Below, piece after piece: positions 1-64,000 of a stretch of 64,000 nt of DNA. Every line of letters starts with the position of its first letter. Position 1 is the first letter of the stretch. This DNA comes from Vibrio pelagius (GTDB taxonomy: Bacteria > Pseudomonadota > Gammaproteobacteria > Enterobacterales > Vibrionaceae). Location: contig NZ_AP025505.1 of NCBI RefSeq assembly GCF_024347575.1, positions 62,001 through 126,000 on the forward strand, given 5' to 3'. The translations under genes and the position numbers were made by a program. Under the pieces are notes generated by a model. The model was not told where the DNA came from and did not search any database. It saw only the letters and a program-made list of their open reading frames with translations.

Positions 1-734
1 TGACTCACGTGACCAATACAATTGAAGCAATAGAGATGGGTGCTCCGGTGGATCTCGTCTTTCAATCGATAGGGGGGACTCAAGGCACCAACGACACATT
101 TGGTGTTAACCTTTCGGTGCTCAAAGAAGCTTATGAGGCGGCACTTTCTCTAAATAGAGGCACCGTAGGAAGCAATGTTATGTACTTTGAAACTGGGCAA
201 GGTACCGCGCTCTCTGCCAATGCTTTTCATGGTGTCGACCAACAAACGTGTGAGACACGAGCTTATGCCGTAGCACGCCATTTTAATCCGTTATTGGTTA
301 ATACCGTGGTCGGCTTCATCGGTCCTGAATATCTCTTTGATGGAAAACAGATCATTCGAGCCGGACTTGAAGATCATTTTTGTGGCAAGTTACTTGGCCT
401 GCCGATGGGGTGTGATATCTGCTACACCAACCACGCCTATGCCGACCAAAATGATATGGATAACCTTCTGACACTGCTTGGTGTTGCCGAATGCTCGTTC
501 ATTATGGGCATTCCCGGTTCTGATGACATCATGCTCAACTACCAAACGACCTCATTTCATGATGCGCTCTATGCCCGCAAGGTATTGGGCCTAAAACCTG
601 CGCCGGAATTTGAAGAGTGGCTAACTCAGATGCAGATTTTTGATGACGTCAATGAGGTACGCCTAAACGAACGTCTATCCGGTTCATTTGCTGGTGCTCT
701 CGCACAACTTAATGGGGGGCGCGCACATGGGTAA
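1..734 (+). CDS. eutB: Ethanolamine ammonia-lyase large subunit, C-terminal part (cut by window start)
   Basis: This is the last ~243 residues of the adenosylcobalamin-dependent ethanolamine ammonia-lyase large subunit, which is about 450 residues when complete. The enzyme splits ethanolamine into acetaldehyde and ammonia. The reading frame is open from the first base, so the GTG at base 9 is an internal Val and not the start. Conserved EutB stretches are visible, such as DLVFQSIGGTQGTND and GLPMGCDICYTNHA. The stop overlaps the start of eutC by 8 bases, the usual translational coupling of the two subunits. Identification is from family recognition and from the neighbouring eutC and permease genes. 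Confidence 0.95.
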   Translation, partial: THVTNTIEAIEMGAPVDLVFQSIGGTQGTNDTFGVNLSVLKEAYEAALSLNRGTVGSNVMYFETGQGTALSANAFHGVDQQTCETRAYAVARHFNPLLVNTVVGFIGPEYLFDGKQIIRAGLEDHFCGKLLGLPMGCDICYTNHAYADQNDMDNLLTLLGVAECSFIMGIPGSDDIMLNYQTTSFHDALYARKVLGLKPAPEFEEWLTQMQIFDDVNEVRLNERLSGSFAGALAQLNGGRAHG

Positions 735-1596
735 GGTTATTTCTATAGAAAAGCACTCAATTGACAAGGTGGTCACTCAAAACCCTTGGCATGAGCTTAG
801 AAGTTTTACATCGGCACGCATTGCACTGGGCCGAAGCGGAAATAGTGTACCAACTAAAGAGTTGCTTTCATTTCAACTGGACCATGCACAGGCAATGGAC
901 GCGGTTCATTGTGCTCTAGATATAGACGCATTCATTGAACACCTCAGTCATTCAAACCCAGTTATTCATCACACTTCTCAACCACCAATTAAGGCACACA
1001 GCAAAGCGGTTGACAGGTTTATGTACCTACAAAGGCCAGACCTGGGTCGTCAGCTTGATGATGCTTGTTGGAAGCATCTACAAGCTATCCATCGCTCGGA
1101 ATCGACGCCGTTTGACCTCGCGATAGTGGTTGCCGATGGCTTGTCTTCAGTGGCAATTCAAAATCATGCCAAGCCCGTCATTGAGTACCTACTCTCTTCA
1201 CTAAAAGAAGACGAAATGCCATGGCGTATTGCTCCAATTACTGTTGTAAATCAAGGCCGAGTGGCGGTAGGAGACGATGTTGGGGAGTGCTTACAAGCCA
1301 AGATTGTGCTGGTTTTAATTGGAGAGCGTCCTGGACTCACCTCTCCGGATAGCATGGGGATCTACCTGACTTGGCAGGCCAGAAGAGGCTCAAAAGACTC
1401 AGATAGAAACTGCATTTCCAATATTCGGCCACAAGGCTTGGTTTATGAGGATGCGTGCCAGCGAGCTATATACCTACTGAAGGAAGCCCGTCGGTTAGAG
1501 CTATCTGGAATCAACCTTAAAGACCGCTCGAGTATCGAGGAAGAAGTTGGTGATCAGTTGGATGACAAGCACATAAGCAATTTTTTAATTGGATAA
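727..1596 (+). CDS. eutC: Ethanolamine ammonia-lyase small subunit
   Basis: Small subunit (289 residues) of ethanolamine ammonia-lyase, which helps bind adenosylcobalamin in the EutBC complex. Family features include SARIALGRSGNSVPTKELL near the N-terminus, the DLAIVVADGLSS segment in the middle, and GERPGLTSPDSMGIYL followed by NCISNIRPQGL near the C-terminus. Upstream in-frame starts at 688 and 712 exist, but the ATG at 727 overlaps the eutB stop and follows a run of six G that can act as ribosome binding site, so it is preferred. The permease gene follows after 24 bases. No shell or other microcompartment gene is seen, so the acetaldehyde is probably handled elsewhere. Confidence 0.95.
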   Translation: MGKVISIEKHSIDKVVTQNPWHELRSFTSARIALGRSGNSVPTKELLSFQLDHAQAMDAVHCALDIDAFIEHLSHSNPVIHHTSQPPIKAHSKAVDRFMYLQRPDLGRQLDDACWKHLQAIHRSESTPFDLAIVVADGLSSVAIQNHAKPVIEYLLSSLKEDEMPWRIAPITVVNQGRVAVGDDVGECLQAKIVLVLIGERPGLTSPDSMGIYLTWQARRGSKDSDRNCISNIRPQGLVYEDACQRAIYLLKEARRLELSGINLKDRSSIEEEVGDQLDDKHISNFLIG

Positions 1597-1620
1597 CACA
1601 CAAAGATAGAGGGATTTACA

Positions 1621-3018
1621 ATGTCAGAACATCAGGATTATTTGGCGCAAAGACAGCTTAAAAGGGGCACCGCAGGGTGGATATTGCTAGCTGGTTTGGG
1701 AGTATCATATGTGATCTCCGGTGACTTTGCTGGTTGGAACTTTGGTATCGGTCAAGCCGGCTGGGGAGGCTTTCTTATCGCGGCCATTGCTATGGCAGTG
1801 ATGTACTTCACCCTTGTTCTCTCTTTGGCGGAGATGTCTGCTGCCATCCCTGCTGCAGGCGGTGGCTATAGCTTCGCTCGACAAGCAATGGGGCCAACAG
1901 GTGGGTTTTTTACGGGTTTGTCGGTCTTAATTGAGTACGCTTTAGCGCCTGCCGCCATCGTCATTTTTATTGGCTCGGCAGTGAATGAATTAATGGGTAT
2001 CGATGGCCCCCTTGTTTACGCGATCTTTTATGCCATCTTTATCGGTATTCATATGGCCGGAGTGGGAGAAGCTCTCAAGGTCATGATGGTTATCAGTGGA
2101 TTAGCTGTACTCGCCATTCTTATGACCGCTGGAGTATTAGTGAGTGAGTTTGATGCAAGTAAGCTCTTTGATATCGCTCCGACGACCGCACAAGCCACTG
2201 AGCTACTTCCTTTCGGTTGGTATGGTGTATGGGCGGCACTGCCATTTGCAATGTGGTTATTTCTTGCGGTAGAGGGTGTTCCACTGGCTGCCGAAGAGGC
2301 AAAAAATCCAGCTAAAGATGTGCCAAAAGGCATTATCGGCGCAATGTTATTCTTGCTTGTTACCGCAACCTTAGTGGTTCTGCTGCTTGCAGGTGCGGTC
2401 GGTTCAGAAGTCATTGCAAATAGTGCCGTTCCACTTGTTGATGCTTTGAAATTAACTGGGAACCCAACGGTTGCAACGGCCGTTAATGTTCTAGGGCTTG
2501 CCGGACTTATCGCTTCATTCTTCTCGATTATTTATGGCTACAGCCGCTTGGTCTTCGCTTTGTCGCGTGCGGGTTACCTACCGCAAAGCCTGTCGCTTAC
2601 CAACAAAAACAAAGTGCCGGCTCGCGCTCTAGTGGTACCGGGAGTGTTTGGTTTCGCTGTGTCATTAACCGGAGAAGGAGATCTAATCTTAGCAATGGCA
2701 GTTGTCGGGGCAACGGTATCTTATGCGTTAATGTCACTTAGTCATATTCTATTGCGTATTAAGCAGCCCGAGCTTCACCGCCCGTACAAAACACCAGGTG
2801 GCGTACTGACTTCAGGCACCTCTCTTGTTCTGTCACTTATTGCAATGACAGGTGTTTACGCCTTTGACCCATCGGCATTTTTTATGACTATGGGGCTATT
2901 TGTGATTGGTGGTGCGTATTATGGTCTTTATAGCCGCAACAAACTGGTCGCAACCTCGGCAGAAGAGGAATTTGAGATGTTATCGGTAGCAGAAAAAGAA
3001 TTAGAGGCTGCAAACTAG
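1621..3018 (+). CDS. eat: Ethanolamine permease (APC superfamily)
   Basis: Inner-membrane amino acid/polyamine/organocation family transporter of 465 residues with about 12 hydrophobic segments. The N-terminal part contains GWILLAGLGVSYVISGDFAGWNFG and the middle FLAVEGVPLAAEEAKNPAKD, both typical of the ethanolamine permease branch of the family. It lies 24 bases behind eutC on the same strand, so import and deamination of ethanolamine are probably one operon. The start follows GAGGGATTTACA. The charged C-terminal tail after the last helix is normal. The substrate is inferred from subfamily resemblance and from the neighbours. Confidence 0.88.
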   Translation: MSEHQDYLAQRQLKRGTAGWILLAGLGVSYVISGDFAGWNFGIGQAGWGGFLIAAIAMAVMYFTLVLSLAEMSAAIPAAGGGYSFARQAMGPTGGFFTGLSVLIEYALAPAAIVIFIGSAVNELMGIDGPLVYAIFYAIFIGIHMAGVGEALKVMMVISGLAVLAILMTAGVLVSEFDASKLFDIAPTTAQATELLPFGWYGVWAALPFAMWLFLAVEGVPLAAEEAKNPAKDVPKGIIGAMLFLLVTATLVVLLLAGAVGSEVIANSAVPLVDALKLTGNPTVATAVNVLGLAGLIASFFSIIYGYSRLVFALSRAGYLPQSLSLTNKNKVPARALVVPGVFGFAVSLTGEGDLILAMAVVGATVSYALMSLSHILLRIKQPELHRPYKTPGGVLTSGTSLVLSLIAMTGVYAFDPSAFFMTMGLFVIGGAYYGLYSRNKLVATSAEEEFEMLSVAEKELEAAN

Positions 3019-3038
3019 TTTGGGTTAGCTCATAAGGT

Positions 3039-3063
3039 AGGCTCTAGCATTTTCCTAGAGCCT
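3039..3063. terminator. Hairpin after the ethanolamine operon
   Basis: A perfect 9-bp inverted repeat (AGGCTCTAG / CTAGAGCCT) with a 7-base loop lies 20 bases after the permease stop. No long T-run follows, so it may be a weak or factor-assisted terminator between this operon and the convergent LysR gene. Confidence 0.5.
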
Positions 3064-3190
3064 CAACATCTAACAATTTGAATAGCCCTTCTTTACAGGG
3101 TAAACCTGCGATAATCGGGTGTTCATCAACGATATTGTTAACTTGAAAAGGGGCAGATTTGAGTCAGGCTTCCTTGGTAATTACAACTCG

Positions 3191-4090
3191 TCAGTTATTG
3201 TCAATTGCACCAAGTTTATCCACAACAAAATCTAAAAATACTCTCACTCGTTCAGGTTGATAAGCCCCTCCACGGTATAGAGCGTTCAGCGGATACTTGA
3301 GTGGTTTGAAACCGATATCAAGTTTTTTCAGAAGTCCCTTTTCCACATAAGGTGCAGCAATAATATCGGGCTGATAGCTTGCTCCAACCGAAGAGAGCGT
3401 CAACTGGCGAATAAGTCGTGGACTATTGCTTTTGAAAACGGCGTTTACGGAGAGGTTATGATAAGCACTGCTTTGCTTCACAGTGTTAGCTATAGGCCAA
3501 CGAGCTGTTGAGTGAAGGTTGCTGTCGACAAGGCAAGGTAACAGTTTTAATTCCATACCATCGTAGCACTGTTTCGCTAATTCAGGCGCCGCATAAACAG
3601 AACTTTGAAGGGACATTACCTTACGATACTTCAAGTTGGAGTCTTCGAGTTCACTGGCACGAAAAGCGATGTCTATGCCTTGTTCGACTAAATCCAGTTT
3701 TTGATTGGTAACGATGATGTCAATCTGAATATCTGGATATCGCGCGTAAAACTCAGGAAGAAGTGGGCTTAATAACTCCTCAGCAAAACCCTGCGAAGCG
3801 GTCACACGTATTGAGCCGGATGCTTCTTTATTATTTGAATGGAGTTGATGGTATAGCTGATCAAACTTAGCCAGAACCTGTTGTGCTTGCAGGTAGTATT
3901 CTTGACCATCCTGATTAATTGAGAGCTTTCGGGTCGTGCGATGAAACAGTTTGACTCCGAGTTGCTCTTCGACGCGATTTACATATTTGGAGGTCAGAGA
4001 TTTGGAAATACCCAAACGTTCAGAAGCGGCAGTAAATGAGCCTGTCTCTATCACAGCCACAACTGTTCTCATTCCATCTATAGTGTCCAT
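3191..4090 (-). CDS. LysR-family transcriptional regulator
   Basis: Regulator of 299 residues. The N-terminal winged helix-turn-helix (residues ~1-60) contains FTAASERLGISKSLTSKYVNRVEEQLGVKLFHRTTRKL in several conserved blocks, and the rest is a periplasmic-binding-like effector domain of the CrgA/AaeR type. It is divergent from a glutathione transferase gene over a 102-bp gap that holds a T-N11-A-like dyad, so control of that gene is likely. The effector is unknown. A second Met lies at residue 7; the upstream one is chosen for fit to the usual LysR length. Confidence 0.88.
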   Translation of the reverse strand: MDTIDGMRTVVAVIETGSFTAASERLGISKSLTSKYVNRVEEQLGVKLFHRTTRKLSINQDGQEYYLQAQQVLAKFDQLYHQLHSNNKEASGSIRVTASQGFAEELLSPLLPEFYARYPDIQIDIIVTNQKLDLVEQGIDIAFRASELEDSNLKYRKVMSLQSSVYAAPELAKQCYDGMELKLLPCLVDSNLHSTARWPIANTVKQSSAYHNLSVNAVFKSNSPRLIRQLTLSSVGASYQPDIIAAPYVEKGLLKKLDIGFKPLKYPLNALYRGGAYQPERVRVFLDFVVDKLGAIDNN

Positions 4091-4151
4091 AAACTATCAA
4101 CATTTTGGAAATTATCATTCCATGTTAGCGGGGTTTTTCTTCTTGGCAACT

Positions 4152-4170
4152 TGTTCTTAAATGTAGAACA
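4152..4170. promoter_or_regulatory. LysR-type operator candidate
   Basis: Interrupted dyad TGTTCT-N7-AGAACA in the gap between the divergent LysR regulator and the glutathione transferase. Its spacing resembles the T-N11-A boxes of LysR proteins. It lies about 23 bases before the transferase start and could overlap its promoter. Confidence 0.45.
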
Positions 4171-4192
4171 GACAACGAGCTAGGAGAAAATA

Positions 4193-4879
4193 ATGATAAA
4201 GCTATACTGGCACCCTATGTCGGGGCATGCACACCGCGCGCACATGCTATTAAATATTCTCGAATTGGACTTTGAACTCATTACTGTCGATTTACCTAAC
4301 GGTGAGCATCAGCAGCCAGAGTTTTTGGCACTTAACCCCTTTGGACAAATACCAGTATTAGTCGATGATGAAGTTGTCATTTCTGATTCAAACGCGATCT
4401 TGGTTTATCTTGCTAGTGTTTATGACAAAGAACAGACGTGGCTTCCAGAGTCGTCAGTGGTGCGTGCACATATCGAGCAGTTTCTATCTCTCGCTGCTCA
4501 TCGACTAGCAGGTTCAATAGCTAAACTTCGTGCAGCGAACTTATTTAATCGCAGCATAGATAGTGCATCGCATACTCTAGAAGCACATAAGCTCCTAAAA
4601 CAACTTGAAACTTACTTACACGGCCGTCAATGGTTTGTTGGAACAAAGCCTACTATTGCAGATTTAGCACTCTACAGTTATATCAAGTTAGCGCCGGAGG
4701 GAGGAATAAGCTTAGCCAGCTGTCCAGTTTTGGAAACCTGGTTGACACGAGTAGAAGGGCTACCTGGTTTTGTACCTATGCAACTTTCGAATGTCGGTCT
4801 ACGGAAGGAAACACTAAATAGTGATATTTGCGAAACAGTGAGTTTATTAGGAACACAATCAAAAAAGCAGAGCCGATAA
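4193..4879 (+). CDS. Glutathione S-transferase family protein
   Basis: Cytosolic glutathione transferase fold of 228 residues. The thioredoxin-like N-terminal domain shows LNPFGQIPVLVDDEVVISDSNAI, which contains the cis-proline and the glutathione-binding (D/E)SNAI motif. The helical C-terminal domain shows TKPTIADLALYSYI, the conserved N-capping region. A good ribosome site (TAGGAGA) precedes the start. The gene is divergent from a LysR regulator. Substrate is unknown; family members conjugate glutathione to electrophiles or reduce peroxides. Confidence 0.9.
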   Translation: MIKLYWHPMSGHAHRAHMLLNILELDFELITVDLPNGEHQQPEFLALNPFGQIPVLVDDEVVISDSNAILVYLASVYDKEQTWLPESSVVRAHIEQFLSLAAHRLAGSIAKLRAANLFNRSIDSASHTLEAHKLLKQLETYLHGRQWFVGTKPTIADLALYSYIKLAPEGGISLASCPVLETWLTRVEGLPGFVPMQLSNVGLRKETLNSDICETVSLLGTQSKKQSR

Positions 4880-4900
4880 TGGGCTCTGCTTGGCTTTTAT
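4861..4900. terminator. Bidirectional terminator
   Basis: Perfect 10-bp stem AAGCAGAGCC / GGCTCTGCTT with a 7-base loop. An A-run precedes it on the plus strand and TTTT follows, so it can end transcription from both the transferase gene and the convergent symporter operon. The left arm overlaps the end of the transferase gene. Confidence 0.85.
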
Positions 4901-4914
4901 GGGTGGCAAGTTAG

Positions 4915-6687
4915 TTACTGAGTCTTCTGAGCATTAAGTTGCGCTGATTGAGCTTTCTTTTTTCTAATGCGGGCAAACAGACCGCCAATAATGACGATGC
5001 CGCAAAGTGCGTAAGTCACCATGAATGACGTGTCACCTGCGACCAAACCTAAGTCAGAGAAGGTGATGTAGGCACCGAGCACCATGTATAGAATTACTGC
5101 AGAGGCTTCAAAGCGGAATTCCCAAGGCTTGATGTCCATCGATTCGTTGACTGGCAATACGTAGTCTGTATCGCGTGGACGTACTTTACCGATAGCGAAC
5201 ATGATGCCGCAACATAGCACGAACAATACTGCTAGCTGGTGGAAGAAATGTAGTTCAGCCAATGGCTTAAGTGGACCTAAGTAATCGTGCATTGAAGCAG
5301 GAGTGAATTGCACAAAACCGTAAGCAGCGACAAATACTGCCAATGAAACTTTCGCTGCTACCGCAGGCACACGCTTAGTGATGTAACCCATAAACACGAT
5401 AGTGAAGATTGGCACACTGAATAAGCCGGCTAAGCGTTGTAGCAAATCGAACAGGCCATTCGGTGCGAACATGATGAATGGCGCAATACCCACAGATAGA
5501 ATTGCAATGAACAGACCGAACACTCGCCCCTTGTTGACCAACTGTTCATCAGAAAGCTTGTTCTTTTTATCAAAAATTGGTTTATAGACGTTAAGGGTAA
5601 ATAATGTCGTTGACGAGTTTAATACACCGTTGAAGGTCGATAGGATTGCACCGAACATTGCCGCTAGGAAGAAGCCGACAAGGGGTTTAGGCAGTACTTC
5701 GTTAACCAAACGCGTGTACATGGTATCCGCTTCGTAGCTTTGACCTGCTGCGTCTACTGTTCCAAACATATGATAAGCAATGATGCCAGGGATGATCAGG
5801 AACAGAGGTGTCACAACTTTGATAGCACCTGCGAGGATCACGCCCTTCTGGCCTTCTTTTAGGTTCTTGGCACCAAGTGCACGCTGGATGATGGCTTGGT
5901 CAGTACCCCAGTAATAAAGGTTAACGAGTAATAGACCAGTGAACATTGTTGAGAAAGGGACGTTAGGATCATTCTCGGCACCAACGGCTTGAAGTTTGTC
6001 TGTTGCGTTGGTCGTAATTACGTCCAAGCCTTCCATAAAACTGCCGTCTCCTAACACGATCAAACCAAATATTGGGATCATCAGACCACCAACAATCAAA
6101 CCCACACCATTCAACGTATCAGCGATGACCACCGCTTTTAGACCACCGTAAATAGCGTAGAACAGACCGAGGAAACCGATAATTGATGCGATAAGTAGGA
6201 TCGCTTGGAAACGGCTAATTCCGAACATGCTTTCGATGTCAAAGATACCACCGATAACCATTGCACCTGCGTATAGCGTGTTGGGCAGAAGGTTGACGAT
6301 GTAGCTCAGTAGAAACAATACGGTTACGAACTGCTTTACTGATAAGTCATAGCGAGACTCTAAGAAGTCAGGAATCGTTGTAATGCCTTGCTTCAGGTAA
6401 CGAGGTACCAAAAAGAGCGCGATAATGATCAGCGTTATACCTGAAGCAACTTCATACCCCATTACTGACATATTGCCTTTAAAGGATAGGGCACTCATCC
6501 CTACGAAACTGGTCGCGGAAAGGTTGGTCAGAATGAGTGAGCTTGCAATAAGGCCACCGGTTAGGCTTCGACCACCGAGGAAGAAACCATCTTTAGAGTC
6601 ATTTTTCTGATTCTTAACACGCGACCAGGTGTAAAACACCACAAAGCCCGTGAAGAAAAAGAATGACAGTAGGATTGTCATTGGCAT
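4915..6687 (-). CDS. Sodium/solute symporter (SGLT-like, SSS family)
   Basis: Inner-membrane Na+-coupled symporter of 590 residues with about 14 hydrophobic segments. Family signatures include the N-terminal FFLGGRSLTGGLIASSLILTNLSA region, GGLKAVVIADT and YYWGTDQAIIQRALGAKN, the last being the SSS motif also found in the Vibrio sodium/galactose transporter. It lies downstream of an alpha-galactosidase gene on the same strand (113-bp gap) beside a LacI regulator. It therefore probably imports galactose, melibiose or a related galactoside. The start follows an AAGGAC ribosome site. The exact sugar cannot be read from the sequence. Confidence 0.9.
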   Translation of the reverse strand: MPMTILLSFFFFTGFVVFYTWSRVKNQKNDSKDGFFLGGRSLTGGLIASSLILTNLSATSFVGMSALSFKGNMSVMGYEVASGITLIIIALFLVPRYLKQGITTIPDFLESRYDLSVKQFVTVLFLLSYIVNLLPNTLYAGAMVIGGIFDIESMFGISRFQAILLIASIIGFLGLFYAIYGGLKAVVIADTLNGVGLIVGGLMIPIFGLIVLGDGSFMEGLDVITTNATDKLQAVGAENDPNVPFSTMFTGLLLVNLYYWGTDQAIIQRALGAKNLKEGQKGVILAGAIKVVTPLFLIIPGIIAYHMFGTVDAAGQSYEADTMYTRLVNEVLPKPLVGFFLAAMFGAILSTFNGVLNSSTTLFTLNVYKPIFDKKNKLSDEQLVNKGRVFGLFIAILSVGIAPFIMFAPNGLFDLLQRLAGLFSVPIFTIVFMGYITKRVPAVAAKVSLAVFVAAYGFVQFTPASMHDYLGPLKPLAELHFFHQLAVLFVLCCGIMFAIGKVRPRDTDYVLPVNESMDIKPWEFRFEASAVILYMVLGAYITFSDLGLVAGDTSFMVTYALCGIVIIGGLFARIRKKKAQSAQLNAQKTQ

Positions 6688-6800
6688 AGTTTTGTCCTTA
6701 AATTATTGGAATTTCACATTTAGTTATCTTGTCAGGCAGAGGTATCGTGATGATTTTCACAACAGCCTTTGCCCGATGTTTTGTTATGACTGACGACGTA

Positions 6801-8903
6801 TTAGATTTTTTGTAGGTGTACCATCAGTGCTGATTCAGGGTCGAGAATTGGCAACGTCACCCCGATCTCTTTCAGGTTGTCGCCACTGAGTGTGAGCGTT
6901 TTATCTAGCCACTGAGGACGTTGCTTCATCAGTTGGAAACTGGTTTGAGGCATCTCCACCAACTTCACTTGATACTTGGCGTTGATATCCGCGCAGCTGA
7001 TTCTTAATGGCGAGGGAAGCGCATGATCTGGCATCGCCAATTGACACACAGTGATCAACATTTCATCGTCACTCTCTACGCCGTAAATGTTTTGATTTTT
7101 GTCTGCCGGATCGATACGGAAACTTCGGCCACCATGAAGGAGATGGCGATATTCTTTATGAAGCGCGATATAGCGAGAAAATGCTTCTTTCTCTTCTTTT
7201 GATTCTTTCACCGGATCAAGCTCAACACCCATGTGGCCCCCCAATGCAGTCACACCGCGCATGTTTATGCCATGGCGACGATTGGTTGAGTGACACTCGT
7301 AAGGGCCGATATGTGCACCCATTACTTCTGGTGGGAAGAAGTAGCTCATGCCTTTTTGAATGGCTTGACGCTCTAACGCGTCATTACAATCTGATGCCCA
7401 AAAACGTTGTGTTCGTTTGAGAATTTCAAAATCGATCCGACCACCACCGGAAGAGCAAGATTCAATCTCCACTTCTGGATGCGCTTGGTTTAGTTCATCG
7501 ACAAGCCGATATAGCGCTTGCGTTTGGCCGTGTACCGCGGGGCGACCCTGATGGCCGGGCTGAACCAGCTCTCTGTTCATGTCCCACTTTAAGTAAGTAA
7601 TGTTGTAACGTGTGAGTAGGTCATTTAAGCGCTCAAACAAATAGTTGAAGCAATCTTCGTTTTGTAAGTCGAGCACATATTGCCAACGACCAGAAGGCTG
7701 GTGGTAACCTTGTAATCCCAGAACCCAATTAGGGTAGTTGCGATACAGATTCGAGTCTTGGCTTACCATCTCTGGTTCGACCCAAAGACCAAACTCCATC
7801 CCTTGTTGATTCACATGATTGATCACCGGTTCTAAACCATTAGGGTATTTCTTTTCATCTAAATACCAGTCACCCAAAGCTGCGCGTTCACCGTCGCGAC
7901 CAATGAACCAACCATCATCAATGATGAAGCGTTCTACACCCATTTCGGCCGCTTCTGTTGCCATTTGCATGATGTATTCAGGTTTGTGGTCGAAGTAAAT
8001 GCCTTCCCATGTGTTTAGGTGTACAGGGCGAGGCTTGTTTACAGGGAACTTAACAATGTTATCGCGAACAAATTGTTGGAAGCGTTGAGAAATACCGTTC
8101 AAGCCAGTGTTGCTGTAACACCCATACAGCCATGGTGTTTGGTATTCACCATGAGCTTCAAGGATCGATTCACCAGCCAGTAAAAGCTCACCAGCTTGAA
8201 CAAAACGGCGACCGTCACTGCGTACATCGGCACGCATTTGGTGGTTACCACTCCAACCAAGATGAAAACCCCATACTTGACCAAGCTGTTCACTGAATCC
8301 ATTTGTACCCACGAATAGACCTGGGAAGTTTTCATGAGAAGTGCGGCCGCGACGGTTTTCCTGCATGAAACCGCCATGTTCAAAGCGTTGTCGCTGTGTT
8401 TGGAACTCGTGACACCAACGACCATGGAAAGTCATCAATTCGTTGGCGTGGTTTGGCAAAGGTAGAGTTGAAGAAAGCTTGCCAAGATAATATTTACTGT
8501 CGCCTAGGTTTTTAACGCTAATACGTTTTTGAACAACATCGGTCTCGAAGTGCAATTTAAGCTCAACATTCAATTCAAGATTTGCAATATCGTCAACTAA
8601 ACCAAATGTCACTTGGTTTTCTTCAACTTGAGTCGATGCTAGTTTGAATACTGGTGCCCAATCGTAGCCGTCGCGATGGCCTTCAATGCCCGGCGCGTTA
8701 AAGTGACCGCTACCCAGTTCAGGACACAGTGATAAAGGAACATCGACATCTAAACGAGCTTGCGAAATAGGGCGCTCCGTTGAAAGCAACAGGCCTTCGT
8801 CTATTTGGGCAATTTTTGCGCCCCAATGAAGGATCTCTGGCACTCGGTCAGTTTTGATAATTAGGCTGTGATTTTTGCTTTGTAAATGGACAAACTCACT
8901 CAT
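6801..8903 (-). CDS. Alpha-galactosidase, glycoside hydrolase family 36
   Basis: Enzyme of 700 residues, close to the usual length for bacterial GH36 (RafA/AgaA type), that removes terminal alpha-1,6-galactose from melibiose, raffinose and similar sugars. The N-terminal beta-sandwich is followed by a TIM barrel. The nucleophile is Asp in LKWDMNRE (near residue 441), and the acid/base Asp lies in FWASDCND (near residue 505) after the SCSSGGGRID loop. Residues RFIIDDGWF are also typical. No signal peptide is seen, so the enzyme is cytoplasmic and acts on imported oligosaccharide. It heads an operon with the symporter. Confidence 0.95.
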   Translation of the reverse strand: MSEFVHLQSKNHSLIIKTDRVPEILHWGAKIAQIDEGLLLSTERPISQARLDVDVPLSLCPELGSGHFNAPGIEGHRDGYDWAPVFKLASTQVEENQVTFGLVDDIANLELNVELKLHFETDVVQKRISVKNLGDSKYYLGKLSSTLPLPNHANELMTFHGRWCHEFQTQRQRFEHGGFMQENRRGRTSHENFPGLFVGTNGFSEQLGQVWGFHLGWSGNHQMRADVRSDGRRFVQAGELLLAGESILEAHGEYQTPWLYGCYSNTGLNGISQRFQQFVRDNIVKFPVNKPRPVHLNTWEGIYFDHKPEYIMQMATEAAEMGVERFIIDDGWFIGRDGERAALGDWYLDEKKYPNGLEPVINHVNQQGMEFGLWVEPEMVSQDSNLYRNYPNWVLGLQGYHQPSGRWQYVLDLQNEDCFNYLFERLNDLLTRYNITYLKWDMNRELVQPGHQGRPAVHGQTQALYRLVDELNQAHPEVEIESCSSGGGRIDFEILKRTQRFWASDCNDALERQAIQKGMSYFFPPEVMGAHIGPYECHSTNRRHGINMRGVTALGGHMGVELDPVKESKEEKEAFSRYIALHKEYRHLLHGGRSFRIDPADKNQNIYGVESDDEMLITVCQLAMPDHALPSPLRISCADINAKYQVKLVEMPQTSFQLMKQRPQWLDKTLTLSGDNLKEIGVTLPILDPESALMVHLQKI

Positions 8904-9043
8904 TATTTGCTCGCTCTGCTGTTTGTTTGCGTGAACATATTTTTTGAAATATATTGCGCTTATCTATGGCTTTTAGAACTTAAATGCCGCTTAATTGTGA
9001 TCTTAGGCAGTTTTAAAGTTGCCTAAATTTGGTCTAGATCGAC

Positions 9044-9080
9044 TGTTTTCGGGAACAAAAAATTATGTTTTCGAAAACAT
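9044..9080. promoter_or_regulatory. Pair of LacI-family operators
   Basis: A perfect 16-bp palindrome ATGTTTTCGAAAACAT (9065-9080) is preceded by an imperfect copy TGTTTTCGGGAACA (9044-9057). Both have the central CG typical of LacI-family operators. The centres are 22 bp apart, two helical turns, so two dimers could bind the same face. The pair lies between the divergent LacI gene and the galactosidase operon. Confidence 0.75.
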
Positions 9081-9159
9081 TTTGAGGGGTGTGTGACGTT
9101 TTTTTTGAAACCAGTCTGTTAGAGTCGAGCTAAGACAGCAGAGATAATTAGAAAAGACG

Positions 9160-10236
9160 ATGAATGTAACTTTTAAAGATGTGGCAAAACTGGCGGGTGT
9201 ATCCACCCAGACTGTATCTAGAGTGACGAATGGGTCAGATAATGTTGCTGAATCCACTCGCATTAAAGTGAATAAGGCGATCAAGCAGCTAGGTTATGTA
9301 CCCAATAAGGGAGCGCAGATGTTGAGCCGAGCGAAGTCGACCAATATTGGCCTAGTGACATTAGATATGGCTTTGCATGGCGCAGCACTCATCGCAAATG
9401 GTGTAAGAAGAAAAGCGCATGAATTGAATTTTGGTACTGCTTTCTCTGTCGTTTCCGAGCCTAGCTTATCCAGTATTCAAGGTGCGATGAGAGAACTGAT
9501 TGCTCAGCAGGTCGATTGCATCATTCTCAACGTGCCACTTAGCAAAGACGATGCTGTGGTCTTGGCAGAGCAGTTTCCAAGCTTACATCTGATCTTTATC
9601 GACGTACCTGATGGTACTCCTGTACACTTTGTTCACGGTGAGCATGCTGTTGGGGCTTCTGAAGTGGTCAAGCATCTGGTTGCGACAGGACGAAGTCAGT
9701 TCTTATTGGTCGCTGGTCCGGAGGCGTCAACAGCGGCCAATATTCGTCTGCAATCTTGGCTAGCGGAAATCGATGCATCAGAAACGAAAGCCGTAGATTG
9801 CTACCGAGGAGATTGGCAAGCACAAAGTGGTTACCTTGCGATTAGTGAAGCGATTGGAAAACAATTGAGTTTTGATGCCGTGGTTGTTGCGAGTGATCAA
9901 ATGGCACTTGGCGTGTTGCGTGCCCTGGATGAGTTCAGCATAAAGGTACCCGATCAAGTCGCAGTTGCTGGTTTTGATGGAATCACCGACAGTGCATATT
10001 TCAATCCACCCCTAACAACGGTTAAGCAAGACTTCACGGCTATTGGCGAACAGTGTGTCATTCAAGCCGTTGAGCTAAAAAAACATCCGTCGAACACGCC
10101 AATTCAATTCAAACAAACGCGCATTCCTGTGGAATTAATCGTCCGTAAAAGTAGCCAACCTAAAACAAAGCAAACCTATGATAAGAAAGGTATCCAGGAA
10201 CTATTGAAGCAGATAGAGTTACGCTTACCTGAATAG
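9160..10236 (+). CDS. LacI-family transcriptional regulator of the galactoside operon
   Basis: Regulator of 358 residues. The N-terminal LacI helix-turn-helix reads TFKDVAKLAGVSTQTVSRVTNG, followed by the hinge region with the minor-groove Leu (MLSRAKSTNIGLV). The remainder is a ribose-binding-protein-like sensor domain with VVVASDQMALGVLRALDE and VAGFDGITDSAYFNPPLTTV, standard in the family. It is divergent from the alpha-galactosidase gene with palindromic operators between them, so it probably represses the operon until a galactoside or galactose binds. Confidence 0.93.
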   Translation: MNVTFKDVAKLAGVSTQTVSRVTNGSDNVAESTRIKVNKAIKQLGYVPNKGAQMLSRAKSTNIGLVTLDMALHGAALIANGVRRKAHELNFGTAFSVVSEPSLSSIQGAMRELIAQQVDCIILNVPLSKDDAVVLAEQFPSLHLIFIDVPDGTPVHFVHGEHAVGASEVVKHLVATGRSQFLLVAGPEASTAANIRLQSWLAEIDASETKAVDCYRGDWQAQSGYLAISEAIGKQLSFDAVVVASDQMALGVLRALDEFSIKVPDQVAVAGFDGITDSAYFNPPLTTVKQDFTAIGEQCVIQAVELKKHPSNTPIQFKQTRIPVELIVRKSSQPKTKQTYDKKGIQELLKQIELRLPE

Positions 10237-10350
10237 CTATCACGTACGGCTGTACTGTTCGGCGACAGGTTTCATTTTACTCGGGGTATGTATTGTGGCG
10301 GCTTCCAACAGGGCCAGGGCAAACAATAAATAACCGCGTGACATCTGTAG

Positions 10351-11733
10351 CTAGACAGAATCCCTGATCGTATCCGCCAATAAGTCTATTTCCCTTTTCA
10401 CATCTTCAGTTAGGTCGAAACCGATATTGATCCTAAAACAATCGTTGTAGAGTGGGAGTGTGCTAAATAGCTGACCTAATCGAATGTCGATTTTATGTTT
10501 TTCAATTAACTTGGTGAACTTTTCGAGGTTGAGTTTTGGAACTTGTAACCACAGTACCATTCCTCCTTGCGGTTGGCTTATGTTCACCCCGCTTGGCAAA
10601 CGCTCGGATAAATAGTTGAGATAAGACTGCCGTAAACTAAGTAGCTTCGTTCTACGGCGCTTTAATTGCTTGGCGTAGTTGCCTGATTCAATGAAGTCAG
10701 CCACTGCGAGTTGAATAGGGAGTGACACACCAAAACATGATGCAGAATGTTGTTGGCGATAGCTGTCGGTATAGCGACCCGGTAGACACCAACCAAGACG
10801 ATAGCTTGGCGATAAGCTTTTAGAAATCGAACCGCACCAAAGTATGTAGCCATTTGAATCATAATACTTAGCTGGTAAAGGGGTATGCTCTGAATAAGAT
10901 AGCTCTAAATATACGTCGTCTTCGATCATCGGCACTTGGTAATGATTGGCAAGCTCGGCAAGTTTTTGCTTTTGCTGAGCGGACATAGTGATACCTTGTG
11001 GATTCATATGCGACGTACAAAAGATGCCAGCCTTTATGCTCCCCTGTTGTAAATGTAATTCAAGCTGTGAAAGATCGATTCCTTCATCGATTGACGGGAT
11101 CTCAACAATGCGCCTTCCCATTTTCCCCAGTAGATCCAATATCCCACTAAAACACGGAGAGCTGATGGCTATAGCATCGCCAACTTGGGTACATGCTTCA
11201 AGGGCAGCCTTAATCGCGGGCATACAACCAGATGTAATGACGAGGTCTTGTGGGTTGATATGAATCCCCAACTTCGAAAAATGAACGCTCAAAGCATCAC
11301 ACAATGACGGGTCGCCTTGAGTGTGAGGGTAATGATTCAGTCGACTGCCTAGTCGCTTGCTCGACCGACGAAAGCTACGTTCGAGCTCCAGTAATGCGGT
11401 GTCATCAATTGTCGTGCTCGATACACCAAGTGGCCCATTGTAAAGAGAGTGAATTGAGAAGTTTTGGTGTACTTGAGAGACTTTACTAACAAACTGCGTC
11501 CACTGTGGTGTGTTGTGTTTTTTACTACGCGCAGAGATATAGTAGCCCGCTTGTGGACGAGAGTGGATAAAACCCTGAGACTCCAATTCTTGATAGCAAC
11601 TGACCGCAGTCGACATGCTAACGGCTTGCTGTTTCGCTAATTGTCGCAAAGAGGGCATACGACTCCCTTCGCTTAATTTCCCGTCTTCAATTTCCTGAAC
11701 AAACTGACTCGCCAATGTTTTGTAAAGACTCAT
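10351..11733 (-). CDS. MocR/PdxR-type regulator (GntR HTH fused to aminotransferase domain)
   Basis: About 460 residues. The N-terminal GntR winged helix (LASQFVQEIEDGKLSEGSRMPSLRQLAKQQ region) is fused to a fold-type I aminotransferase domain. The PLP lysine is in WCGSISKSLSPSYRLGW, and PMIEDDVY is the cofactor ring-binding motif. These proteins act as regulators, not transaminases. It is divergent from an EamA-family exporter, which it likely controls. A TTG nine bases upstream is possible, but the ATG is preferred. No clear ribosome site precedes either. Confidence 0.9.
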   Translation of the reverse strand: MSLYKTLASQFVQEIEDGKLSEGSRMPSLRQLAKQQAVSMSTAVSCYQELESQGFIHSRPQAGYYISARSKKHNTPQWTQFVSKVSQVHQNFSIHSLYNGPLGVSSTTIDDTALLELERSFRRSSKRLGSRLNHYPHTQGDPSLCDALSVHFSKLGIHINPQDLVITSGCMPAIKAALEACTQVGDAIAISSPCFSGILDLLGKMGRRIVEIPSIDEGIDLSQLELHLQQGSIKAGIFCTSHMNPQGITMSAQQKQKLAELANHYQVPMIEDDVYLELSYSEHTPLPAKYYDSNGYILWCGSISKSLSPSYRLGWCLPGRYTDSYRQQHSASCFGVSLPIQLAVADFIESGNYAKQLKRRRTKLLSLRQSYLNYLSERLPSGVNISQPQGGMVLWLQVPKLNLEKFTKLIEKHKIDIRLGQLFSTLPLYNDCFRINIGFDLTEDVKREIDLLADTIRDSV

Positions 11734-11740
11734 AGATGCC

Positions 11741-11792
11741 AACTGTACTTATTTTTTTGTTAAAAACTGTATCTGTACTGGAAACTGTACTT
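11741..11792. promoter_or_regulatory. Three direct repeats, MocR operator candidate
   Basis: The 10-mer AACTGTACTT occurs at 11741-11750 and exactly again at 11783-11792, 42 bp apart (four helical turns). A related copy, AACTGTATCT, lies at 11765-11774. MocR/PdxR proteins are known to bind direct repeats in the divergent promoter region, so these are the likely sites. Confidence 0.65.
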
Positions 11793-11830
11793 GATTGATA
11801 CTCTTTTTCAAAGAAGAAGGAGGGCAGTTT

Positions 11831-12721
11831 ATGGTTAGAAACGATTTATTTTTGGCAATTTTTGTGATGGCAATTTGGGGCTTCAACTTTTCGATGATCA
11901 AAATGGGTATCACGGAGGTCCACCCTCTATTAGCGACGGCGGCGCGATTCACGTTGGCGGTGATTCCAGCGATTTTTTTCATTCGCAGGCCGAACGTTGC
12001 ATGGCGCTATCTGTTTAGTTACGGATTGGTTTTTGGTGTTGGTATCTGGGGCATGGCGTCATGGTCAATTACAGCAGGCTTATCATCTGGTATGTCATCG
12101 GTTTTGCTATCGTCAAATGCGCTCATCAGCATGGCTGTAGGGGTATTCATTCATAAGGAGGCGGCATCGAAAAGAAAAGTTGTTGGTGCGATAACAGCAC
12201 TCATTGCACTGATGGTTCTCGTTTCTGCAACCAACGGTAATGTGACGTTACAAGGCGGTATCTTCATCATGATAGCGGCGACTTGCTGGACCATTATGGG
12301 GATGATCGTTAAAGCGTCTAAAACCACTCAAGCCTTTGCGTTCAACGTATGGGGAATGTTATTCGCACCCATTCCATTGGTTATGTTTGCGGTGAGTATT
12401 TACGGACCAAACATCGTGACAGAAGCATTTGAAGTGTGGGATATGAATACGACGATTGCTGTTCTGTTCCAAGCCTATCCAACCACACTGTTTGGTTACT
12501 GGGTTTGGAATCGCTTATTGATCCGATACCCATTGAGCACGACCGCACCGATGACTCTGTTGGTACCTGTTTTTGCTTTGATATCTGGGTACTACATGTA
12601 CGATGAAATGCTAAGTACCGCGCAAGTTGTTGCCTGTGTTCTTTTCCTTATTGGTATAGGGCTGATAGTTAAACCTGGTAAGAAGGTAATCGAAGCTGCA
12701 GGTAAACCACTTACGAACTAA
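11831..12721 (+). CDS. EamA/DMT-superfamily exporter
   Basis: Inner-membrane protein of 296 residues with about 10 transmembrane segments in two EamA repeats. The first begins AIWGFNFSMIKMGI. The second repeat has VLFQAYPTTLFGYWVWNRLL and the typical end APMTLLVPVFALISGYYMYDE. The start is set by the strong ribosome site GAAGGAGGG just before the ATG; an earlier in-frame ATG at 11795 lacks one. Family members such as EamA and RhtA export amino acids or metabolites. The divergent MocR regulator suggests a substrate tied to amino acid or vitamin B6 chemistry, but this is inference. Confidence 0.88.
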   Translation: MVRNDLFLAIFVMAIWGFNFSMIKMGITEVHPLLATAARFTLAVIPAIFFIRRPNVAWRYLFSYGLVFGVGIWGMASWSITAGLSSGMSSVLLSSNALISMAVGVFIHKEAASKRKVVGAITALIALMVLVSATNGNVTLQGGIFIMIAATCWTIMGMIVKASKTTQAFAFNVWGMLFAPIPLVMFAVSIYGPNIVTEAFEVWDMNTTIAVLFQAYPTTLFGYWVWNRLLIRYPLSTTAPMTLLVPVFALISGYYMYDEMLSTAQVVACVLFLIGIGLIVKPGKKVIEAAGKPLTN

Positions 12722-12792
12722 ACATGTGAATCGATAGTCACGGAACTAGAGTGATGATTAAGTTAGTGTCGAGCGGTAATTGATTGAATGAT

Positions 12793-12819
12793 ATGCCACC
12801 TTAAGAGGGTGGCATTTTT
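12793..12819 (+). terminator. Rho-independent terminator of the EamA gene
   Basis: Perfect 8-bp stem ATGCCACC / GGTGGCAT with a 7-base loop, followed by TTTTT. Confidence 0.85.
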
Positions 12820-12869
12820 CATTTAGGTGGTTGGGTTGGCGTTGATGAGATGAATAATGGCATTAATCT

Positions 12870-12919
12870 AATCACTTTGTGATTTGATTATGTGGTATAA
12901 ACAAATCATAATGTGATTT
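12870..12919. promoter_or_regulatory. Two dyads before the Fic gene
   Basis: AATCAC-N3-GTGATT (12870-12884) and AAATCA-N5-TGATTT (12903-12919) share the TGATT core and sit 28 to 83 bases before the Fic start. They look like a pair of sites for one dimeric regulator. The Fic protein has its own C-terminal winged helix, so autoregulation is possible. Confidence 0.5.
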
Positions 12920-12952
12920 GGTTATGGTAATTTTTCGAATCAAGGCATGGGT

Positions 12953-14050
12953 ATGTGGATCTGGCAACAAACGAATTGGCCACAGTTTGACTGGGACAAC
13001 AATATTATAGAACCAATGGTAAGGCGTACGCGTCTCAACCAAGGGATCCTATTGGGAAAAATGTTTAGCCACTCTCAAGATCAGACTGAGAGCATGTTAG
13101 ATACCTTGCTTGCCAATATCCTTCATTCAAGTGCCATAGAGGGAGAGAAGCTGAATGCTTTTTCAGTGCGTTCTTCATTGGCGAATAAACTGGGTTTATC
13201 GGAAGAAAGGCCATTCCCGACCACCGAACAGACGGATGGTTTGGCGGAAATCATGGTTGATGCTGTTGAAAACCTGAACACGCCGTTAACACTGGACCGG
13301 ATTCTACACTGGCACGACAGACTTTTTCCTGAAGGCTACACCATGTTCAACCCGGTTATTGGCGGTCAACTACGAGGTGACACGCCAATGCAGGTGGTTT
13401 CCGGCAGAATAGACAGGCCAACCGTTCACTTTGAAGCGCCAAGTCGTGATGTACTTGATGCTGAGCTAAACCAATTCATCCAGTGGTTCAACGATTCCAG
13501 AGAAGAGATATCGCTCGACCCTTTAATAAGAGCCGCAATCACTCATTTGTGGTTTGTGACTCTGCATCCCCTTGACGATGGAAATGGTCGAATTACTCGT
13601 CTTCTTACCGACCTTGCCCTTGCACAGGCAGAGCAGCAATCGGTACGTTTTTATGCCATGTCTGTAGGTATATTGGCCAATCGTAAAAGCTACTACGATA
13701 TTCTAGAACAAACCCAGAAAGGGGCTCTGGATATTACTCCGTGGCTTGTTTGGTTTTTCAATACACTTAATGAGACGTTCGGTGAGGTGTTAAGAGAGAT
13801 CGATCAAACGGTATTCAAGACCAACTTTTGGCGTCATGTCGATCAAACTAAGCTGGTGGAAGAACAAGTTAAAGTGCTCAATCGCATGCTTGATGGTGAC
13901 TTTGAGGATGGCATAAACACATCTCAGTATCATAAAGTCGCCAAGGTGAGTAAACCAACGGCAACTCGTCACTTAACCACACTGGTTGAGCAAAAGTGTT
14001 TAGTGAAAACGGGCGGTGGTCGAAGTACTCGCTACCAATTACCCAAGTAA
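12953..14050 (+). CDS. Fic-family protein AMP-transferase with N-terminal DUF4172
   Basis: About 365 residues. The N-terminal MWIWQQTNWPQFDWD is typical of DUF4172. Near residue 60 SSAIEGE matches the inhibitory (S/T)xxxE(G/N) motif, so this is a Fic protein whose own N-terminal helix blocks ATP binding. The catalytic motif is HPLDDGNGRITR (His near residue 205). The C-terminal ~70 residues resemble a winged helix (KVAKVSKPTATRHLTTLVEQKCLVKTG in part). Fic proteins transfer AMP to Ser, Thr or Tyr of a target protein. The ATG at 12953 is preferred over 12947 because AAGG then lies at a normal distance. It stands alone, with no antitoxin gene beside it. Confidence 0.92.
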   Translation: MWIWQQTNWPQFDWDNNIIEPMVRRTRLNQGILLGKMFSHSQDQTESMLDTLLANILHSSAIEGEKLNAFSVRSSLANKLGLSEERPFPTTEQTDGLAEIMVDAVENLNTPLTLDRILHWHDRLFPEGYTMFNPVIGGQLRGDTPMQVVSGRIDRPTVHFEAPSRDVLDAELNQFIQWFNDSREEISLDPLIRAAITHLWFVTLHPLDDGNGRITRLLTDLALAQAEQQSVRFYAMSVGILANRKSYYDILEQTQKGALDITPWLVWFFNTLNETFGEVLREIDQTVFKTNFWRHVDQTKLVEEQVKVLNRMLDGDFEDGINTSQYHKVAKVSKPTATRHLTTLVEQKCLVKTGGGRSTRYQLPK

Positions 14051-14201
14051 AAGTTCGATACTAAACGTCATTAAGTTCGATAAAGACGGTCTATGCTTTA
14101 TTTGGTGTCAGCGCAAAAACTGATCTAGTGCCTTCGACGGGAAGACACCTTTAATGCTTGCACAAAAATATCGTTATAGTGAAACTGTTGGAGAGCAAAT
14201 A

Positions 14202-14870
14202 ATGAACGTACTTGTTGTTTACTGGCATCCAAAGCCACAAAGCTTTAATGGCGCTATGTTTCGCCGTTCGGTAGAAGCCTTAGAGTCGGCTGGGCATAAA
14301 GTGAAAACATCAGACTTACATGTGATGAATTTTAATCCAGTCTCTGGGCGTCATAACTTCAATAGTGAAATGGATTCTGAGTTTTTCAAACAACAACTCG
14401 AAGAGGTGTATGCGTCGGAGAATCAAAGCTTTTCACCGGACCTAGAACAAGAGATACAAAAACTTGAGTGGTGCGACTTGGTCATCTTCCAATTTCCACT
14501 GTGGTGGTTCGGTATGCCTGCAGCGCTTAAAGGTTGGGTGGATCGTGTATTTGCTATGGGTAGAGTGTATGGCGGGGGCCGATTTTACGAGAACGGTGTC
14601 TTCAAAGGAAAGAAAGCCATGGTGAGCGTGACGATGGGCGGGCCAGAAGAGCTATACGAGAAAGACGGCTGGAATGGTGACTTAGACGCGATTTTAAGAC
14701 CAATACATCGTGGCGTGTTCGAATTCACTGGGTTTTCGGTTCTCGCTCCACAGAAAGTATTTGGGCCTGCACGTAAAACACGACAAGAGCGTATTGAAGT
14801 GCTAGAAAACTATGCTCAGCGTTTACAAACGATCTTCGATGAAGCTGCAATTGAAGTCGGGCATTACTAA
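14202..14870 (+). CDS. NAD(P)H dehydrogenase (quinone), flavodoxin-like
   Basis: Flavoprotein of 222 residues related to mammalian NQO1 and bacterial MdaB/KefF. VVYWHPKPQSFNGAMFRR is the flavin phosphate loop region, and QFPLWWFGMPAALKGWVDRVFAMGRVYGG is the conserved FMN/quinone-binding stretch, here seen in pieces. Such enzymes reduce quinones by two electrons and limit redox cycling. The start is the ATG behind GGAGAGC; an in-frame ATG at 14154 is further upstream without a ribosome site. The gene is alone and is followed by a terminator. Confidence 0.9.
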   Translation: MNVLVVYWHPKPQSFNGAMFRRSVEALESAGHKVKTSDLHVMNFNPVSGRHNFNSEMDSEFFKQQLEEVYASENQSFSPDLEQEIQKLEWCDLVIFQFPLWWFGMPAALKGWVDRVFAMGRVYGGGRFYENGVFKGKKAMVSVTMGGPEELYEKDGWNGDLDAILRPIHRGVFEFTGFSVLAPQKVFGPARKTRQERIEVLENYAQRLQTIFDEAAIEVGHY

Positions 14871-14942
14871 CGGCGCGCAGTTCTGTCTTTACATGAGAGA
14901 TCGGCGATTTAAAGCACCTTTCTTCCTACCTCTAAAGAATAC

Positions 14943-14975
14943 AAAAGAGCCGCACTGCGACTCTTTTATTTTCTT
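14943..14975. terminator. Bidirectional terminator
   Basis: An 11-bp stem with one mismatch, AAAAGAGCCGC / GCGACTCTTTT, with a 3-base loop, A-rich on the left and T-rich on the right. It separates the quinone reductase gene from the convergent sulfatase gene. Confidence 0.8.
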
Positions 14976-14991
14976 TATTAGCAACTTATTA

Positions 14992-17034
14992 CTAACGATT
15001 TAGCGGAAGAATATCGAACTTCATGTCGAATTTATCTAGAGAACTCGCTAAGTCTTTTAGATTCTTCGCATCACCACGTATGCCAGCCTGACCACTCTCA
15101 AATAATGCTTCAAGTGTCGTCTCGCCAGTAATCACTTTGGTTAAATCGGCTTTGTGAATAATGATTTCTGTATCCAATGTTGGGATAGAACTCTCTAAAC
15201 CCAACTCAGTTACTGGTAGGTGAGAGAAGGTAGCATTAGAAACTTCGATGTAATGGCGCTCTTCAATATCAGGGTGATAAATCCCCATGTTAAAGTTCAA
15301 GTCTGCAGTCTCAGCCTTTGGCCCATTTAGCTGCACACCTACCAAGTCCAAGAAGTTTGTTGTCGGTGTGTTTGCAATAACGTCCTCAGAGGCTGTCTTT
15401 AAAGACTCTCCGATTTCATTCGTACGAAGTTCCACCGCACCTTGCAAGTACGCGTTACGCCATGCCATCGTTTCAGACTGATAGCCTTGTTGTTCAAATG
15501 CGTCAGCCAATAATTCACGGTATTCGATATTAGTTGGCTCACACAGTACTAAGTCATTCAATAGCTGACCGGCTTCCTGATAGTTACCTGAATCAAAGTG
15601 AGCTTTAGCCGACTTATAGAAATTATCTGCCCCACCAGCGTTCACGTAAGTGCAAGATTTATCGACTGACTTAAGTGGGTTTATATTGACTGGGTTCAGA
15701 TCGAGATAACCTAAGTACAAGTTTACAATCGCTCGAGCATTGTGGCTGTACGAACCATGATAGCCACGTGATGCCCAGTTTTGTTTCTGTGACTCTGGCA
15801 CGATCTCTTCAATTGAACGACCAACATCGCCAATTTTCACACCATGGTTAGCTAAGCGCACCGAGTTGTTGTGCAGCCAGCTATAGTTATCACGTTGCAT
15901 TTCCATGTAGTGGCCGATTTCATTCTCTTCGGTTTCTGGGTTGTTCCAAACCGGAGCGGAATGGGCAGAATGGATGTTATCCACAAGACCAGAGTCTACG
16001 AAACGCATCTTAAGTTCAGTTAGGTACTTAGACCAAGCCAACGAGTCACGTACTTTTGCGCCGCGGAATGTGTATATATTGTGCTGTCCGTCGTAAGTGA
16101 GTTCGGCGGTATTCAATGAACGGTACGCGGGTACGTAGTTTACGATTTCAACGGGCGCTTCAGCACCGGGCATATTGATAAAGTGAACCTCTAAGCCATC
16201 GATGACGCGTGTTTCTTCGCGTTCAACAATTTCTGTTGTTGGTGTTACTAAGGTTACCGCTCCCTTACCAAACCCCATACCCAGAGCGTTGTCTACAATA
16301 CCTGTGGCGTCATTTTCTAAAGACTGGCCGTATTGATATTGTGCGCGACGTGACATCGCGTTACCCGCCATGATGTTTTCGTCTGCCATCTCTTTGATGA
16401 AGTCGCCAGGGACAATAACTGGGGCACCTTCTACAAAGTCGCCCGTGTTAATGATGCCTCTTGAACCACCAAAGTGGTCGGCGTGAGTGTGTGAATAGAT
16501 CATACCGGTGATCTTATGTTCGCCGTTGACCGCTGGTAGGTGTTGTTTCGCGAAGTTCCAAGCTGCTTCTGCGACTTCATCATGCAGCAGTGGATCGTGG
16601 ATAAGGTAGCCGTTGTCAGTGCGGTAGATTGTCATGTTTGAGAGGTCGGCACCGCGAATTTGATAGACACCATCCGTAACTTGATAAAGGCCGCCAGAGG
16701 CATAGTTCATTTGACCTTGGCGCCAGATAGACGGATTAACGGTATCCGGGCGGTCTTCTCGAATGCTATCTACGTTCATGTGAGACATGCGATTACGCAG
16801 CTCACCTACACGATGGTCACCAAACGCTGCGATGAGTCCTCGCTCTGAACGCTCAAATGCTGAGGTATCTTGCCAAGGCAGTGTTTCAGCCAGTGCATTG
16901 TTGGCTGCAATGGTATGTTCCGTTGCAGGCTTACCTTTGTATGTCTCGATTGATTCATATTCGTTGTCGGCCGTCGCGCTGAAACAAACGATGATAGCTA
17001 GGGATAGTACAGAACGGTTTAGAGTCGTTTTCAT
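14992..17034 (-). CDS. Alkyl/aryl sulfatase, SdsA-type metallo-beta-lactamase fold, exported
   Basis: Protein of 680 residues. A Sec signal peptide (MKTTLNRSVLSLAIIVCFSA) is followed by a metallo-beta-lactamase domain with SHTHADH at residues 181-187, the binuclear zinc site. A helical dimerisation domain (DNFYKSAKAHFDSGNYQEA region) and a C-terminal SCP2-like domain complete the SdsA1/Pseudomonas layout. These enzymes hydrolyse primary alkyl sulfates such as dodecyl sulfate to alcohol and sulfate in the periplasm. The chosen ATG follows GAGG and starts the signal peptide; a start 39 bases upstream would hide it. A LysR regulator is divergent. Confidence 0.93.
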   Translation of the reverse strand: MKTTLNRSVLSLAIIVCFSATADNEYESIETYKGKPATEHTIAANNALAETLPWQDTSAFERSERGLIAAFGDHRVGELRNRMSHMNVDSIREDRPDTVNPSIWRQGQMNYASGGLYQVTDGVYQIRGADLSNMTIYRTDNGYLIHDPLLHDEVAEAAWNFAKQHLPAVNGEHKITGMIYSHTHADHFGGSRGIINTGDFVEGAPVIVPGDFIKEMADENIMAGNAMSRRAQYQYGQSLENDATGIVDNALGMGFGKGAVTLVTPTTEIVEREETRVIDGLEVHFINMPGAEAPVEIVNYVPAYRSLNTAELTYDGQHNIYTFRGAKVRDSLAWSKYLTELKMRFVDSGLVDNIHSAHSAPVWNNPETEENEIGHYMEMQRDNYSWLHNNSVRLANHGVKIGDVGRSIEEIVPESQKQNWASRGYHGSYSHNARAIVNLYLGYLDLNPVNINPLKSVDKSCTYVNAGGADNFYKSAKAHFDSGNYQEAGQLLNDLVLCEPTNIEYRELLADAFEQQGYQSETMAWRNAYLQGAVELRTNEIGESLKTASEDVIANTPTTNFLDLVGVQLNGPKAETADLNFNMGIYHPDIEERHYIEVSNATFSHLPVTELGLESSIPTLDTEIIIHKADLTKVITGETTLEALFESGQAGIRGDAKNLKDLASSLDKFDMKFDILPLNR

Positions 17035-17122
17035 AGAGAACCTCGTTTTGTCTCTCAAGTTGGTATGAGACAAATTTAGAGGATTGACACATAAGAATAC
17101 ATAAACGAATATGGATTATAAA

Positions 17123-17139
17123 CATCACAATTTGTTATG
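17123..17139. promoter_or_regulatory. Operator candidate between sulfatase and LysR genes
   Basis: The 17-mer CATCACAATTTGTTATG is an inverted repeat apart from its centre and one symmetric pair. It lies 9 bases before the LysR start codon and about 90 bases before the sulfatase start, a usual place for an autoregulatory LysR site. Confidence 0.5.
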
Positions 17140-17148
17140 TAATGAACT

Positions 17149-18048
17149 ATGTTAGAGAAATTCGATTTAAACCTACTTAGAGTGTTTTCCGCGGTTTATC
17201 GCCACCAATCGATCACGCTCGCTGCAGATGAAATGGGGATGACTCAACCCGGTGTCAGTGGTTTGCTCAAGCGATTGCAACAACAAGTAGGCTGTCAGCT
17301 TTTCATTCGTTCTGGTAGAGGGATAGCACCAACAAGACAAGCGCAAGAGCTGATTCGTCAAGTCGAGCCAGCGTTAATACAAATTAATAATGCGCTGGAA
17401 AACTTGGAAGAGTTTAATACTGAGACGCCTCATAAATTTGTGGTGTATACATCGGAACCAGTGATGCTAAGACTAATGACGAAAATTGAAGCCGATAATC
17501 AGTTGGGTAACGTTACGATTGAGCTTCATCCTACGCGCTCTAATGAAGAACAATTGATGGATGACCTCAACCAGAGGCAGGCTGATCTCGCAATTGAGTT
17601 CTCAAACCACACATCCAGCTCATTCTTTACAGAGCCGTTATTCGATGACGAGATGTGCATTATTGCGAGAAAAGGTCACCCGAGGATCACAGGTTCAATA
17701 TCCCAAGATGAATTCTATCGTGAGAAGCATATAACGCTTAAGTTGCGTCGAGAGCAGGCGTATTTAGCGGACTATTTCACAGAAGTCAGCCTGAAAGAGA
17801 GAAAGGTTGCTGCTGAATGCACATCCCTTATTTGGCAAATGTCGATGGTATCGAGTAGCGATTGTATTGCTTCAATGACAAGAAGTTTGGTCAATGAACT
17901 TGCTGATAAGCTAGGACTGCAAATAATACCGATGCCATTCTCAACATTCCCAATAAAGTACCAACTCTTCGTCCATAACCGAGATAAGAAGAGCCCCTCA
18001 AATATCTGGCTCAGAGAAAAACTGAAATCTTATTTGATTGAAGGTTAG
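17149..18048 (+). CDS. LysR-family regulator, likely of the alkylsulfatase gene
   Basis: Regulator of 299 residues. The N-terminal helix-turn-helix begins FDLNLLRVFSAVYRHQSITLAADEMGMTQPGVSGLLKRLQ, in the style of the NodD/LeuO branch. The effector-binding domain is present over its whole length. It is divergent from the exported alkylsulfatase over a 114-bp gap with a dyad, so that gene is its most likely target. The effector might be an alkyl sulfate or its alcohol; this is inference. Confidence 0.88.
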   Translation: MLEKFDLNLLRVFSAVYRHQSITLAADEMGMTQPGVSGLLKRLQQQVGCQLFIRSGRGIAPTRQAQELIRQVEPALIQINNALENLEEFNTETPHKFVVYTSEPVMLRLMTKIEADNQLGNVTIELHPTRSNEEQLMDDLNQRQADLAIEFSNHTSSSFFTEPLFDDEMCIIARKGHPRITGSISQDEFYREKHITLKLRREQAYLADYFTEVSLKERKVAAECTSLIWQMSMVSSSDCIASMTRSLVNELADKLGLQIIPMPFSTFPIKYQLFVHNRDKKSPSNIWLREKLKSYLIEG

Positions 18049-18251
18049 GTCATGTAGAAATAGTCAAGATTTGTTATGTTTAACTCAGCTTCGCCAAGTA
18101 TTTCGCTTCATAGCAAGGTGTATACTCCTTAGAATAACAAGTCCTCAAAATACGGATACTTTTGTAAACAAGTTGCGCGTACAACAATAATAGACGGATT
18201 AGTACGACTCATGCCCAAGAAGGCTTTTAGTTGCTTAAAAGGAAAAATTAT

Positions 18252-18701
18252 ATGGAAGTGATCATTGGAACGTCTCCTGAGATTATCGAACGAGCTCAGG
18301 CTATACGATTTCAGGTGTTTAGCGTTGAGCAGAGTATTCCGAATGAACTGGATTTCGATGGTCTAGATAATACTTCAATGCATGCTCTTGTTATGGACAA
18401 CAACCAAGCGATAGCAACAGCACGACTATTAATTCACTCTGATGGTTCGTCGGTGATGGCGCGAGTTGCCGTACTAGAAGCTTACCGTGGTCAAGGTATT
18501 GCATCAGAAATTGTGAAAGCGTTGGTTGATTATGCTGAAAAGCAGGGTGTAAATTTGACTGAGATTCATGCTCATAGTTACCTTCGAAAATATTATGAAA
18601 GATTTGGCTTTAGCTTTGTGCGGGAAGTAGAGATTGTAGGAGAACATCAACTAATAGAAATGCGATATCCACTTACCTGTACATACCAACCAAGCAGGTA
18701 A
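18252..18701 (+). CDS. GNAT acetyltransferase (ElaA-like)
   Basis: N-acetyltransferase of 149 residues. The acetyl-CoA-binding motif is VAVLEAYRGQGIASEIVKAL (V/I-x-x-x-x-R-G-x-G-I/A). The N-terminal AIRFQVFSVEQSIPNELDFDGLD resembles the ElaA family, and a C-terminal YYERFGFSFV loop is typical. Start is the ATG behind AAAAGGAAAAA; an in-frame TTG at 18231 is less likely. The substrate is unknown. The next gene begins 4 bases later, so the two are co-translated. Confidence 0.85.
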   Translation: MEVIIGTSPEIIERAQAIRFQVFSVEQSIPNELDFDGLDNTSMHALVMDNNQAIATARLLIHSDGSSVMARVAVLEAYRGQGIASEIVKALVDYAEKQGVNLTEIHAHSYLRKYYERFGFSFVREVEIVGEHQLIEMRYPLTCTYQPSR

Positions 18702-18705
18702 AAAT

Positions 18706-19302
18706 ATGGATATTGCAATACTCACTTTTGACGGGTTTAATGAATTAGATTCGTTTATCGCATCCGGCATTCTAAATCGGATGAAAGACGCAGGGTGGAA
18801 TGTACAAATTACGAGTCCCTCTCATTACGTTACCTCAATGAATGGCGTTACCATCCAATCTCAACAACCTCTAGAGTTTGCAAATCGAGCCGACGTCGTA
18901 TTGTTTGGCAGTGGCGCTCTGACACGTGATATTGCGCGTGATGAGAACATACTATCAAGATTAAAACTGAATCCAGACAAGCAGTTAATTGGAGGGCAAT
19001 GCTCTGGTACTCTGCTGATGTCTGTTCTAGGCTTATTGGATGAAGTACCTGCATGTACCGACTTAACCACGAAACCTTGGGTAATTGACTCCGGTGTTTC
19101 TGTGCTTGACCAGCCGTTTTATGCCAAGGGAAATGTTGCGACTGCAGGTGGTTGCTTGTCTTCCAAATACTTGGTTACATGGGTTATCTGTAAATTATCA
19201 GGTAAGCATGACGCTGAGTCAGCCATTCATTATGTAGCACCCGTCGGAGAAAAAGAACGTACTGTCAAACAGTGCATGTCTGTAGTAGGAGAATACTTGT
19301 AG
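18706..19302 (+). CDS. DJ-1/PfpI family protein
   Basis: Protein of 198 residues with the class I glutamine amidotransferase-like fold. The nucleophile elbow is GGQCSGTLL, with Cys near residue 103. The early acidic residue sits in FDGFNELD. Members range from isonitrile hydratases to glyoxalase-like and regulatory proteins, so the reaction cannot be fixed. It is 4 bases behind the GNAT gene and is followed 43 bases later by a DUF2867 gene. Confidence 0.85.
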   Translation: MDIAILTFDGFNELDSFIASGILNRMKDAGWNVQITSPSHYVTSMNGVTIQSQQPLEFANRADVVLFGSGALTRDIARDENILSRLKLNPDKQLIGGQCSGTLLMSVLGLLDEVPACTDLTTKPWVIDSGVSVLDQPFYAKGNVATAGGCLSSKYLVTWVICKLSGKHDAESAIHYVAPVGEKERTVKQCMSVVGEYL

Positions 19303-19345
19303 AATTGATTTAACAAAGATTCCACTACACCTTGCAGGAACATAT

Positions 19346-19843
19346 ATGGAAATCCCTCAAAACTCTGCGTTGTTTAGTTATGCGAAAGGTGCATATTTCG
19401 CAGATAACTTTTCATGTGAAGTAATCAACAAAGGCCAAACAGCCCTCGATGTTTACCTTGAAATAGCGAAACAAACACCTAATTGGATCTCCTTCTTGAT
19501 GGCCATGAGAAATCGGGTCGTGTCGATGTTTGGATTAAAACACTTAGGTCGGCTACAAGATGCCGCGATGGATATAGATCCAGATAACCTTAAGGTTGGC
19601 GATCGCCTTGGTATTTTTACTTTGGTGAGCAATACAAACAACGAGATCGTGTTGGAAGATAGTGACAAGCATCTGGACGTGAGAGTGTCATTTTTATTGG
19701 ATCCTCAAAGGGAGAAGGCCACTGTACATGCAACGACAGTAGTTCATGTACACAACCGTTGGGGTAAAGCTTATATGTTCTTCGTGGCTCCGGTACACAA
19801 GATCATTGTTCCCAGCTCTTTGAAGACTTTGGTACATGCTTAA
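19346..19843 (+). CDS. DUF2867 family protein
   Basis: Protein of 165 residues that resembles the DUF2867 family over its whole length, with WISFLMAMRNRVVSMFGLK near the middle and VSFLLDPQREKATVHATTVVHVHN towards the end. The function of the family is not known to me; a lipid-binding-like fold is often assumed. A CAGGA ribosome site precedes the ATG. It probably belongs to the same transcript as the two preceding genes and ends at a strong terminator. Confidence 0.8.
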   Translation: MEIPQNSALFSYAKGAYFADNFSCEVINKGQTALDVYLEIAKQTPNWISFLMAMRNRVVSMFGLKHLGRLQDAAMDIDPDNLKVGDRLGIFTLVSNTNNEIVLEDSDKHLDVRVSFLLDPQREKATVHATTVVHVHNRWGKAYMFFVAPVHKIIVPSSLKTLVHA

Positions 19844-19956
19844 CTACAACTACTTATCATGACATAGTTCACCTTGTCCTCGTTATATGAATAAGGTTTA
19901 CTTTGTCAGTCTTTAAATCGCCGCTCAAGGTAGTTCTATCAAACCATAGATCAAAA

Positions 19957-19988
19957 AAAGGCAGCCCCAAATAGCACGGGCTGCCTTT
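19957..19988. terminator. Bidirectional terminator
   Basis: Perfect 11-bp stem AAAGGCAGCCC / GGGCTGCCTTT with a 10-base loop, an A-run to the left and CTTTCT to the right. It serves both the DUF2867 gene and the convergent RND pump operon. Confidence 0.88.
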
Positions 19989-20010
19989 CTAATCACTCAA
20001 AATTAAAGGA

Positions 20011-23000
20011 TTAGACAGTGGATTCGTTAATCGGCTCTAGTGCAACTTGTTCGGTGTTATCACTCTGCTCTTTAGGCGTACGTTTAGCCAATACGTAGTA
20101 GAACAGTGGTGTGAGTAGCAGGCCGAATATGGTTACACCAATCATGCCAGAGAAAACAGCGATACCCATTGCTTGCCTCATTTCAGCACCGGCACCGGTA
20201 GAGAACACCATTGGAACCACACCCATGATGAAGGCAACCGACGTCATCAAGATTGGGCGAAGACGTAAGCGTGATGCTTCAAGAACCGCCTCCATCACCG
20301 TGCGACCTTTATCTTGCAACTCTTTGGCAAATTCTACGATTAGGATGGCGTTTTTAGTTGCCAAGCCAACCAGTACGATTAGACCAATTTGAGTGAAGAT
20401 ATTGTTATCGCTACCCCATAGAATCACACCGCTGATCGCAGATAAAAGCGTCATAGGAATGATTAAGATGATCGCCATTGGCAGGCGTACACTTTCGTAT
20501 TGCGCAGCAAGTACAAGGAATACCAACAAAATAACCAGTGGGTAGATCAACATAGCTGTATCACCGGCCAACTTCTGTTGGTAGGTCAGCTCTGTCCATT
20601 CGTAGGTCATACCAATCGGTAGTGTTTCTGCAAGGATCTGCTCAATCGCCGCTTGCGCTTCACCTGAGCTGAAACCTGGCATAGGGCTACCATTGATTTC
20701 TGCTGTGGTGTAAGCGTTGTAGTGCATCACACGATCAGGACCAGCACTGTAATTCACATCCACAAACGCGCCCAAAGGAATCATTTCACCGTTCGCATTT
20801 CGAACCTCTAGTTGGCGAATCTGCTCTGGTGTTTGGCGGAATTTTTCGTCGGCCTGAACGTTTACTTGGTATGTGCGACCAAAGCGGTTGATATCATTGA
20901 CGTACGTGCTCCCCATGTAGGATTGCAGGGTAGAGAAAACATCGTCTAATGACAGGTCTTGCTTGAGTGCTTTTGTACGGTCAACATCGAGGTCTAACTG
21001 AGGAACATTCACTTGATAGCTCGAGAACACACCAGTTAGTGCCGGGTGAGCCCATGCTTTCATGATTACCTGTTGGGTGACACCGTATAACGCATCGTAA
21101 CCGTGGTTCGCTCTATCTTGGATCTGCAAACGGAAACCGCCAATCGTACCCAGACCTTGAACCGGTGGTGGTGGGAAGATCGCGATGAATGCATCAGGGA
21201 TAGAAGCAAATTTTTGGTTCAGCTGACCTGCAATCGCATTTGCGCTAAGACTCGGATCTTGACGTTCTTCGAAATCAGCCAGCGGAGTAAACACGATGCC
21301 GCTATTTGGACTATTTGTGAACCCGTTAATGCTCAAACCTGGGAAGGCTACTGAGTGTTCAACACCCGGTTGTGCCAACGCAATCTCAGACATCTCACGG
21401 ATAACCGCATCGGTACGCTCAAGTGAAGCCGCATCTGGCAATTGTGCGAATGCAACCAAGTATTGTTTGTCTTGACCCGGAACGTAACCCATAGGAGTCT
21501 GATCGAACTGATAAGCAGTTAAGCCAAGCAAACCAACATACATCATACCAATCAGTGCACCAAGTCGAATGCTCTTCTTCACTGCGTAACCGTAAGCAAC
21601 AGAGCCTTTGTTAAATAGCTTATTGAATGGGGTAAATACGAAGCGCCCAAACAAACCATCCATTGCACGAGTTAGCCAATCTTTTGGTTGGTCGTGACCA
21701 CGTAACAATAGGGCAGAAAGAGCAGGGCTCAAAGTCAGTGAGTTAATAGCTGAAATAAACGTCGAGATAGTGATGGTCAACGCAAACTGTTTATAGAACT
21801 GACCCGTTAAGCCAGACATAAACGCTGTCGGGATGAATACCGCAGCGAGTACCAAGGTAGTCGCAACAATTGGGCCTGTAACCTCTCGCATCGCTTTTTC
21901 AGTCGCTGCGATTGGAGCAAGACCTTCTTCGATGTTTCGCTCGACGTTTTCCACCACTACGATCGCATCATCAACAACGATACCGATAGCGAGTACTAAG
22001 CCAAACAGTGAAAGAGCATTTAAAGAGAAGCCCATTAAGTACATGAAAGCGAATGTACCAACTAGCGAAACTGGAACCGCAACTAATGGGATGATCGATG
22101 CGCGCCAAGTTTGCAAAAACAGAACAACAACTAGTACAACAAGCAATACCGCTTCAAGCAGTGTTTGCACTACCGCTTCAATAGAACCACGAACGAATAC
22201 CGTTGGGTCATACACAATCTCGTAGCTTACACCTTGAGGGAAGCTTGCTGACAGCTCTTCCATTTTCGCTCTTACGTCGTCAGAAATCTGAATCGCGTTT
22301 GAGCCAGAAGCTTGGAAGATTGGAATGGCAACTGCGTCTTGGTTATCAAGTAGTGAACGAAGTGAATAGGTTTCGGCACCTAATTCAATACGAGCGACAT
22401 CCTTCAAACGGTTGATCTGACCATCTTCACCAACCTTGATGATGATGTTCTCGAACTCTTCAACTTCGCTTAAACGTCCTTTAACATTAATAAGCAGTTG
22501 GAAGTCTGACGAACCACTTGGTTGAGCACCAAGGCTACCTGCTGCAGCTTGTTGGTTCTGCTCGCGAATCGCAGAAATGACTTCACTAGGGTTGAGGTCT
22601 AGGCTTGCGACCTTGTTTGGATCAAGCCAGATACGCATGCTGTATTCGCCACCACCAAACAGTCGAACGGCGCCCACACCTTCAATTCGTGCTAATTCAT
22701 CCTTAACAGTAAGCGCTGCGTAGTTCGCAAGATAAAGTAGATCATAGCGCTCATCTGGCGACACCAAGTGAACGACCATGGTTAAGTCAGGGGATGACTT
22801 TTCCGTCACAACACCAAGTTTTTGAACGGTTTCAGGCAAACGAGGTAGGGCACGATCAACACGGCTTTGAACTAGGGTTTGCGCTTTGTCTACGTCGGCA
22901 CCAATGGCGAAGGTGACAGTTAACGTCATCACGCCATCTGAAGTCGCTTGAGAAGACATATACAGCATGTCTTCTACGCCGTTAATCTCTTCTTCGAGGG

Positions 23001-23193
23001 GAGATGCGACGGTATCCGCAATAACTTTCGGGTTCGCACCGGGGTAAGTCGCTGTTACAACGACAGTCGGAGGAACAACCTCAGGGTACTCAGTGATAGG
23101 CAGTTGCCATACAGACAATGCACCACCGATGAAGATGAGTATCGACAGCACGGATGCAAAGATCGGCCGACGAATAAAGAACTGAGAAAACAT
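20011..23193 (-). CDS. RND multidrug efflux permease (AcrB/HAE1 type)
   Basis: Inner-membrane proton/drug antiporter of 1060 residues, the usual AcrB length. It starts MFSQFFIRRPIFASVLSIL, the standard first helix. The proton-relay Asp pair is in GIVVDDAIVVVENVERN (fourth helix). Two large periplasmic loops and a second six-helix half with LVGLATKNAILIVEFAKEL follow. The membrane fusion protein gene lies 13 bases upstream. No outer-membrane channel gene is present, so TolC or an unlinked channel must complete the pump. Transcription is probably repressed by the divergent TetR protein. Confidence 0.95.
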   Translation of the reverse strand: MFSQFFIRRPIFASVLSILIFIGGALSVWQLPITEYPEVVPPTVVVTATYPGANPKVIADTVASPLEEEINGVEDMLYMSSQATSDGVMTLTVTFAIGADVDKAQTLVQSRVDRALPRLPETVQKLGVVTEKSSPDLTMVVHLVSPDERYDLLYLANYAALTVKDELARIEGVGAVRLFGGGEYSMRIWLDPNKVASLDLNPSEVISAIREQNQQAAAGSLGAQPSGSSDFQLLINVKGRLSEVEEFENIIIKVGEDGQINRLKDVARIELGAETYSLRSLLDNQDAVAIPIFQASGSNAIQISDDVRAKMEELSASFPQGVSYEIVYDPTVFVRGSIEAVVQTLLEAVLLVVLVVVLFLQTWRASIIPLVAVPVSLVGTFAFMYLMGFSLNALSLFGLVLAIGIVVDDAIVVVENVERNIEEGLAPIAATEKAMREVTGPIVATTLVLAAVFIPTAFMSGLTGQFYKQFALTITISTFISAINSLTLSPALSALLLRGHDQPKDWLTRAMDGLFGRFVFTPFNKLFNKGSVAYGYAVKKSIRLGALIGMMYVGLLGLTAYQFDQTPMGYVPGQDKQYLVAFAQLPDAASLERTDAVIREMSEIALAQPGVEHSVAFPGLSINGFTNSPNSGIVFTPLADFEERQDPSLSANAIAGQLNQKFASIPDAFIAIFPPPPVQGLGTIGGFRLQIQDRANHGYDALYGVTQQVIMKAWAHPALTGVFSSYQVNVPQLDLDVDRTKALKQDLSLDDVFSTLQSYMGSTYVNDINRFGRTYQVNVQADEKFRQTPEQIRQLEVRNANGEMIPLGAFVDVNYSAGPDRVMHYNAYTTAEINGSPMPGFSSGEAQAAIEQILAETLPIGMTYEWTELTYQQKLAGDTAMLIYPLVILLVFLVLAAQYESVRLPMAIILIIPMTLLSAISGVILWGSDNNIFTQIGLIVLVGLATKNAILIVEFAKELQDKGRTVMEAVLEASRLRLRPILMTSVAFIMGVVPMVFSTGAGAEMRQAMGIAVFSGMIGVTIFGLLLTPLFYYVLAKRTPKEQSDNTEQVALEPINESTV

Positions 23194-23206
23194 TGCAACG
23201 GTTCCT

Positions 23207-24433
23207 TTATTGCTTCACTTGCAGAGTCAGTAGTTCACTGCGCTGCTTATCTCGTAATGCTTGCTGTTGGCGAATATTGGCAAGGGTGTTTTCATCAGCC
23301 ATTGCGATTTCATTAGGCGTAACAGGCATGTTGGCACGCACTCGTTGTAAGCCATTAACGACAATCTTTTCGTCGCCTTTTAAGCCATCCAATACAATGC
23401 GCAGACCGTTAAGGGCTTCACCAAGAGAGATTGCTCGGTATTGGACAATATTGTCATCGCCTAAAACCAAGACATACTTGTTGTTCAGGTCGGTACCAAT
23501 CGCTTTGTTATCAATCAACACACCTTGGTAGCTATCCGAGCCAGCGATGCGCATTTTCGCGAACATACCCGGCAGAAATTTCTTATCCTCATTATCAAAA
23601 ACGGCGCGAACTTGAATGGTTCCCGTTGCTTCATCAATCGCGTTGTCTACAAAGTCGATGTAACCGATATGAGGGAAATCGGTATCGTTAGCCAACGACA
23701 TTTGGACAACATTTTCAATTTCACCATCTGCGGAGATGAGGTTATTAATCTCTTGATATTTAAGGAAACTACGCTCATCAATGTCGAAGTAAGCGTACAT
23801 TTTCAAAGTAGATACCAGTGATGTAAGAACGGTTTGACCCGTAGTTACATAGTTACCTTTGGTCACCTCTGCGAAAGAAACTGTGCCTGTAATCGGCGCG
23901 CGAACCAGAGTGAATTCAAGGTCTAATTCCGCTTTTGCCAAAGCAGCTTTAAGAGCTGAAACACTTGCAACACTACGCTGTTGATCCGCAAAACGTGCAT
24001 CAACAGTCTCTTGTGATATCGCTTTAGTTTTGCTCAGCCTTAGCGCACGTTCATAATCTTTGATTGCTTGGTTCAAGCTTGTTTGAGCACTGCTAAGTTC
24101 CGCTTTCAAACGGTTAACTTCAGCAACAAACAAACGATTGTCGATTGAGAAAAGCACTTCTCCAGCTTCTACGAGATGGCCTTCACGGAAGTGAACACGG
24201 TCTACGTAACCCGACACACGAGGCATCACGGTGACGGTTTGAGGTGATTCTAATCGGCCAGTGTATTGATCAAGTTCGGTAACCTGCTCTACAAGCACTT
24301 GTGCCACTTCAACCGTTGGCGGTGGCGGCGCTGATGCAGGTGCTTCGGCGCGTGAATCTTTACATCCAGACAACACCAATGGTGCTGCAAATGAGATTAG
24401 TAGAAGAGACGTTCTAAGGTGTTTACCTACCAT
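23207..24433 (-). CDS. RND efflux periplasmic adaptor (AcrA-like lipoprotein)
   Basis: Membrane fusion protein of 408 residues. The signal peptide ends in the lipobox LVLSGC, so it is a lipoprotein. A proline-rich linker (ASAPPPPT) precedes the biotinyl-lipoyl domain (VMPRVSGYVDRVHFREGHLVEAG) and a coiled-coil hairpin (SSAQTSLNQAIKDYERALRL). Beta-barrel and membrane-proximal domains follow. It bridges the AcrB-like permease to an outer-membrane channel. The start follows AAGGATAACGAG. It is first in the two-gene operon. Confidence 0.94.
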   Translation of the reverse strand: MVGKHLRTSLLLISFAAPLVLSGCKDSRAEAPASAPPPPTVEVAQVLVEQVTELDQYTGRLESPQTVTVMPRVSGYVDRVHFREGHLVEAGEVLFSIDNRLFVAEVNRLKAELSSAQTSLNQAIKDYERALRLSKTKAISQETVDARFADQQRSVASVSALKAALAKAELDLEFTLVRAPITGTVSFAEVTKGNYVTTGQTVLTSLVSTLKMYAYFDIDERSFLKYQEINNLISADGEIENVVQMSLANDTDFPHIGYIDFVDNAIDEATGTIQVRAVFDNEDKKFLPGMFAKMRIAGSDSYQGVLIDNKAIGTDLNNKYVLVLGDDNIVQYRAISLGEALNGLRIVLDGLKGDEKIVVNGLQRVRANMPVTPNEIAMADENTLANIRQQQALRDKQRSELLTLQVKQ

Positions 24434-24458
24434 CTCGTTATCCTTATGTTAGTTTTGT

Positions 24459-24470
24459 ACCGGTCGGTAT
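24459..24470. promoter_or_regulatory. TetR-family operator
   Basis: Inverted repeat TACCG-GT-CGGTA, 26 bases upstream of the adaptor start and 124 bases from the divergent TetR gene. ACCGGTCGGT-like cores are typical of TetR repressors of efflux pumps. Confidence 0.7.
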
Positions 24471-24593
24471 AATAATCCTGACTTTTGATATTGATCAAGT
24501 AAAATTTATAGAATGAATGGTTACAACATATGGACAACGTATGCCTGCCGCATTACCATTTAAGGGATTGAATGAATAAGTGGTAGTGAAATT

Positions 24594-25202
24594 ATGGTAG
24601 TCGGTACAGCAGGTCGACCACGCAGTTTTGACCAAGAAAAGGCGTTAGAAGAAGCATTAAAAGTGTTTTGGGAACAAGGATTTGAGGGCACATCTCTTTC
24701 TGACTTGACCAAGGCGATGGGCATCAATAAACCCAGCATGTATTCCGCCTTTGGCAATAAAGAACAACTCTTTCTTAAAGCGGTCGAAATGTACAAAGCC
24801 CGTGAATCAGAATATTTTTATCAGGCATTAGGACAGGCTGATATACGCAAGGTGATCACGGATATCATCATTGGGTGTGCGGAAGCACACAGCTGTAAAG
24901 ATAAACCAAAAGGTTGTTTGATGATTCAAGGCGCTTTGGCATGCAGCGCAGATGCCAGTCCGATAAAACAAGCGATGGTGGATTGTCGAAAAGAAATGAG
25001 TGAAATATTGCTAACAAGGTTCACAAAGGCTCAAAAAGAAGGTCAATTAATTGAGTCTGCTGACCCACAAGTGATGACACATTTCATGGCCACTTTTCTC
25101 AATGGCTTGTCAGTTCACTCTATGGATGATGTGTCTCCAGAGATGATTATTGCTGTGGCGGAACTCGGAATAAAAGACTTACACGCATTCTGCTTAAACT
25201 AA
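24594..25202 (+). CDS. TetR-family repressor of the RND pump
   Basis: Regulator of 202 residues. The N-terminal helix-turn-helix is GRPRSFDQEKALEEALKVFWEQGFEGTSLSDLTKAMGINKPSMYSAFGNKEQLF, seen here in its conserved blocks, and the ligand domain is of the TetR_C type with RKEMSEILLTRFTKAQKEGQL. It is divergent from the adaptor/permease operon with a palindromic operator between them, so local repression relieved by a pump substrate is the likely role. Confidence 0.92.
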   Translation: MVVGTAGRPRSFDQEKALEEALKVFWEQGFEGTSLSDLTKAMGINKPSMYSAFGNKEQLFLKAVEMYKARESEYFYQALGQADIRKVITDIIIGCAEAHSCKDKPKGCLMIQGALACSADASPIKQAMVDCRKEMSEILLTRFTKAQKEGQLIESADPQVMTHFMATFLNGLSVHSMDDVSPEMIIAVAELGIKDLHAFCLN

Positions 25203-25233
25203 TGTTTTAATTAAAGGTTAAAGGGATTCGTTG

Positions 25234-26385
25234 TTAACCCTGGAGCATTAGGTTTGGACTGTCTTGGTTGTTCAAACCTCTCAAGTAGCGCAGTACCATT
25301 TCATTACTTTTCCAATCACCGAGTTGAATGAGCTGGGTTAAATTTAAACCTGCGTGATAACCATCTTGCAATGCACCGACACGGCTAGAGTGCCCACTCC
25401 ATATGTTTCTATGCGCCTCTGTTGATGTGACAACGTCACCCAGCTCAGCGAGCAGATCGTGGGCGCGCTGATAAATGCGGTCGATAGTCATGCCCGACAT
25501 TGGAGTTTGACGATAGCCTGCAGGCCTTGCGCCTTTAACGGTTAACCAACAAAAAATAAAATCGTCTTCATCTAGTGGCTGACAATAGATCTGAATATAG
25601 CGTTTTACAATCGCTGAAAATCGTCCTGTTAAACGTTTAGGCTCTGGGCTAATTGTAGTTTTAGAAGTGACACGTTCAATGTTAATGTCGCCATTTTCAA
25701 GAAACTTAACGTGCTTTTTGCGTATTTTACCAATCTCACCTTCACGAAGTAGGGTGCCATAGGCGACGGTAAGAACAGCAAGATCTCGATAAGGTATAGC
25801 CCGTTTTTCGTTGCCCCATAGATCCATCAACCTCAGCAAATGGTGCTTTCGAAATGGTTTAGCTTGCAGTTCGATAACTTGCGAGCCGGTAATTTCCATT
25901 TCATCTTTTGGTAATGATTTAAAGAAGGTGGCAATGGCTGGTAGTTTAGTGACGTCGTCCGTATTCATGATTTTGTGGAACAGACTAAGCTGCGCTCTAT
26001 ATTGCTTAAGCGTGTTAATTTTCACATCGAACTCTAGCTTAAGCGATTTGAACCAAGTCAATAGGACAGGAGCATAGATAGGAAAGCTATAAACGTTTTG
26101 ATCTTTGCAGTAGTCATCCCATTTACGAACAACGAACGCCAACATCTTTAAAGTATGAATACTCAACCCACCACGGTTTTCTTCGAACTCGTCTAAGTGC
26201 TTTCGCACTAAAGGTAATTCAGCCCAATTCGGATCAAAACTCTCATTGAGGTTGGGAAAGTTAAGTTTAAAGCGGCTGAGTTTCTCTTTTTGCTTTTCCC
26301 ACTGCTGGACTGTTTCTTTATGAGAATGCCCAGGTGACAGCGTAACTTGATTTTGTCGTTGAGTTGGGAAGTTCGAGTTCGTCAT
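25234..26385 (-). CDS. Solitary tyrosine recombinase/integrase
   Basis: Site-specific recombinase of about 383 residues. The N-terminal core-binding domain (HLDEFEENRGGLSIHTLKMLAFVVRKWDDYC region) is followed by a catalytic domain with all key residues: Arg in LLREGEI, Lys in RVTSKTT, His-x-x-Arg in GHSSRVG, Trp in GDWKS and Tyr in VLRYLRG. It should therefore be active. An in-frame ATG 21 bases upstream abuts a perfect inverted repeat, so the inner start is preferred. No excisionase, phage or att repeat was recognised next to it. It lies at the left edge of an accessory-looking region. Confidence 0.88.
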   Translation of the reverse strand: MTNSNFPTQRQNQVTLSPGHSHKETVQQWEKQKEKLSRFKLNFPNLNESFDPNWAELPLVRKHLDEFEENRGGLSIHTLKMLAFVVRKWDDYCKDQNVYSFPIYAPVLLTWFKSLKLEFDVKINTLKQYRAQLSLFHKIMNTDDVTKLPAIATFFKSLPKDEMEITGSQVIELQAKPFRKHHLLRLMDLWGNEKRAIPYRDLAVLTVAYGTLLREGEIGKIRKKHVKFLENGDINIERVTSKTTISPEPKRLTGRFSAIVKRYIQIYCQPLDEDDFIFCWLTVKGARPAGYRQTPMSGMTIDRIYQRAHDLLAELGDVVTSTEAHRNIWSGHSSRVGALQDGYHAGLNLTQLIQLGDWKSNEMVLRYLRGLNNQDSPNLMLQG

Positions 26386-26406
26386 AGTACTTATGTTAAT
26401 AAACAA

Positions 26407-26434
26407 GTGTGATATAACTGTAATTATATCACAC
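26407..26434. promoter_or_regulatory. Perfect inverted repeat before the recombinase
   Basis: GTGTGATATAA and its exact complement TTATATCACAC are separated by 6 bases. The repeat lies 22 bases upstream of the preferred recombinase start. It may be an operator for autoregulation or a recombination core site. Confidence 0.6.
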
Positions 26435-26524
26435 TATTTTATTAGGGTGACGATCGACATAAAAAGCTCCGTCAAACGAGGTGAGTTTCACCTGCTAATT
26501 AGACAATGAGCGTTGAGATGATGA

Positions 26525-26971
26525 TCAGAGATTAATATACAGCCTCAGCATGTCTTTATGCTGGATACCATTTTCAAATATTGGGTCTTTGTAATTGATG
26601 AGGAAATAGTCTTTAGATACCGAATCAACGCGAAAACCCAATCTTTGGTAATACGTTAATTGATAGCCAAAGGTACCCGTTCCTAGTTCTACGCAAGTGA
26701 TACCTTTGTTTGGTAACTCTGCAAGCACCGACTTTAAAAGTTTTGTACCGATACCAAGACGTTGGTGACTGGGCAGTACTGAGACATTAAAAATCTCAAC
26801 AGTGGTAGAAGTGAGTGGTTTTGCAATACAAGCTCCTAGCACTTCTTTATTGTCACAAGCAATAAAGCACCAAGAATCATATAGATACGAGGAAATGCTC
26901 GCCTCGGATGGATCCGCTTCTAACAGCAAATCAAAAGGAACCTGGCTAGGTTCGGTTTCTTTAAATTCCAA
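26525..26971 (-). CDS. GNAT acetyltransferase
   Basis: N-acetyltransferase of 148 residues. The acetyl-CoA motif is VLPSHQRLGIGTKLLKSVL, preceded by the strand VEIFNVS. YYQRLGFRVDSV is the usual C-terminal element. It begins with TTG (not ATG), supported by AGGAG seven bases upstream. The substrate is unknown. It sits between the recombinase and a truncated permease gene. Confidence 0.8.
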   Translation of the reverse strand: MEFKETEPSQVPFDLLLEADPSEASISSYLYDSWCFIACDNKEVLGACIAKPLTSTTVEIFNVSVLPSHQRLGIGTKLLKSVLAELPNKGITCVELGTGTFGYQLTYYQRLGFRVDSVSKDYFLINYKDPIFENGIQHKDMLRLYINL

Positions 26972-27006
26972 GAAGAGCTCCTCGTATACAACTAAAACTT
27001 AAGGAG

Positions 27007-27576
27007 CTAATTAAACGCCATGTTTGCGGCCATCACAACCAAAAGCACTGCAAAAATTTTCTTAATCGTTGCAACAGGAAGATGGTTAGTAGCCTTTGCT
27101 CCCCATGGTGCAGTGAACCATGACGTCGAAACAATACCAAGCAAGGCTGGCAAGTAAACAAATCCGGCAAAGCCATCATTCAATGAAAAGTAGGGAAGGC
27201 CAGAGCTCACGTAACCAACAGACCCAAACAGCGCGATGATAATCCCACATGCCGATGCACAACCGATCGCCTTTTTAACGTTAACAGAAAAGAAAGACAA
27301 CAAAGGAACCAAAAGAGCACCGCCACCGATACCGATCATCGCAGACAACGCACCAGTAATAGTGGTAAGAACGGCAAGAACGCCTTTATTAGGTAAGGTA
27401 CGCTCTGGTGCATTGTCGCTTTTGCTACTAAGGAACGTTTTAACCGCGATAAGAAATACACTCACTGCGAAAATGGTTATAACGACTTGGTCTGGCAATT
27501 GAGCAGCCATAAAGTCGCTGATCAGTGCGCCCGACGCAACCCCGACCATAATCCAAGGTGCGATGTCCCACGGCAC
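27007..27576 (-). pseudogene. TauE/SafE (TSUP) permease, 5'-truncated
   Basis: The 189 residues match the C-terminal three quarters of a TSUP-family membrane protein: WDIAPWIMVGVASGALISDFMAAQLPD, then the second signature ALSAMIGIGGGALLVPLL. Family members normally have about 250 residues and begin with a first glycine-rich repeat that is missing here. Upstream of the apparent GTG the frame closes within four codons, and the DNA becomes AT-rich and non-coding. The N-terminal third has thus been lost by deletion or replacement. It is probably non-functional, though translation from GTG cannot be ruled out. Confidence 0.7.
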
Positions 27577-27951
27577 AACACAATATCAGTACTATTTCAC
27601 TCACCCTTAATCTCCAATTAATTGTTAGGGTTTGCATTCCATATAAAGAAAATCATCAAAACGGATAAAGTAATATAACTGAGTAGCACATCAATGCCAC
27701 CCTATAACTACATGAATATTTCTCATAATCAATGTGAAGGATTACCACTGTTTTTCGAACCTCGATTCGAGCTATAAAATAGACTCTTCTCTAAATCTAG
27801 CGAAACAATTACAGTTATATTGGAATTTGAAGTTATTCATTTATTAAATAGAGCTGTGGTGACTAATGACTGGGACTATAAAAATAATCCAGAAAGCCTA
27901 GAGAGAGTAAGGAAATAAGCTTTCAACTCAGGAAATAGGATACCGCTCAAC
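27577..27951. other. AT-rich intergenic region before mesX
   Basis: About 375 bp without a convincing gene. It contains the 11-bp palindrome CTCGATTCGAG (27761-27771), followed at once by TATAAAAT, a possible -10 element for the downstream pair. TGAA-N4-TTCA near 27830 resembles a MetR site but with one base fewer in the spacer. No riboswitch was recognised. Confidence 0.5.
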
Positions 27952-28929
27952 ATGACTACTGATTTTAACTTTACGATTAAAAGCATCGGACTCGATGAAA
28001 ATTACCACCCTTCAGACAGCACGCGTATTACAACCAACTTTGCAAACTTAGCACGTGGTGAAAACCGTCAGAGAAATCTTCGTAACGCATTGAACATGAT
28101 TAACAACAATTTCAATGCTTTAGCAAACTGGGACAACCCAAATCGAGACCGCTACTCTGTAGAACTGGAGATCGTGTCTGTTGATATCGACATTGAAGGC
28201 AACGGCGAAAACTTCCCATCTATCGAAGTATTGAAAACTAACATTGTCGATCACGCAACCAATGAACGCATTGAAGGTATAGTAGGGAATAACTTCTCTT
28301 CATACGTACGAGATTACGACTTTAGTGTTTTATTGTTAGAGCATAATAAAGATAAGCCTGGCTTCAGCGTACCTAATAATTTTGGTGAACTGCACGGCAA
28401 CTTATTCAAATCGTTCATTAAGTCTGACACATACAAAGCGAACTTTAAAAAGCTACCTGTTATCTGCCTAAGCGTATCAGATAATAAAATATACCAACGC
28501 ACAGACAACCAACACCCAGTTTTAGGTTTCGAATATCAGCCAAATGAATCATCTTTAACTGAGCAATACTTTAAAAAAATGGGCCTAGAAGTGCGTTACT
28601 TCATGCCGCCAAATAGTGTTGCTCCTTTGGCGTTCTACTTCTTTGGTGATCTGCTTAATGACTACTCGAACCTAGAACTGATCAGCACCATTAGTACGAT
28701 GGAAACTTTCCAAAAGATTTATCGCCCAGAAATCTACAATGCGAATGCGGTTGCTGGTAATCGTTACCAACCAAACTTAAAGAACTCAGATCACTCACTT
28801 ACACAAATCGTGTACGACCGTGAAGAGCGTAGCAAACTGGCGATCAAGCAAGGTAAATTCGCTGAAGAGCACTTTATCAAACCGTTTCAACACACGTTAG
28901 ACCAATGGTCTGCAAGCTTCGCTGTTTAA
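27952..28929 (+). CDS. mesX: MesX, DUF1852 partner of MesD methionine synthase
   Basis: Protein of 325 residues of the DUF1852 family, beginning FNFTIKSIGLDENYHPSDSTRITTNFANLARGENRQRNL (in conserved blocks). It is 18 bases upstream of a short MetE-like methionine synthase, the arrangement described for MesX-MesD. From family knowledge, MesX is a putative oxygenase-like protein that MesD needs in order to make methionine without methyl-folate, and the system depends on oxygen. No known enzymatic motif can be named from the sequence. Its first gene position and tight spacing indicate an operon. Confidence 0.85.
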   Translation: MTTDFNFTIKSIGLDENYHPSDSTRITTNFANLARGENRQRNLRNALNMINNNFNALANWDNPNRDRYSVELEIVSVDIDIEGNGENFPSIEVLKTNIVDHATNERIEGIVGNNFSSYVRDYDFSVLLLEHNKDKPGFSVPNNFGELHGNLFKSFIKSDTYKANFKKLPVICLSVSDNKIYQRTDNQHPVLGFEYQPNESSLTEQYFKKMGLEVRYFMPPNSVAPLAFYFFGDLLNDYSNLELISTISTMETFQKIYRPEIYNANAVAGNRYQPNLKNSDHSLTQIVYDREERSKLAIKQGKFAEEHFIKPFQHTLDQWSASFAV

Positions 28930-28947
28930 GGCTAGGGGATTGTACAT

Positions 28948-29982
28948 ATGTCAAAATTACTACCAACTTCTACCGCAGGCAGCCTACCAAAACCTTCATG
29001 GCTCGCTGAACCTGAAAAGTTATGGTCACCGTGGAAGTTACAAGGTAATGAATTAGTCGATGGTAAACAAGATGCCTTACGTGTCTCATTACAATCTCAA
29101 GAACTTGCTGGCGTCGATATCGTCAGTGACGGTGAGCAAACACGACAACACTTTGTGACGACTTTTATTGAGCACTTGAGTGGCGTTGACTTCGAAAACA
29201 GAAAAACCGTTAAAATCCGTGATCGTTACGATGCGAGTGTTCCTACAGTCGTAGGTCCGGTTTCTCGTCAAAAACCTGTTTTTGTTGAAGATGCGAAGTT
29301 CTTACGCACTCAGACTAAACAACCGATCAAGTGGGCGCTTCCTGGCCCAATGACGATGATCGACACGCTTTACGATGACCATTACAAAAGCCGTGAAAAG
29401 CTAGCGTGGGAGTTCGCTAAAATTCTTAACCAAGAAGCAAAAGAGTTAGAAGCGGCTGGTGTCGACATCATCCAGTTTGACGAGCCGGCGTTTAACGTAT
29501 TCTTCGATGAAGTTAATGATTGGGGAATAGCATGCTTAGAGCGTGCTATCGAAGGCCTTAAGTGTGAAACTGCAGTTCACATATGTTACGGCTACGGCAT
29601 CAAAGCAAACACTGACTGGAAGAAAACATTAGGTTCTGAATGGCGCCAATACGAAGAGGTATTTCCTAAGCTGCAGAAGTCGAAGATCGACATCATTTCT
29701 CTGGAATGTCACAACTCACATGTTCCAGTAGAACTGCTTGAGCTGATTCGCGGCAAAAAGGTCATGGTCGGTGCAATTGATGTTGCGACCAATGAAATTG
29801 AAACGCCAGAAGAAGTCGCAGAGACTCTAAGAACTGCGCTCAAATACGTCGACGCAGATAAGCTTTACCCTTGTACTAACTGTGGTATGGCACCATTATC
29901 TCGCACTGTGGCCAATGCTAAGTTAGACGCCTTAAGTGCTGGCGCAGCCATCGTTCGAAAAGAACTTGAAGCTAGTGCTTAA
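28948..29982 (+). CDS. mesD: MesD, folate-independent methionine synthase core
   Basis: Protein of 344 residues that corresponds only to the C-terminal catalytic barrel of MetE (full MetE is ~750). The zinc and homocysteine site is visible as His211 and Cys213 in VHICYGYG and as the CTNCGM cluster at residues 309-312. The substrate-side QFDEPAF motif is near residue 176. The folate-binding N-terminal half of MetE is absent. From family knowledge, such short forms linked to DUF1852 are MesD, which uses a methyl donor other than methyltetrahydropteroyl-glutamate. A TAGGGGA ribosome site precedes the ATG. Confidence 0.87.
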   Translation: MSKLLPTSTAGSLPKPSWLAEPEKLWSPWKLQGNELVDGKQDALRVSLQSQELAGVDIVSDGEQTRQHFVTTFIEHLSGVDFENRKTVKIRDRYDASVPTVVGPVSRQKPVFVEDAKFLRTQTKQPIKWALPGPMTMIDTLYDDHYKSREKLAWEFAKILNQEAKELEAAGVDIIQFDEPAFNVFFDEVNDWGIACLERAIEGLKCETAVHICYGYGIKANTDWKKTLGSEWRQYEEVFPKLQKSKIDIISLECHNSHVPVELLELIRGKKVMVGAIDVATNEIETPEEVAETLRTALKYVDADKLYPCTNCGMAPLSRTVANAKLDALSAGAAIVRKELEASA

Positions 29983-30003
29983 TACCAAAACGCTATGATA
30001 AAC

Positions 30004-30027
30004 GGGGCTTAAGAAAGTCCCTTTTTT
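30004..30027 (+). terminator. Rho-independent terminator of mesXD
   Basis: 7-bp stem GGGGCTT / AAGTCCC (one G-U pair) with a 4-base loop, followed directly by TTTTTT. Confidence 0.85.
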
Positions 30028-30509
30028 AGTTTGTTTTGAATGAAAGCTTACATATAGACCACAGCGCATTTTAAAATTGCCCCTGAGCAATCCAAACCGG
30101 AACCTGAGTCAACTCGCAAATACAAGACTTATACGGTCTTAAACTTCGTTTGGCGCATCATTGGGACGCTGCATCAAAATGCAAATTACCCAACCGAAAT
30201 TCAATCTGAATTCTGAGCTAGATATTCATTAGAGGGTAGGTGAGAACAGCCAGCTCTCACCCTATCAATTCCCGCATCATGGGGGACACCCCCGACCGCT
30301 CGGCCCCAGCCACCCGTCATCCCCCGCTCAAAAATAACATTGTCCACTTGACAATATTATTTTTGAACTATAAATTCAGGCGAAGCCCTTTATAAATTTC
30401 TAAAGTTTAGAAGTGTAAAAATTTCTAAATCTTAAAGAAGGGTCTCAAATATTTTTCCTGCTAAAATTGTTTGATTTAATGAGTTTTACTAGAAAAAACA
30501 TCACCTCTC
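30028..30509. other. Non-coding stretch with hairpins and a GC-rich block
   Basis: No open frame of any quality is seen. It holds a dyad GGTGAGA-N9-TCTCACC (30239-30261), a GC-rich block (about 30270-30327) with GGGGG-ACA-CCCCC, and a long AT-rich hairpin described separately. Two copies of AAATTTCTAAA lie near 30395-30430. The mixture suggests remnants of small repeated elements and not a gene. Confidence 0.5.
30328..30366. repeat. Long AT-rich inverted repeat
   Basis: Two 17-base arms that differ at one position (G-U in one strand's RNA) are separated by the 5-base spacer CACTT. The left arm starts TCAAAAATAAC, the right arm ends TTATTTTTGA. It could form a cruciform or a strong RNA hairpin. 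It joins a GC-rich block on its left and AT-rich DNA on its right. Confidence 0.75.
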
Positions 30510-30608
30510 TGGCCAATTCGTGGCCAATTCGTGGCCAATTCGTGGCCAATTCGTGGCCAATTCGTGGCCAGTTCATGGCCAAATGATGGCCATTCTCTGG
30601 CCATCTAC
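30510..30608. repeat. Nine tandem 11-bp repeats with TGGCCA
   Basis: Nine contiguous 11-bp units, each starting TGGCCA. The first five are identical (TGGCCAATTCG), then come units ending GTTCA, AATGA, TTCTC and TCTAC, so conservation decays to the right. Each unit keeps the palindromic hexamer exactly, at about one helical turn. It is not a CRISPR array because there are no spacers. It is non-coding in all frames over any useful length. Confidence 0.95.
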
Positions 30609-30656
30609 AAGCATCCTCACACTCGAATATTATTCGTATTAAACCCTGTAAAATCC

Positions 30657-30700
30657 AAAATGGCCGTAAAATGGCCGTAAAATGGCCACAAAATGGCCAG
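30657..30700. repeat. Four tandem 11-bp repeats with TGGCC
   Basis: Units AAAATGGCCGT (twice), AAAATGGCCAC and AAAATGGCCAG. They share the TGGCC core and the 11-bp period with the array 48 bp to the left, but have a different filler. The last core of the first array and the first core of this one are 63 bp apart, close to six helical turns. Confidence 0.95.
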
Positions 30701-30917
30701 TCACTTAACCACTAATTTGTATCGAATGGCTTCAAATTGGTGCAGAACTGCCTGAATCACATGTATAGCTTCAGAAGTAGAAAGTACGTAATATTTTTTG
30801 AGCCTTGTCTAAGTACCCAATAACTCACTGGAATATTTATGCTCTAAAATGCATTGATATTCACCTCGTACTTAGTGTAGGTTCGGCTATATTAACCGTT
30901 ATGGTATTGGCCATAAG

Positions 30918-31307
30918 ATAGATTCTAGGCTTGTGTCTAGAATATGGAGTCCAAAGTCCGTCAGCGATCATCCATTGTCGCAGAGTCTCAAGTGATACCG
31001 AGACGTTATGGAGCTCTTGAAGTTTTTCGTGGGCTAGCGTTGGTCCGAAATCAGAATAGTACTGATGAATGAGTTCTAATGCCTGCAGCTTGACGCTTTC
31101 ATTGACACGATTTGAAGACGGCTTGCCTCGATTTCCATGTGCCAGAGAAGCTGCGCCTTGTTGAATGAAACGAGTAATGAGCCGTTGGAGTTGTCGATAA
31201 CTTAAACCCAATAACTTTAAAGCATCGCGTCGGCTTAGGTTATGGTGTAAGACATCTTGGATTACCGTCAGTCTTTGTAATTCACGGTCGTTCATAGTAA
31301 TTAGCAT
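30918..31307 (-). pseudogene. Transposase fragment (N-terminal part)
   Basis: About 130 residues starting MLITMNDRELQRLTVIQDV align with the N-terminal helix-turn-helix region of the neighbouring complete transposase (shared blocks: LLGLSYRQLQRL against ILGLSVRQVQRL, and WMIADGLWTP in both). After KPRIY the match ends and the frame runs on through foreign sequence to a stop at 30861. The catalytic DDE part is missing, so it is inactive. Confidence 0.85.
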
Positions 31308-31378
31308 CCTCAAACCTCCAAGGAAATGCAGGACATTTTCACTTGGTAATATTAGGACATTTTCGCTTGGTAATAACA
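30918..31378 (-). mobile_element. Truncated ISNCY-type insertion sequence (right end only)
   Basis: The right terminus is intact: on the minus strand it starts TGT, followed after 17 bases by AATGTC, then 18 bases and a second AATGTC, the same layout as in the complete copy next door. It contains the first third of a transposase gene. Similarity to the complete copy stops at about 30918, where unrelated DNA starts, so the left end has been lost. Confidence 0.8.
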
Positions 31379-31383
31379 TTTTT

Positions 31384-32926
31384 TGTCAATCCCATTTTAA
31401 AATGTCTTCTTTTCTCCCAAGTAGAAATGTCCCTTTATGAGCTAAATAGAGTAGGTGAGTTAGGTTTTACTCCTAGAAGCTTTGAAGGTTTCTGGTGTGA
31501 TGAGAACTGGGTTTATCGCCCTTAGTTGTTCCTGAAGCGCTCTTTGTTGAGCTCTGCGTTGAGGGGCTTTTTTGCTCCTGGTGCGTTTCTGTTGTCGCTC
31601 GAATTCTTCTTGCTGCTGTTGAGCAAACTTTAGGACTTGGCCTAATCGCTTGTTGTCGACAATTTGGGTTTGTTGAACATGCTCAAGCTTATCGAAAATT
31701 TTGAATGCCAACTTTCTGTGGCCATACACAATCGCAATGTCTCCGTTGGGATAGTCTAAGACTTTGACATGCTCGTGAACTAAGCGAGTATTTTCTTCAT
31801 TTGGTTCAATGAGATAAACCACTTTGTCATATTGAAATGTCAGAGATTTAGAGAGCTTACGTATTTCCTGCCAACTGAAAATATCATCGAGTTCCTGCGG
31901 GGTTTCGCGCACTTTTCGATGCATGTTTTTCGGATACATTGCCGGCTTAGCAAAGCGTCGATTGAAATCAGCAATGAAGTAGGGAAGCCAAGCATTCGCT
32001 TCTTCGATAGTGTTGATTCCTTGTAAGCGCATCTCTTTGACGAGTCGGTCTTGTAGCGTCAAGTTTACTCGCTCAACACGACCTTTAGCTTGAGAGCTGT
32101 TCGCACATATCAGTTCAATACCTAACTCTTTTAATACTCGGGCATACTGAGTTTGACCGACTTGTTTTTGCTTTTCCTGATTCACCCGAAAAATCGAATG
32201 CTTATCACTGTAGAACGCTACGGGTTTGCCGTGTTCATTAAGATATTCTCTCGTTGTTAGCATGTAATCAAAGGCCGATTCGGTTTCGCTGAACCTTAAG
32301 TTCATCAGGCGGCCAGTCGCATCATCGATGAAGACCAGTAAACAACATTTGTCAGCGCGTCCTTCAAACCAATCATGGTGAGAGCCATCAATTTGAACGA
32401 GCTCGCCTAAACAATCACGTCGGTAGCGAGGTTGGTAAACTTTAGGCTTGCGTTGCGAATGAGGCGTCCATAAACCATCTGCAATCATCCAACTTCGTAA
32501 GGTCTCGTTAGATACTGGAAGGCTATGTAACTCAAACAGTTTTTCTCTAGCAAGCGTTGGAGAAAAATCAGAATAGTGATCACGAATCAGTTTTAAAACT
32601 GTGTCTCGGTAGTCACTGGGATAGCGGTTATTACTTGGCTTACCTCGAGCTTGGTGAGTCAATCCTACAGCACCGAATTCTCTCAGGCGATTCATAAGCC
32701 TTTGAACTTGGCGAACACTCAAACCAAGAATGTCTGCCGCGTCGACTCGTCGGATCCTACGATCGCAAACATCTTGGATTACTTTAAAACGATTGATATC
32801 AGAATCATTCATAGTCACTAGCATCTTAAACGCATCCTTAGCTGGTTGTAAGCAAAGCTTAGTGACTACGAGCTAAAGAGACATTTTAACTTTGGTAAAT
32901 AGTGACATTACAACTTTGCGCCTACA
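31384..32926 (-). mobile_element. Complete ISNCY-type (IS1202-like) insertion sequence
   Basis: Element of 1543 bp with one transposase gene. Both ends, read inwards, begin TGT, followed after 17 bases by AATGTC, then about 18 bases and a second AATGTC and CTTTA. This symmetric layout sets the borders. It is flanked on both sides by TTTTT, a likely 5-bp target duplication. The left TTTTT is also the only DNA between this element and the remnant of a related IS. Confidence 0.82.
31460..32824 (-). CDS. ISNCY-family DDE transposase
   Basis: Transposase of 454 residues. An N-terminal helix-turn-helix (AADILGLSVRQVQRLMNRLREFG) binds the element ends. The integrase-like catalytic core has Asp in LVQIDGSHHDWFEG, Asp in FYSDKHSIFR and Glu in QAKGRVERVN, the DDE triad. 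The C-terminal tail is rich in Lys and Arg (KRTRSKKAPQRRAQQR). All parts are present without frameshift, so it may be active. The start is supported by AAGGATG 8-14 bases upstream. Confidence 0.92.
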   Translation of the reverse strand: MLVTMNDSDINRFKVIQDVCDRRIRRVDAADILGLSVRQVQRLMNRLREFGAVGLTHQARGKPSNNRYPSDYRDTVLKLIRDHYSDFSPTLAREKLFELHSLPVSNETLRSWMIADGLWTPHSQRKPKVYQPRYRRDCLGELVQIDGSHHDWFEGRADKCCLLVFIDDATGRLMNLRFSETESAFDYMLTTREYLNEHGKPVAFYSDKHSIFRVNQEKQKQVGQTQYARVLKELGIELICANSSQAKGRVERVNLTLQDRLVKEMRLQGINTIEEANAWLPYFIADFNRRFAKPAMYPKNMHRKVRETPQELDDIFSWQEIRKLSKSLTFQYDKVVYLIEPNEENTRLVHEHVKVLDYPNGDIAIVYGHRKLAFKIFDKLEHVQQTQIVDNKRLGQVLKFAQQQQEEFERQQKRTRSKKAPQRRAQQRALQEQLRAINPVLITPETFKASRSKT

Positions 32927-32931
32927 TTTTT

Positions 32932-33364
32932 GGTGCGTATTAGATACATTATGTTAAATTAACTGTTTTACTTCTTCTGTTCATAAAGTCCTTTAGATAA
33001 ACCAGCCTCCTGCGTATTTCGAAAACTTTAATTTAAGTACGCTCAGTTTTCTAACTTTTTCAGATTTAACAATAATTAGATTTACCATAAAATAGATAAT
33101 AACCATAAATGTTGTTGTTCTGCGAATGCCAAGCATTCTTGTTCAACAACATTTTTAGGTATTACATAATTATCAGTCAAAAATTCATCTAGTCACGAAA
33201 TTCCGATTTTTCTGTGTTCAGCACCAACAATAAGTCTAGATAGCTTGTTAATAGAAGTTCATCAACTTGCCAAATAGATAAAGATATGTGTTTGAATATC
33301 AGACTATTAATGATAATTTTTCATTTATACTTTTCAACCTTCAAGATAAAAAGCGATCATTAAA
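32932..33364. other. AT-rich regulatory gap before the AraC gene
   Basis: About 430 bp with no credible gene. It contains the double dyad described separately and AT-rich promoter-like DNA up to the AraC start. Nothing else was recognised. Confidence 0.5.
33108..33154. repeat. Nested inverted repeat upstream of the AraC gene
   Basis: Outer arms AAATGTTGTTG / CAACAACATTT are perfect over 11 bp and enclose a second perfect dyad GAATGC-CAA-GCATTC. The right arm runs into TTTTT. It can be a hairpin ending transcription from the IS side, or a double operator. It lies 210 bases before the regulator's start. Confidence 0.75.
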
Positions 33365-34396
33365 ATGCAACCGACCTTTTATTCTGACAAACAAGGAAAA
33401 TCAACCCTATTGCCTCTAAAAATTGGATTTATCCTACAACCTCATTTCTCCTTAATGGCATTTACTGCTGCAGTGGATACTCTCATCACAGCCAATCTTG
33501 TGCATGATACAGAGATATTTCAAATTCAAACTTTTGGAATCGACTCACGTAAAGTACTCAGTGATATAAATATTGATATTGCCACAGATGCGACTGTATC
33601 GTCGCTAACCCTGCGAAATAGACGTGAATTAGACTGGTTCTTCGTTTGTGGTGGATTCCGTTGTGATACGCAATTTTCTCAACAACTGACAGATTGCCTA
33701 ACATCAGCTAAAAATCAAAACATTAACTTGGGGAGTATTTGGAATGGAAGTATAGCATTGGCACATGCTGGAGCTATAGATCTTGAAACGACTTCAGCTG
33801 TACACCCCAATAGTCATAAGCTGATGAAGGAGCAATTTCCAGAGATAAAGCTTTCCATGCATACATATGAAGTTAATAAGTCTAATGCTAGTTGCGCTGG
33901 GCCGAATAGCGCGATGGAGATGATGCTTGAAATAATAAAGATCAAGTTTGATAACAACTTAGTCCGAGCAATCAGAGAGATTTTAAGTTGTGACCAAGCA
34001 TCAGAGGGAAGGCAAGAAATTATTCATAGTGTACAAAATAATAGTGCGCATATTCATGAAGAGAACCACCCAATACCTTTACGAGAAGCTATTTCATTAA
34101 TGCAGTCAAATATTGAAGAGCCTCTAACTCCAGAAGATATCGCTCAGTACCTAAATATGTCTAGAAGACAGCTAGAGCGGCTTTTCCAAACATATTTAGA
34201 TACTTCACCTTCACGATACTATCTTAAATTACGCTTGCTATTTGCACACATGGAATTAGAGAAAAATAGAGATTCTATTATTCAAGTTGGACTCAGCTGT
34301 GGATTTGTGAGTAGCAGCCACTTTAGTAGCTGCTTCAAGGGTCATTTTGGGTATACTCCAACACAACTACGACAAAATTTAAACAAATCGTCTTGA
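33365..34396 (+). CDS. GlxA-like AraC-family regulator, likely of sarcosine catabolism
   Basis: Regulator of 343 residues. The N-terminal DJ-1/PfpI-like domain (residues ~15-190) lacks a catalytic Cys at the elbow, where SIWNGSIALAHAG is found. The C-terminal AraC double helix-turn-helix spans about 235-335, with LTPEDIAQYLNMSRRQLERLFQ and GLSCGFVSSSHFSSCFKGHFGYTP. This layout is that of GbdR, CdhR and SouR, which respond to glycine betaine, carnitine or sarcosine. It is convergent with the purU end of the sox operon, which it probably activates. The effector is an inference from context. Confidence 0.87.
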   Translation: MQPTFYSDKQGKSTLLPLKIGFILQPHFSLMAFTAAVDTLITANLVHDTEIFQIQTFGIDSRKVLSDINIDIATDATVSSLTLRNRRELDWFFVCGGFRCDTQFSQQLTDCLTSAKNQNINLGSIWNGSIALAHAGAIDLETTSAVHPNSHKLMKEQFPEIKLSMHTYEVNKSNASCAGPNSAMEMMLEIIKIKFDNNLVRAIREILSCDQASEGRQEIIHSVQNNSAHIHEENHPIPLREAISLMQSNIEEPLTPEDIAQYLNMSRRQLERLFQTYLDTSPSRYYLKLRLLFAHMELEKNRDSIIQVGLSCGFVSSSHFSSCFKGHFGYTPTQLRQNLNKSS

Positions 34397-34542
34397 TTGA
34401 CCCAGTTAACATTAATCGCCAAGATTAGGCCAACATCATACTTAGATTATGATTATATAAACTGACCTCTTGCGAACTGGAAGGCCCTACACCAACTTTG
34501 AATAGATCAAAAACACTGATGGACATCTATCACCTCTCTCCG

Positions 34543-35409
34543 CTAATGGCTTAAAACAATAGTACGAGACCCGGATAAAAATACCCGTTTTTCAATGTGA
34601 TACTTGACAGCATTAAACAAAGTAATACGTTCGATGTCCTGACCTTTGGCAATTAAATCCTCAGGGTAATGTGTGTGCCCCACTTCTTGAATACCTTGAG
34701 AGATGATTGGCCCTTCGTCCAAGTCATTATTGACATAGTGAGCGGTTGCTCCAACCATCTTGACCCCTTTTTCCCAAGCTTGGTGATACGGGCGAGCGCC
34801 TTTAAAACCAGGCAACAATGAGTGGTGAATATTAATCGCACGGCCACTTAAACGTTCGCAGAGCCAGGGAGAAAGAATCTGCATATAGCGAGCTAACACA
34901 ACGAGTTCGATATTGTAGTGATCGAGCAAGCGAACAATTTCAGCTTCCTGCTCTGGTTTCGTTTCTGGAGTGATAGGTAAATGGTGGTAAGGTATACCAT
35001 GCCACTTTGCCAGCTCTTCTAGATCCGGGTGATTTGAAATGATCACTGGCACTTCAACATTCAATTGACCAGTACGATAGCGGTAAAGTAAATCGTTCAA
35101 GCAGTGATCATACTTCGAGACCAAAATAGCCATGCGCATACGATGACCTGAAGCCGTAAGATTCCACTCCATTGAGAAATCTCTCGCTCTTACGCCAAAC
35201 TCGGAGTCAAACTGCAGTGGATCAAAATCAGGCAGTGCTGGTGTAAACTCAATACGAATAAAGAACTGCCCTGTCGCTCTATCGTCAAACGATTGAATTT
35301 CGTTAATATAATGTCCTGCATTCGCTAAATAACGCGTTACGACGTCGACAGTGCCACTTTTACTCGGACAATGAGCAGTAAGAATCCAAGTTTGAATTGA
35401 ATTATCCAT
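34543..35409 (-). CDS. purU: Formyltetrahydrofolate deformylase
   Basis: Enzyme of 288 residues that hydrolyses 10-formyl-tetrahydrofolate to formate and free tetrahydrofolate. An N-terminal ACT domain (residues ~8-85) is followed by a formyltransferase domain with NIHHSLLPGFKGARPY, holding the catalytic His, and NDLDEGPIISQ with the catalytic Asp. In sarcosine operons it relieves the load of one-carbon units made by sarcosine oxidase. It is the last gene of the sox cluster, 57 bases behind soxG. Confidence 0.94.
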   Translation of the reverse strand: MDNSIQTWILTAHCPSKSGTVDVVTRYLANAGHYINEIQSFDDRATGQFFIRIEFTPALPDFDPLQFDSEFGVRARDFSMEWNLTASGHRMRMAILVSKYDHCLNDLLYRYRTGQLNVEVPVIISNHPDLEELAKWHGIPYHHLPITPETKPEQEAEIVRLLDHYNIELVVLARYMQILSPWLCERLSGRAINIHHSLLPGFKGARPYHQAWEKGVKMVGATAHYVNNDLDEGPIISQGIQEVGHTHYPEDLIAKGQDIERITLFNAVKYHIEKRVFLSGSRTIVLSH

Positions 35410-35466
35410 AGTTTCCTCTACTGATATGAGAGCCGGTATATCCTATACCGGCTTTATGAGTTGACT

Positions 35467-36135
35467 TTATTTCGCAATGCGCAAGCCAAACTCTAGGCTT
35501 GCATCTTGAATCCACAACCATATGTAGTCAGCAAAACTACGTCGAACAACCAACTCAAACTTATTTACGTCAATTCGACGAATGATAGCGCCACTTTTTG
35601 CAAATACTGTTGATACAACTTTACCTACAGGGAACTCATCTAAATGAAGATCAATAGGGGTAGATTTCTTAAGAACATCGACAGCATGTAAACCAGATAG
35701 CTCTAGAATTGTTGACCCGCCACTGCCATTTACCAATGAGTAATGACCTTTGACTTGTTCCCGAAAAGCAGACTCAACGTCGAATGCCGCCAACCCTGGT
35801 ACAGTAATTAACCATTCATCTGGGGATATCCAGCGTGCCGCATACTCCCCCTTTTCCGTTGAAGTTAATGGTTCAAACGGCAGTGGAAAACCAAGTATTG
35901 AAGAGACTGCTTCCACTATCTGTTTATCTTCAGGGTTACATCGTAACGTTAGGTGCCCAACGAGCTTTATCTCTTTTAGAATCACCCCTTCTCGATCTGC
36001 TGGCATACTCGCTAATTTTTCAAGCTCCACATGATGCAAAGGAGACTCACCAAAGATTTCACCACTCGGAACCTGGTTCATCAAGTCGACCAAAACCTCT
36101 TTTTTTTCTTCTCTTATCAGTGTCTTATCATGCAT
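35467..36135 (-). CDS. soxG: Sarcosine oxidase gamma subunit
   Basis: Small subunit of the heterotetrameric sarcosine oxidase, 222 residues, a GcvT-like fold. LTLRCNPEDKQIVEAVSSILGFPLP and EWLITVPG are typical of the subunit. The start codon overlaps the soxA stop by 8 bases, so the two are translationally coupled. It completes the complex with soxB, soxD and soxA, all present here in the normal order. Confidence 0.9.
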   Translation of the reverse strand: MHDKTLIREEKKEVLVDLMNQVPSGEIFGESPLHHVELEKLASMPADREGVILKEIKLVGHLTLRCNPEDKQIVEAVSSILGFPLPFEPLTSTEKGEYAARWISPDEWLITVPGLAAFDVESAFREQVKGHYSLVNGSGGSTILELSGLHAVDVLKKSTPIDLHLDEFPVGKVVSTVFAKSGAIIRRIDVNKFELVVRRSFADYIWLWIQDASLEFGLRIAK

Positions 36136-39100
36136 TCTGGCGCTCTCCTTTTGGATCCAAAAACACAGTACTACAAATTTCAGCTTCTATTACGCGACCA
36201 TCCGCTTGTGGGTAATAGATCTTTTCTCCCATGCGATCAAGTCCGCCTTTCACAAAGCCCATTGCGATACTCCTACTTAGGTTTTCGCTCCAGTAACTAG
36301 AAGTAACATGTCCAACCATAGGCACCGGAATCGGCGCATTTGGATCAAGTACACCTTGTGAGCCTTCAGGAATGACAACATTAGGGTCAATCGTTTTTAA
36401 GCCGACCAACTGTTTACGATTTGATTTGACACAATCTTCACGTGCCATACCGCGTTTGCCGATAAAGCTAAATGGTTTTTTGTTTGCCACACACCATCCC
36501 ATACCTAAATCATAAGGATGAACGCTTCCATCGGTATCTTGACCTGCAATGATAAAGCCTTTCTCTGCTCGTAATATATGCATCGTTTCGGTACCGTAAG
36601 GTGTGATGTCATATTTCGCGCCGTGTTCAATCAACTTTTTCCAAACGTATAGCCCATAGTTCGCCTGTACGTTAATTTCGAATGAAAGCTCGCCAGTAAA
36701 TGAGATACGGAAAATACGTGCTGGTACACCGGCTACTGTCGCTTGTTTCCAGTCCATGAACGCAAAATTTTCTTTGCTTAAGTCACAGTCCGTTAGCTCT
36801 TGAAGCAGATTACGACTGTTCGGCCCTGAGATTGTTGCGGTTGCCCAGTGGTCGGTCACGGAGGTAAAATACACTTCCAGTTCTGGCCATTCTGTTTGAT
36901 GGTATAGTTCTAACCACTCAAGTACGTGAGCCGCACCACCGGTCGTCGTCGTCATTAGGAAGTGGTTTTCACCAAGACAAGACGTGACGCCATCATCAAA
37001 CACCATACCATCTTCGCCACACATCAAACCGTAGCGACATTTCCCGACTGGTAATTTTGCCCACGCATTACTGTAGATCCGCCCTAAAAATTCTCGAGCA
37101 TCTTTACCCTGAATATCTATCTTTCCAAGCGTCGAAGCATCAAGAATACCGACCGAATTACGAACAGCCAGACACTCACGGTTTAGAGTCTCTTGCATCG
37201 TTTCTGAGCCTCTTGGGAAGTACCACGGACGCTTCCACTGGCCAACATCTTCAAATTTTGCACCATTTTCAAGATGCCACTGGTGCATAGCTGTATATCG
37301 TTTAGGGTCGAATAATTCTTTGCAATTGCGCCCTGCGATCGCACCAAAAGTAACAGGCGTGTAGTTAGGACGGAAAATTGTCGTTCCCGTTTCAGGAATT
37401 GACTTGTTAAGCGCTTTCGCTGCGATGGCCATTCCATTGATGTTACCTAGCTTACCTTGGTCAGTACCAAAGCCTAAAGCCGTATAACGTTTAACATGTT
37501 CTATAGACTCAAAACCTTCTCGACACGCAAGTTCAATACCCGCGGCCGTAACATCATTTTGAAAATCAACAAACTGTTTTGGTGCGCGTGAAGTTTTTTT
37601 AGGATGAGGGATGTGGAAAATGGCCATAGGTTTAGCAAACTGCACTTCATCCGTTTTTGGCAAATGCACATCGACAGCACTCAAACCTAATTCTTGAATC
37701 GCCTTGTTTCCAGCCTCAATACCTTCCTTTAGTGCGCCTTGAGTCGTGAACGTGCCATTAATGGCGCCTGTTACTAATTGTTTCTGCTTTGTGTCGCCCG
37801 GAACAAAGCCAATCACGCTTTCATCCCATACAGGGCGACTTCCCGTATGACAAGATAAGTGGACAGCCGGACTGAATCCTCCAGAAGTGGCAATCGTATC
37901 CACTTGCAGAGTTTCGCCCGATTTATCTACTGCATTACCGCTTGCATCAAGCTTGTGAATTCGGACTCCGGTGACACGCTTATTGCCCATAGCTTCAACG
38001 ACTGCTGAGCCTTTGATGATACGGATTCCTCTATCGGCAACTTGTTGAATCAAAGCACTATCTGCATTAGCACGAGTGTCAACAACTGCGCTGACTTTTC
38101 GACCTGAAGCGTGCCAATCGAGTGCCGTTTGATACCCACTGTCATTGGCTGTCATTACAACTAGGTTTTCACCTGGAACCACCGAGTAACGATTAATATA
38201 AGTGGATACTGCGCTGCAAAGCATACAGCCTGGCAGATCATTATTACCAAATACTAACGGACGCTCGTGAGCTCCCGTAGCAAGCACAACCCACTTAGCT
38301 CGCACTCGATGTAAACGTTGACGTGCAGTATTACTAGGCGCAATATCCATAAGATGATCCGTACAGCGTTCGTGTATGGTCAAGAAGTTGTGGTCGTGGT
38401 AGCCATTGACGGTTGAACGTGGCAATAACATTACGTTAGGGAAACTTTCAAGTTCTTTAACTACCTCAGCGACCCACTCTACCCCTTCACGACCATCAAC
38501 CTGAGCTTTGGAGCTAAGTATGTCGCCGCCCATCTCACTTTGCTCATCCGCAAGAATCACACGAGCCCCACCACGTGCCGCGGTTAGCGCAGCCATTAAA
38601 CCAGCGGGACCTGCACCTACTACAAGCACATCGCAGTGCTGATTAATATTTTCGTAGCGATCAGGATCGCTGTCCAATGGTGAACGCCCTAACCCAGCCG
38701 CGCGACGGATGAACTTTTCATAGGTTTCCCACATCGATTTTGGCTGCATGAAGGTCTTGTAATAGAAACCTGGAGGCATCACACCACTTCCGACCTTACC
38801 AACCAGCCCCATTACGTCTTTCTCTACGTTTGGCCAACCGTTTGTCGATTGACACACCAAACCGTCGTATAAATCTTGCTGTGTAGCTCGGATATTTGGT
38901 ACCTGAGTCGCCTCAGTTGCTCCGAGTTGGAATATCGCGTTAGGCTCCTCTGCACCTGCGGCAATAATGCCGCGAGGACGGCTATACTTAAAGCTACGAC
39001 CAATAACGTCTACTCCATTTGCCAGCAACGCAGAAGCCAAGGTGTCACCGGCATAACCCTTGTATGACTTGCCATTGAATTCAAAACTGATTGACTTTGA

Positions 39101-39145
39101 TTGATCAACTCGGCTTCGCGATGAAATTCGATTTATTTGTTTCAC
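36128..39145 (-). CDS. soxA: Sarcosine oxidase alpha subunit
   Basis: Large subunit of 1005 residues. It starts with a 2Fe-2S ferredoxin-like region (GKSYKGYAGDTLASALLANG), then a dinucleotide-binding domain (DVLVVGAGPAGLMAALTAARGG) that holds NAD+. The C-terminal ~400 residues are like the glycine cleavage T-protein and bind tetrahydrofolate. The complex oxidises sarcosine to glycine, passes the methyl-derived unit to folate as 5,10-methylene-tetrahydrofolate and makes hydrogen peroxide. The length is that of complete family members. soxD lies 11 bases upstream. Confidence 0.96.
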   Translation of the reverse strand: MKQINRISSRSRVDQSKSISFEFNGKSYKGYAGDTLASALLANGVDVIGRSFKYSRPRGIIAAGAEEPNAIFQLGATEATQVPNIRATQQDLYDGLVCQSTNGWPNVEKDVMGLVGKVGSGVMPPGFYYKTFMQPKSMWETYEKFIRRAAGLGRSPLDSDPDRYENINQHCDVLVVGAGPAGLMAALTAARGGARVILADEQSEMGGDILSSKAQVDGREGVEWVAEVVKELESFPNVMLLPRSTVNGYHDHNFLTIHERCTDHLMDIAPSNTARQRLHRVRAKWVVLATGAHERPLVFGNNDLPGCMLCSAVSTYINRYSVVPGENLVVMTANDSGYQTALDWHASGRKVSAVVDTRANADSALIQQVADRGIRIIKGSAVVEAMGNKRVTGVRIHKLDASGNAVDKSGETLQVDTIATSGGFSPAVHLSCHTGSRPVWDESVIGFVPGDTKQKQLVTGAINGTFTTQGALKEGIEAGNKAIQELGLSAVDVHLPKTDEVQFAKPMAIFHIPHPKKTSRAPKQFVDFQNDVTAAGIELACREGFESIEHVKRYTALGFGTDQGKLGNINGMAIAAKALNKSIPETGTTIFRPNYTPVTFGAIAGRNCKELFDPKRYTAMHQWHLENGAKFEDVGQWKRPWYFPRGSETMQETLNRECLAVRNSVGILDASTLGKIDIQGKDAREFLGRIYSNAWAKLPVGKCRYGLMCGEDGMVFDDGVTSCLGENHFLMTTTTGGAAHVLEWLELYHQTEWPELEVYFTSVTDHWATATISGPNSRNLLQELTDCDLSKENFAFMDWKQATVAGVPARIFRISFTGELSFEINVQANYGLYVWKKLIEHGAKYDITPYGTETMHILRAEKGFIIAGQDTDGSVHPYDLGMGWCVANKKPFSFIGKRGMAREDCVKSNRKQLVGLKTIDPNVVIPEGSQGVLDPNAPIPVPMVGHVTSSYWSENLSRSIAMGFVKGGLDRMGEKIYYPQADGRVIEAEICSTVFLDPKGERQNA

Positions 39146-39156
39146 CTTAGGACTCC

Positions 39157-39441
39157 TTAACCTGCAACCAATGAAGGTTGCTCTCCAATCTTGTACACTT
39201 CCTTGATTTCGTACGTTTGAGTATCACGTGTTATGTTAAAAAACTTACGACAGCCCGCTGAGTGCACCCAAAGCTCATGATGAAGACCACGAGGGTTTTT
39301 ACGAAAGAATAAGTATTCTCCCCACTCTTCATCAGTACAGTTATCCGGGTCTACCGGACGAGATATATGCGCCTGGCCTTTTGGTTGAAATTCTTCTTCT
39401 TCTCGAAACTCACGACAGTGAGGGCAATAAATCAAAAACAT
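39157..39441 (-). CDS. soxD: Sarcosine oxidase delta subunit
   Basis: Protein of 94 residues. Zinc ligands are visible in YCPHCREFREEEEF and in the later HSAGCRKFF. DEEWGEYLFFRKNPRGLHHELWVH is the conserved body, here in parts. It is the small zinc subunit of the heterotetramer, placed between soxB and soxA with 14 and 11 bases of spacing. Confidence 0.93.
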   Translation of the reverse strand: MFLIYCPHCREFREEEEFQPKGQAHISRPVDPDNCTDEEWGEYLFFRKNPRGLHHELWVHSAGCRKFFNITRDTQTYEIKEVYKIGEQPSLVAG

Positions 39442-39455
39442 AAATTTTCTCCCTG

Positions 39456-40709
39456 TTAATGCGCTACGCCCGCAGCACCGTGTTCATCAATCAAAGCTCC
39501 AGAATTAAAGCGGAACATAGAAAATGGTTTTGCTAAGTCATGCATTTCACCTTTAGCCAAACTTGCAGCGAAAACGTTGCCTGAACCAGGTGTTGCTTTG
39601 AAGCCACCAGTTCCCCAACCACAGTTAAAGAATAAGTTTTTCACTGGCGTTTTAGAGATGATTGGACATGCATCGGCAGTCGTATCCACTATGCCTCCCC
39701 ACTGCCTGTTCATTCTGACGCGAGAAAATATTGGGAACATTTCGATGATGGCTTGTACTGTGTGCTCGATAGTAGAGTAAGAGCCACGTTGCCCGTAGCC
39801 ATTGTAGCCATCAATACCCGCACCGATTACCAAGTCACCTTTATCTGACTGACTGATATAACCATGAACGTGATTCGACATAACTACCGTATCTAAGATC
39901 GGTTTGATCGGTTCCGATACTAGTGCCTGCAATGGGTGAGACTCTAATGGCAAATCGAATCCAGCCATCTTCGCCAATACACCAGAGTTACCCGCGACCA
40001 CGCAGCCTACTGTGTCAGCCATGATATTACCGTAACGATTAGTCTTAACACCTACGACTGCTCCATCTTCGATTATCATATCGACAACTTCTGTTTGCTG
40101 AATGAGGTCAACGCCCATGCTATCGGCACCACGAGCGTAACCCCAAGCAACCGCATCGTGACGAGCTACACCTGCATTTTCTTGCCATGACGCGCCAAGG
40201 ATCGGATATCGAGTGTTAGTAGAACAATCCAAATGGGGCACAAGCTCTTTTACTTGTTGTGTATCAAGTACTTCACCTTGAATACCGTTTAGACGGTTGG
40301 CTGCAACACGACGTTCAATATCACGCATATCCTGTAGGGTATGTCCAAGGTTCAGACAACCGCGACGAGAAAACATTACGTTGTAATTTAGGTCTTGTGA
40401 TAAGCCATCCCACAGCTTCAATGAATGTTCATACAAGAATGCTGCTTCGTCCCATAGGTAGTTAGAGCGTACGATTGTGGTGTTACGTGCTGTATTTCCC
40501 CCGCCTAAATAACCTTTTTCTATAACAGCGACGTTGGTAATACCGTGTTCTTTTGCTAGATAATATGCAGTAGCCAAACCATGACCACCGCCACCGATAA
40601 TAATTACATCATATTTCTTTTTTGGAGTAGGATTGCGCCAAACACTTTGCCAATTTTCATGATGTGAAAATGCGTGTTTAATTAGCCCAAAACCAGAATA
40701 ATGCTGCAT
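39456..40709 (-). CDS. soxB: Sarcosine oxidase beta subunit
   Basis: Catalytic flavoprotein subunit of 417 residues. The FAD-binding motif [23 protein letters not shown] is near residue 33. [15 protein letters not shown] and [15 protein letters not shown] are family signatures. This subunit binds FAD non-covalently and, from family knowledge, FMN covalently through a His, and it oxidises sarcosine. First gene of the soxBDAG-purU operon. Serine hydroxymethyltransferase, often part of such operons, is not present here. Confidence 0.95.
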
Positions 40710-41299
40710 TTGTCTGTTCCTTCATTTCAGCTAAAATCAATGACCGTTTTAGAACTCTTGGTATGCAGGGAAGTCACGGCATAGTGCCTGTACTTTGCTT
40801 CCTACTTCTTCAATCGAGATCATCGTTCCCTATATTACGTTTCGATGTTTCGAGTAGCGTTGACCATGTATTATCCTTTAAATTGGTTGCTACCATTATT
40901 ATTTTGGCGTTAGGTTCTTTAAGAATTATTAAACTAAGAGCCACAACTAAAATCCAAATAAAGCAACATTATGGTAACCAAATCGAAACTCTTGGCTTGC
41001 GTAATCACGACAAATCCATCTAATTTGCGACATCGTTTAAATGACTTTTTAATGCTATTGATGACGTTAAAATACAGATCATCAAAAAAGTAGTTCTGTA
41101 ACTACGTTGAAACCCAAAAATAAAAACTTGATTACTACTGAACATATTTTACTAATCATGACAAATAATTAGTAATGTACTGAGAGATAAATAAGGCGCT
41201 AGATACTTTGCTCTTAAATAATAACGAACTTTAATTTCTATATCCGTTTTCTGAATTAGGTCGTACTATAAAAACAGTTAGCGGGACTGATTTAATTAT
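40710..41299. other. Intergenic region upstream of soxB
   Basis: About 590 bp containing the sox promoter. A dyad GGCA-TAG-TGCC lies about 90 bases before soxB and could be part of an activator site. The remainder is AT-rich with no recognised element. An 86-codon plus-strand frame here shows no family resemblance and is not annotated. Confidence 0.45.
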
Positions 41300-41369
41300 T
41301 ATGAAAGCAGAGAGAGGATGTAAGGCTCACCCTCCCTAAATGATCATCCCGTATAGGATAAAATTTGGG

Positions 41370-41492
41370 GGTCGCTACGCTGGCTATCAAAATATCTCAG
41401 CTAATAGCTGAGCCGGGTAACCAGATTGATGACTCTACGAGACATCGACTAGTAGTCGGTAGAAAGTGAACCGTACTCGAGGCTGATTACCC
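41370..41492 (-). ncRNA. Candidate structured RNA or structured 3' UTR
   Basis: Read on the minus strand, the segment starts 15 bases after the stop of the two-domain NTF2-like gene. GGGTAATCAG pairs with CTGGTTACCC (one G-U pair) around an inner hairpin CGACTA-C-TAGTCG. It is followed by CTCAGCT-ATT-AGCTGAG. The G-U pair is a C-A mismatch on the other strand, so the minus strand folds better. The region is more GC-rich than the AT-rich DNA to its left. No known RNA family was recognised. Confidence 0.4.
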
Positions 41493-41506
41493 AACTTAGA
41501 TAACGG

Positions 41507-42526
41507 TTATTGGGACAAATAACCGAAGCGAGATTGATTGAGTTCACGCATACGAGCGAATACGTCAACACCCAATTGATTGTAAACATCGAGAATATCA
41601 ACCAGTACCCAGTTTTCTCGAATTAACGGGCCTTCACAACGCCAGAAGTCCAAACTACGCATCGTGATCTCTTTGTCACTTGGCGCAATACCAAGCCAGC
41701 CATCACCAGAAAGCGTCATACTCATACCTGGCCATGCAGTGAAGGCTACGTAGTTATTTTCCGCAAATAATACGCCATTTCCCCAGATGGTGGTTCTGTC
41801 TGGCATCGCATTTAAAAATGGGATCTGATGGTGTTTTCTAAAACCTTGAATCCCACGCGCCGTGCCAATGGTGGATGGTCCATACCAGCTACAACGTGGG
41901 TGCCAGTAGGATTCAAGTCCCATTGCTTTGGCACCACCTTCAGCATGTTTGAGTAAGCCATGAAGCATATTGTTGACGACGTGAAAGGTTTCTTGTGTCA
42001 ATCCTTCATTTGGTTCACCTAGCATCACGCCATCATGAGTTGCTGGTGACGGGACATGCCACTCTCGGCCGAGGCTCGGAGAGAGTGGCCATGATTGAGA
42101 TTGAATCATAAGCTCAGGAATGTCCCATAGTGCTTGAATTTCCACTACCTGTCCGCCTTCAATGCGATAAAATTCATGAAATCGCATCGATACTTGTTTA
42201 CCGGTAGGGGGAATATCAAGCCAAGGCTGTTCAAATGTTCCGGTGTAATAGCCACCGGCACCAACCCACTCGTCGCCGTTGGCTTCATTAGCCATCAAAA
42301 TGTAAGTCCGCTTTTCAAGATCAGGAATCGCAGAAATAAGTGGAGCGAAAACTTGATGGTAGTATTCGTTTGGTCCCTGTAACGTTTCAAAAGGGAAACA
42401 CATCTGCACAATGGCATCAGGCGCTAAAGTTTCGTTTAACAAACGAATAAAATGTTCTGGCTCATGATCATAAAGTGCTTCGTTAAGGGTGTGAATTAAA
42501 GCCTTATTCGATGAATACGTTGTCAT
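41507..42526 (-). CDS. Tandem NTF2/SnoaL-like domain protein (paralogue 1)
   Basis: Protein of 339 residues that appears to be two SnoaL-like (NTF2 fold) domains in a row. The first half has FHEFYRIEGGQVVEIQALWDIPEL, a typical last-strand region of the fold; the second has SWYGPSTIGTARGIQGF, in which a short Trp-x-Gly-Pro motif is shared with two other local proteins, and it ends in ENWVLVDILD. No signal peptide. NTF2-fold enzymes include cyclases, isomerases, hydrolases and dehydratases, so the reaction is open. It follows paralogue 2 after 167 bp on the same strand. Confidence 0.75.
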   Translation of the reverse strand: MTTYSSNKALIHTLNEALYDHEPEHFIRLLNETLAPDAIVQMCFPFETLQGPNEYYHQVFAPLISAIPDLEKRTYILMANEANGDEWVGAGGYYTGTFEQPWLDIPPTGKQVSMRFHEFYRIEGGQVVEIQALWDIPELMIQSQSWPLSPSLGREWHVPSPATHDGVMLGEPNEGLTQETFHVVNNMLHGLLKHAEGGAKAMGLESYWHPRCSWYGPSTIGTARGIQGFRKHHQIPFLNAMPDRTTIWGNGVLFAENNYVAFTAWPGMSMTLSGDGWLGIAPSDKEITMRSLDFWRCEGPLIRENWVLVDILDVYNQLGVDVFARMRELNQSRFGYLSQ

Positions 42527-42693
42527 TCGTTACTCCGTTATAAACTCTTACAGTTACGTGACATTAATAACCAATTATTATACCGGGGTTTTTGGCGCCC
42601 ATTTCATAAACTATCGTTATTAATGCTGGATGTGATTTGCAATATATTGAATCAATTGGAACTTATCTTAATTGGATTCGTAGTCAGTCTCTT

Positions 42694-43710
42694 TTAAATT
42701 TCTTCCACTAATTCATTCGTCGATTTGGGAAGTTTATCGAGTAAATTAACTCCACACTGTTGGCCAAACTCAATGAGGTCAATAAGCACCCAGTTTTCAT
42801 GAAGTTTGTCATCTCTTCGAACGTAGAAGTCCATGATGTTCATACCTATTGCACCACCAGTAGGTTGAAAGCCTCTAAACGGTTTGCCTGTGAAGTGACC
42901 TTTCAAACTTGGCCAACCAGTAAAGGCTGCCGTTAAACCATCAGCGATACGAGCTCTGTGATAACCGCCGGTACGACCTGGGAAGCTTGCGACCGATGGC
43001 CCTTGAGCATACTTTTGAAACTCTTCAAATCCGTAACAAGACCCGACTCCCCACGGTCCATGCCATACCATGTCTTCATGCCAAAAATCAGCCATTCCCA
43101 TGCTGGCAAGTTGGCTACCCTTTAGTCGATTACAGCCGCCTAGCATATCTTCGACAAGCTCAAGCGTTTTCCTTGATTCATCAGGATCTTGGTCTTCATA
43201 ACACAAACCATTATCTAAAGCAGGCCCGGGTGCCACCTCACTTCTGCCTTCAAAGGGTGGTAACAACGGGAAACCGGCTTGTGCGGATAGTCCGAGAATG
43301 TCAAACAGGCAGAGTATTTCTACAATCTGCTGATCAACGACCTTATAAAACTCGCCAAAGCGAAACCGTACGGGTTGTTTAGCCGGTGGGATACCAACAT
43401 AAGGCGCTTGCATTGTTCCAACAAACTCCCCTGCTGAAACCACCCAAGTCCCACCTTCAAACTCACCACCTAAAAACAGATAATCTTTGCGCTGTATTTG
43501 TGGAAATGTTCTCGCTAATGGCTGATAAACGCTTTGAAAAACTGCTTCAACTCCGGAGAGTTGTCCAATCGGCTGTGGGCCGTAAAAGTCAACGTCGTTA
43601 GAGAAGGCTGCTTTGTTTGGCAGAAGATATTGTGATTCCGGATGAGCGAGATGTTTCCAAAGCTGCTTGATGAGCTTTTTGGCACTTTTTATTGATGGTG
43701 AAGTAGACAT
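42694..43710 (-). CDS. Tandem NTF2/SnoaL-like domain protein (paralogue 2)
   Basis: Protein of 338 residues with the same two-domain layout. FGEFYKVVDQQIVEILCLFDILGL ends the first domain. VWHGPWGVGSCYGFEEF and ENWVLIDLIEF in the second match the positions of those motifs in paralogues 1 and 4. It has no signal peptide and so is cytoplasmic. It is divergent from the ABC importer operon over about 390 bp, so both units can share control. Function unknown; it probably acts on the imported compound. Confidence 0.75.
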   Translation of the reverse strand: MSTSPSIKSAKKLIKQLWKHLAHPESQYLLPNKAAFSNDVDFYGPQPIGQLSGVEAVFQSVYQPLARTFPQIQRKDYLFLGGEFEGGTWVVSAGEFVGTMQAPYVGIPPAKQPVRFRFGEFYKVVDQQIVEILCLFDILGLSAQAGFPLLPPFEGRSEVAPGPALDNGLCYEDQDPDESRKTLELVEDMLGGCNRLKGSQLASMGMADFWHEDMVWHGPWGVGSCYGFEEFQKYAQGPSVASFPGRTGGYHRARIADGLTAAFTGWPSLKGHFTGKPFRGFQPTGGAIGMNIMDFYVRRDDKLHENWVLIDLIEFGQQCGVNLLDKLPKSTNELVEEI

Positions 43711-44096
43711 AGATTTCTCCGAATGGATGTTCGTCTATTGAGTAGAAAAGTTTAATGAAGAATTGATGGATACCTATCCACCGATAAGCTAAGTAATCTT
43801 TACTCACTGAACTGCAATTTGTAAACAACTTGTTTCACTGATTACTGTTATTATTTATCGGCCATTTCTTTAACTAAGTATCAATAAAATTAACAAAAAT
43901 AGCTTTAAACCCCAGAATATAACCATGTAATAGACTTAATCTCTAAAAATTTGCTTTTTTCAAGACTGTAATTCAATGGCTATTTTTTGCTCAAAGTCTC
44001 ATTATTCACAACGTACCTATTTTTAAATTTGCATTCGTATTCATAATGTGAAAAGTTTTAATAAACTTGTTGCAAATATGTTACTTCGGAGGAAGT
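43711..44096. other. Divergent promoter region of the NTF2/ABC locus
   Basis: About 385 bp of AT-rich DNA between paralogue 2 and the ABC ATPase gene. It must hold promoters in both directions. No clear operator or riboswitch was recognised, and no regulator gene lies within the locus. Confidence 0.5.
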
Positions 44097-45224
44097 GTGG
44101 CTAGAATACAACTGAAATCCCTTACTAAGAAGTGGGGAAAAGTCTACGGTGTAAACGACGTCAATCTAGACATTAAAGACCAAGAGTTCGTGGTTTTTCT
44201 TGGGCCGTCAGGATGCGGTAAGACAACAACGATGCGCATGATTGCGGGCTTGGAAGACCCTTCAAGTGGGGAAATTCACATTGGAGATCGCGTGGTTAAT
44301 GAACTTGATCCCAAGGACAGAGACGTCGCAATGGTATTCCAAAGCTATGGTCTGTACCCCAACCTCACCATCTACGAAAATATTCGTTTTCCACTTAAAG
44401 TTCGAAAAGTTGATGCTGCGACTCACGATGAAAGAGTTAAGCGTGCAGCAGAAATGGTGGAGTTAGGGGATCTTCTTGATCGTTATCCTAGAGAACTATC
44501 GGGTGGGCAACGACAACGTGTAGCCCTCGCACGAGCTGTTGTACGTGAACCTACCGTATTCCTGATGGACGAACCTTTATCCAACCTAGATGCCAAGCTT
44601 AGAGTATCAACACGCGCTCAATTGAAGCATCTTCAGCATGAGCTAAAAGTCACCACCATTTACGTTACCCACGATCAGATCGAAGCAATGACACTTGCTG
44701 ACCGAGTAGTTGTAATGAATGGTGGAGAGATTCAACAAGTAGGTACTCCAACCGAAATTTATAACAACCCCGCCAACGTATTCGTGGCAAGTTTTATAGG
44801 CTCACCTGCTATGAACTTGGTCGAGGGCACCATTAAAGACGGTGTCTTTGAAGCAGAGAATATCCGTATCAGTGGCTTAAGCACAGAGGTGACGGGTGAC
44901 GTTATCTTGGGTTATCGAGCAGAGGATGCGCAAGTTACAGAACATCAAGCACTCAATTCTGTACCGCTTTACAACAGCTACAGCGAACTTGGGTCAGCGG
45001 CTCGAAAACGCCAAGAGTTTGAGCCTCAGATTGCGGTCAGCGCACCGGTTTATAGTATGGAACTGTTGGGTGATGCCACAATGGTGACGGTTAAAACGGG
45101 AAGTGCACTGTTTGCGGCGAAAGCCGATAAGCATTTCAGAATTGATATCGACCAGCCGATTAGTTTTGAGCTCGATGTCTCGCATTGTCATCTATTCGAC
45201 AAACAAACCGGTCAAAGAATCTAG
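44097..45224 (+). CDS. ABC importer ATPase (MalK/UgpC type)
   Basis: Cytoplasmic ATPase of 375 residues. Walker A is GPSGCGKTTT, the signature LSGGQRQRVALARA, and Walker B VFLMDEPLSNLDAKLR with the switch His in VTHDQIEAMTLADRV. A C-terminal regulatory OB-like domain (TOBE) follows from about residue 240, as in sugar importers of the CUT1 class. GTG is taken as the start because GGAGGA lies 4 bases before it; an upstream in-frame TTG has no such site. It energises the permease pair encoded downstream. Confidence 0.93.
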   Translation: MARIQLKSLTKKWGKVYGVNDVNLDIKDQEFVVFLGPSGCGKTTTMRMIAGLEDPSSGEIHIGDRVVNELDPKDRDVAMVFQSYGLYPNLTIYENIRFPLKVRKVDAATHDERVKRAAEMVELGDLLDRYPRELSGGQRQRVALARAVVREPTVFLMDEPLSNLDAKLRVSTRAQLKHLQHELKVTTIYVTHDQIEAMTLADRVVVMNGGEIQQVGTPTEIYNNPANVFVASFIGSPAMNLVEGTIKDGVFEAENIRISGLSTEVTGDVILGYRAEDAQVTEHQALNSVPLYNSYSELGSAARKRQEFEPQIAVSAPVYSMELLGDATMVTVKTGSALFAAKADKHFRIDIDQPISFELDVSHCHLFDKQTGQRI

Positions 45225-45233
45225 TTCTAATCC

Positions 45234-45294
45234 AGATAAGTATCAGCTTGATGATGGACGCCTTCAACTGGATATATTGAGCTTTTACTTATCT
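45234..45294 (+). other. Inverted repeat between ATPase and binding-protein genes
   Basis: AGATAAGTA (45234-45242) and its exact complement TACTTATCT (45286-45294) enclose 43 bases in the gap before the binding-protein gene. Further pairing of AATC with GATT extends it. It may be an mRNA structure affecting expression, or chance. Confidence 0.35.
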
Positions 45295-45332
45295 AGATTG
45301 GCGGGACGAACAGAAAAATAAAGGATTTTATA

Positions 45333-46547
45333 ATGTTTAAAAGAGTTTTAGCCGCGGTTGCCATTAGTTCATCTTTGCTAGCGACTTCCGCGTACGCTGA
45401 CTGTGGTTTTACTAACGAGACAGAAGTTAAGTCACTCTCTGCGAGCTTTCAAGCGTGGAAAGTGATCACGAATGAGATGCAAAAATGCGGCAATGTATCT
45501 GCTGAATTAGATAATGAATTTAAGATTAAACAACCTGCAGCATTCGCAACTCAACCTTCACTTTATCATATTGCAGGGGTATCAAACGAAACGATTCAAC
45601 CCCTACTCAATGAAAAAACGATTCGTCCATTAGACGATTTGGTAGCCAAATACGGACAGCATTTATCACCAAATCAATTAATTAAAGTCGATGGAAAAAT
45701 CATGGCGATTGCGATGATGATTAATAGTCAGCACCTCATCTATCGCCAAGACATTTTGGATCAGCTGAAAATTCCGACTCCGACCACTTACGATGAAGTT
45801 CTATCAGCAGCGAAAAAGATTCGTGACGCTGGGATTATGGAATACCCTTTAACAGGCACCTATAAAACAGGTTGGAACTTAGGGATGGAGTTTACCAATT
45901 TATACATGAGTTATGGTGGTCAGTTTTTTGATGAATCAAACCAACCAATGGTGAATAGTGAAGCTGGTAAGCAAACCCTGACTACTATGAAAGCGTTGAC
46001 AGAATATATGGATCCGGAATATCTCATTGCCGACTCCACGCAGGTTCAAAAGAAGTTACAACAAGACAAAGCTGCCATAGCCAACCTCTGGGCATCACGC
46101 GCAAGTGCCGTCGATGATGAAGCCGAATCTTTAGTCGCGGGTAAAATTGCATTTGCCGCCGCACCATCTGCTGTCCCTGGAGGTAAACCCGCTGCTACCT
46201 TATGGTGGGATGGCATGACTATCGCCGCCAACATTAGTGATGAAGAAGCTGAAGCCGCATTTCGCACTGCCATATCGACGCTAACACCTGAGATGGCGAA
46301 CACCAATAGCACAGTGGCGACATGGCTTGTTAAAGGTTACAAACCAAGTAAGTATTCAACGGGTTCAATTGCTAATGCCCAAAGTGGCACACCTGCTTAT
46401 CCTGCGTCAGTACCTATGGGAATGATGCAAGCAGCCTTAGGTACAACAGTATCTAACTACCTAGTTGGTGACACATCCCTTGAACAAACCTTGCAAGAAA
46501 TTGAATCTAAATACCTGACGACCGCTAAGGAATCAGGACTACTGTAA
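45333..46547 (+). CDS. ABC importer substrate-binding protein (family 1, CUT1)
   Basis: Periplasmic binding protein of 404 residues. The signal peptide MFKRVLAAVAISSSLLATSAYA ends in AYA before ADCGF. The mature part has the usual family 1 organisation, with LYRQD-like LIYRQDILDQLKIPTPTTYDEVLSAAKKI in the middle and a Trp-rich WWDGMTIAANISDEEAEAAF segment. It delivers the substrate to the two permeases that follow. CUT1 systems carry oligosaccharides, polyols or glycerophosphates; the substrate here is unknown. Confidence 0.9.
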   Translation: MFKRVLAAVAISSSLLATSAYADCGFTNETEVKSLSASFQAWKVITNEMQKCGNVSAELDNEFKIKQPAAFATQPSLYHIAGVSNETIQPLLNEKTIRPLDDLVAKYGQHLSPNQLIKVDGKIMAIAMMINSQHLIYRQDILDQLKIPTPTTYDEVLSAAKKIRDAGIMEYPLTGTYKTGWNLGMEFTNLYMSYGGQFFDESNQPMVNSEAGKQTLTTMKALTEYMDPEYLIADSTQVQKKLQQDKAAIANLWASRASAVDDEAESLVAGKIAFAAAPSAVPGGKPAATLWWDGMTIAANISDEEAEAAFRTAISTLTPEMANTNSTVATWLVKGYKPSKYSTGSIANAQSGTPAYPASVPMGMMQAALGTTVSNYLVGDTSLEQTLQEIESKYLTTAKESGLL

Positions 46548-46555
46548 GACTCAAA

Positions 46556-46584
46556 CGCTACCTCGTCGTTTTTTAGAGGTAGCG
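46556..46584 (+). terminator. Intercistronic hairpin after the binding-protein gene
   Basis: Perfect 9-bp stem CGCTACCTC / GAGGTAGCG with an 11-base loop containing TTTTTT. It has no T-run behind it. Such hairpins after binding-protein genes protect the upstream mRNA or cause partial termination and so give more binding protein than permease. Confidence 0.6.
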
Positions 46585-46695
46585 ATTCCATCCCCTGTTC
46601 GGTTCTAGAATGAACTTCCGTTTGCGCTTAACTAGCCGCACCGGAGCTAGTATACGCAGGTGATGTCAGGACGACGTACATTTCAGGAGAAAGTA

Positions 46696-47721
46696 ATGCG
46701 ACGCAGTACCTTTCTGGCATTTATTGCCCCTTCAATTTTTATGATGGTGTTTTTTATTGCCGCACCACTGGTGAGTGTTTTTTGGCAAAGTCTACATGTG
46801 ACCAAGCCTGTTTTTGAAGAAGTGAAAATTGAAAAGTGCTCCCCAGGCTTTATGGAGCAAATCTGTACCACCGAAATCACAAGCCGACCAACATTTGATA
46901 GTGAAGGTAAACCAATTCAAGTTACCGAATTTGTTGGTCTCGATAGCTATCGAGAGATGCTACAGCCAGAACGTGTTGTGGCTGCATTAACCGGAGAAGG
47001 TGAAAGCATATCAAGTATATTTTCCATCGACTTCTACAAAGCACTACGCTTTACCCTAACTTTTACCCTCATCACCCTGCCGTTGGTACTTGGTTTAGGA
47101 TTGGCATTGGCGATTGCGGTTCACAACACCGTTAAATCTTTACGTGGCCCAATTATCTTTATCTCGTTACTGCCGTTTATCATAACGCCTGTAATTGGTG
47201 CGCTATCAATCCGTTGGTTGTTTGTCAGCGATGGTATTTTGAGTGCAGGGATTAATCATTTGCTGGGTTATGAGTTTGCGATGTTTGCACAATCGTGGAC
47301 CATTGAAATACTCATGATGTTTTATCGTGTATGGCATGTGGCTCCTTTTGCTTTCATCATTTTCTATGCCGGGTTGCAATCAGTCAATCAAGACACATTA
47401 GATGCTGCGATTGTTGACGGTGCTTCACGCTGGGAACGCACACGCTCGGTCATTATTCCCCACTTAATGCCGCTCATTATTTTCGTTTCGATGGTGCATT
47501 TAATGGATGCATACCGAGTGTTTGAAGAAGTGATCGGGTTTAGCAGTGAAGCTCATGTGATTTCATTGCAGTGGCTGACGTTTGACCTACTCACACCGGA
47601 CAACACGGGTAACCGTTCGATCTCGCGTGCTTCAGCTTCTTCCATGCTGACTCTAGTGGGCATTGTATTGCTGCTGATTCCAGTACTACAACGTACTTGG
47701 CGCGATCACAAACGTAGTTAG
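46696..47721 (+). CDS. ABC importer permease (MalF/UgpA type)
   Basis: Inner-membrane permease of 341 residues with about six transmembrane segments. The EAA loop that contacts the ATPase is DAAIVDGASRWERTRSVIIPHLMP. Between the first and second helices is a periplasmic loop of about 100 residues with two Cys (KCSPGFMEQICTT), which could form a disulfide; it is longer than in most UgpA-like proteins. AGGAGA precedes the ATG at a normal distance; an in-frame ATG 36 bases upstream lacks one. Confidence 0.9.
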   Translation: MRRSTFLAFIAPSIFMMVFFIAAPLVSVFWQSLHVTKPVFEEVKIEKCSPGFMEQICTTEITSRPTFDSEGKPIQVTEFVGLDSYREMLQPERVVAALTGEGESISSIFSIDFYKALRFTLTFTLITLPLVLGLGLALAIAVHNTVKSLRGPIIFISLLPFIITPVIGALSIRWLFVSDGILSAGINHLLGYEFAMFAQSWTIEILMMFYRVWHVAPFAFIIFYAGLQSVNQDTLDAAIVDGASRWERTRSVIIPHLMPLIIFVSMVHLMDAYRVFEEVIGFSSEAHVISLQWLTFDLLTPDNTGNRSISRASASSMLTLVGIVLLLIPVLQRTWRDHKRS

Positions 47722-47745
47722 TCTAGAAATTAAAGGATTTAATTC

Positions 47746-48978
47746 ATGATTATTTCAGAAGTACCACGAGCGTTTCGTCAGCCTCTTAGCTTGAAATTGA
47801 CCACGAATACACTTTTAGCAGCCTGGGTTTTAATTGCTTCCTTCCCATTGGTGTGGATAGCGGTAATGTCGTTCAAACTACCAATGGATTCATTTGCCAA
47901 TAATCCATTACAAGTATTGATGGGTTTCGAAACCTTGCAGAGTGTCGGTGGAATATCGACATTTCAAGTGATGCTTTGGGCAAGCTTTGCCTACCTTGTG
48001 TTCAAAGCGCCAGCCAAGTATGGTACCAAGTTAGTGGACTATTTATCGACCAGAAGTGACACACCACGTCCACAGTGGATAAGCTATTCACTTGCTTCAG
48101 CTGTGTACGTTCTAGCGATTGTAATCGGAGCATTTGTTGTGATTCCTGCTATGAACTTTATGGCGACATTTACGCTCGGATCGATCCCTTTCATTGGTGG
48201 TCTAGTAGAACCGATCATTGGTTTTACTTGGCAACACTATCAAGCAGTATGGCTAGAGAATGGCTTTTACAATCAATTTACGAACTCAATGATTGTTACA
48301 GCGGGTGTCGTTTGTATATCGCTATCGATAGGTACACTAGCAGGCTATGCGTTGTCCCGTACCAATTCAAACTTGGCTTTCTGGCTTTTGATAATCGCCT
48401 TGATCTTACGCGCGCTGCCTCACTCAGTACTCGTTGCGGGCTACTTACCAGCATTTATCAATTCAAGCGAGATCTTAGCACCGCTATGGGAGAGTGCTTG
48501 GACAGGATGGTTCTTCGGACTGTTTAGTGACGCTGCGCCAACACTTTATGGTAAACCAATGGCGATTATCATTGTGCTTGTCGCCATCAACCAACCATTC
48601 ACAATTTGGATGTTACGCTCATTTTTCCAAAATATCCCGCAAGATCTCGACGAGGCAGCAATGGTCGATGGTTGCACTCGCTTTGAAGCCTTCCGACGTG
48701 CTGTACTTCCAGTCGCCTGGCCTGGAATCATCACTGCAGGGCTATTCTCGTTCCTATTGGGGTACAACGATTTCCTTGTAACCTCGCTACTATTGGACGC
48801 CCAGTCACAAACTATGGTGCCAGCAATTAGCCAATATTTTAATCGAGAAACCACAATGACAGACCAAGTAGAGGCGGTTGCCGCTGCAGTGTCAATTACA
48901 GCACCTCTCTTCTTGTTGGTTATCGTGTTCCAAAAACAGATTGTATCGGGCCTAACTCAAGGCGCAGTTAAAGGTTAA
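47746..48978 (+). CDS. ABC importer permease (MalG/UgpE type), with extra N-terminal membrane insert
   Basis: Permease of 410 residues. The EAA loop is DEAAMVDGCTRFEAFRRAVLP and the C-terminal half follows the MalG pattern. MalG-like proteins are usually about 280-300 residues; the extra ~110 residues lie after the first helix (about residues 50-160) and contain two further hydrophobic segments, FQVMLWASFAYLVF and SLASAVYVLAIVIGAFVVIP. The insert is in frame, with no sign of a frameshift. It pairs with the preceding permease. Confidence 0.88.
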   Translation: MIISEVPRAFRQPLSLKLTTNTLLAAWVLIASFPLVWIAVMSFKLPMDSFANNPLQVLMGFETLQSVGGISTFQVMLWASFAYLVFKAPAKYGTKLVDYLSTRSDTPRPQWISYSLASAVYVLAIVIGAFVVIPAMNFMATFTLGSIPFIGGLVEPIIGFTWQHYQAVWLENGFYNQFTNSMIVTAGVVCISLSIGTLAGYALSRTNSNLAFWLLIIALILRALPHSVLVAGYLPAFINSSEILAPLWESAWTGWFFGLFSDAAPTLYGKPMAIIIVLVAINQPFTIWMLRSFFQNIPQDLDEAAMVDGCTRFEAFRRAVLPVAWPGIITAGLFSFLLGYNDFLVTSLLLDAQSQTMVPAISQYFNRETTMTDQVEAVAAAVSITAPLFLLVIVFQKQIVSGLTQGAVKG

Positions 48979-49002
48979 TAATAACGGTGGAAGAATATTG
49001 AA

Positions 49003-49971
49003 ATGAAAGGCTTTAATCCTAAATGGAAAGATTTTCCAGATTACATTATTGGTGTAACGAAAGAGATTTGGGAAGATCGTGGTGTGCATACACTAAAACA
49101 CTATTATGCACCCGATATTATCGTTCGTTCACCAGCTTCAGTAGTACAAGGCAATGAGGGCGTCATTGCTGCGACAATGTCGACTTTAGCTGAATTACCC
49201 GATCGCCAACTCTTTGGAGAAGATGTCATTTGGACAGGTACTCCCGAGCAAGGCTTGCTTTCATCACACCGTTTGTTGTGTACCGCAACACATAGCCATG
49301 CGGGAGCTTATGGTGCACCTACGGGAAAATTAATTAAGTACAGAATTTTAGCGGATTGTCACGCTATTAACGATCAGATTAATGATGAATGGTTGGTGAG
49401 AGACCAAGGTGCTATAGCGCTTCAACTTGGGAAAACGCCAATGGAGTACGCAAGCGAACTCATTGAATTGGAGGGTGGACTGGAGCGCTGTGTTCAGCCC
49501 TTTACACCTGAGATAGATGTTCAAGGACCATACCAAGGTGCCGGCAATAAAAGTGAATGGGGTGAGGCGTATCGAGATACGTTGACACGCATCATGCACG
49601 CCGAGTTTTCGGTGATTCCAACGGTTTACGACCGAGCTTGTATCGGTGAATACGCTAGCAATCGAACCGCACTATCGCATGGCGAAATAGACCATTTCTG
49701 GTTGAGCTTGCGCTCGAGCCTACCCGACGCTGAGTTCAAGATTGAGCACGTGATGGGCAATGACGATCCGATGATGTCGCCAAGAGCCGCTATTCGTTGG
49801 TCGTTGCAAGGTACTCACAGCGGTTACGGTTTACTTGGTAAACCAACTCAGCAGCCAGTGTATATAATGGGGATCTCTCATGCCGAGTTTGGACCTTGGG
49901 GTATTCGCCGCGAGTACACCTTAATTGATGAGGTAGCGATTTCCAAACAGATTTTACTTGGGCTGGGTTAA
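49003..49971 (+). CDS. NTF2/SnoaL-like protein (paralogue 3, divergent)
   Basis: Protein of 322 residues, 24 bases behind the second permease and so part of the importer operon. It has the two-domain size of the other local paralogues but is more divergent: the Trp-x-Gly-Pro motif of the second domain is not seen. DEWLVRDQGAIALQLG closes the first domain and WGIRREYTLIDEVAI the second. HYYAPDIIVRSPASVVQGNEGV is a usual NTF2-like opening. Cytoplasmic, function unknown. Confidence 0.72.
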   Translation: MKGFNPKWKDFPDYIIGVTKEIWEDRGVHTLKHYYAPDIIVRSPASVVQGNEGVIAATMSTLAELPDRQLFGEDVIWTGTPEQGLLSSHRLLCTATHSHAGAYGAPTGKLIKYRILADCHAINDQINDEWLVRDQGAIALQLGKTPMEYASELIELEGGLERCVQPFTPEIDVQGPYQGAGNKSEWGEAYRDTLTRIMHAEFSVIPTVYDRACIGEYASNRTALSHGEIDHFWLSLRSSLPDAEFKIEHVMGNDDPMMSPRAAIRWSLQGTHSGYGLLGKPTQQPVYIMGISHAEFGPWGIRREYTLIDEVAISKQILLGLG

Positions 49972-50128
49972 AACGGCTCAATGTGAAAACAGCTTCAACT
50001 GGGAGAGGTAATACTCTCCCTGTCGCTGATGATTCGCACAAACGCTCACTTCCACAGAACTTTTACTCCCACAATCCATTAACTTCCACAAACTTAATAC
50101 TTTCATAAACTTGAGACGAGAAAGGGAT

Positions 50129-51145
50129 ATGTCTAAATTTCAAAATGCAAAACGTATTGTTCGAGCCTACTTTGACGCTATTGAACAAGCAAGTCATGAA
50201 AACGTGGTCAATGTACTTAAGGAACATACCTCTGAAGATTATGTTTTTCGCGGCGTCTACCCATTCCGAGAGCAAGAGGGTGCGCAGGCAGCGGCAGAGG
50301 TATTTTGGTCGCCACTAATGAAATCAATAACGCGCATGCAGCGTCGCCAAGATATTTTCATTGCTGGCGAAAATGAAGTTGAGAGCGATGAAGTGTGGGT
50401 TATGAGTATGGGCCATTTTATGGGACTCTTTGACGCCGAGTATTTAGGGATTCGCCCAACCGGGAAAATCATGAATATCCGCTATGCAGAATTTAGCTGC
50501 GTAGAAAATGACAAGATAACAAAAACAGGTCTGTTCATTGATTTATTGGGTGTAATGGATCAAGCCGGCTGTTACCCACTACCTCCATCTACAGGACGAC
50601 ACTTTGTTTATCCGGGGCCAAGAAATCATGATGGTTTACTGTTTGAAGATGCTAAACCGGAAGAAGGCGTTCAGACACTAGCGCTTGTGAACCAGATGGT
50701 GGATGACCTTTCAACACTGAATGAAAGTGGTTCTATGGGCTGCCCACCTGAGGTTTTAGAGAAAACATGGTCTAAAGATATGCTCTGGTATGGACCTTGC
50801 GGAATTGGTGCAACTTATACAATTCCGCGTTATCAACAACAGCATCAACTGCCATTTCGACAAAACCTTAAAGATAAGACATTTAATGGGCACGTTTGTC
50901 GATTTGCCGAGGGAAAATTCGCCTGTTTCTTTGGTTGGCCTAACCTATCCAACACACCGATAGGTGGTTTTTTGGGTATGACGGGCGGCGAAACGCGAGC
51001 TCATATGCAAGTCGTGGATGTGTATTATCGAGAAGACGATAAGCTGTCAGAGAACTGGGTTCTGATCGATCTCCCATACTGGTTAAAGCAGCAAGGGTTA
51101 GATGTACTCGAACGAACGGCTAGTATTATGAACCCTAGTTACTAA
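50129..51145 (+). CDS. Tandem NTF2/SnoaL-like domain protein (paralogue 4)
   Basis: Protein of 338 residues and last gene of the importer operon, 157 bp after paralogue 3. The second domain has LWYGPCGIGATYTIPRY and ends in ENWVLIDLPYW, matching paralogues 1 and 2 more closely than its neighbour. The ATG is preceded by GAAAGGG; an in-frame TTG 18 bases upstream is rejected. No signal peptide. It probably acts with the other paralogues on the imported compound, but this is inferred from position only. Confidence 0.75.
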   Translation: MSKFQNAKRIVRAYFDAIEQASHENVVNVLKEHTSEDYVFRGVYPFREQEGAQAAAEVFWSPLMKSITRMQRRQDIFIAGENEVESDEVWVMSMGHFMGLFDAEYLGIRPTGKIMNIRYAEFSCVENDKITKTGLFIDLLGVMDQAGCYPLPPSTGRHFVYPGPRNHDGLLFEDAKPEEGVQTLALVNQMVDDLSTLNESGSMGCPPEVLEKTWSKDMLWYGPCGIGATYTIPRYQQQHQLPFRQNLKDKTFNGHVCRFAEGKFACFFGWPNLSNTPIGGFLGMTGGETRAHMQVVDVYYREDDKLSENWVLIDLPYWLKQQGLDVLERTASIMNPSY

Positions 51146-51721
51146 ATAAAAGTGCTAAATAGAGAGTCAAAGCAACAAAAATCTTGCTCTGAGCTTCACT
51201 ATCACAGGCTTAAGTGATTCACTAAGAACGTCGTTGTTTAAATGTATGTACAATGACCGACCTAGAATTACGAAAGCCTGTGAAATCAATCGCGTGATCG
51301 ATGGTGAGATAAGTACGACAAGTTACTAACGTTTTCCAAATATTCTCAAGTGAAAAGCCAGGTCATCAATCGATAATAATTACCTTCACTAAAATACTCT
51401 CTTGAATAGTCAACTTAGAGTAAAGACATTTAGTTATAGTGCGTTAGTTCGCATTTATCGTCTCAGTTATTTATTCAATTTGATTATTTGTTAAGGCGTT
51501 TAGGTCATAACCAGAGACTTATTAAGATACCTACCAAGCATAACCTATGAGTGTAACCGTTCATTCGTGGCTTTTTCTCAGTAGACTGATTGAAACATGC
51601 TTTTCCTCATTTATAACGAAAACTCATCTGTTTTAAAGAGTTACACGAGCAAGACCCAATTCCTACGGTATACTAATCATAGTAGTTTCACCAACAAACA
51701 TGCCAATACTTAGGAGGTTGC
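51146..51721. other. Long intergenic region without recognised feature
   Basis: About 575 bp, AT-rich. A dyad AGTGA-T-TCACT lies near 51211. The last bases hold the ribosome site AGGAGG of the next gene. No gene, RNA or terminator was recognised. Confidence 0.5.
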
Positions 51722-52117
51722 GTGTCAAAGAGTTTTAACCTTGAAGATGCCGGACAAATTTTTGTTGGCGCATTTGCTCTCGCTGTGCCTATCTCGTTTT
51801 CTGAGGAAGCCTGGCAGTTAGGAGAAAGTTTACCTACGACCAACCTAGCGTTACTTTCTCTCCTATCATGCCTGTTCTTATCAATTTATGCTTTTGAGAG
51901 TGTTTACCAAAGAAATATCAGCGGCAGAGTCATAGAATTTGTATTGCGTATCACGATTGCCTATATATTGACCATGATGGTCGTCGCTTTAGTACTACTG
52001 TGCATTGATAAACTTCCTGTAATTGATTCTCCTTTGGTCGCGTTAAAACGAGTCATCGTTATCACCATGCCAGCATCAATGGGCGCCATTATTGTTGATG
52101 GTTTTGATAAGGAATAA
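51722..52117 (+). CDS. DUF2391 integral membrane protein
   Basis: Small membrane protein of 131 residues with four hydrophobic segments, resembling the DUF2391 (TIGR02587-like) family: GAFALAVPISFSEEAWQLGESLP at the start and VIVITMPASMGAIIVDGF at the end. It starts with GTG behind a perfect AGGAGG. The function of the family is unknown to me. It is monocistronic and convergent with the iron transport operon. Confidence 0.75.
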   Translation: MSKSFNLEDAGQIFVGAFALAVPISFSEEAWQLGESLPTTNLALLSLLSCLFLSIYAFESVYQRNISGRVIEFVLRITIAYILTMMVVALVLLCIDKLPVIDSPLVALKRVIVITMPASMGAIIVDGFDKE

Positions 52118-52225
52118 ATGTGGTTTCAATGACCAAGTTCCCAACCCAGAGCTTCGAGAGACAACGCAAACAAATCATCTGGTTTGGGAATGCCAGTCTT
52201 ATAACAATGAAAAGTCGAACAACAG

Positions 52226-52990
52226 CTAGAGCGCCACGCACATTGGGGTATTTGAAATCGGATCGCGGAAAACTTTCGCATTCAAATCAAAAACATCGTC
52301 AAGCAACGCCTCCGTTATCACATGATCAGGAGCCCCTTCAACCACAACACGGCCCTGCTTTAAGACCACTAAATGATCGCAGTAACGACACGCTTGATTC
52401 AGGTCGTGGAGCACGACAACCACCGTTTTACCTTTGTCATTCATTTTTTGCATTAAACTCATTAGCTCGACTTGATGAGACATATCTAAATATGTAGTAG
52501 GCTCATCAAGCATTACGATGTCCGTATCTTGTGCAATCACCATTGCGATCCATGCTCTCTGCCTTTGACCTCCGGACAAAGATTCAACCGGCTGGTCAGC
52601 ATACTCACGTACACCTGTATCACGCATTGCTTGTTCGACAATGATTTGATCGTCTTTACCTAACTTTCCCCAATGTGAAACATAAGGTGAACGGCCATAC
52701 TCCACCAATTTTCTAACGGTAATACCTTCTGGACTAACTAGAATTTGTGGCAAAAGTGACAAAGAACGCGCGAGCACTTTATCGCCATAACTTGATAGCG
52801 GTTTACCTTCAAACAGCACCTGCCCTGACATTGGTTTATTAATTCTTACCAAAGTTTTTAACAAGGTTGACTTACCACATCCATTGGGGCCTATTAGCGC
52901 GGTAATCTTCCCTTTAGGGATTGAAACCGTGAGGTTTGGGATGATCGTTTTTTTGCCGTATGCAACCGAAAGATTTTGCGTTTTTAGCAT
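52226..52990 (-). CDS. Iron(III)-chelate ABC transporter ATPase (FecE-like)
   Basis: ATPase of 254 residues. Walker A is GPNGCGKSTLLKTL, the signature ESLSGGQRQRAWIAM, and Walker B DIVMLDEPTTYLDMSHQ, all standard for FecE/FepC siderophore importers. The ATG two bases behind the permease stop is chosen; a TTG nine bases earlier is less likely. Last gene of the receptor-proximal operon. Confidence 0.93.
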   Translation of the reverse strand: MLKTQNLSVAYGKKTIIPNLTVSIPKGKITALIGPNGCGKSTLLKTLVRINKPMSGQVLFEGKPLSSYGDKVLARSLSLLPQILVSPEGITVRKLVEYGRSPYVSHWGKLGKDDQIIVEQAMRDTGVREYADQPVESLSGGQRQRAWIAMVIAQDTDIVMLDEPTTYLDMSHQVELMSLMQKMNDKGKTVVVVLHDLNQACRYCDHLVVLKQGRVVVEGAPDHVITEALLDDVFDLNAKVFRDPISNTPMCVAL

Positions 52991-52992
52991 GG

Positions 52993-53964
52993 TTACCAAC
53001 CTCGATAACGATGAAGAAGAAAAATGAAATAAGGTGCACCAATCACTGACGTAAGCACGCCAGCTGGCAACTCTGTTGGAGGGTTCAAGCCCCTAGCTAA
53101 CGCATCTGCAACAGTCACTAAAGTGGCCCCAAGTAAAGCCGATGCCGGAATTAACAATTTATGATTATGCCCAAACAATAAGCGGGCTAAGTGCGGAGCC
53201 AATAATCCAACGAAACTGATCGTTCCTGCCACTGAAACGCTGACGCTCGCAAGTAAGACAGCCGCCAACAATGCAAGAATCTGAATCTGTTTCGGCTTAA
53301 TGCCCAATGTAGTCGCACTTTCCTCACCCAACCCTAACACGTCCAAACGCCAAGCAAGCCAAAGTGCCAATGGCAGTAGTAAAACCAACGCTCCCCAAAT
53401 AAATGGAACTTGCTGCCAATTCCTCCCCCAAAGACTCCCTGTTAACCACACCATAGCGGTGTTGATCTCAATTGGGTTCGTGACGAGTAAGAAGTCAATA
53501 CAACTTGCTAGAAACGCGCTCACCGCAATACCGATCAGTGCCAGTTTGGCCGGTGTTGGTTTAGACCACCACGCCAAGAAAGCAATCAATCCAGCTGCAA
53601 CCACACCGCCGAACATCGCAAATATCGGAAGTAAACTCACTGATGCATTAGGTGACCACACCAAACTCGCGGTAGCAGCCAGGCCAGCTCCAGCGCTAAT
53701 TCCCATCAGATCAGGAGACGCTAGGGGATTGCGTATTACCCCTTGTACTAACACGCCTGAAAGACCTAACCCTGCCCCCACGCTGACCGCGAGTAACATA
53801 CGTGGTAACCGATACTGCTGTATAACAAAATCATCACTAGAAAAAGCGATTAGGTTCTGTATCACTTGAATACTAGAGACTGATGCTGCCCCAACAAACA
53901 AACCAGAAAAGGCTATCAATATGAGTAACCCAAGCAACAACCATACTTTCGCGTTATGATGCAT
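52993..53964 (-). CDS. Iron(III)-chelate ABC transporter permease (FecD-like)
   Basis: Inner-membrane permease of 323 residues from the BtuC/FecCD family with about nine to ten helices. RNPLASPDLMGISAGAGLAA is the standard early motif, and FVGLLAPHLARLLFGHNHK with ALARGLNPPTELPAGVLTSVIGAPYFIFLL are at the end. The ATG overlaps the stop of the preceding permease gene (TAATG), so the longer form with 11 more residues is not used. It forms the channel together with the other permease. Confidence 0.92.
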   Translation of the reverse strand: MHHNAKVWLLLGLLILIAFSGLFVGAASVSSIQVIQNLIAFSSDDFVIQQYRLPRMLLAVSVGAGLGLSGVLVQGVIRNPLASPDLMGISAGAGLAATASLVWSPNASVSLLPIFAMFGGVVAAGLIAFLAWWSKPTPAKLALIGIAVSAFLASCIDFLLVTNPIEINTAMVWLTGSLWGRNWQQVPFIWGALVLLLPLALWLAWRLDVLGLGEESATTLGIKPKQIQILALLAAVLLASVSVSVAGTISFVGLLAPHLARLLFGHNHKLLIPASALLGATLVTVADALARGLNPPTELPAGVLTSVIGAPYFIFLLHRYRGW

Positions 53965-54998
53965 TAAGACTTCCTCGTCGCAATGAGAATAAAACAAGGC
54001 GTCCCTATCAAAGCGGTAATGACACCCACGGGCGTTTCAGTCGGAAAAGCAATCGCTCTTGATAAGGCATCTGACCAAGATACCAACGCAGCCCCCGCCA
54101 TGGCGGAAACAGGTATCAACACATAGTAGTTGTACCCAAGCATAGGTCTGACTAGATGAGGAACTAGCAACCCGACAAAACCAATCGGTCCAGCAATAGC
54201 AACACTTGCACCAGCCAACAAAACGATGGTCACACTACAAATAAATCTAGTAAGACGGATATTGCTGCCCAGCCCAACCGCTACTTCTTCACCAAGCGCA
54301 AGTAGATTGAGATTACGCGCCAGACTCATCGCTAGCCCTAACCCGATCATTGCAGGCGGCCACAGCACTTGCCATTGATCATCGTCCACGGTAGATAAAG
54401 AGCCAGTAAGCCAATGCAACACGCTATAAGCCATGTCATCAGCAAGAATCAGTGCGGCTCGAGTCAACCCGATTAACAATGCTGTAATGGCAATCCCCGC
54501 CAAAACCAAACGCAATGGATGGGAACGAGCAGAAAAAAAACCGCCGAGAATCATCACAGCACCACCACTTAACGAAGCTCCGATAACGGCATTGAGAATT
54601 GGATTCAGCTCACTGATAATAGGCACACCTATCGCCGCTAAAGCCATAAAACAGGCCGCACCAGAATTAATCCCAAGAATAGAAGGAGATGCGAGAGGGT
54701 TTCGTGTTAACCCCTGCATCAGTAGGCCTGAGACGGCTAAACTCGCTCCAATTAATAACCCAGCGTAAGCTCTTGGTGCTCTTAGAGTCGCGAAGATTTG
54801 ATGAGTCATGTTGCTCGTATCAAACGAAAACCAGTAACCTATTAAATCAGTCAAAGTTAGGGAAAAGCTAGACCACCCGAGCATTGAGGCCGCATAGCCA
54901 GATAGCATCAAACACAACACTAACAAGGTAAATACAGCGGCTCGCCACGGCAACATTAGCAGATTTCGCCCACTTCTAGAGATCAACATTGCTCTCAT
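53964..54998 (-). CDS. Iron(III)-chelate ABC transporter permease (FecC-like)
   Basis: Permease of 344 residues of the FecCD family. [24 protein letters not shown] and [19 protein letters not shown] are conserved, as is the ending [18 protein letters not shown]. Its start overlaps the end of the binding-protein gene by 4 bases (ATGA), and its stop overlaps the next permease by 1, so the operon is tightly coupled. Confidence 0.92.
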
Positions 54999-55933
54999 GA
55001 TCGATCCAGAATCTGTTCTAGATTTTTTGCCATCTGCTCAGCCGCTAACATGCCACGATTTAACGACCAAAGGGCTGGCGAAACTTCAACAACTTGCTTG
55101 TTTTTTGCTGAAGTAAGCAGGTCAAACAGAGGGTTTTTCTGCCAATCATTGACTACATTAGGGTGAGAATAAGCCCCTAAAAGTAACCAGTCAGGGTTGG
55201 TCTTCAACAACAATTCAAAGCTAGTTGGCAAATATGCCTTTTCAGTGGACTCCTCAATTGGACTCGCAATACCTAATGTCGTCAGCACGCCTCCAGCATA
55301 AGACGCAGGGCTATGCAGCCACATTCCTTTATCTGACACGACAGCAAACTGTATGGTTTGCTTTAGAGAGAATCGGCTCTTGAAATCAAGCATAGATTGT
55401 TGATGCTGTTTAATTCTTTGCTCCATAACTGATTGCTTATCAAGAGCAACACCAATCTTGACCGCTGACTCTAAGTTTTCGTGATAAGTTTCACCTCGGC
55501 TTTTTAGTAGTAATGTCGGCGCAATTCGCTGTAGATCTTGATAAACAGTACGGTGACGTTCAGCATCTGCGATAATCAAATCAGGCTTTAGAATAGCGAT
55601 AGCTTCTAAACTAGGTTGAGATCGCATACCAACAGACTGCCAAGGATCCACTAGCTCTCGTACCGCAGGAATCACACGTGTCGCGTCATTGTCATCAGCG
55701 ACACCAACAGGGGAAACGCCTACCGCCGCTAATGCATCTACAAATGAGAACTCTAGTACAACGATTCGCTGTGGTGTAGCACTAATTTCGAACTGACCTT
55801 GTTCATCTTGAATCACCCTTGTTATTGCAAAGCTAGAGAATGAGATTAAGCACGCCAACAAAGCGAAACCTACACATAAACTATTGATTGCGCATCGTGC
55901 GTTCGTCGAAACCGATTGAGAGTCATTTCTCAT
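54995..55933 (-). CDS. Iron(III)-chelate periplasmic binding protein (FecB-like)
   Basis: Binding protein of 312 residues of the helical-backbone class. A signal sequence ([19 protein letters not shown]) is followed by [29 protein letters not shown], the standard N-terminal motif of FecB-like proteins. [15 protein letters not shown] is also typical. It hands the ferric chelate to the permeases. Combined with a FecA-like receptor, the most likely ligand is ferric citrate or a related carboxylate, but other siderophores are possible. Confidence 0.88.
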
Positions 55934-56020
55934 ATTAAATTATCCTCTAACGCTAAAACTGTGAAAGCCGCCAAGAGTATTGGCGACTTTTATTTGTATT
56001 GAATTTCAATAAATTATCGA

Positions 56021-58177
56021 TTAGAACTGGTAATTCAGATCCAAGGTGTAAGAGCGACCTGGGGCTGGGTAACGACCCACCGGACTCGTATCAATACCGC
56101 GGAAGTAATAATCCTCATCAAACAAATTATTGACCGCAAAGTTGACGCGCAGTTTGCTATCCTCGTCCTTATATAAATCGGAGCCAAGATTCAAGTTCCA
56201 TACCATGTAAGCTGGTACTTTTCCTCTTATACCAAGGGGATCTTCAGTACTGGTGTTGGCGTTGTCAGAGTATGATTCACTGAAGTAGTAACCAGACAAA
56301 GTCGTATCTAAGTTGCTAAATGCGTAAGTTGCATCCCAGCTAAATTGATGTTTAGAGGTATAAGGAAGTTGATTCCCCTTGTTGTCTCCCTCTTCTTCAA
56401 TCGTCGCATCTAAATAGTTATATCCTGCACCTAAGCTCAGAGCCTGAAGTGAACTAGGAGTATAACGACTTGAAATCTCGACACCTTGGTGAAGTGTTTT
56501 TCCTATGTTTTCAAAAGTTCGAGTTGGGACTTGATACTGCAACTGATCTTCAAAATCGATTCTATAAAACGCGATATTGAAGCTAGTCGTATCCAAATTA
56601 TAACGAGCACCTAGCTCATAATTCCATGCAAGCTCACTACCCTCTTTACCTTTACCGCGAACGTAAGCAATTTGCGGTGCTCGTAATGATTTCTGCGCAT
56701 TGGTGTAACCCACCCATTGCTCTGACAGGTGATAAGCCACTGTCAGTCCCGGCAACCACTCAGTCACTTTATTGTCTGTGTTCTGATCGGTGCCTAGATC
56801 TTTAAATGCCATACCTATCGATTCATAGCGAATACCAGGTGTGACCTTTAAGGCATCATTAAACAATCCAACTTCGTTGCTGACATACCCAGCGAATGCG
56901 TCTGTATCTAAGTGCCAATCACGTTTCGTTTCCGTCGCGCCACCAGCAATCGGTGTCTGTGTAAGCTTGTAATCAATATCTTCATTGACATAGCGTGCAC
57001 CAACTATCCAATTTTGCGTTATCGTATTGCCATCAAAGTACATCGCAAGTTTAGGTTCAACACCAAAAACCTTGAATGCACGAGGTGATGTACGAATGTC
57101 AGTCGAAGGCTGAGTAGGATCAGACCATTGCTCTCCCGGAGTGCGAATGTAACCCCACTGGAATAAGCGTTCAGAACGATGCCCAAAGGTCAGTATTTCT
57201 AACTCTGCGCTATCAGCAATATTCAAATCATGTAAGTACTTTAGGCTCCAACGCGTCGACTCACCTTGGTATTCATCATACGGCCGCTTGGATTGGGTGC
57301 GATCATCTTCATAGTCATCAGGCGCTAAAGCACCAGGCATTTGGGTATCAGCGTCATAACGCTGCACGAAAGCTTGCAACTCTTGAGTATCGCTGAGTAA
57401 CCACTGCAGTTTCGCTTGGAAGTTCTTAACGTCCGTGTCGGAATGTTCGCGGAAACTTTCGCCTTTTAAAAAGTTGCCCTCTACTTGAAGCGCAAGAGTA
57501 TCAGTAAGCCAACCGCCCGTACGCAGGTAAAAATCATTTAAAGGTGTATCCCCATCTTCGAAAACGGTCAAACGATTGCTGACTTCCGTTTGCCATTTAT
57601 GGGGAATAGGTTTGGTGACTAAGTTAATCACACCACCTACGTTGTTTGGTCCATATTGAACAGCCGCACCGCCGCGCACAATATCGATACGATCAAGCAT
57701 TGAAAGTGTCGCTGGGAAAATCGATTGTCCTGTATGACCATAAGGCGCAAGTGTGAGTGGTACGCCATCCATCAGAAATTGCGCATGACCACTGCGACTC
57801 GCCTTTAAGCCACGTACTGAAATATTAGGTAGTACACCAGTACCCGTTTCGTCCTGAACTTTAATTCCAGGAACACTTTGAAATGCCGAATCAATCGAAA
57901 GTGCCCCGGTTTTCTTAATTTGTTGTTGCGTAAGTACGGTACGAGCGCCTGGGTACTCTTTAACATCTTCTAAGTCAGAATTGCCGATGATACTGCCCAT
58001 TACAACGACCGTTTCCATCGTCGTGGTTTGATCCTCAGTAGCGGCAAACGCGTTAGTCGCCGTTATAGAAGCAACGGCAACAGCCAGAATACTCAAACGC
58101 AATTTATGATGCGCTTGAGGTAGCGCACTCTGTTCTAATTTTTTATGTGGGTTACCATCCAAATTCTGGTAAAGCAT
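56021..58177 (-). CDS. TonB-dependent receptor, FecA-like
   Basis: Outer-membrane receptor of 718 residues. A signal peptide (LRLSILAVAVASITATNAFAA) is followed almost at once by the plug domain (GARTVLTQQQIKKTGALSIDSAFQSVPGIKV, in parts), then the beta-barrel ending in TLDLNYQF with a C-terminal Phe. The N-terminal signalling domain of E. coli FecA, used to contact FecR, is absent, and no fecIR pair is nearby, so control is not by surface signalling. It lies 87 bp upstream of the fecB-like gene. Confidence 0.92.
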   Translation of the reverse strand: MLYQNLDGNPHKKLEQSALPQAHHKLRLSILAVAVASITATNAFAATEDQTTTMETVVVMGSIIGNSDLEDVKEYPGARTVLTQQQIKKTGALSIDSAFQSVPGIKVQDETGTGVLPNISVRGLKASRSGHAQFLMDGVPLTLAPYGHTGQSIFPATLSMLDRIDIVRGGAAVQYGPNNVGGVINLVTKPIPHKWQTEVSNRLTVFEDGDTPLNDFYLRTGGWLTDTLALQVEGNFLKGESFREHSDTDVKNFQAKLQWLLSDTQELQAFVQRYDADTQMPGALAPDDYEDDRTQSKRPYDEYQGESTRWSLKYLHDLNIADSAELEILTFGHRSERLFQWGYIRTPGEQWSDPTQPSTDIRTSPRAFKVFGVEPKLAMYFDGNTITQNWIVGARYVNEDIDYKLTQTPIAGGATETKRDWHLDTDAFAGYVSNEVGLFNDALKVTPGIRYESIGMAFKDLGTDQNTDNKVTEWLPGLTVAYHLSEQWVGYTNAQKSLRAPQIAYVRGKGKEGSELAWNYELGARYNLDTTSFNIAFYRIDFEDQLQYQVPTRTFENIGKTLHQGVEISSRYTPSSLQALSLGAGYNYLDATIEEEGDNKGNQLPYTSKHQFSWDATYAFSNLDTTLSGYYFSESYSDNANTSTEDPLGIRGKVPAYMVWNLNLGSDLYKDEDSKLRVNFAVNNLFDEDYYFRGIDTSPVGRYPAPGRSYTLDLNYQF

Positions 58178-58321
58178 GGAGATCTCCTAAGTACATAGGT
58201 TAGGGCCAAAGCTATATATTTCTTGAGCTTCTGCTCTGACCCTTGGGCTAAAATGACCTAAACTAAGGTCAACTATTCGCTAATTCGCGAAAATCAAAAT
58301 AGCTATATAACGAGCTGGCTT

Positions 58322-60358
58322 TTAGAACTGGTAACCGTAGCTCAGCATGAATTCAGCTGGTGCACCGTAACCGATCTGATTAGTCCCAGATGTACCGTTG
58401 GTTGCTCCCAAAATGTATTTCTCGTCAAAGACGTTGTAAGCATTCGCCTGAACTTTATGACGGCCCGTAGTATATGCGGCCATTAGATCGACTGTAGTGT
58501 AGTCACCTAATGCGACGGCTTCGTTGTTGCCTGCATAACGATCGCCAACGTATTTAACACCGCCACCTAAGCGCCAGTTATCGTCTAGCTGGTAGGTGCT
58601 CCAAAGTGAGAACAAATGATCCGATACGTCATTGGGCTTTTTACCTGTATCTTTGTCTTCCGCATCAAGATAGCTGTAACCAACCGATACATCCCACTGA
58701 GCTGTAATTTGGCCACGTGCTTCAAGTTCAATACCTTGGTGACGCGCTTCAATCTTATTAATCACATCGCCATTGGTATCAGTTTGAGGTTGTTCTTGAT
58801 CAATCTGGAAGATCGCGGCATTTAGCATCAACGCATCATCTAGCAAGTAAGCTTTCGCGCCGACTTCTTTAAGGTCTGTATGGAAAAATTCCGCTAACTT
58901 TGGATTGATGTAGATACCAGAATAAGGTAGCTGCCAAGAACGAGCTAAGCTCGCATACACAGACATATCGTCAGTCAGACGGTAGACCAAACCACCACGG
59001 TAGCTCACTTTATTATCATCAAGGTTCTCTTTGGCAGAGCCCGCCTTTTGTTGCTCTAACTCCATAGCGTCGTAACGCACATTGCCTATTACCGAAAGAT
59101 CACCAAAGGTATAAACGTCTTGAATGTAAACCCCTGTAGTTGTAGTTGTATTGTCTCGGAAAGGCTTGAAGCCAGGATCGGGCGTAGGGCCCACTACAGG
59201 GTTGTAAATGTCTTGAGATGGAAGCGTTTTGTCACTGGCTAGGACAAGGTCAATATTAATCTGGTTGAAATCCGCGCCTATCATCATCTGATTAGAATCG
59301 GTTTCCCAAACGAGTTCCGATTGCAATGTAGTTGTGGTACGTGGGTCGTAGCCAAAATTATTCACGGTTTGAGAGACTTGATCGCCTGTCACCGTTCCTT
59401 GACGAGTACCCTTTTGTTCCAGCTCAATATGGTTGTATGCTGCACGGTTTGTCCATACCCAGTCACTGTTTAGACGCCATTCATAATTCACCGCAACTCG
59501 AAGACTATCTGACTTTTGATAATCATTGGTCCCGCCATAAAAAGTGCTTTCAGAAACGTCGACTGGTTTACCATTTTTGGATGGAACACCACGATAAGGA
59601 ACTAACTCTTGATGAGCATATTCGACATCGAGATCAATAGTGTGCCCGTCAGACGGCATCAATCGAACGGTAGGTGCAATAAAGAAATCATTTGAATCAA
59701 CATGATCGACATAAGAATCGGCTTGACGGTACTCTACGTTGATACGGCCATTTACCTTGTCAGAAATTGCCATAGAGCTATCGAGCTGGCCTACAAATTG
59801 GCTATTGCTACCAACACTACCTTTAACACTGGTGAAGTTATCACCATTGGCTCGTTTAGTGACTAAATTGATAATGCCTCCAGCAGAACCTCGACCATAA
59901 AGCGCACCGGCTGGGCCTTTGACAACTTCAACACGCTCAATATTCGCTAGACTTCGATAAGACTGTAGTGTGCCATCATCACGCATTCCATCACGATACG
60001 TATCATTAAGTGCATCAAAGCCTCGGATAACAAATTGGTCTCGACTCCCTTCCCCAAGAGTGTTGTTTACGCCCGCAACACCATCAAGCGCATCGACCAA
60101 ACGTACCGCGCCTCGGTCCTCCATTTCAGTCTTGGTAACCACTGATACGGCTTGTGGTACATCTAGCCATTCGACATCCGTTTTAGTGCCAGACTGAGGC
60201 ATATGCTCAGCATACCCTTCGTATTGATGTCCGATAACTTGAACGGTTTCGTCCACTTTGGCTTGTTCCGCTGCCATAACATTTGTCATACCAGCAGCCA
60301 CAGTGAGTGCACCTCCAATTGCGAGAGCAAGAGGAGATAAGCTCAATCTCTTATCCAT
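58322..60358 (-). CDS. TonB-dependent siderophore receptor (FhuA/FcuA/Fiu group)
   Basis: Receptor of 678 residues with a signal peptide ending near NVMAA, a plug domain (LVDALDGVAGVNNTLGEGSRDQFVIRGFDALND, in parts), ERVEVVKGPAGALYGRGSAGGIINLVTK at its end, and a 22-strand barrel that terminates in MLSYGYQF. It belongs to the siderophore receptor subfamily for hydroxamate or catecholate chelates. It is the first gene of the iron cluster, with a Fur-like palindrome upstream. It is 144 bp before the FecA-like gene. Confidence 0.92.
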   Translation of the reverse strand: MDKRLSLSPLALAIGGALTVAAGMTNVMAAEQAKVDETVQVIGHQYEGYAEHMPQSGTKTDVEWLDVPQAVSVVTKTEMEDRGAVRLVDALDGVAGVNNTLGEGSRDQFVIRGFDALNDTYRDGMRDDGTLQSYRSLANIERVEVVKGPAGALYGRGSAGGIINLVTKRANGDNFTSVKGSVGSNSQFVGQLDSSMAISDKVNGRINVEYRQADSYVDHVDSNDFFIAPTVRLMPSDGHTIDLDVEYAHQELVPYRGVPSKNGKPVDVSESTFYGGTNDYQKSDSLRVAVNYEWRLNSDWVWTNRAAYNHIELEQKGTRQGTVTGDQVSQTVNNFGYDPRTTTTLQSELVWETDSNQMMIGADFNQINIDLVLASDKTLPSQDIYNPVVGPTPDPGFKPFRDNTTTTTGVYIQDVYTFGDLSVIGNVRYDAMELEQQKAGSAKENLDDNKVSYRGGLVYRLTDDMSVYASLARSWQLPYSGIYINPKLAEFFHTDLKEVGAKAYLLDDALMLNAAIFQIDQEQPQTDTNGDVINKIEARHQGIELEARGQITAQWDVSVGYSYLDAEDKDTGKKPNDVSDHLFSLWSTYQLDDNWRLGGGVKYVGDRYAGNNEAVALGDYTTVDLMAAYTTGRHKVQANAYNVFDEKYILGATNGTSGTNQIGYGAPAEFMLSYGYQF

Positions 60359-60406
60359 TTTCTAATTCCGTTTTAATTTATAAATCCAAACCGGAGCGAA
60401 TGAAAA

Positions 60407-60425
60407 CAAATATCATTTATATTTG
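60407..60425. promoter_or_regulatory. Fur-box-like palindrome
   Basis: CAAATATCATTTATATTTG, 19 bases, has perfect 7-base arms around an imperfect AT-rich centre, as in degenerate Fur boxes. It lies 49 bases upstream of the siderophore receptor start, a fitting place for iron-dependent repression. Confidence 0.6.
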
Positions 60426-60686
60426 CAATATATATTTTATGATCTATACAAGCGTTAGACATTCAACATATCTATTAATAATATTATAAATAAAACAATG
60501 AGATAGAGCATACTTCCCCAAAGAACACCGGAAGCAGCGACTTAGAGACAAGTTGTGAGAAGAACGCGGCAAAATTTTATAAATTAGACAATCTCAATGA
60601 AATCGACCATACCTATCGTAAGCTATGTCTTGCGTGATGCTGTCGTTCATAGCTTTGCATCGACAGCAAAAGAAATGCGTCTACAC

Positions 60687-61115
60687 CTAGATGTTGCCTA
60701 CGTTTGATGCGTTAAATGAAAACATACGTATTTCATCTCGTGGATGCCAGCCAATATTTTCATAAAACGCTTGTGCATTCAGGTTGTCGTTGATGACAAA
60801 CAAGTGGGTTTTAGCAATCCCTATGGATGATAAGGCGTCCACTGCGTTTGATATCAGCTTTGCGCCTAAGCCCTGCCCACGGCAAGCCTTCGATACCGCT
60901 AAATGTTGGATATAACCACGACGACCGTCTGTTCCCACCAATATCGCCCCTACGATCTGCTCCCCTTCCAAAGCAACAAAACTCAGGTTTGGGTTACGCT
61001 CGAGATACTTTCCGATGTTTTCTTCCGAGTCCGCTTCTCTTAATTGCATACCTTCCGTTTCAGACCAAAGGTTCATGACCTGCTGATAGTCTGAGATGTC
61101 CATTTCTCGTAACAC
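60687..61115 (-). CDS. GNAT acetyltransferase (RimI-like)
   Basis: N-acetyltransferase of 142 residues. The acetyl-CoA motif is HLAVSKACRGQGLGAKLISNAV, followed by THLFVINDNLNAQAFYENIGWHP, the usual end. The start is GTG supported by AAGGAAA; an ATG four codons in is possible. The EGEQIVGAILVGTDGRRGYI strand region is typical. Substrate unknown. It is separated from the iron genes by about 330 bp. Confidence 0.85.
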   Translation of the reverse strand: MLREMDISDYQQVMNLWSETEGMQLREADSEENIGKYLERNPNLSFVALEGEQIVGAILVGTDGRRGYIQHLAVSKACRGQGLGAKLISNAVDALSSIGIAKTHLFVINDNLNAQAFYENIGWHPRDEIRMFSFNASNVGNI

Positions 61116-61227
61116 GACTTGTTTCCTTACTTAAACCTAAACACCTTAAAAAGTGCCAAATATAATGAATCTATTAACGCTCGATTTATTCATGGTTAAG
61201 TTATTCATACTTAATCATACCGACCCG

Positions 61228-62193
61228 TTAATCACATGCTTCTCCAAGCGCTTCGTTCTCGGAAATGTACGACACAAGATTTTCGAACGCTATTTTAAAA
61301 TAAAGCTCGTAGCTTCCTTGCTCTACATATCCTAAATGAGGGGTCGCTGTAACGTTAGGTAGAGAAAGCAAAGGCTCTGTACTTTTAGTTGCGGGCTCAC
61401 AATCAAAAACATCGACAGCCGCTCGTTTGCTCGGATTGGATTTGAGTTCCTTGAACAGCGCATCAGTCTCGACAAGCTCTGAACGGCTGGTATTCACAAA
61501 CAAGGAATCTGACTTCATTGATCTTAGATCTTCAGCCGTAACACACCCTCGCGTTACCTCATTCAAACGAAGATGGAGAGACAGAACATCCACTTGCAGA
61601 AAGAAGGCGCGTTTGGATTCAGAGGCCTCAAAGCCGTGTGATTTTGCCAAGTCTCGCGAAGCTTGGCTTCCCCATACTACGACTGACATTTCAAACGCTT
61701 TCGCATATTGAGCGATTCTTTGCCCTATCTTCCCATAGCCCCAAATACCCAGTTTCAACCCTTTCAAGGTTCGCCCTAGCCCTAAGCTACCTGAACTTTG
61801 CCACTGGTCATTTGCAAGATTCGAAGTGTAGCTAGGTATATGTCGGCTTGCTGCCATTATTAGAGCCCAACAGAGTTCTGAAGGGGCAACTGGCGAGCCT
61901 CTCCCCTCTAGTACCTTGACTCCGTATTTTTCGCAAAGCTGCACATCGATATGATTGCTCACTTTGCCCGTTTGACTGATCACTTCAAGGTTCGGGAGTT
62001 TGGATAAGAGTGATTCCGTTATCTGGGTACGTTCTCGAATAAGAACTAGAGCTTGGACATTCGCCAACTTCTCAACCAATTCTTGTTCTGAGTAGGTCTC
62101 ATTGAAGACTGTGACATCTTGCCCTTCTAACAAACCAAAACAATCAAGATCTTGAACTGCGTTTTGGTAATCATCTAATACTGCTATTTTCAC
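61228..62193 (-). CDS. D-isomer-specific 2-hydroxyacid dehydrogenase family protein
   Basis: NAD-dependent dehydrogenase of 321 residues. The cofactor-binding loop is LKLGIWGYGKIGQRIAQYAKAF (GxGxxG). The catalytic Arg is in VNTSRSELVE, the Glu in VFDCEPA and the His in TPHLGYVEQGSYELYF. It starts with GTG behind AAGGAGAAAACC. The family reduces 2-oxo acids or oxidises D-2-hydroxy acids; the substrate cannot be told. It lies between two GNAT genes. Confidence 0.9.
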   Translation of the reverse strand: MKIAVLDDYQNAVQDLDCFGLLEGQDVTVFNETYSEQELVEKLANVQALVLIRERTQITESLLSKLPNLEVISQTGKVSNHIDVQLCEKYGVKVLEGRGSPVAPSELCWALIMAASRHIPSYTSNLANDQWQSSGSLGLGRTLKGLKLGIWGYGKIGQRIAQYAKAFEMSVVVWGSQASRDLAKSHGFEASESKRAFFLQVDVLSLHLRLNEVTRGCVTAEDLRSMKSDSLFVNTSRSELVETDALFKELKSNPSKRAAVDVFDCEPATKSTEPLLSLPNVTATPHLGYVEQGSYELYFKIAFENLVSYISENEALGEACD

Positions 62194-62364
62194 GGTTTTC
62201 TCCTTATCGTTATAATTCTTTTTCTACTAACGCTAGCCACTGAGGGATATGGTTTTAATACCACTGTATATATTTTGATGCTTGAGCACTGCTTCTAGAG
62301 GTTGGACTGGTTGCAATTAAAATCTCGACTTTCCCTTTTTAACCAACTTCGAATCGATATCGAA

Positions 62365-62862
62365 TTATTCGCTAAGCATCTTTTCTAACCACATCGAGCT
62401 TATGTATTCACCGTTCTTCTTTGCATATTCATTAAAGACGCCCACTTCTATAAAACCAAAACGCTTATGTAGCGCTATTGAAGCCTCATTCGGCAAAGCG
62501 ACACCTGATAAAACCCGATGAACACCATGAGCTTGGATAGCGTCGAATAGTTTCTCATAAAGCTTGGAACCAACCCCTTTCCCTTGAATAAACGGCGCCA
62601 GGTAAACCGTCACCTCTACAGTCTCATCAAAGGCAGCCATTGCTCTGTATGGCTGGGAGCAAGCGAACCCTATAAGCTTACCGCTATCGATCGCTACATA
62701 GATTTGATGTCTACTATCTGGCTTAAACTGAGAGAACCAATCCAATCGATTGTCTACAGACAGCGGCGACTCCTCAAAGCGAGCATTAGAATGTTCAATG
62801 TAGTAATTGAAGATATCCGTAATGCTCGAAACATCATCTAACTTCCCGATTCTAATTTCCAT
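62365..62862 (-). CDS. GNAT acetyltransferase (phosphinothricin acetyltransferase-like)
   Basis: N-acetyltransferase of 165 residues. The family's typical start (IRIGKLDDVSSITDIFNYYIEHSNARFEE, in blocks), the acetyl-CoA region VYLAPFIQGKGVGSKLYEKLF and SIALHKRFGFIEVGVFNEYAKKNG place it with the Pat/YncA group, which acetylates amino acid analogues such as methionine sulfone. The true substrate is unknown. It is 13 bases behind another GNAT gene and probably co-transcribed. Confidence 0.88.
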   Translation of the reverse strand: MEIRIGKLDDVSSITDIFNYYIEHSNARFEESPLSVDNRLDWFSQFKPDSRHQIYVAIDSGKLIGFACSQPYRAMAAFDETVEVTVYLAPFIQGKGVGSKLYEKLFDAIQAHGVHRVLSGVALPNEASIALHKRFGFIEVGVFNEYAKKNGEYISSMWLEKMLSE

Positions 62863-62875
62863 TGTCTTACCCTAC

Positions 62876-63289
62876 TTAAACGTTATTGGGTCTGAATTTC
62901 TTGGTCATACCTTGGCTAGATGGTGACACGAGCTTGTACCCTAGCTTTTCGTAAAAAAGGGGCTCATCAGCAATCATAGAGACATAAGAACCTTCTAACG
63001 CTACAGATGCTAGGTAGCCATCAATATACTCCATCACTTTCCTACCCAGCCCTAAACCCTGATATTGAGGATCAACGGCAACATCAACCACTTCTAAATT
63101 ACACGCACCATCACCGACAACTCGTCCCATCGCTATCAACTTATCGGCATCTCGAATAGAGATCCCGTACAAACTGTTAGGCAGAGCGATAGTTGCTGCT
63201 TTGAGTGATTTAGGAGATAAGCCTGCTGCAACACGCATATCGCAAAATTCTTGAGGGTTAGGGACTTGCTGTTCATATACAAACGTCAT
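62876..63289 (-). CDS. GNAT acetyltransferase
   Basis: N-acetyltransferase of 137 residues. The acetyl-CoA motif is VDVAVDPQYQGLGLGRKVMEYI. The N-terminal LSPKSLKAATIALPNSLYGISIRD matches a common small bacterial subfamily, and YEKLGYKLVSPSSQGMTKKF is its usual C-terminus. AAGGAGT precedes the start at a good distance. First of a two-gene unit. Substrate unknown. Confidence 0.87.
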   Translation of the reverse strand: MTFVYEQQVPNPQEFCDMRVAAGLSPKSLKAATIALPNSLYGISIRDADKLIAMGRVVGDGACNLEVVDVAVDPQYQGLGLGRKVMEYIDGYLASVALEGSYVSMIADEPLFYEKLGYKLVSPSSQGMTKKFRPNNV

Positions 63290-63370
63290 CGTGTACTACT
63301 CCTTTTTTAAGATAGGATACACAACAACACTGTATATAAAAACAGTGTTGATGGATTATCTGAACTTTGA

Positions 63371-63907
63371 TTAAAAATCACACCACTCACTGTGCAGTAC
63401 AGCCATAATAACAGTGTCCCACCACTGCCCTTTAAAGAAGCGATGCTCTTTTAAATGCGCTTCTTTACGCATGCCTAAACGACGACAAAGGTTTATCGCA
63501 GCCAAGTTTCGGCTGATAGTCTCAGCATAAATACGATGAACACCCAATTTCTCAAAACCGAAATCAGCGAGCTTAAATGCCGCTTCTTGAGCGAACTGAC
63601 TTCCTTGTGAAGCTCGAGAGAAAGCACAACCCATAGACGCTTGTCGATTTTGTTCTAATCGCAAACAAACCGTACCTATAAACTCATTGGTACTCTTAAG
63701 TTCAACAGCGAGTTGATAAGCTTGCCTTGGGCTTTCAGTTGACTGCGCCACAAATAGTTCAGTGAGCTGCCTATATTTGTTTGCATCACAATCATCTTCA
63801 TCATAGAAACGTTGATACTTGGTATCTTGAGACATTGCGACAAAAGCATCTTGATCATCGAGTGTCATGTCTCTCAGAATCAGTCGCTCCGTTTCCAATT
63901 TAAACAT
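63371..63907 (-). CDS. GNAT acetyltransferase (RimJ/RimL-like)
   Basis: N-acetyltransferase of 179 residues. It begins FKLETERLILRDMTLDDQDAFVAMSQD, the signature of the RimJ/RimL subgroup. The cofactor region (GSQFAQEAAFKLADFGFEKLGVHRIYAETISRN, in blocks) and LCRRLGMRKEAHLKEHRFFKGQWWDTVIMAVL follow. The ATG behind AAGGAGT is taken as the start; the frame stays open for 28 further codons upstream, but those do not match the family. Members acetylate protein N-termini or small amines. Confidence 0.88.
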   Translation of the reverse strand: MFKLETERLILRDMTLDDQDAFVAMSQDTKYQRFYDEDDCDANKYRQLTELFVAQSTESPRQAYQLAVELKSTNEFIGTVCLRLEQNRQASMGCAFSRASQGSQFAQEAAFKLADFGFEKLGVHRIYAETISRNLAAINLCRRLGMRKEAHLKEHRFFKGQWWDTVIMAVLHSEWCDF

Positions 63908-64000
63908 CTTGCGACTCCTTTGCATTGCCATAAACCACTTTGAGAGATGGCCATAAGACGAGCCAGTTCTTTGCGTATACACGTTGTTCAAACAGCGAAC

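Follow-up and report, generated by a model that had tools for sequence, protein, structure and literature searches.

What compound is taken up by an ABC importer whose genes lie between four tandem-domain SnoaL-like proteins, and what do these proteins do to it? The question is raised by a locus at 41507-51145 of the window, the 64,000-nucleotide stretch of Vibrio pelagius DNA analyzed here. An earlier note on this DNA had described four double-NTF2 proteins of 322-339 aa around a CUT1 importer, and this description was borne out: all four proteins (S1-S4) passed the Pfam SnoaL (PF07366) cut-off, the models of S1 and S3 had the fold, and the importer was complete. We consider that the locus is probably the uptake and SnoaL half of a LacI-controlled catabolic regulon, which is split over two replicons and serves a carbohydrate- or acid-sugar-like nutrient. 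The features of the locus are as follows.

41507..42526, minus strand: S1, tandem SnoaL protein, 339 aa (PF07366 E 1.5e-23; AlphaFold2 mean pLDDT 94.8)
42694..43710, minus strand: S2, tandem SnoaL protein, 338 aa (PF07366 E 8.5e-20)
44029..44044, plus strand: operator-like site TTGCATTCGTATTCAT, 5' of the importer genes
44067..45224, plus strand: ATPase, CUT1-type, UgpC/MalK-like (PRK11650 UgpC 435.9 bits, cut-off 432)
45333..46547, plus strand: extracellular solute-binding protein, 404 aa (SBP_bac_1 E 2.8e-20)
46660..47721, plus strand: importer permease 1 (BPD_transp_1 30.5 bits, cut-off 26.4)
47746..48978, plus strand: importer permease 2 (BPD_transp_1 E 2.2e-16)
49003..49971, plus strand: S3, tandem SnoaL protein, 322 aa (PF07366 E 4.2e-17; AlphaFold2 pLDDT 96.4)
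50129..51145, plus strand: S4, tandem SnoaL protein, 338 aa from ATG (PF07366 E 3e-12)

The four proteins scored 46.9 to 83.4 bits against the PF07366 cut-off of 28.4, with two matched stretches each in S1, S2 and S3, and one in S4; the open frame of S4 can alternatively be read from a TTG (50111-51145, plus strand, 344 aa). The NTF2 fold, for which structure prediction had been proposed as a check, was present in the AlphaFold2 models of S1 and S3, both confident tandem folds with two alpha/beta units apiece. The motifs W(Y/H)GPxx(I/V)G and ENWVL(I/V)D were found, as reported before, in three of the four proteins (S1, S2 and S4), and S3 has neither. Pairwise identity among these three was 30-34%, and S3 is only remotely related to them (BLAST E no better than 0.008). 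In the tree, S1 grouped with L031:15467-16516, L055, L038 and two Marinomonas genes (support 97/94), a clade that adjoins the HisD-type dehydrogenase in relatives, while S2 formed a separate clade of its own (support 100/100). S2 had 183 relatives at E <= 1e-3, including one from Vibrio paucivorans named 'ester cyclase' (73%). S4 was 84.6% identical to a SnoaL gene of the same genome whose neighbors on C1 encode an MFS transporter and a LacI-like protein. In SnoaL, the Asp that ends the last strand is catalytic. Asp135 and Asp310 were invariant across the four paralogues and 63 aligned rows, in which R115, D293 and N305 were likewise invariant, and D135 and D310 aligned with the Asp of solved ester cyclases.

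By profile matches the CUT1 importer comprised a UgpC/MalK-type ATPase, an SBP_bac_1 protein and two permeases; the ATPase gene may start at a GTG at 44097, the start used in the V. pelagius record. The closest solved chains of the binding protein were sugar- and polyol-type binding proteins, all of them distant (best E 5e-16), and named CUT1 binding proteins were distant as well (NCBIfam best 25 bits, cut-off 299). No kinase, hydrolase, dehydrogenase or regulator lies in 41507-51145, exactly as the earlier note had stated; a LacI gene is likewise absent. Sarcosine oxidase genes start 800 bases from the locus and adjoin it also in a near-identical V. pelagius plasmid. They were set aside as pathway members, there being no soxB label among the ORFs called in 80 relatives, a calling that missed genes in GC-rich loci.

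The linkage of ABC and NTF2-like genes, which a neighborhood survey was to confirm or refute, held in every one of the 80 loci that the binding protein retrieved: each contained at least one SnoaL gene and 64 contained at least two, the range being 1 to 6 per locus. An S3-type gene was present in 60 of the 80 loci, an HpsN/HisD-type dehydrogenase in 52, an SDR in 51, a LacI-type regulator in 60, a bicupin in 48 and a MetE-like gene in 39, and many clusters also had aldolase genes; these counts take in loci cut by contig ends, each label denotes the nearest representative anywhere in the locus by six-frame phmmer (E <= 1e-12), and those for SDR, LacI and ATPase were assigned at superfamily level and may take in unrelated members. 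HisD was not detected in 28 of the 80 loci; among the 55 whose flanks were complete, it went undetected in 18. As a control, 12 loci around distant CUT1 binding proteins were inspected: 11 were without SnoaL, and the twelfth (L140) carries the module. With S3 as an independent anchor in 369 genomes, seven loci beyond the own genome were recovered at E <= 1e-50, five of which had HisD, LacI, SDR and transporter genes; of 50 plasmid records with S3 matches, 11 were chosen by hand and inspected. S2 was dropped as an anchor, since at E <= 1e-60 it matched only the own genome (1 of 398 genomes) and was therefore uninformative. In Vibrio maritimus (L008), an SSS/SnoaL pair and an importer/SnoaL set share a single locus. 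Many marine genomes contain the module, and a more distant form is found in Pseudomonadota, Deinococcota and Bacillota.

Could the SnoaL proteins be binding or accessory proteins, with a role in carrying, sensing or sequestering what is imported, while HisD, SDR, cupin and aldolase perform the chemistry? The varying number of SnoaL genes would suit such a role, as would loci that consist of the importer and a single SnoaL gene; L051, L053, L056 and L058 show the binding protein, permeases, one SnoaL gene and nothing more. NTF2 folds are also known to form binding pockets. The five invariant residues argue against this role, however, and among solved structures of named function, polyketide cyclases and epoxide hydrolases come closest. 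We regard a binding or accessory role as unlikely, and the preferred reading, that of a catabolic regulon, takes the SnoaL proteins as probable enzymes.

Outside the locus, the genome encodes enzymes of other kinds. A single stretch of C1 holds genes for HisD, a cupin, an SSS transporter, LacI, an HpcH aldolase, an SDR and a hydrolase, together with two further tandem SnoaL genes. The C1 HisD and cupin were 66% and 56% identical, respectively, to a relative's counterparts. The MetE-like gene that is frequent in relatives had no orthologue in the own genome (best 31%). OtnK, OtnC and OtnI were above curated cut-offs in the own genome (L115, C3), where they adjoin a second cupin-HpcH-hydrolase trio; neither the window locus nor the C1 stretch contained Otn genes. 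The link between Otn genes and the importer comes from a single plasmid, Ensifer pC (L165), on which the importer (50-66%), S3 (56%), HpcH, cupin, LacI, OtnK and OtnC occur together. Its OtnK (3-oxo-tetronate kinase) scored 456 bits (cut-off 350) and its OtnC 240.8, under the cut-off of 250; OtnI was not found there.

The solved structure nearest to the module HisD was sulfopropanediol dehydrogenase (E 2e-115 and 9.5e-119). In an alternative reading, the HisD-type enzyme has this very activity and the substrate is a sulfo-sugar or an organosulfonate; SmoF, which binds sulfoquinovosyl-glycerol, is among the far relatives of the binding protein (E 6.6e-9). SmoF is nevertheless outscored by sugar, maltose-type and sorbitol binding proteins, and acid sugars are what the Otn genes suggest; a sulfonate appears improbable. 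A cyclic substrate, be it a cyclitol, a mycosporine-like compound or an aromatic, whose ring the bicupin would open and which a PcaD-like hydrolase and the aldolase would cleave, seems to us slightly less probable again. Quercetin 2,3-dioxygenase was the single solved match of the C1 bicupin, a weak one (E 0.005), and the C1 hydrolase resembles 3-oxoadipate enol-lactonases at 88.7 bits, far under the cut-off of 390. The CUT1 importer, the LacI regulators and the Otn link favor open-chain carbohydrate acids instead, and those portions of the mycosporine literature that were covered yielded nothing on point.

The regulon reading joins the window locus to C1 through an operator-like sequence found at both promoters. 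The pattern TTGCATWCGTATKCAW, whose ambiguity letters were chosen from relatives' variants after the window copy was known, had its sole 0-mismatch match in the own genome at the site before the importer. It had two 1-mismatch matches, one at C1:1506675-1506690, 77 bases ahead of the start of the C1 HisD gene, and the other at C3 207368; around the latter, and around a 2-mismatch site at C3 287203, inspection by eye found no module member among the neighboring genes. At up to 2 mismatches the pattern was no commoner than its reversed control (7/7 vs 6/8), and at up to 3 mismatches the window showed no excess (4 matches vs 4.6 expected). The nine matches in L112 correspond to five places, of which four were scored once on each strand. 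A palindrome scan of 38 regions (window and L008 included; one of just 26 bases) revealed a TTGCA..CG..TGCAA-like site in 21, many of them from close Ruegeria kin; at the scan threshold the window copy did not pass, and L008 showed no such site. Palindromes in 18 intergenic stretches of the own genome gave two matches, none in the window. Judged by sequence, the importer and C1 HisD promoters carry a putative LacI operator, to which LacI would bind. The earlier proposal that NTF2-fold enzymes alone change the compound in series is very improbable: the window locus does lack any other enzyme, but module dehydrogenases, cupin, hydrolase and aldolase occur in relatives and, beside LacI and tandem SnoaL genes, on C1, and the operator-like sequence precedes both the importer and the C1 HisD.

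According to the regulon reading, the CUT1 importer would take up a hydroxyl-rich carbohydrate- or acid-sugar-like compound. S1 and S3 would be the core tandem SnoaL proteins, with S2 and S4 accessory. The conserved Asp of each half could act as general acid/base, and an oxidized intermediate would thereby be isomerized, dehydrated or hydrated. The remaining steps would fall to the C1-encoded HpsN/HisD-type and SDR dehydrogenases, bicupin, alpha/beta hydrolase and HpcH aldolase, yielding a pyruvate-type fragment and probably a tetronate able to enter the Otn (3-oxo-tetronate) route. The substrate class and the order of steps are those we infer. The chances seem to us evenly balanced that this constitutes an entire catabolic pathway not described before, with tandem SnoaL proteins as the catalysts of the committed steps from an imported carbohydrate-like metabolite to tetronate- and pyruvate-level products. 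With equal weight for and against, such a pathway might range over Roseobacters, Roseibium, Marinomonas, a few vibrios and uncultured marine alphaproteobacteria, with a more distant form in Deinococcus, Priestia, Pantoea and rhizobia.

Among the papers listed by literature searches, none described, in its title or the beginning of its abstract, the module or a pathway of such make-up, in agreement with the earlier note. The looked-for terms did not occur in the part of PMC10130141 that was covered; the part of PMC9870897 covered contained one passage with them, a table of R. pomeroyi transporters. In the inspected records, the SnoaL proteins bore no names other than 'ester cyclase', 'nuclear transport factor 2 family protein' or 'SnoaL-like polyketide cyclase'. 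The pathway is apparently unnamed and, if true, would give a catabolic role to a fold best known from antibiotic biosynthesis, recruited here to carbon catabolism. The ligand of the binding protein would reveal the substrate, and further starting points are the predicted operator and the two regulon halves, which are testable jointly.

How does the module compare with known systems? Like CUT1 importers of the UgpC/MalK ATPase group, the importer has four parts with a UgpC-type ATPase, and carbohydrate transport is predicted for it; unlike them, it has a binding protein far from the named ones. HpsN is by overall similarity the closest solved relative of the module HisD-type enzyme, but its gene context differs. 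The Otn pathway for four-carbon acid sugars (kinase, decarboxylase, isomerase) is akin in that the Otn genes of the own genome adjoin a trio resembling that of the C1 module, and those of Ensifer adjoin the importer and S3; to our knowledge, SnoaL proteins are not part of it. The tandem NTF2 epoxide hydrolases Lsd19 and MonBI/MonBII share the two NTF2 domains: Lsd19 was the top structural match for both the S1 and S3 models, and MonBI/MonBII also matched S1. They belong to polyether biosynthesis and identity was 9-15%; over whole chains the structures superposed badly, at an rmsd of 16-18 A and a query TM of about 0.3, so the domain arrangement or the aligned halves probably differ. With the SnoaL-like polyketide cyclases of PF07366 (AclR, SnoaL2, IdmH, ChaU), S1-S4 share a family; the S1 and S3 models matched SnoaL-like structures, the single-domain match to AclR (2gey_B) reaching a target TM of up to 0.88, and the last-strand motif W-x-x-x-D-x5-Q-x-G aligns with that of the solved ester cyclase 8ysb. 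Those cyclases are single-domain proteins of polyketide biosynthesis, whereas here each chain has two domains, and an importer and catabolic genes adjoin.

The module formed by the importer and the tandem SnoaL proteins is real and conserved. Gene calling and profile and motif searches found the four SnoaL-type genes (S1–S4) and the CUT1 importer as the earlier note had described them. A search of genome contigs with the binding protein gave 91 relatives, with 80 loci retained, from Roseobacteraceae, Roseibium, Marinomonas, Thiotrichaceae and many near-identical single-cell alphaproteobacterial contigs. SnoaL genes were present in all 80 loci, upholding the linkage, and these loci are not independent because many of the single-cell contigs are near-identical. 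There was one SnoaL gene in 16 loci, two in 7, three in 20, four in 32, five in 4 and six in 1, the count for the Vibrio maritimus draft locus (L008) being inflated by split genes. That draft (2997–3991, 8722–13644) shows genes split across frames, namely those for the ATPase, both permeases and one SnoaL protein, owing either to sequencing errors or to decay. A contig titled Euryarchaeota archaeon (L071) holds the alphaproteobacterial form of the module and is perhaps mis-binned. No description of the module was found in the literature searched.

With SDR, LacI and ATPase labels assigned at superfamily level, where unrelated members may be counted, LacI genes occurred in 60/80 loci, an HpsN/HisD-type dehydrogenase (HisD) in 52/80, SDR in 51/80, cupin in 48/80 and MetE-like genes in 39/80. 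Rarer companions were alpha/beta hydrolase (12/80), HAD (10/80) and RraA (5/80), while the HpcH/HpaI aldolase (HpcH) was found in none of the 80 binding-protein loci. Among the 55 loci with full flanks, the S3 type was present in 45, LacI in 44, SDR in 39, HisD in 37 (undetected in 18), cupin in 35 and MetE-like genes in 28.

All 12 other loci matched in the 61-genome binding-protein search served as controls. Eleven had no SnoaL match at E 1e-3, L146 among them being only 10.6 kb long, and L149 had no module gene whatever; the twelfth, L140, held S3, S1 and single-domain SnoaL genes, LacI, HpcH, HisD and SDR. When S3 was the query against 369 gammaproteobacterial genomes, 14 genomes matched at E ≤ 1e-3 (own genome included) and 7 besides our own at E ≤ 1e-50, and all 7 of these loci were examined. 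HisD, LacI, SDR and ABC or SSS transporter genes were found in L133, L134, L137, L138 and L139; SnoaL, LacI and cupin in L135 (5.8 kb); and SnoaL genes alone in L136. L138 and L139, from two other gammaproteobacteria, combine SSS transport with the module and, by eye, hold a TonB-type receptor and an amidohydrolase.

The S3 type also occurs on plasmids, with at least 50 records matched. Eleven hand-picked records were examined, and with a near-identical V. pelagius record omitted, HisD lay within 12 kb in 7/10 loci (L156–L162) and LacI in 9/10 (exception L164); L163 and L164 lacked both HisD and cupin. Deinococcus, Priestia and Pantoea are represented, with SnoaL proteins only ~30% identical, and their substrates may differ. 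Amidase genes are present in the Priestia, Pantoea and Roseibium loci.

The window lies on C3, a contig of 395,604 bases, and the eight genes of the locus are 98–100% identical to counterparts on plasmid p_1 of Vibrio pelagius WXL662, so the DNA probably comes from this species or a close one. The binding protein was matched at E ≤ 1e-3 in 12/61 genomes, our own counted, and strongly only in our own and one genome of the same genus (G011, 32% identity). Occurrence in the genus is thus sporadic. A gap of 800 bases separates S1 from sarcosine oxidase alpha and beta genes (36128–40709), a set that in the V. pelagius copy also has gamma, delta and purU; gene calling, though imperfect, showed none of it next to the importer among the 80 relatives' loci. 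An iron-chelate ABC importer and two TonB-dependent siderophore receptors, so named in the V. pelagius record, occupy 52226–60358.

In the own genome, one relative's HisD matched C1:1506777 (66%), C1:1752718 (65%) and one further site (34%), and the cupin of that relative matched C1:1508877 (56%) and C3:245227 (41%). The first C1 stretch (L112) holds an SSS symporter, LacI, HpcH, HpsN-type HisD, SDR, bicupin, alpha/beta hydrolase and two tandem SnoaL proteins (38% to S1, 67% to S3). In V. maritimus, the SSS/SnoaL pair shares one locus (L008) with the importer/SnoaL set, which ties the window half to the C1 half. The idea that the imported compound is changed by a series of NTF2-fold enzymes alone was not borne out, given HisD, SDR and cupin genes in relatives and HisD, SDR, bicupin, hydrolase and HpcH on C1. 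In another C1 locus (L114, G000:C1:1063000–1080000; 4389–10376), an S4 twin (84.6%) is accompanied by MFS transporter and LacI-like genes and, by eye, by a porin and an EamA-type gene. A third (L113, G000:C1:1745000–1762000; 197–10162) has a second HpsN/HisD-type gene (436 aa), preceded by a TACGTA palindrome, with LacI-like and TRAP transporter genes and, by eye, tartrate-dehydrogenase-like and Asp/Glu-racemase-like genes.

In relatives, a palindrome resembling TTGCATACGTATGCAA recurs in the stretch from which the SnoaL and ATPase genes diverge (by our own count, in 21 of 38 regions scanned); the window copy, an imperfect palindrome, was missed by that scan. The pattern letters W, K and W were set after the window copy was seen, every variant occurring in relatives, and the sole perfect match to TTGCATWCGTATKCAW in the own genome lies upstream of the importer (44029–44044). 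Of two one-mismatch matches, one precedes the C1 HisD start by 77 bases. In L112, a tolerance of ≤ 3 mismatches gave 9 matches, at five places with four counted on both strands, against a mean of 1.7 in shuffles (0/200 reached 9). The whole window showed no excess (4 observed, 4.6 expected), and at ≤ 2 mismatches in the own genome the pattern was no commoner than its reversed control.

The closest solved structure to the module HisD is sulfopropanediol dehydrogenase. HpcH is closest to keto-deoxy-sugar-acid and hydroxy-oxo-acid aldolases and the alpha/beta hydrolase is PcaD-like, both falling under the curated cut-offs of named families. MetE-like members carry HxC, Glu and Cys residues in their sequences, resembling the zinc site of methionine synthase; a MetE-like frame at 28948–29982, 11.5 kb from S1, is the sole own-genome match to the module form (31%). 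On C3, L115 (G000:C3:238000–252000; 1365–9826) contains an operon for the 3-oxo-tetronate (acid-sugar) route with OtnK, OtnC and OtnI, all above cut-offs, a second bicupin-HpcH-hydrolase trio and a TRAP transporter; by eye, transposase-like genes follow. Ensifer adhaerens plasmid pC combines the importer (50–66%) and S3 (56%) with HpcH, hydrolase, LacI and cupin, and also OtnK and OtnC, the latter slightly below cut-off. This acid-sugar link is the best clue to the substrate class. In conclusion, the data are best read as a split LacI regulon that serves a nutrient of carbohydrate- or acid-sugar-like type and counts the tandem SnoaL proteins among its enzymes.

All four proteins matched PF07366 (SnoaL) in Pfam, and the models of S1 (pLDDT 94.8) and S3 (96.4) each contain two NTF2-type units, bearing out the proposed fold for these two. 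S3 is a distant relative of S1, S2 and S4, and motif searches of S1–S4 found both W(Y/H)GPxx(I/V)G and ENWVL(I/V)D absent from it. By alignment, the latter is a family-wide last-strand motif, whose counterpart in the solved ester cyclase 8ysb is DHWGVADALGILVQIGM. Its terminal Asp (D135 and D310 in S1) is unchanged in both halves of S1–S4 and invariant across a 63-row alignment, and is presumably the catalytic acid/base of SnoaL. In Foldseek, both models ranked the tandem epoxide hydrolase Lsd19 first, followed for S1 by MonBI/MonBII. Whole-chain superposition on these proteins was poor (16–18 A rmsd); single domains of the models matched AclR, IdmH, ChaU and SnoaL2.
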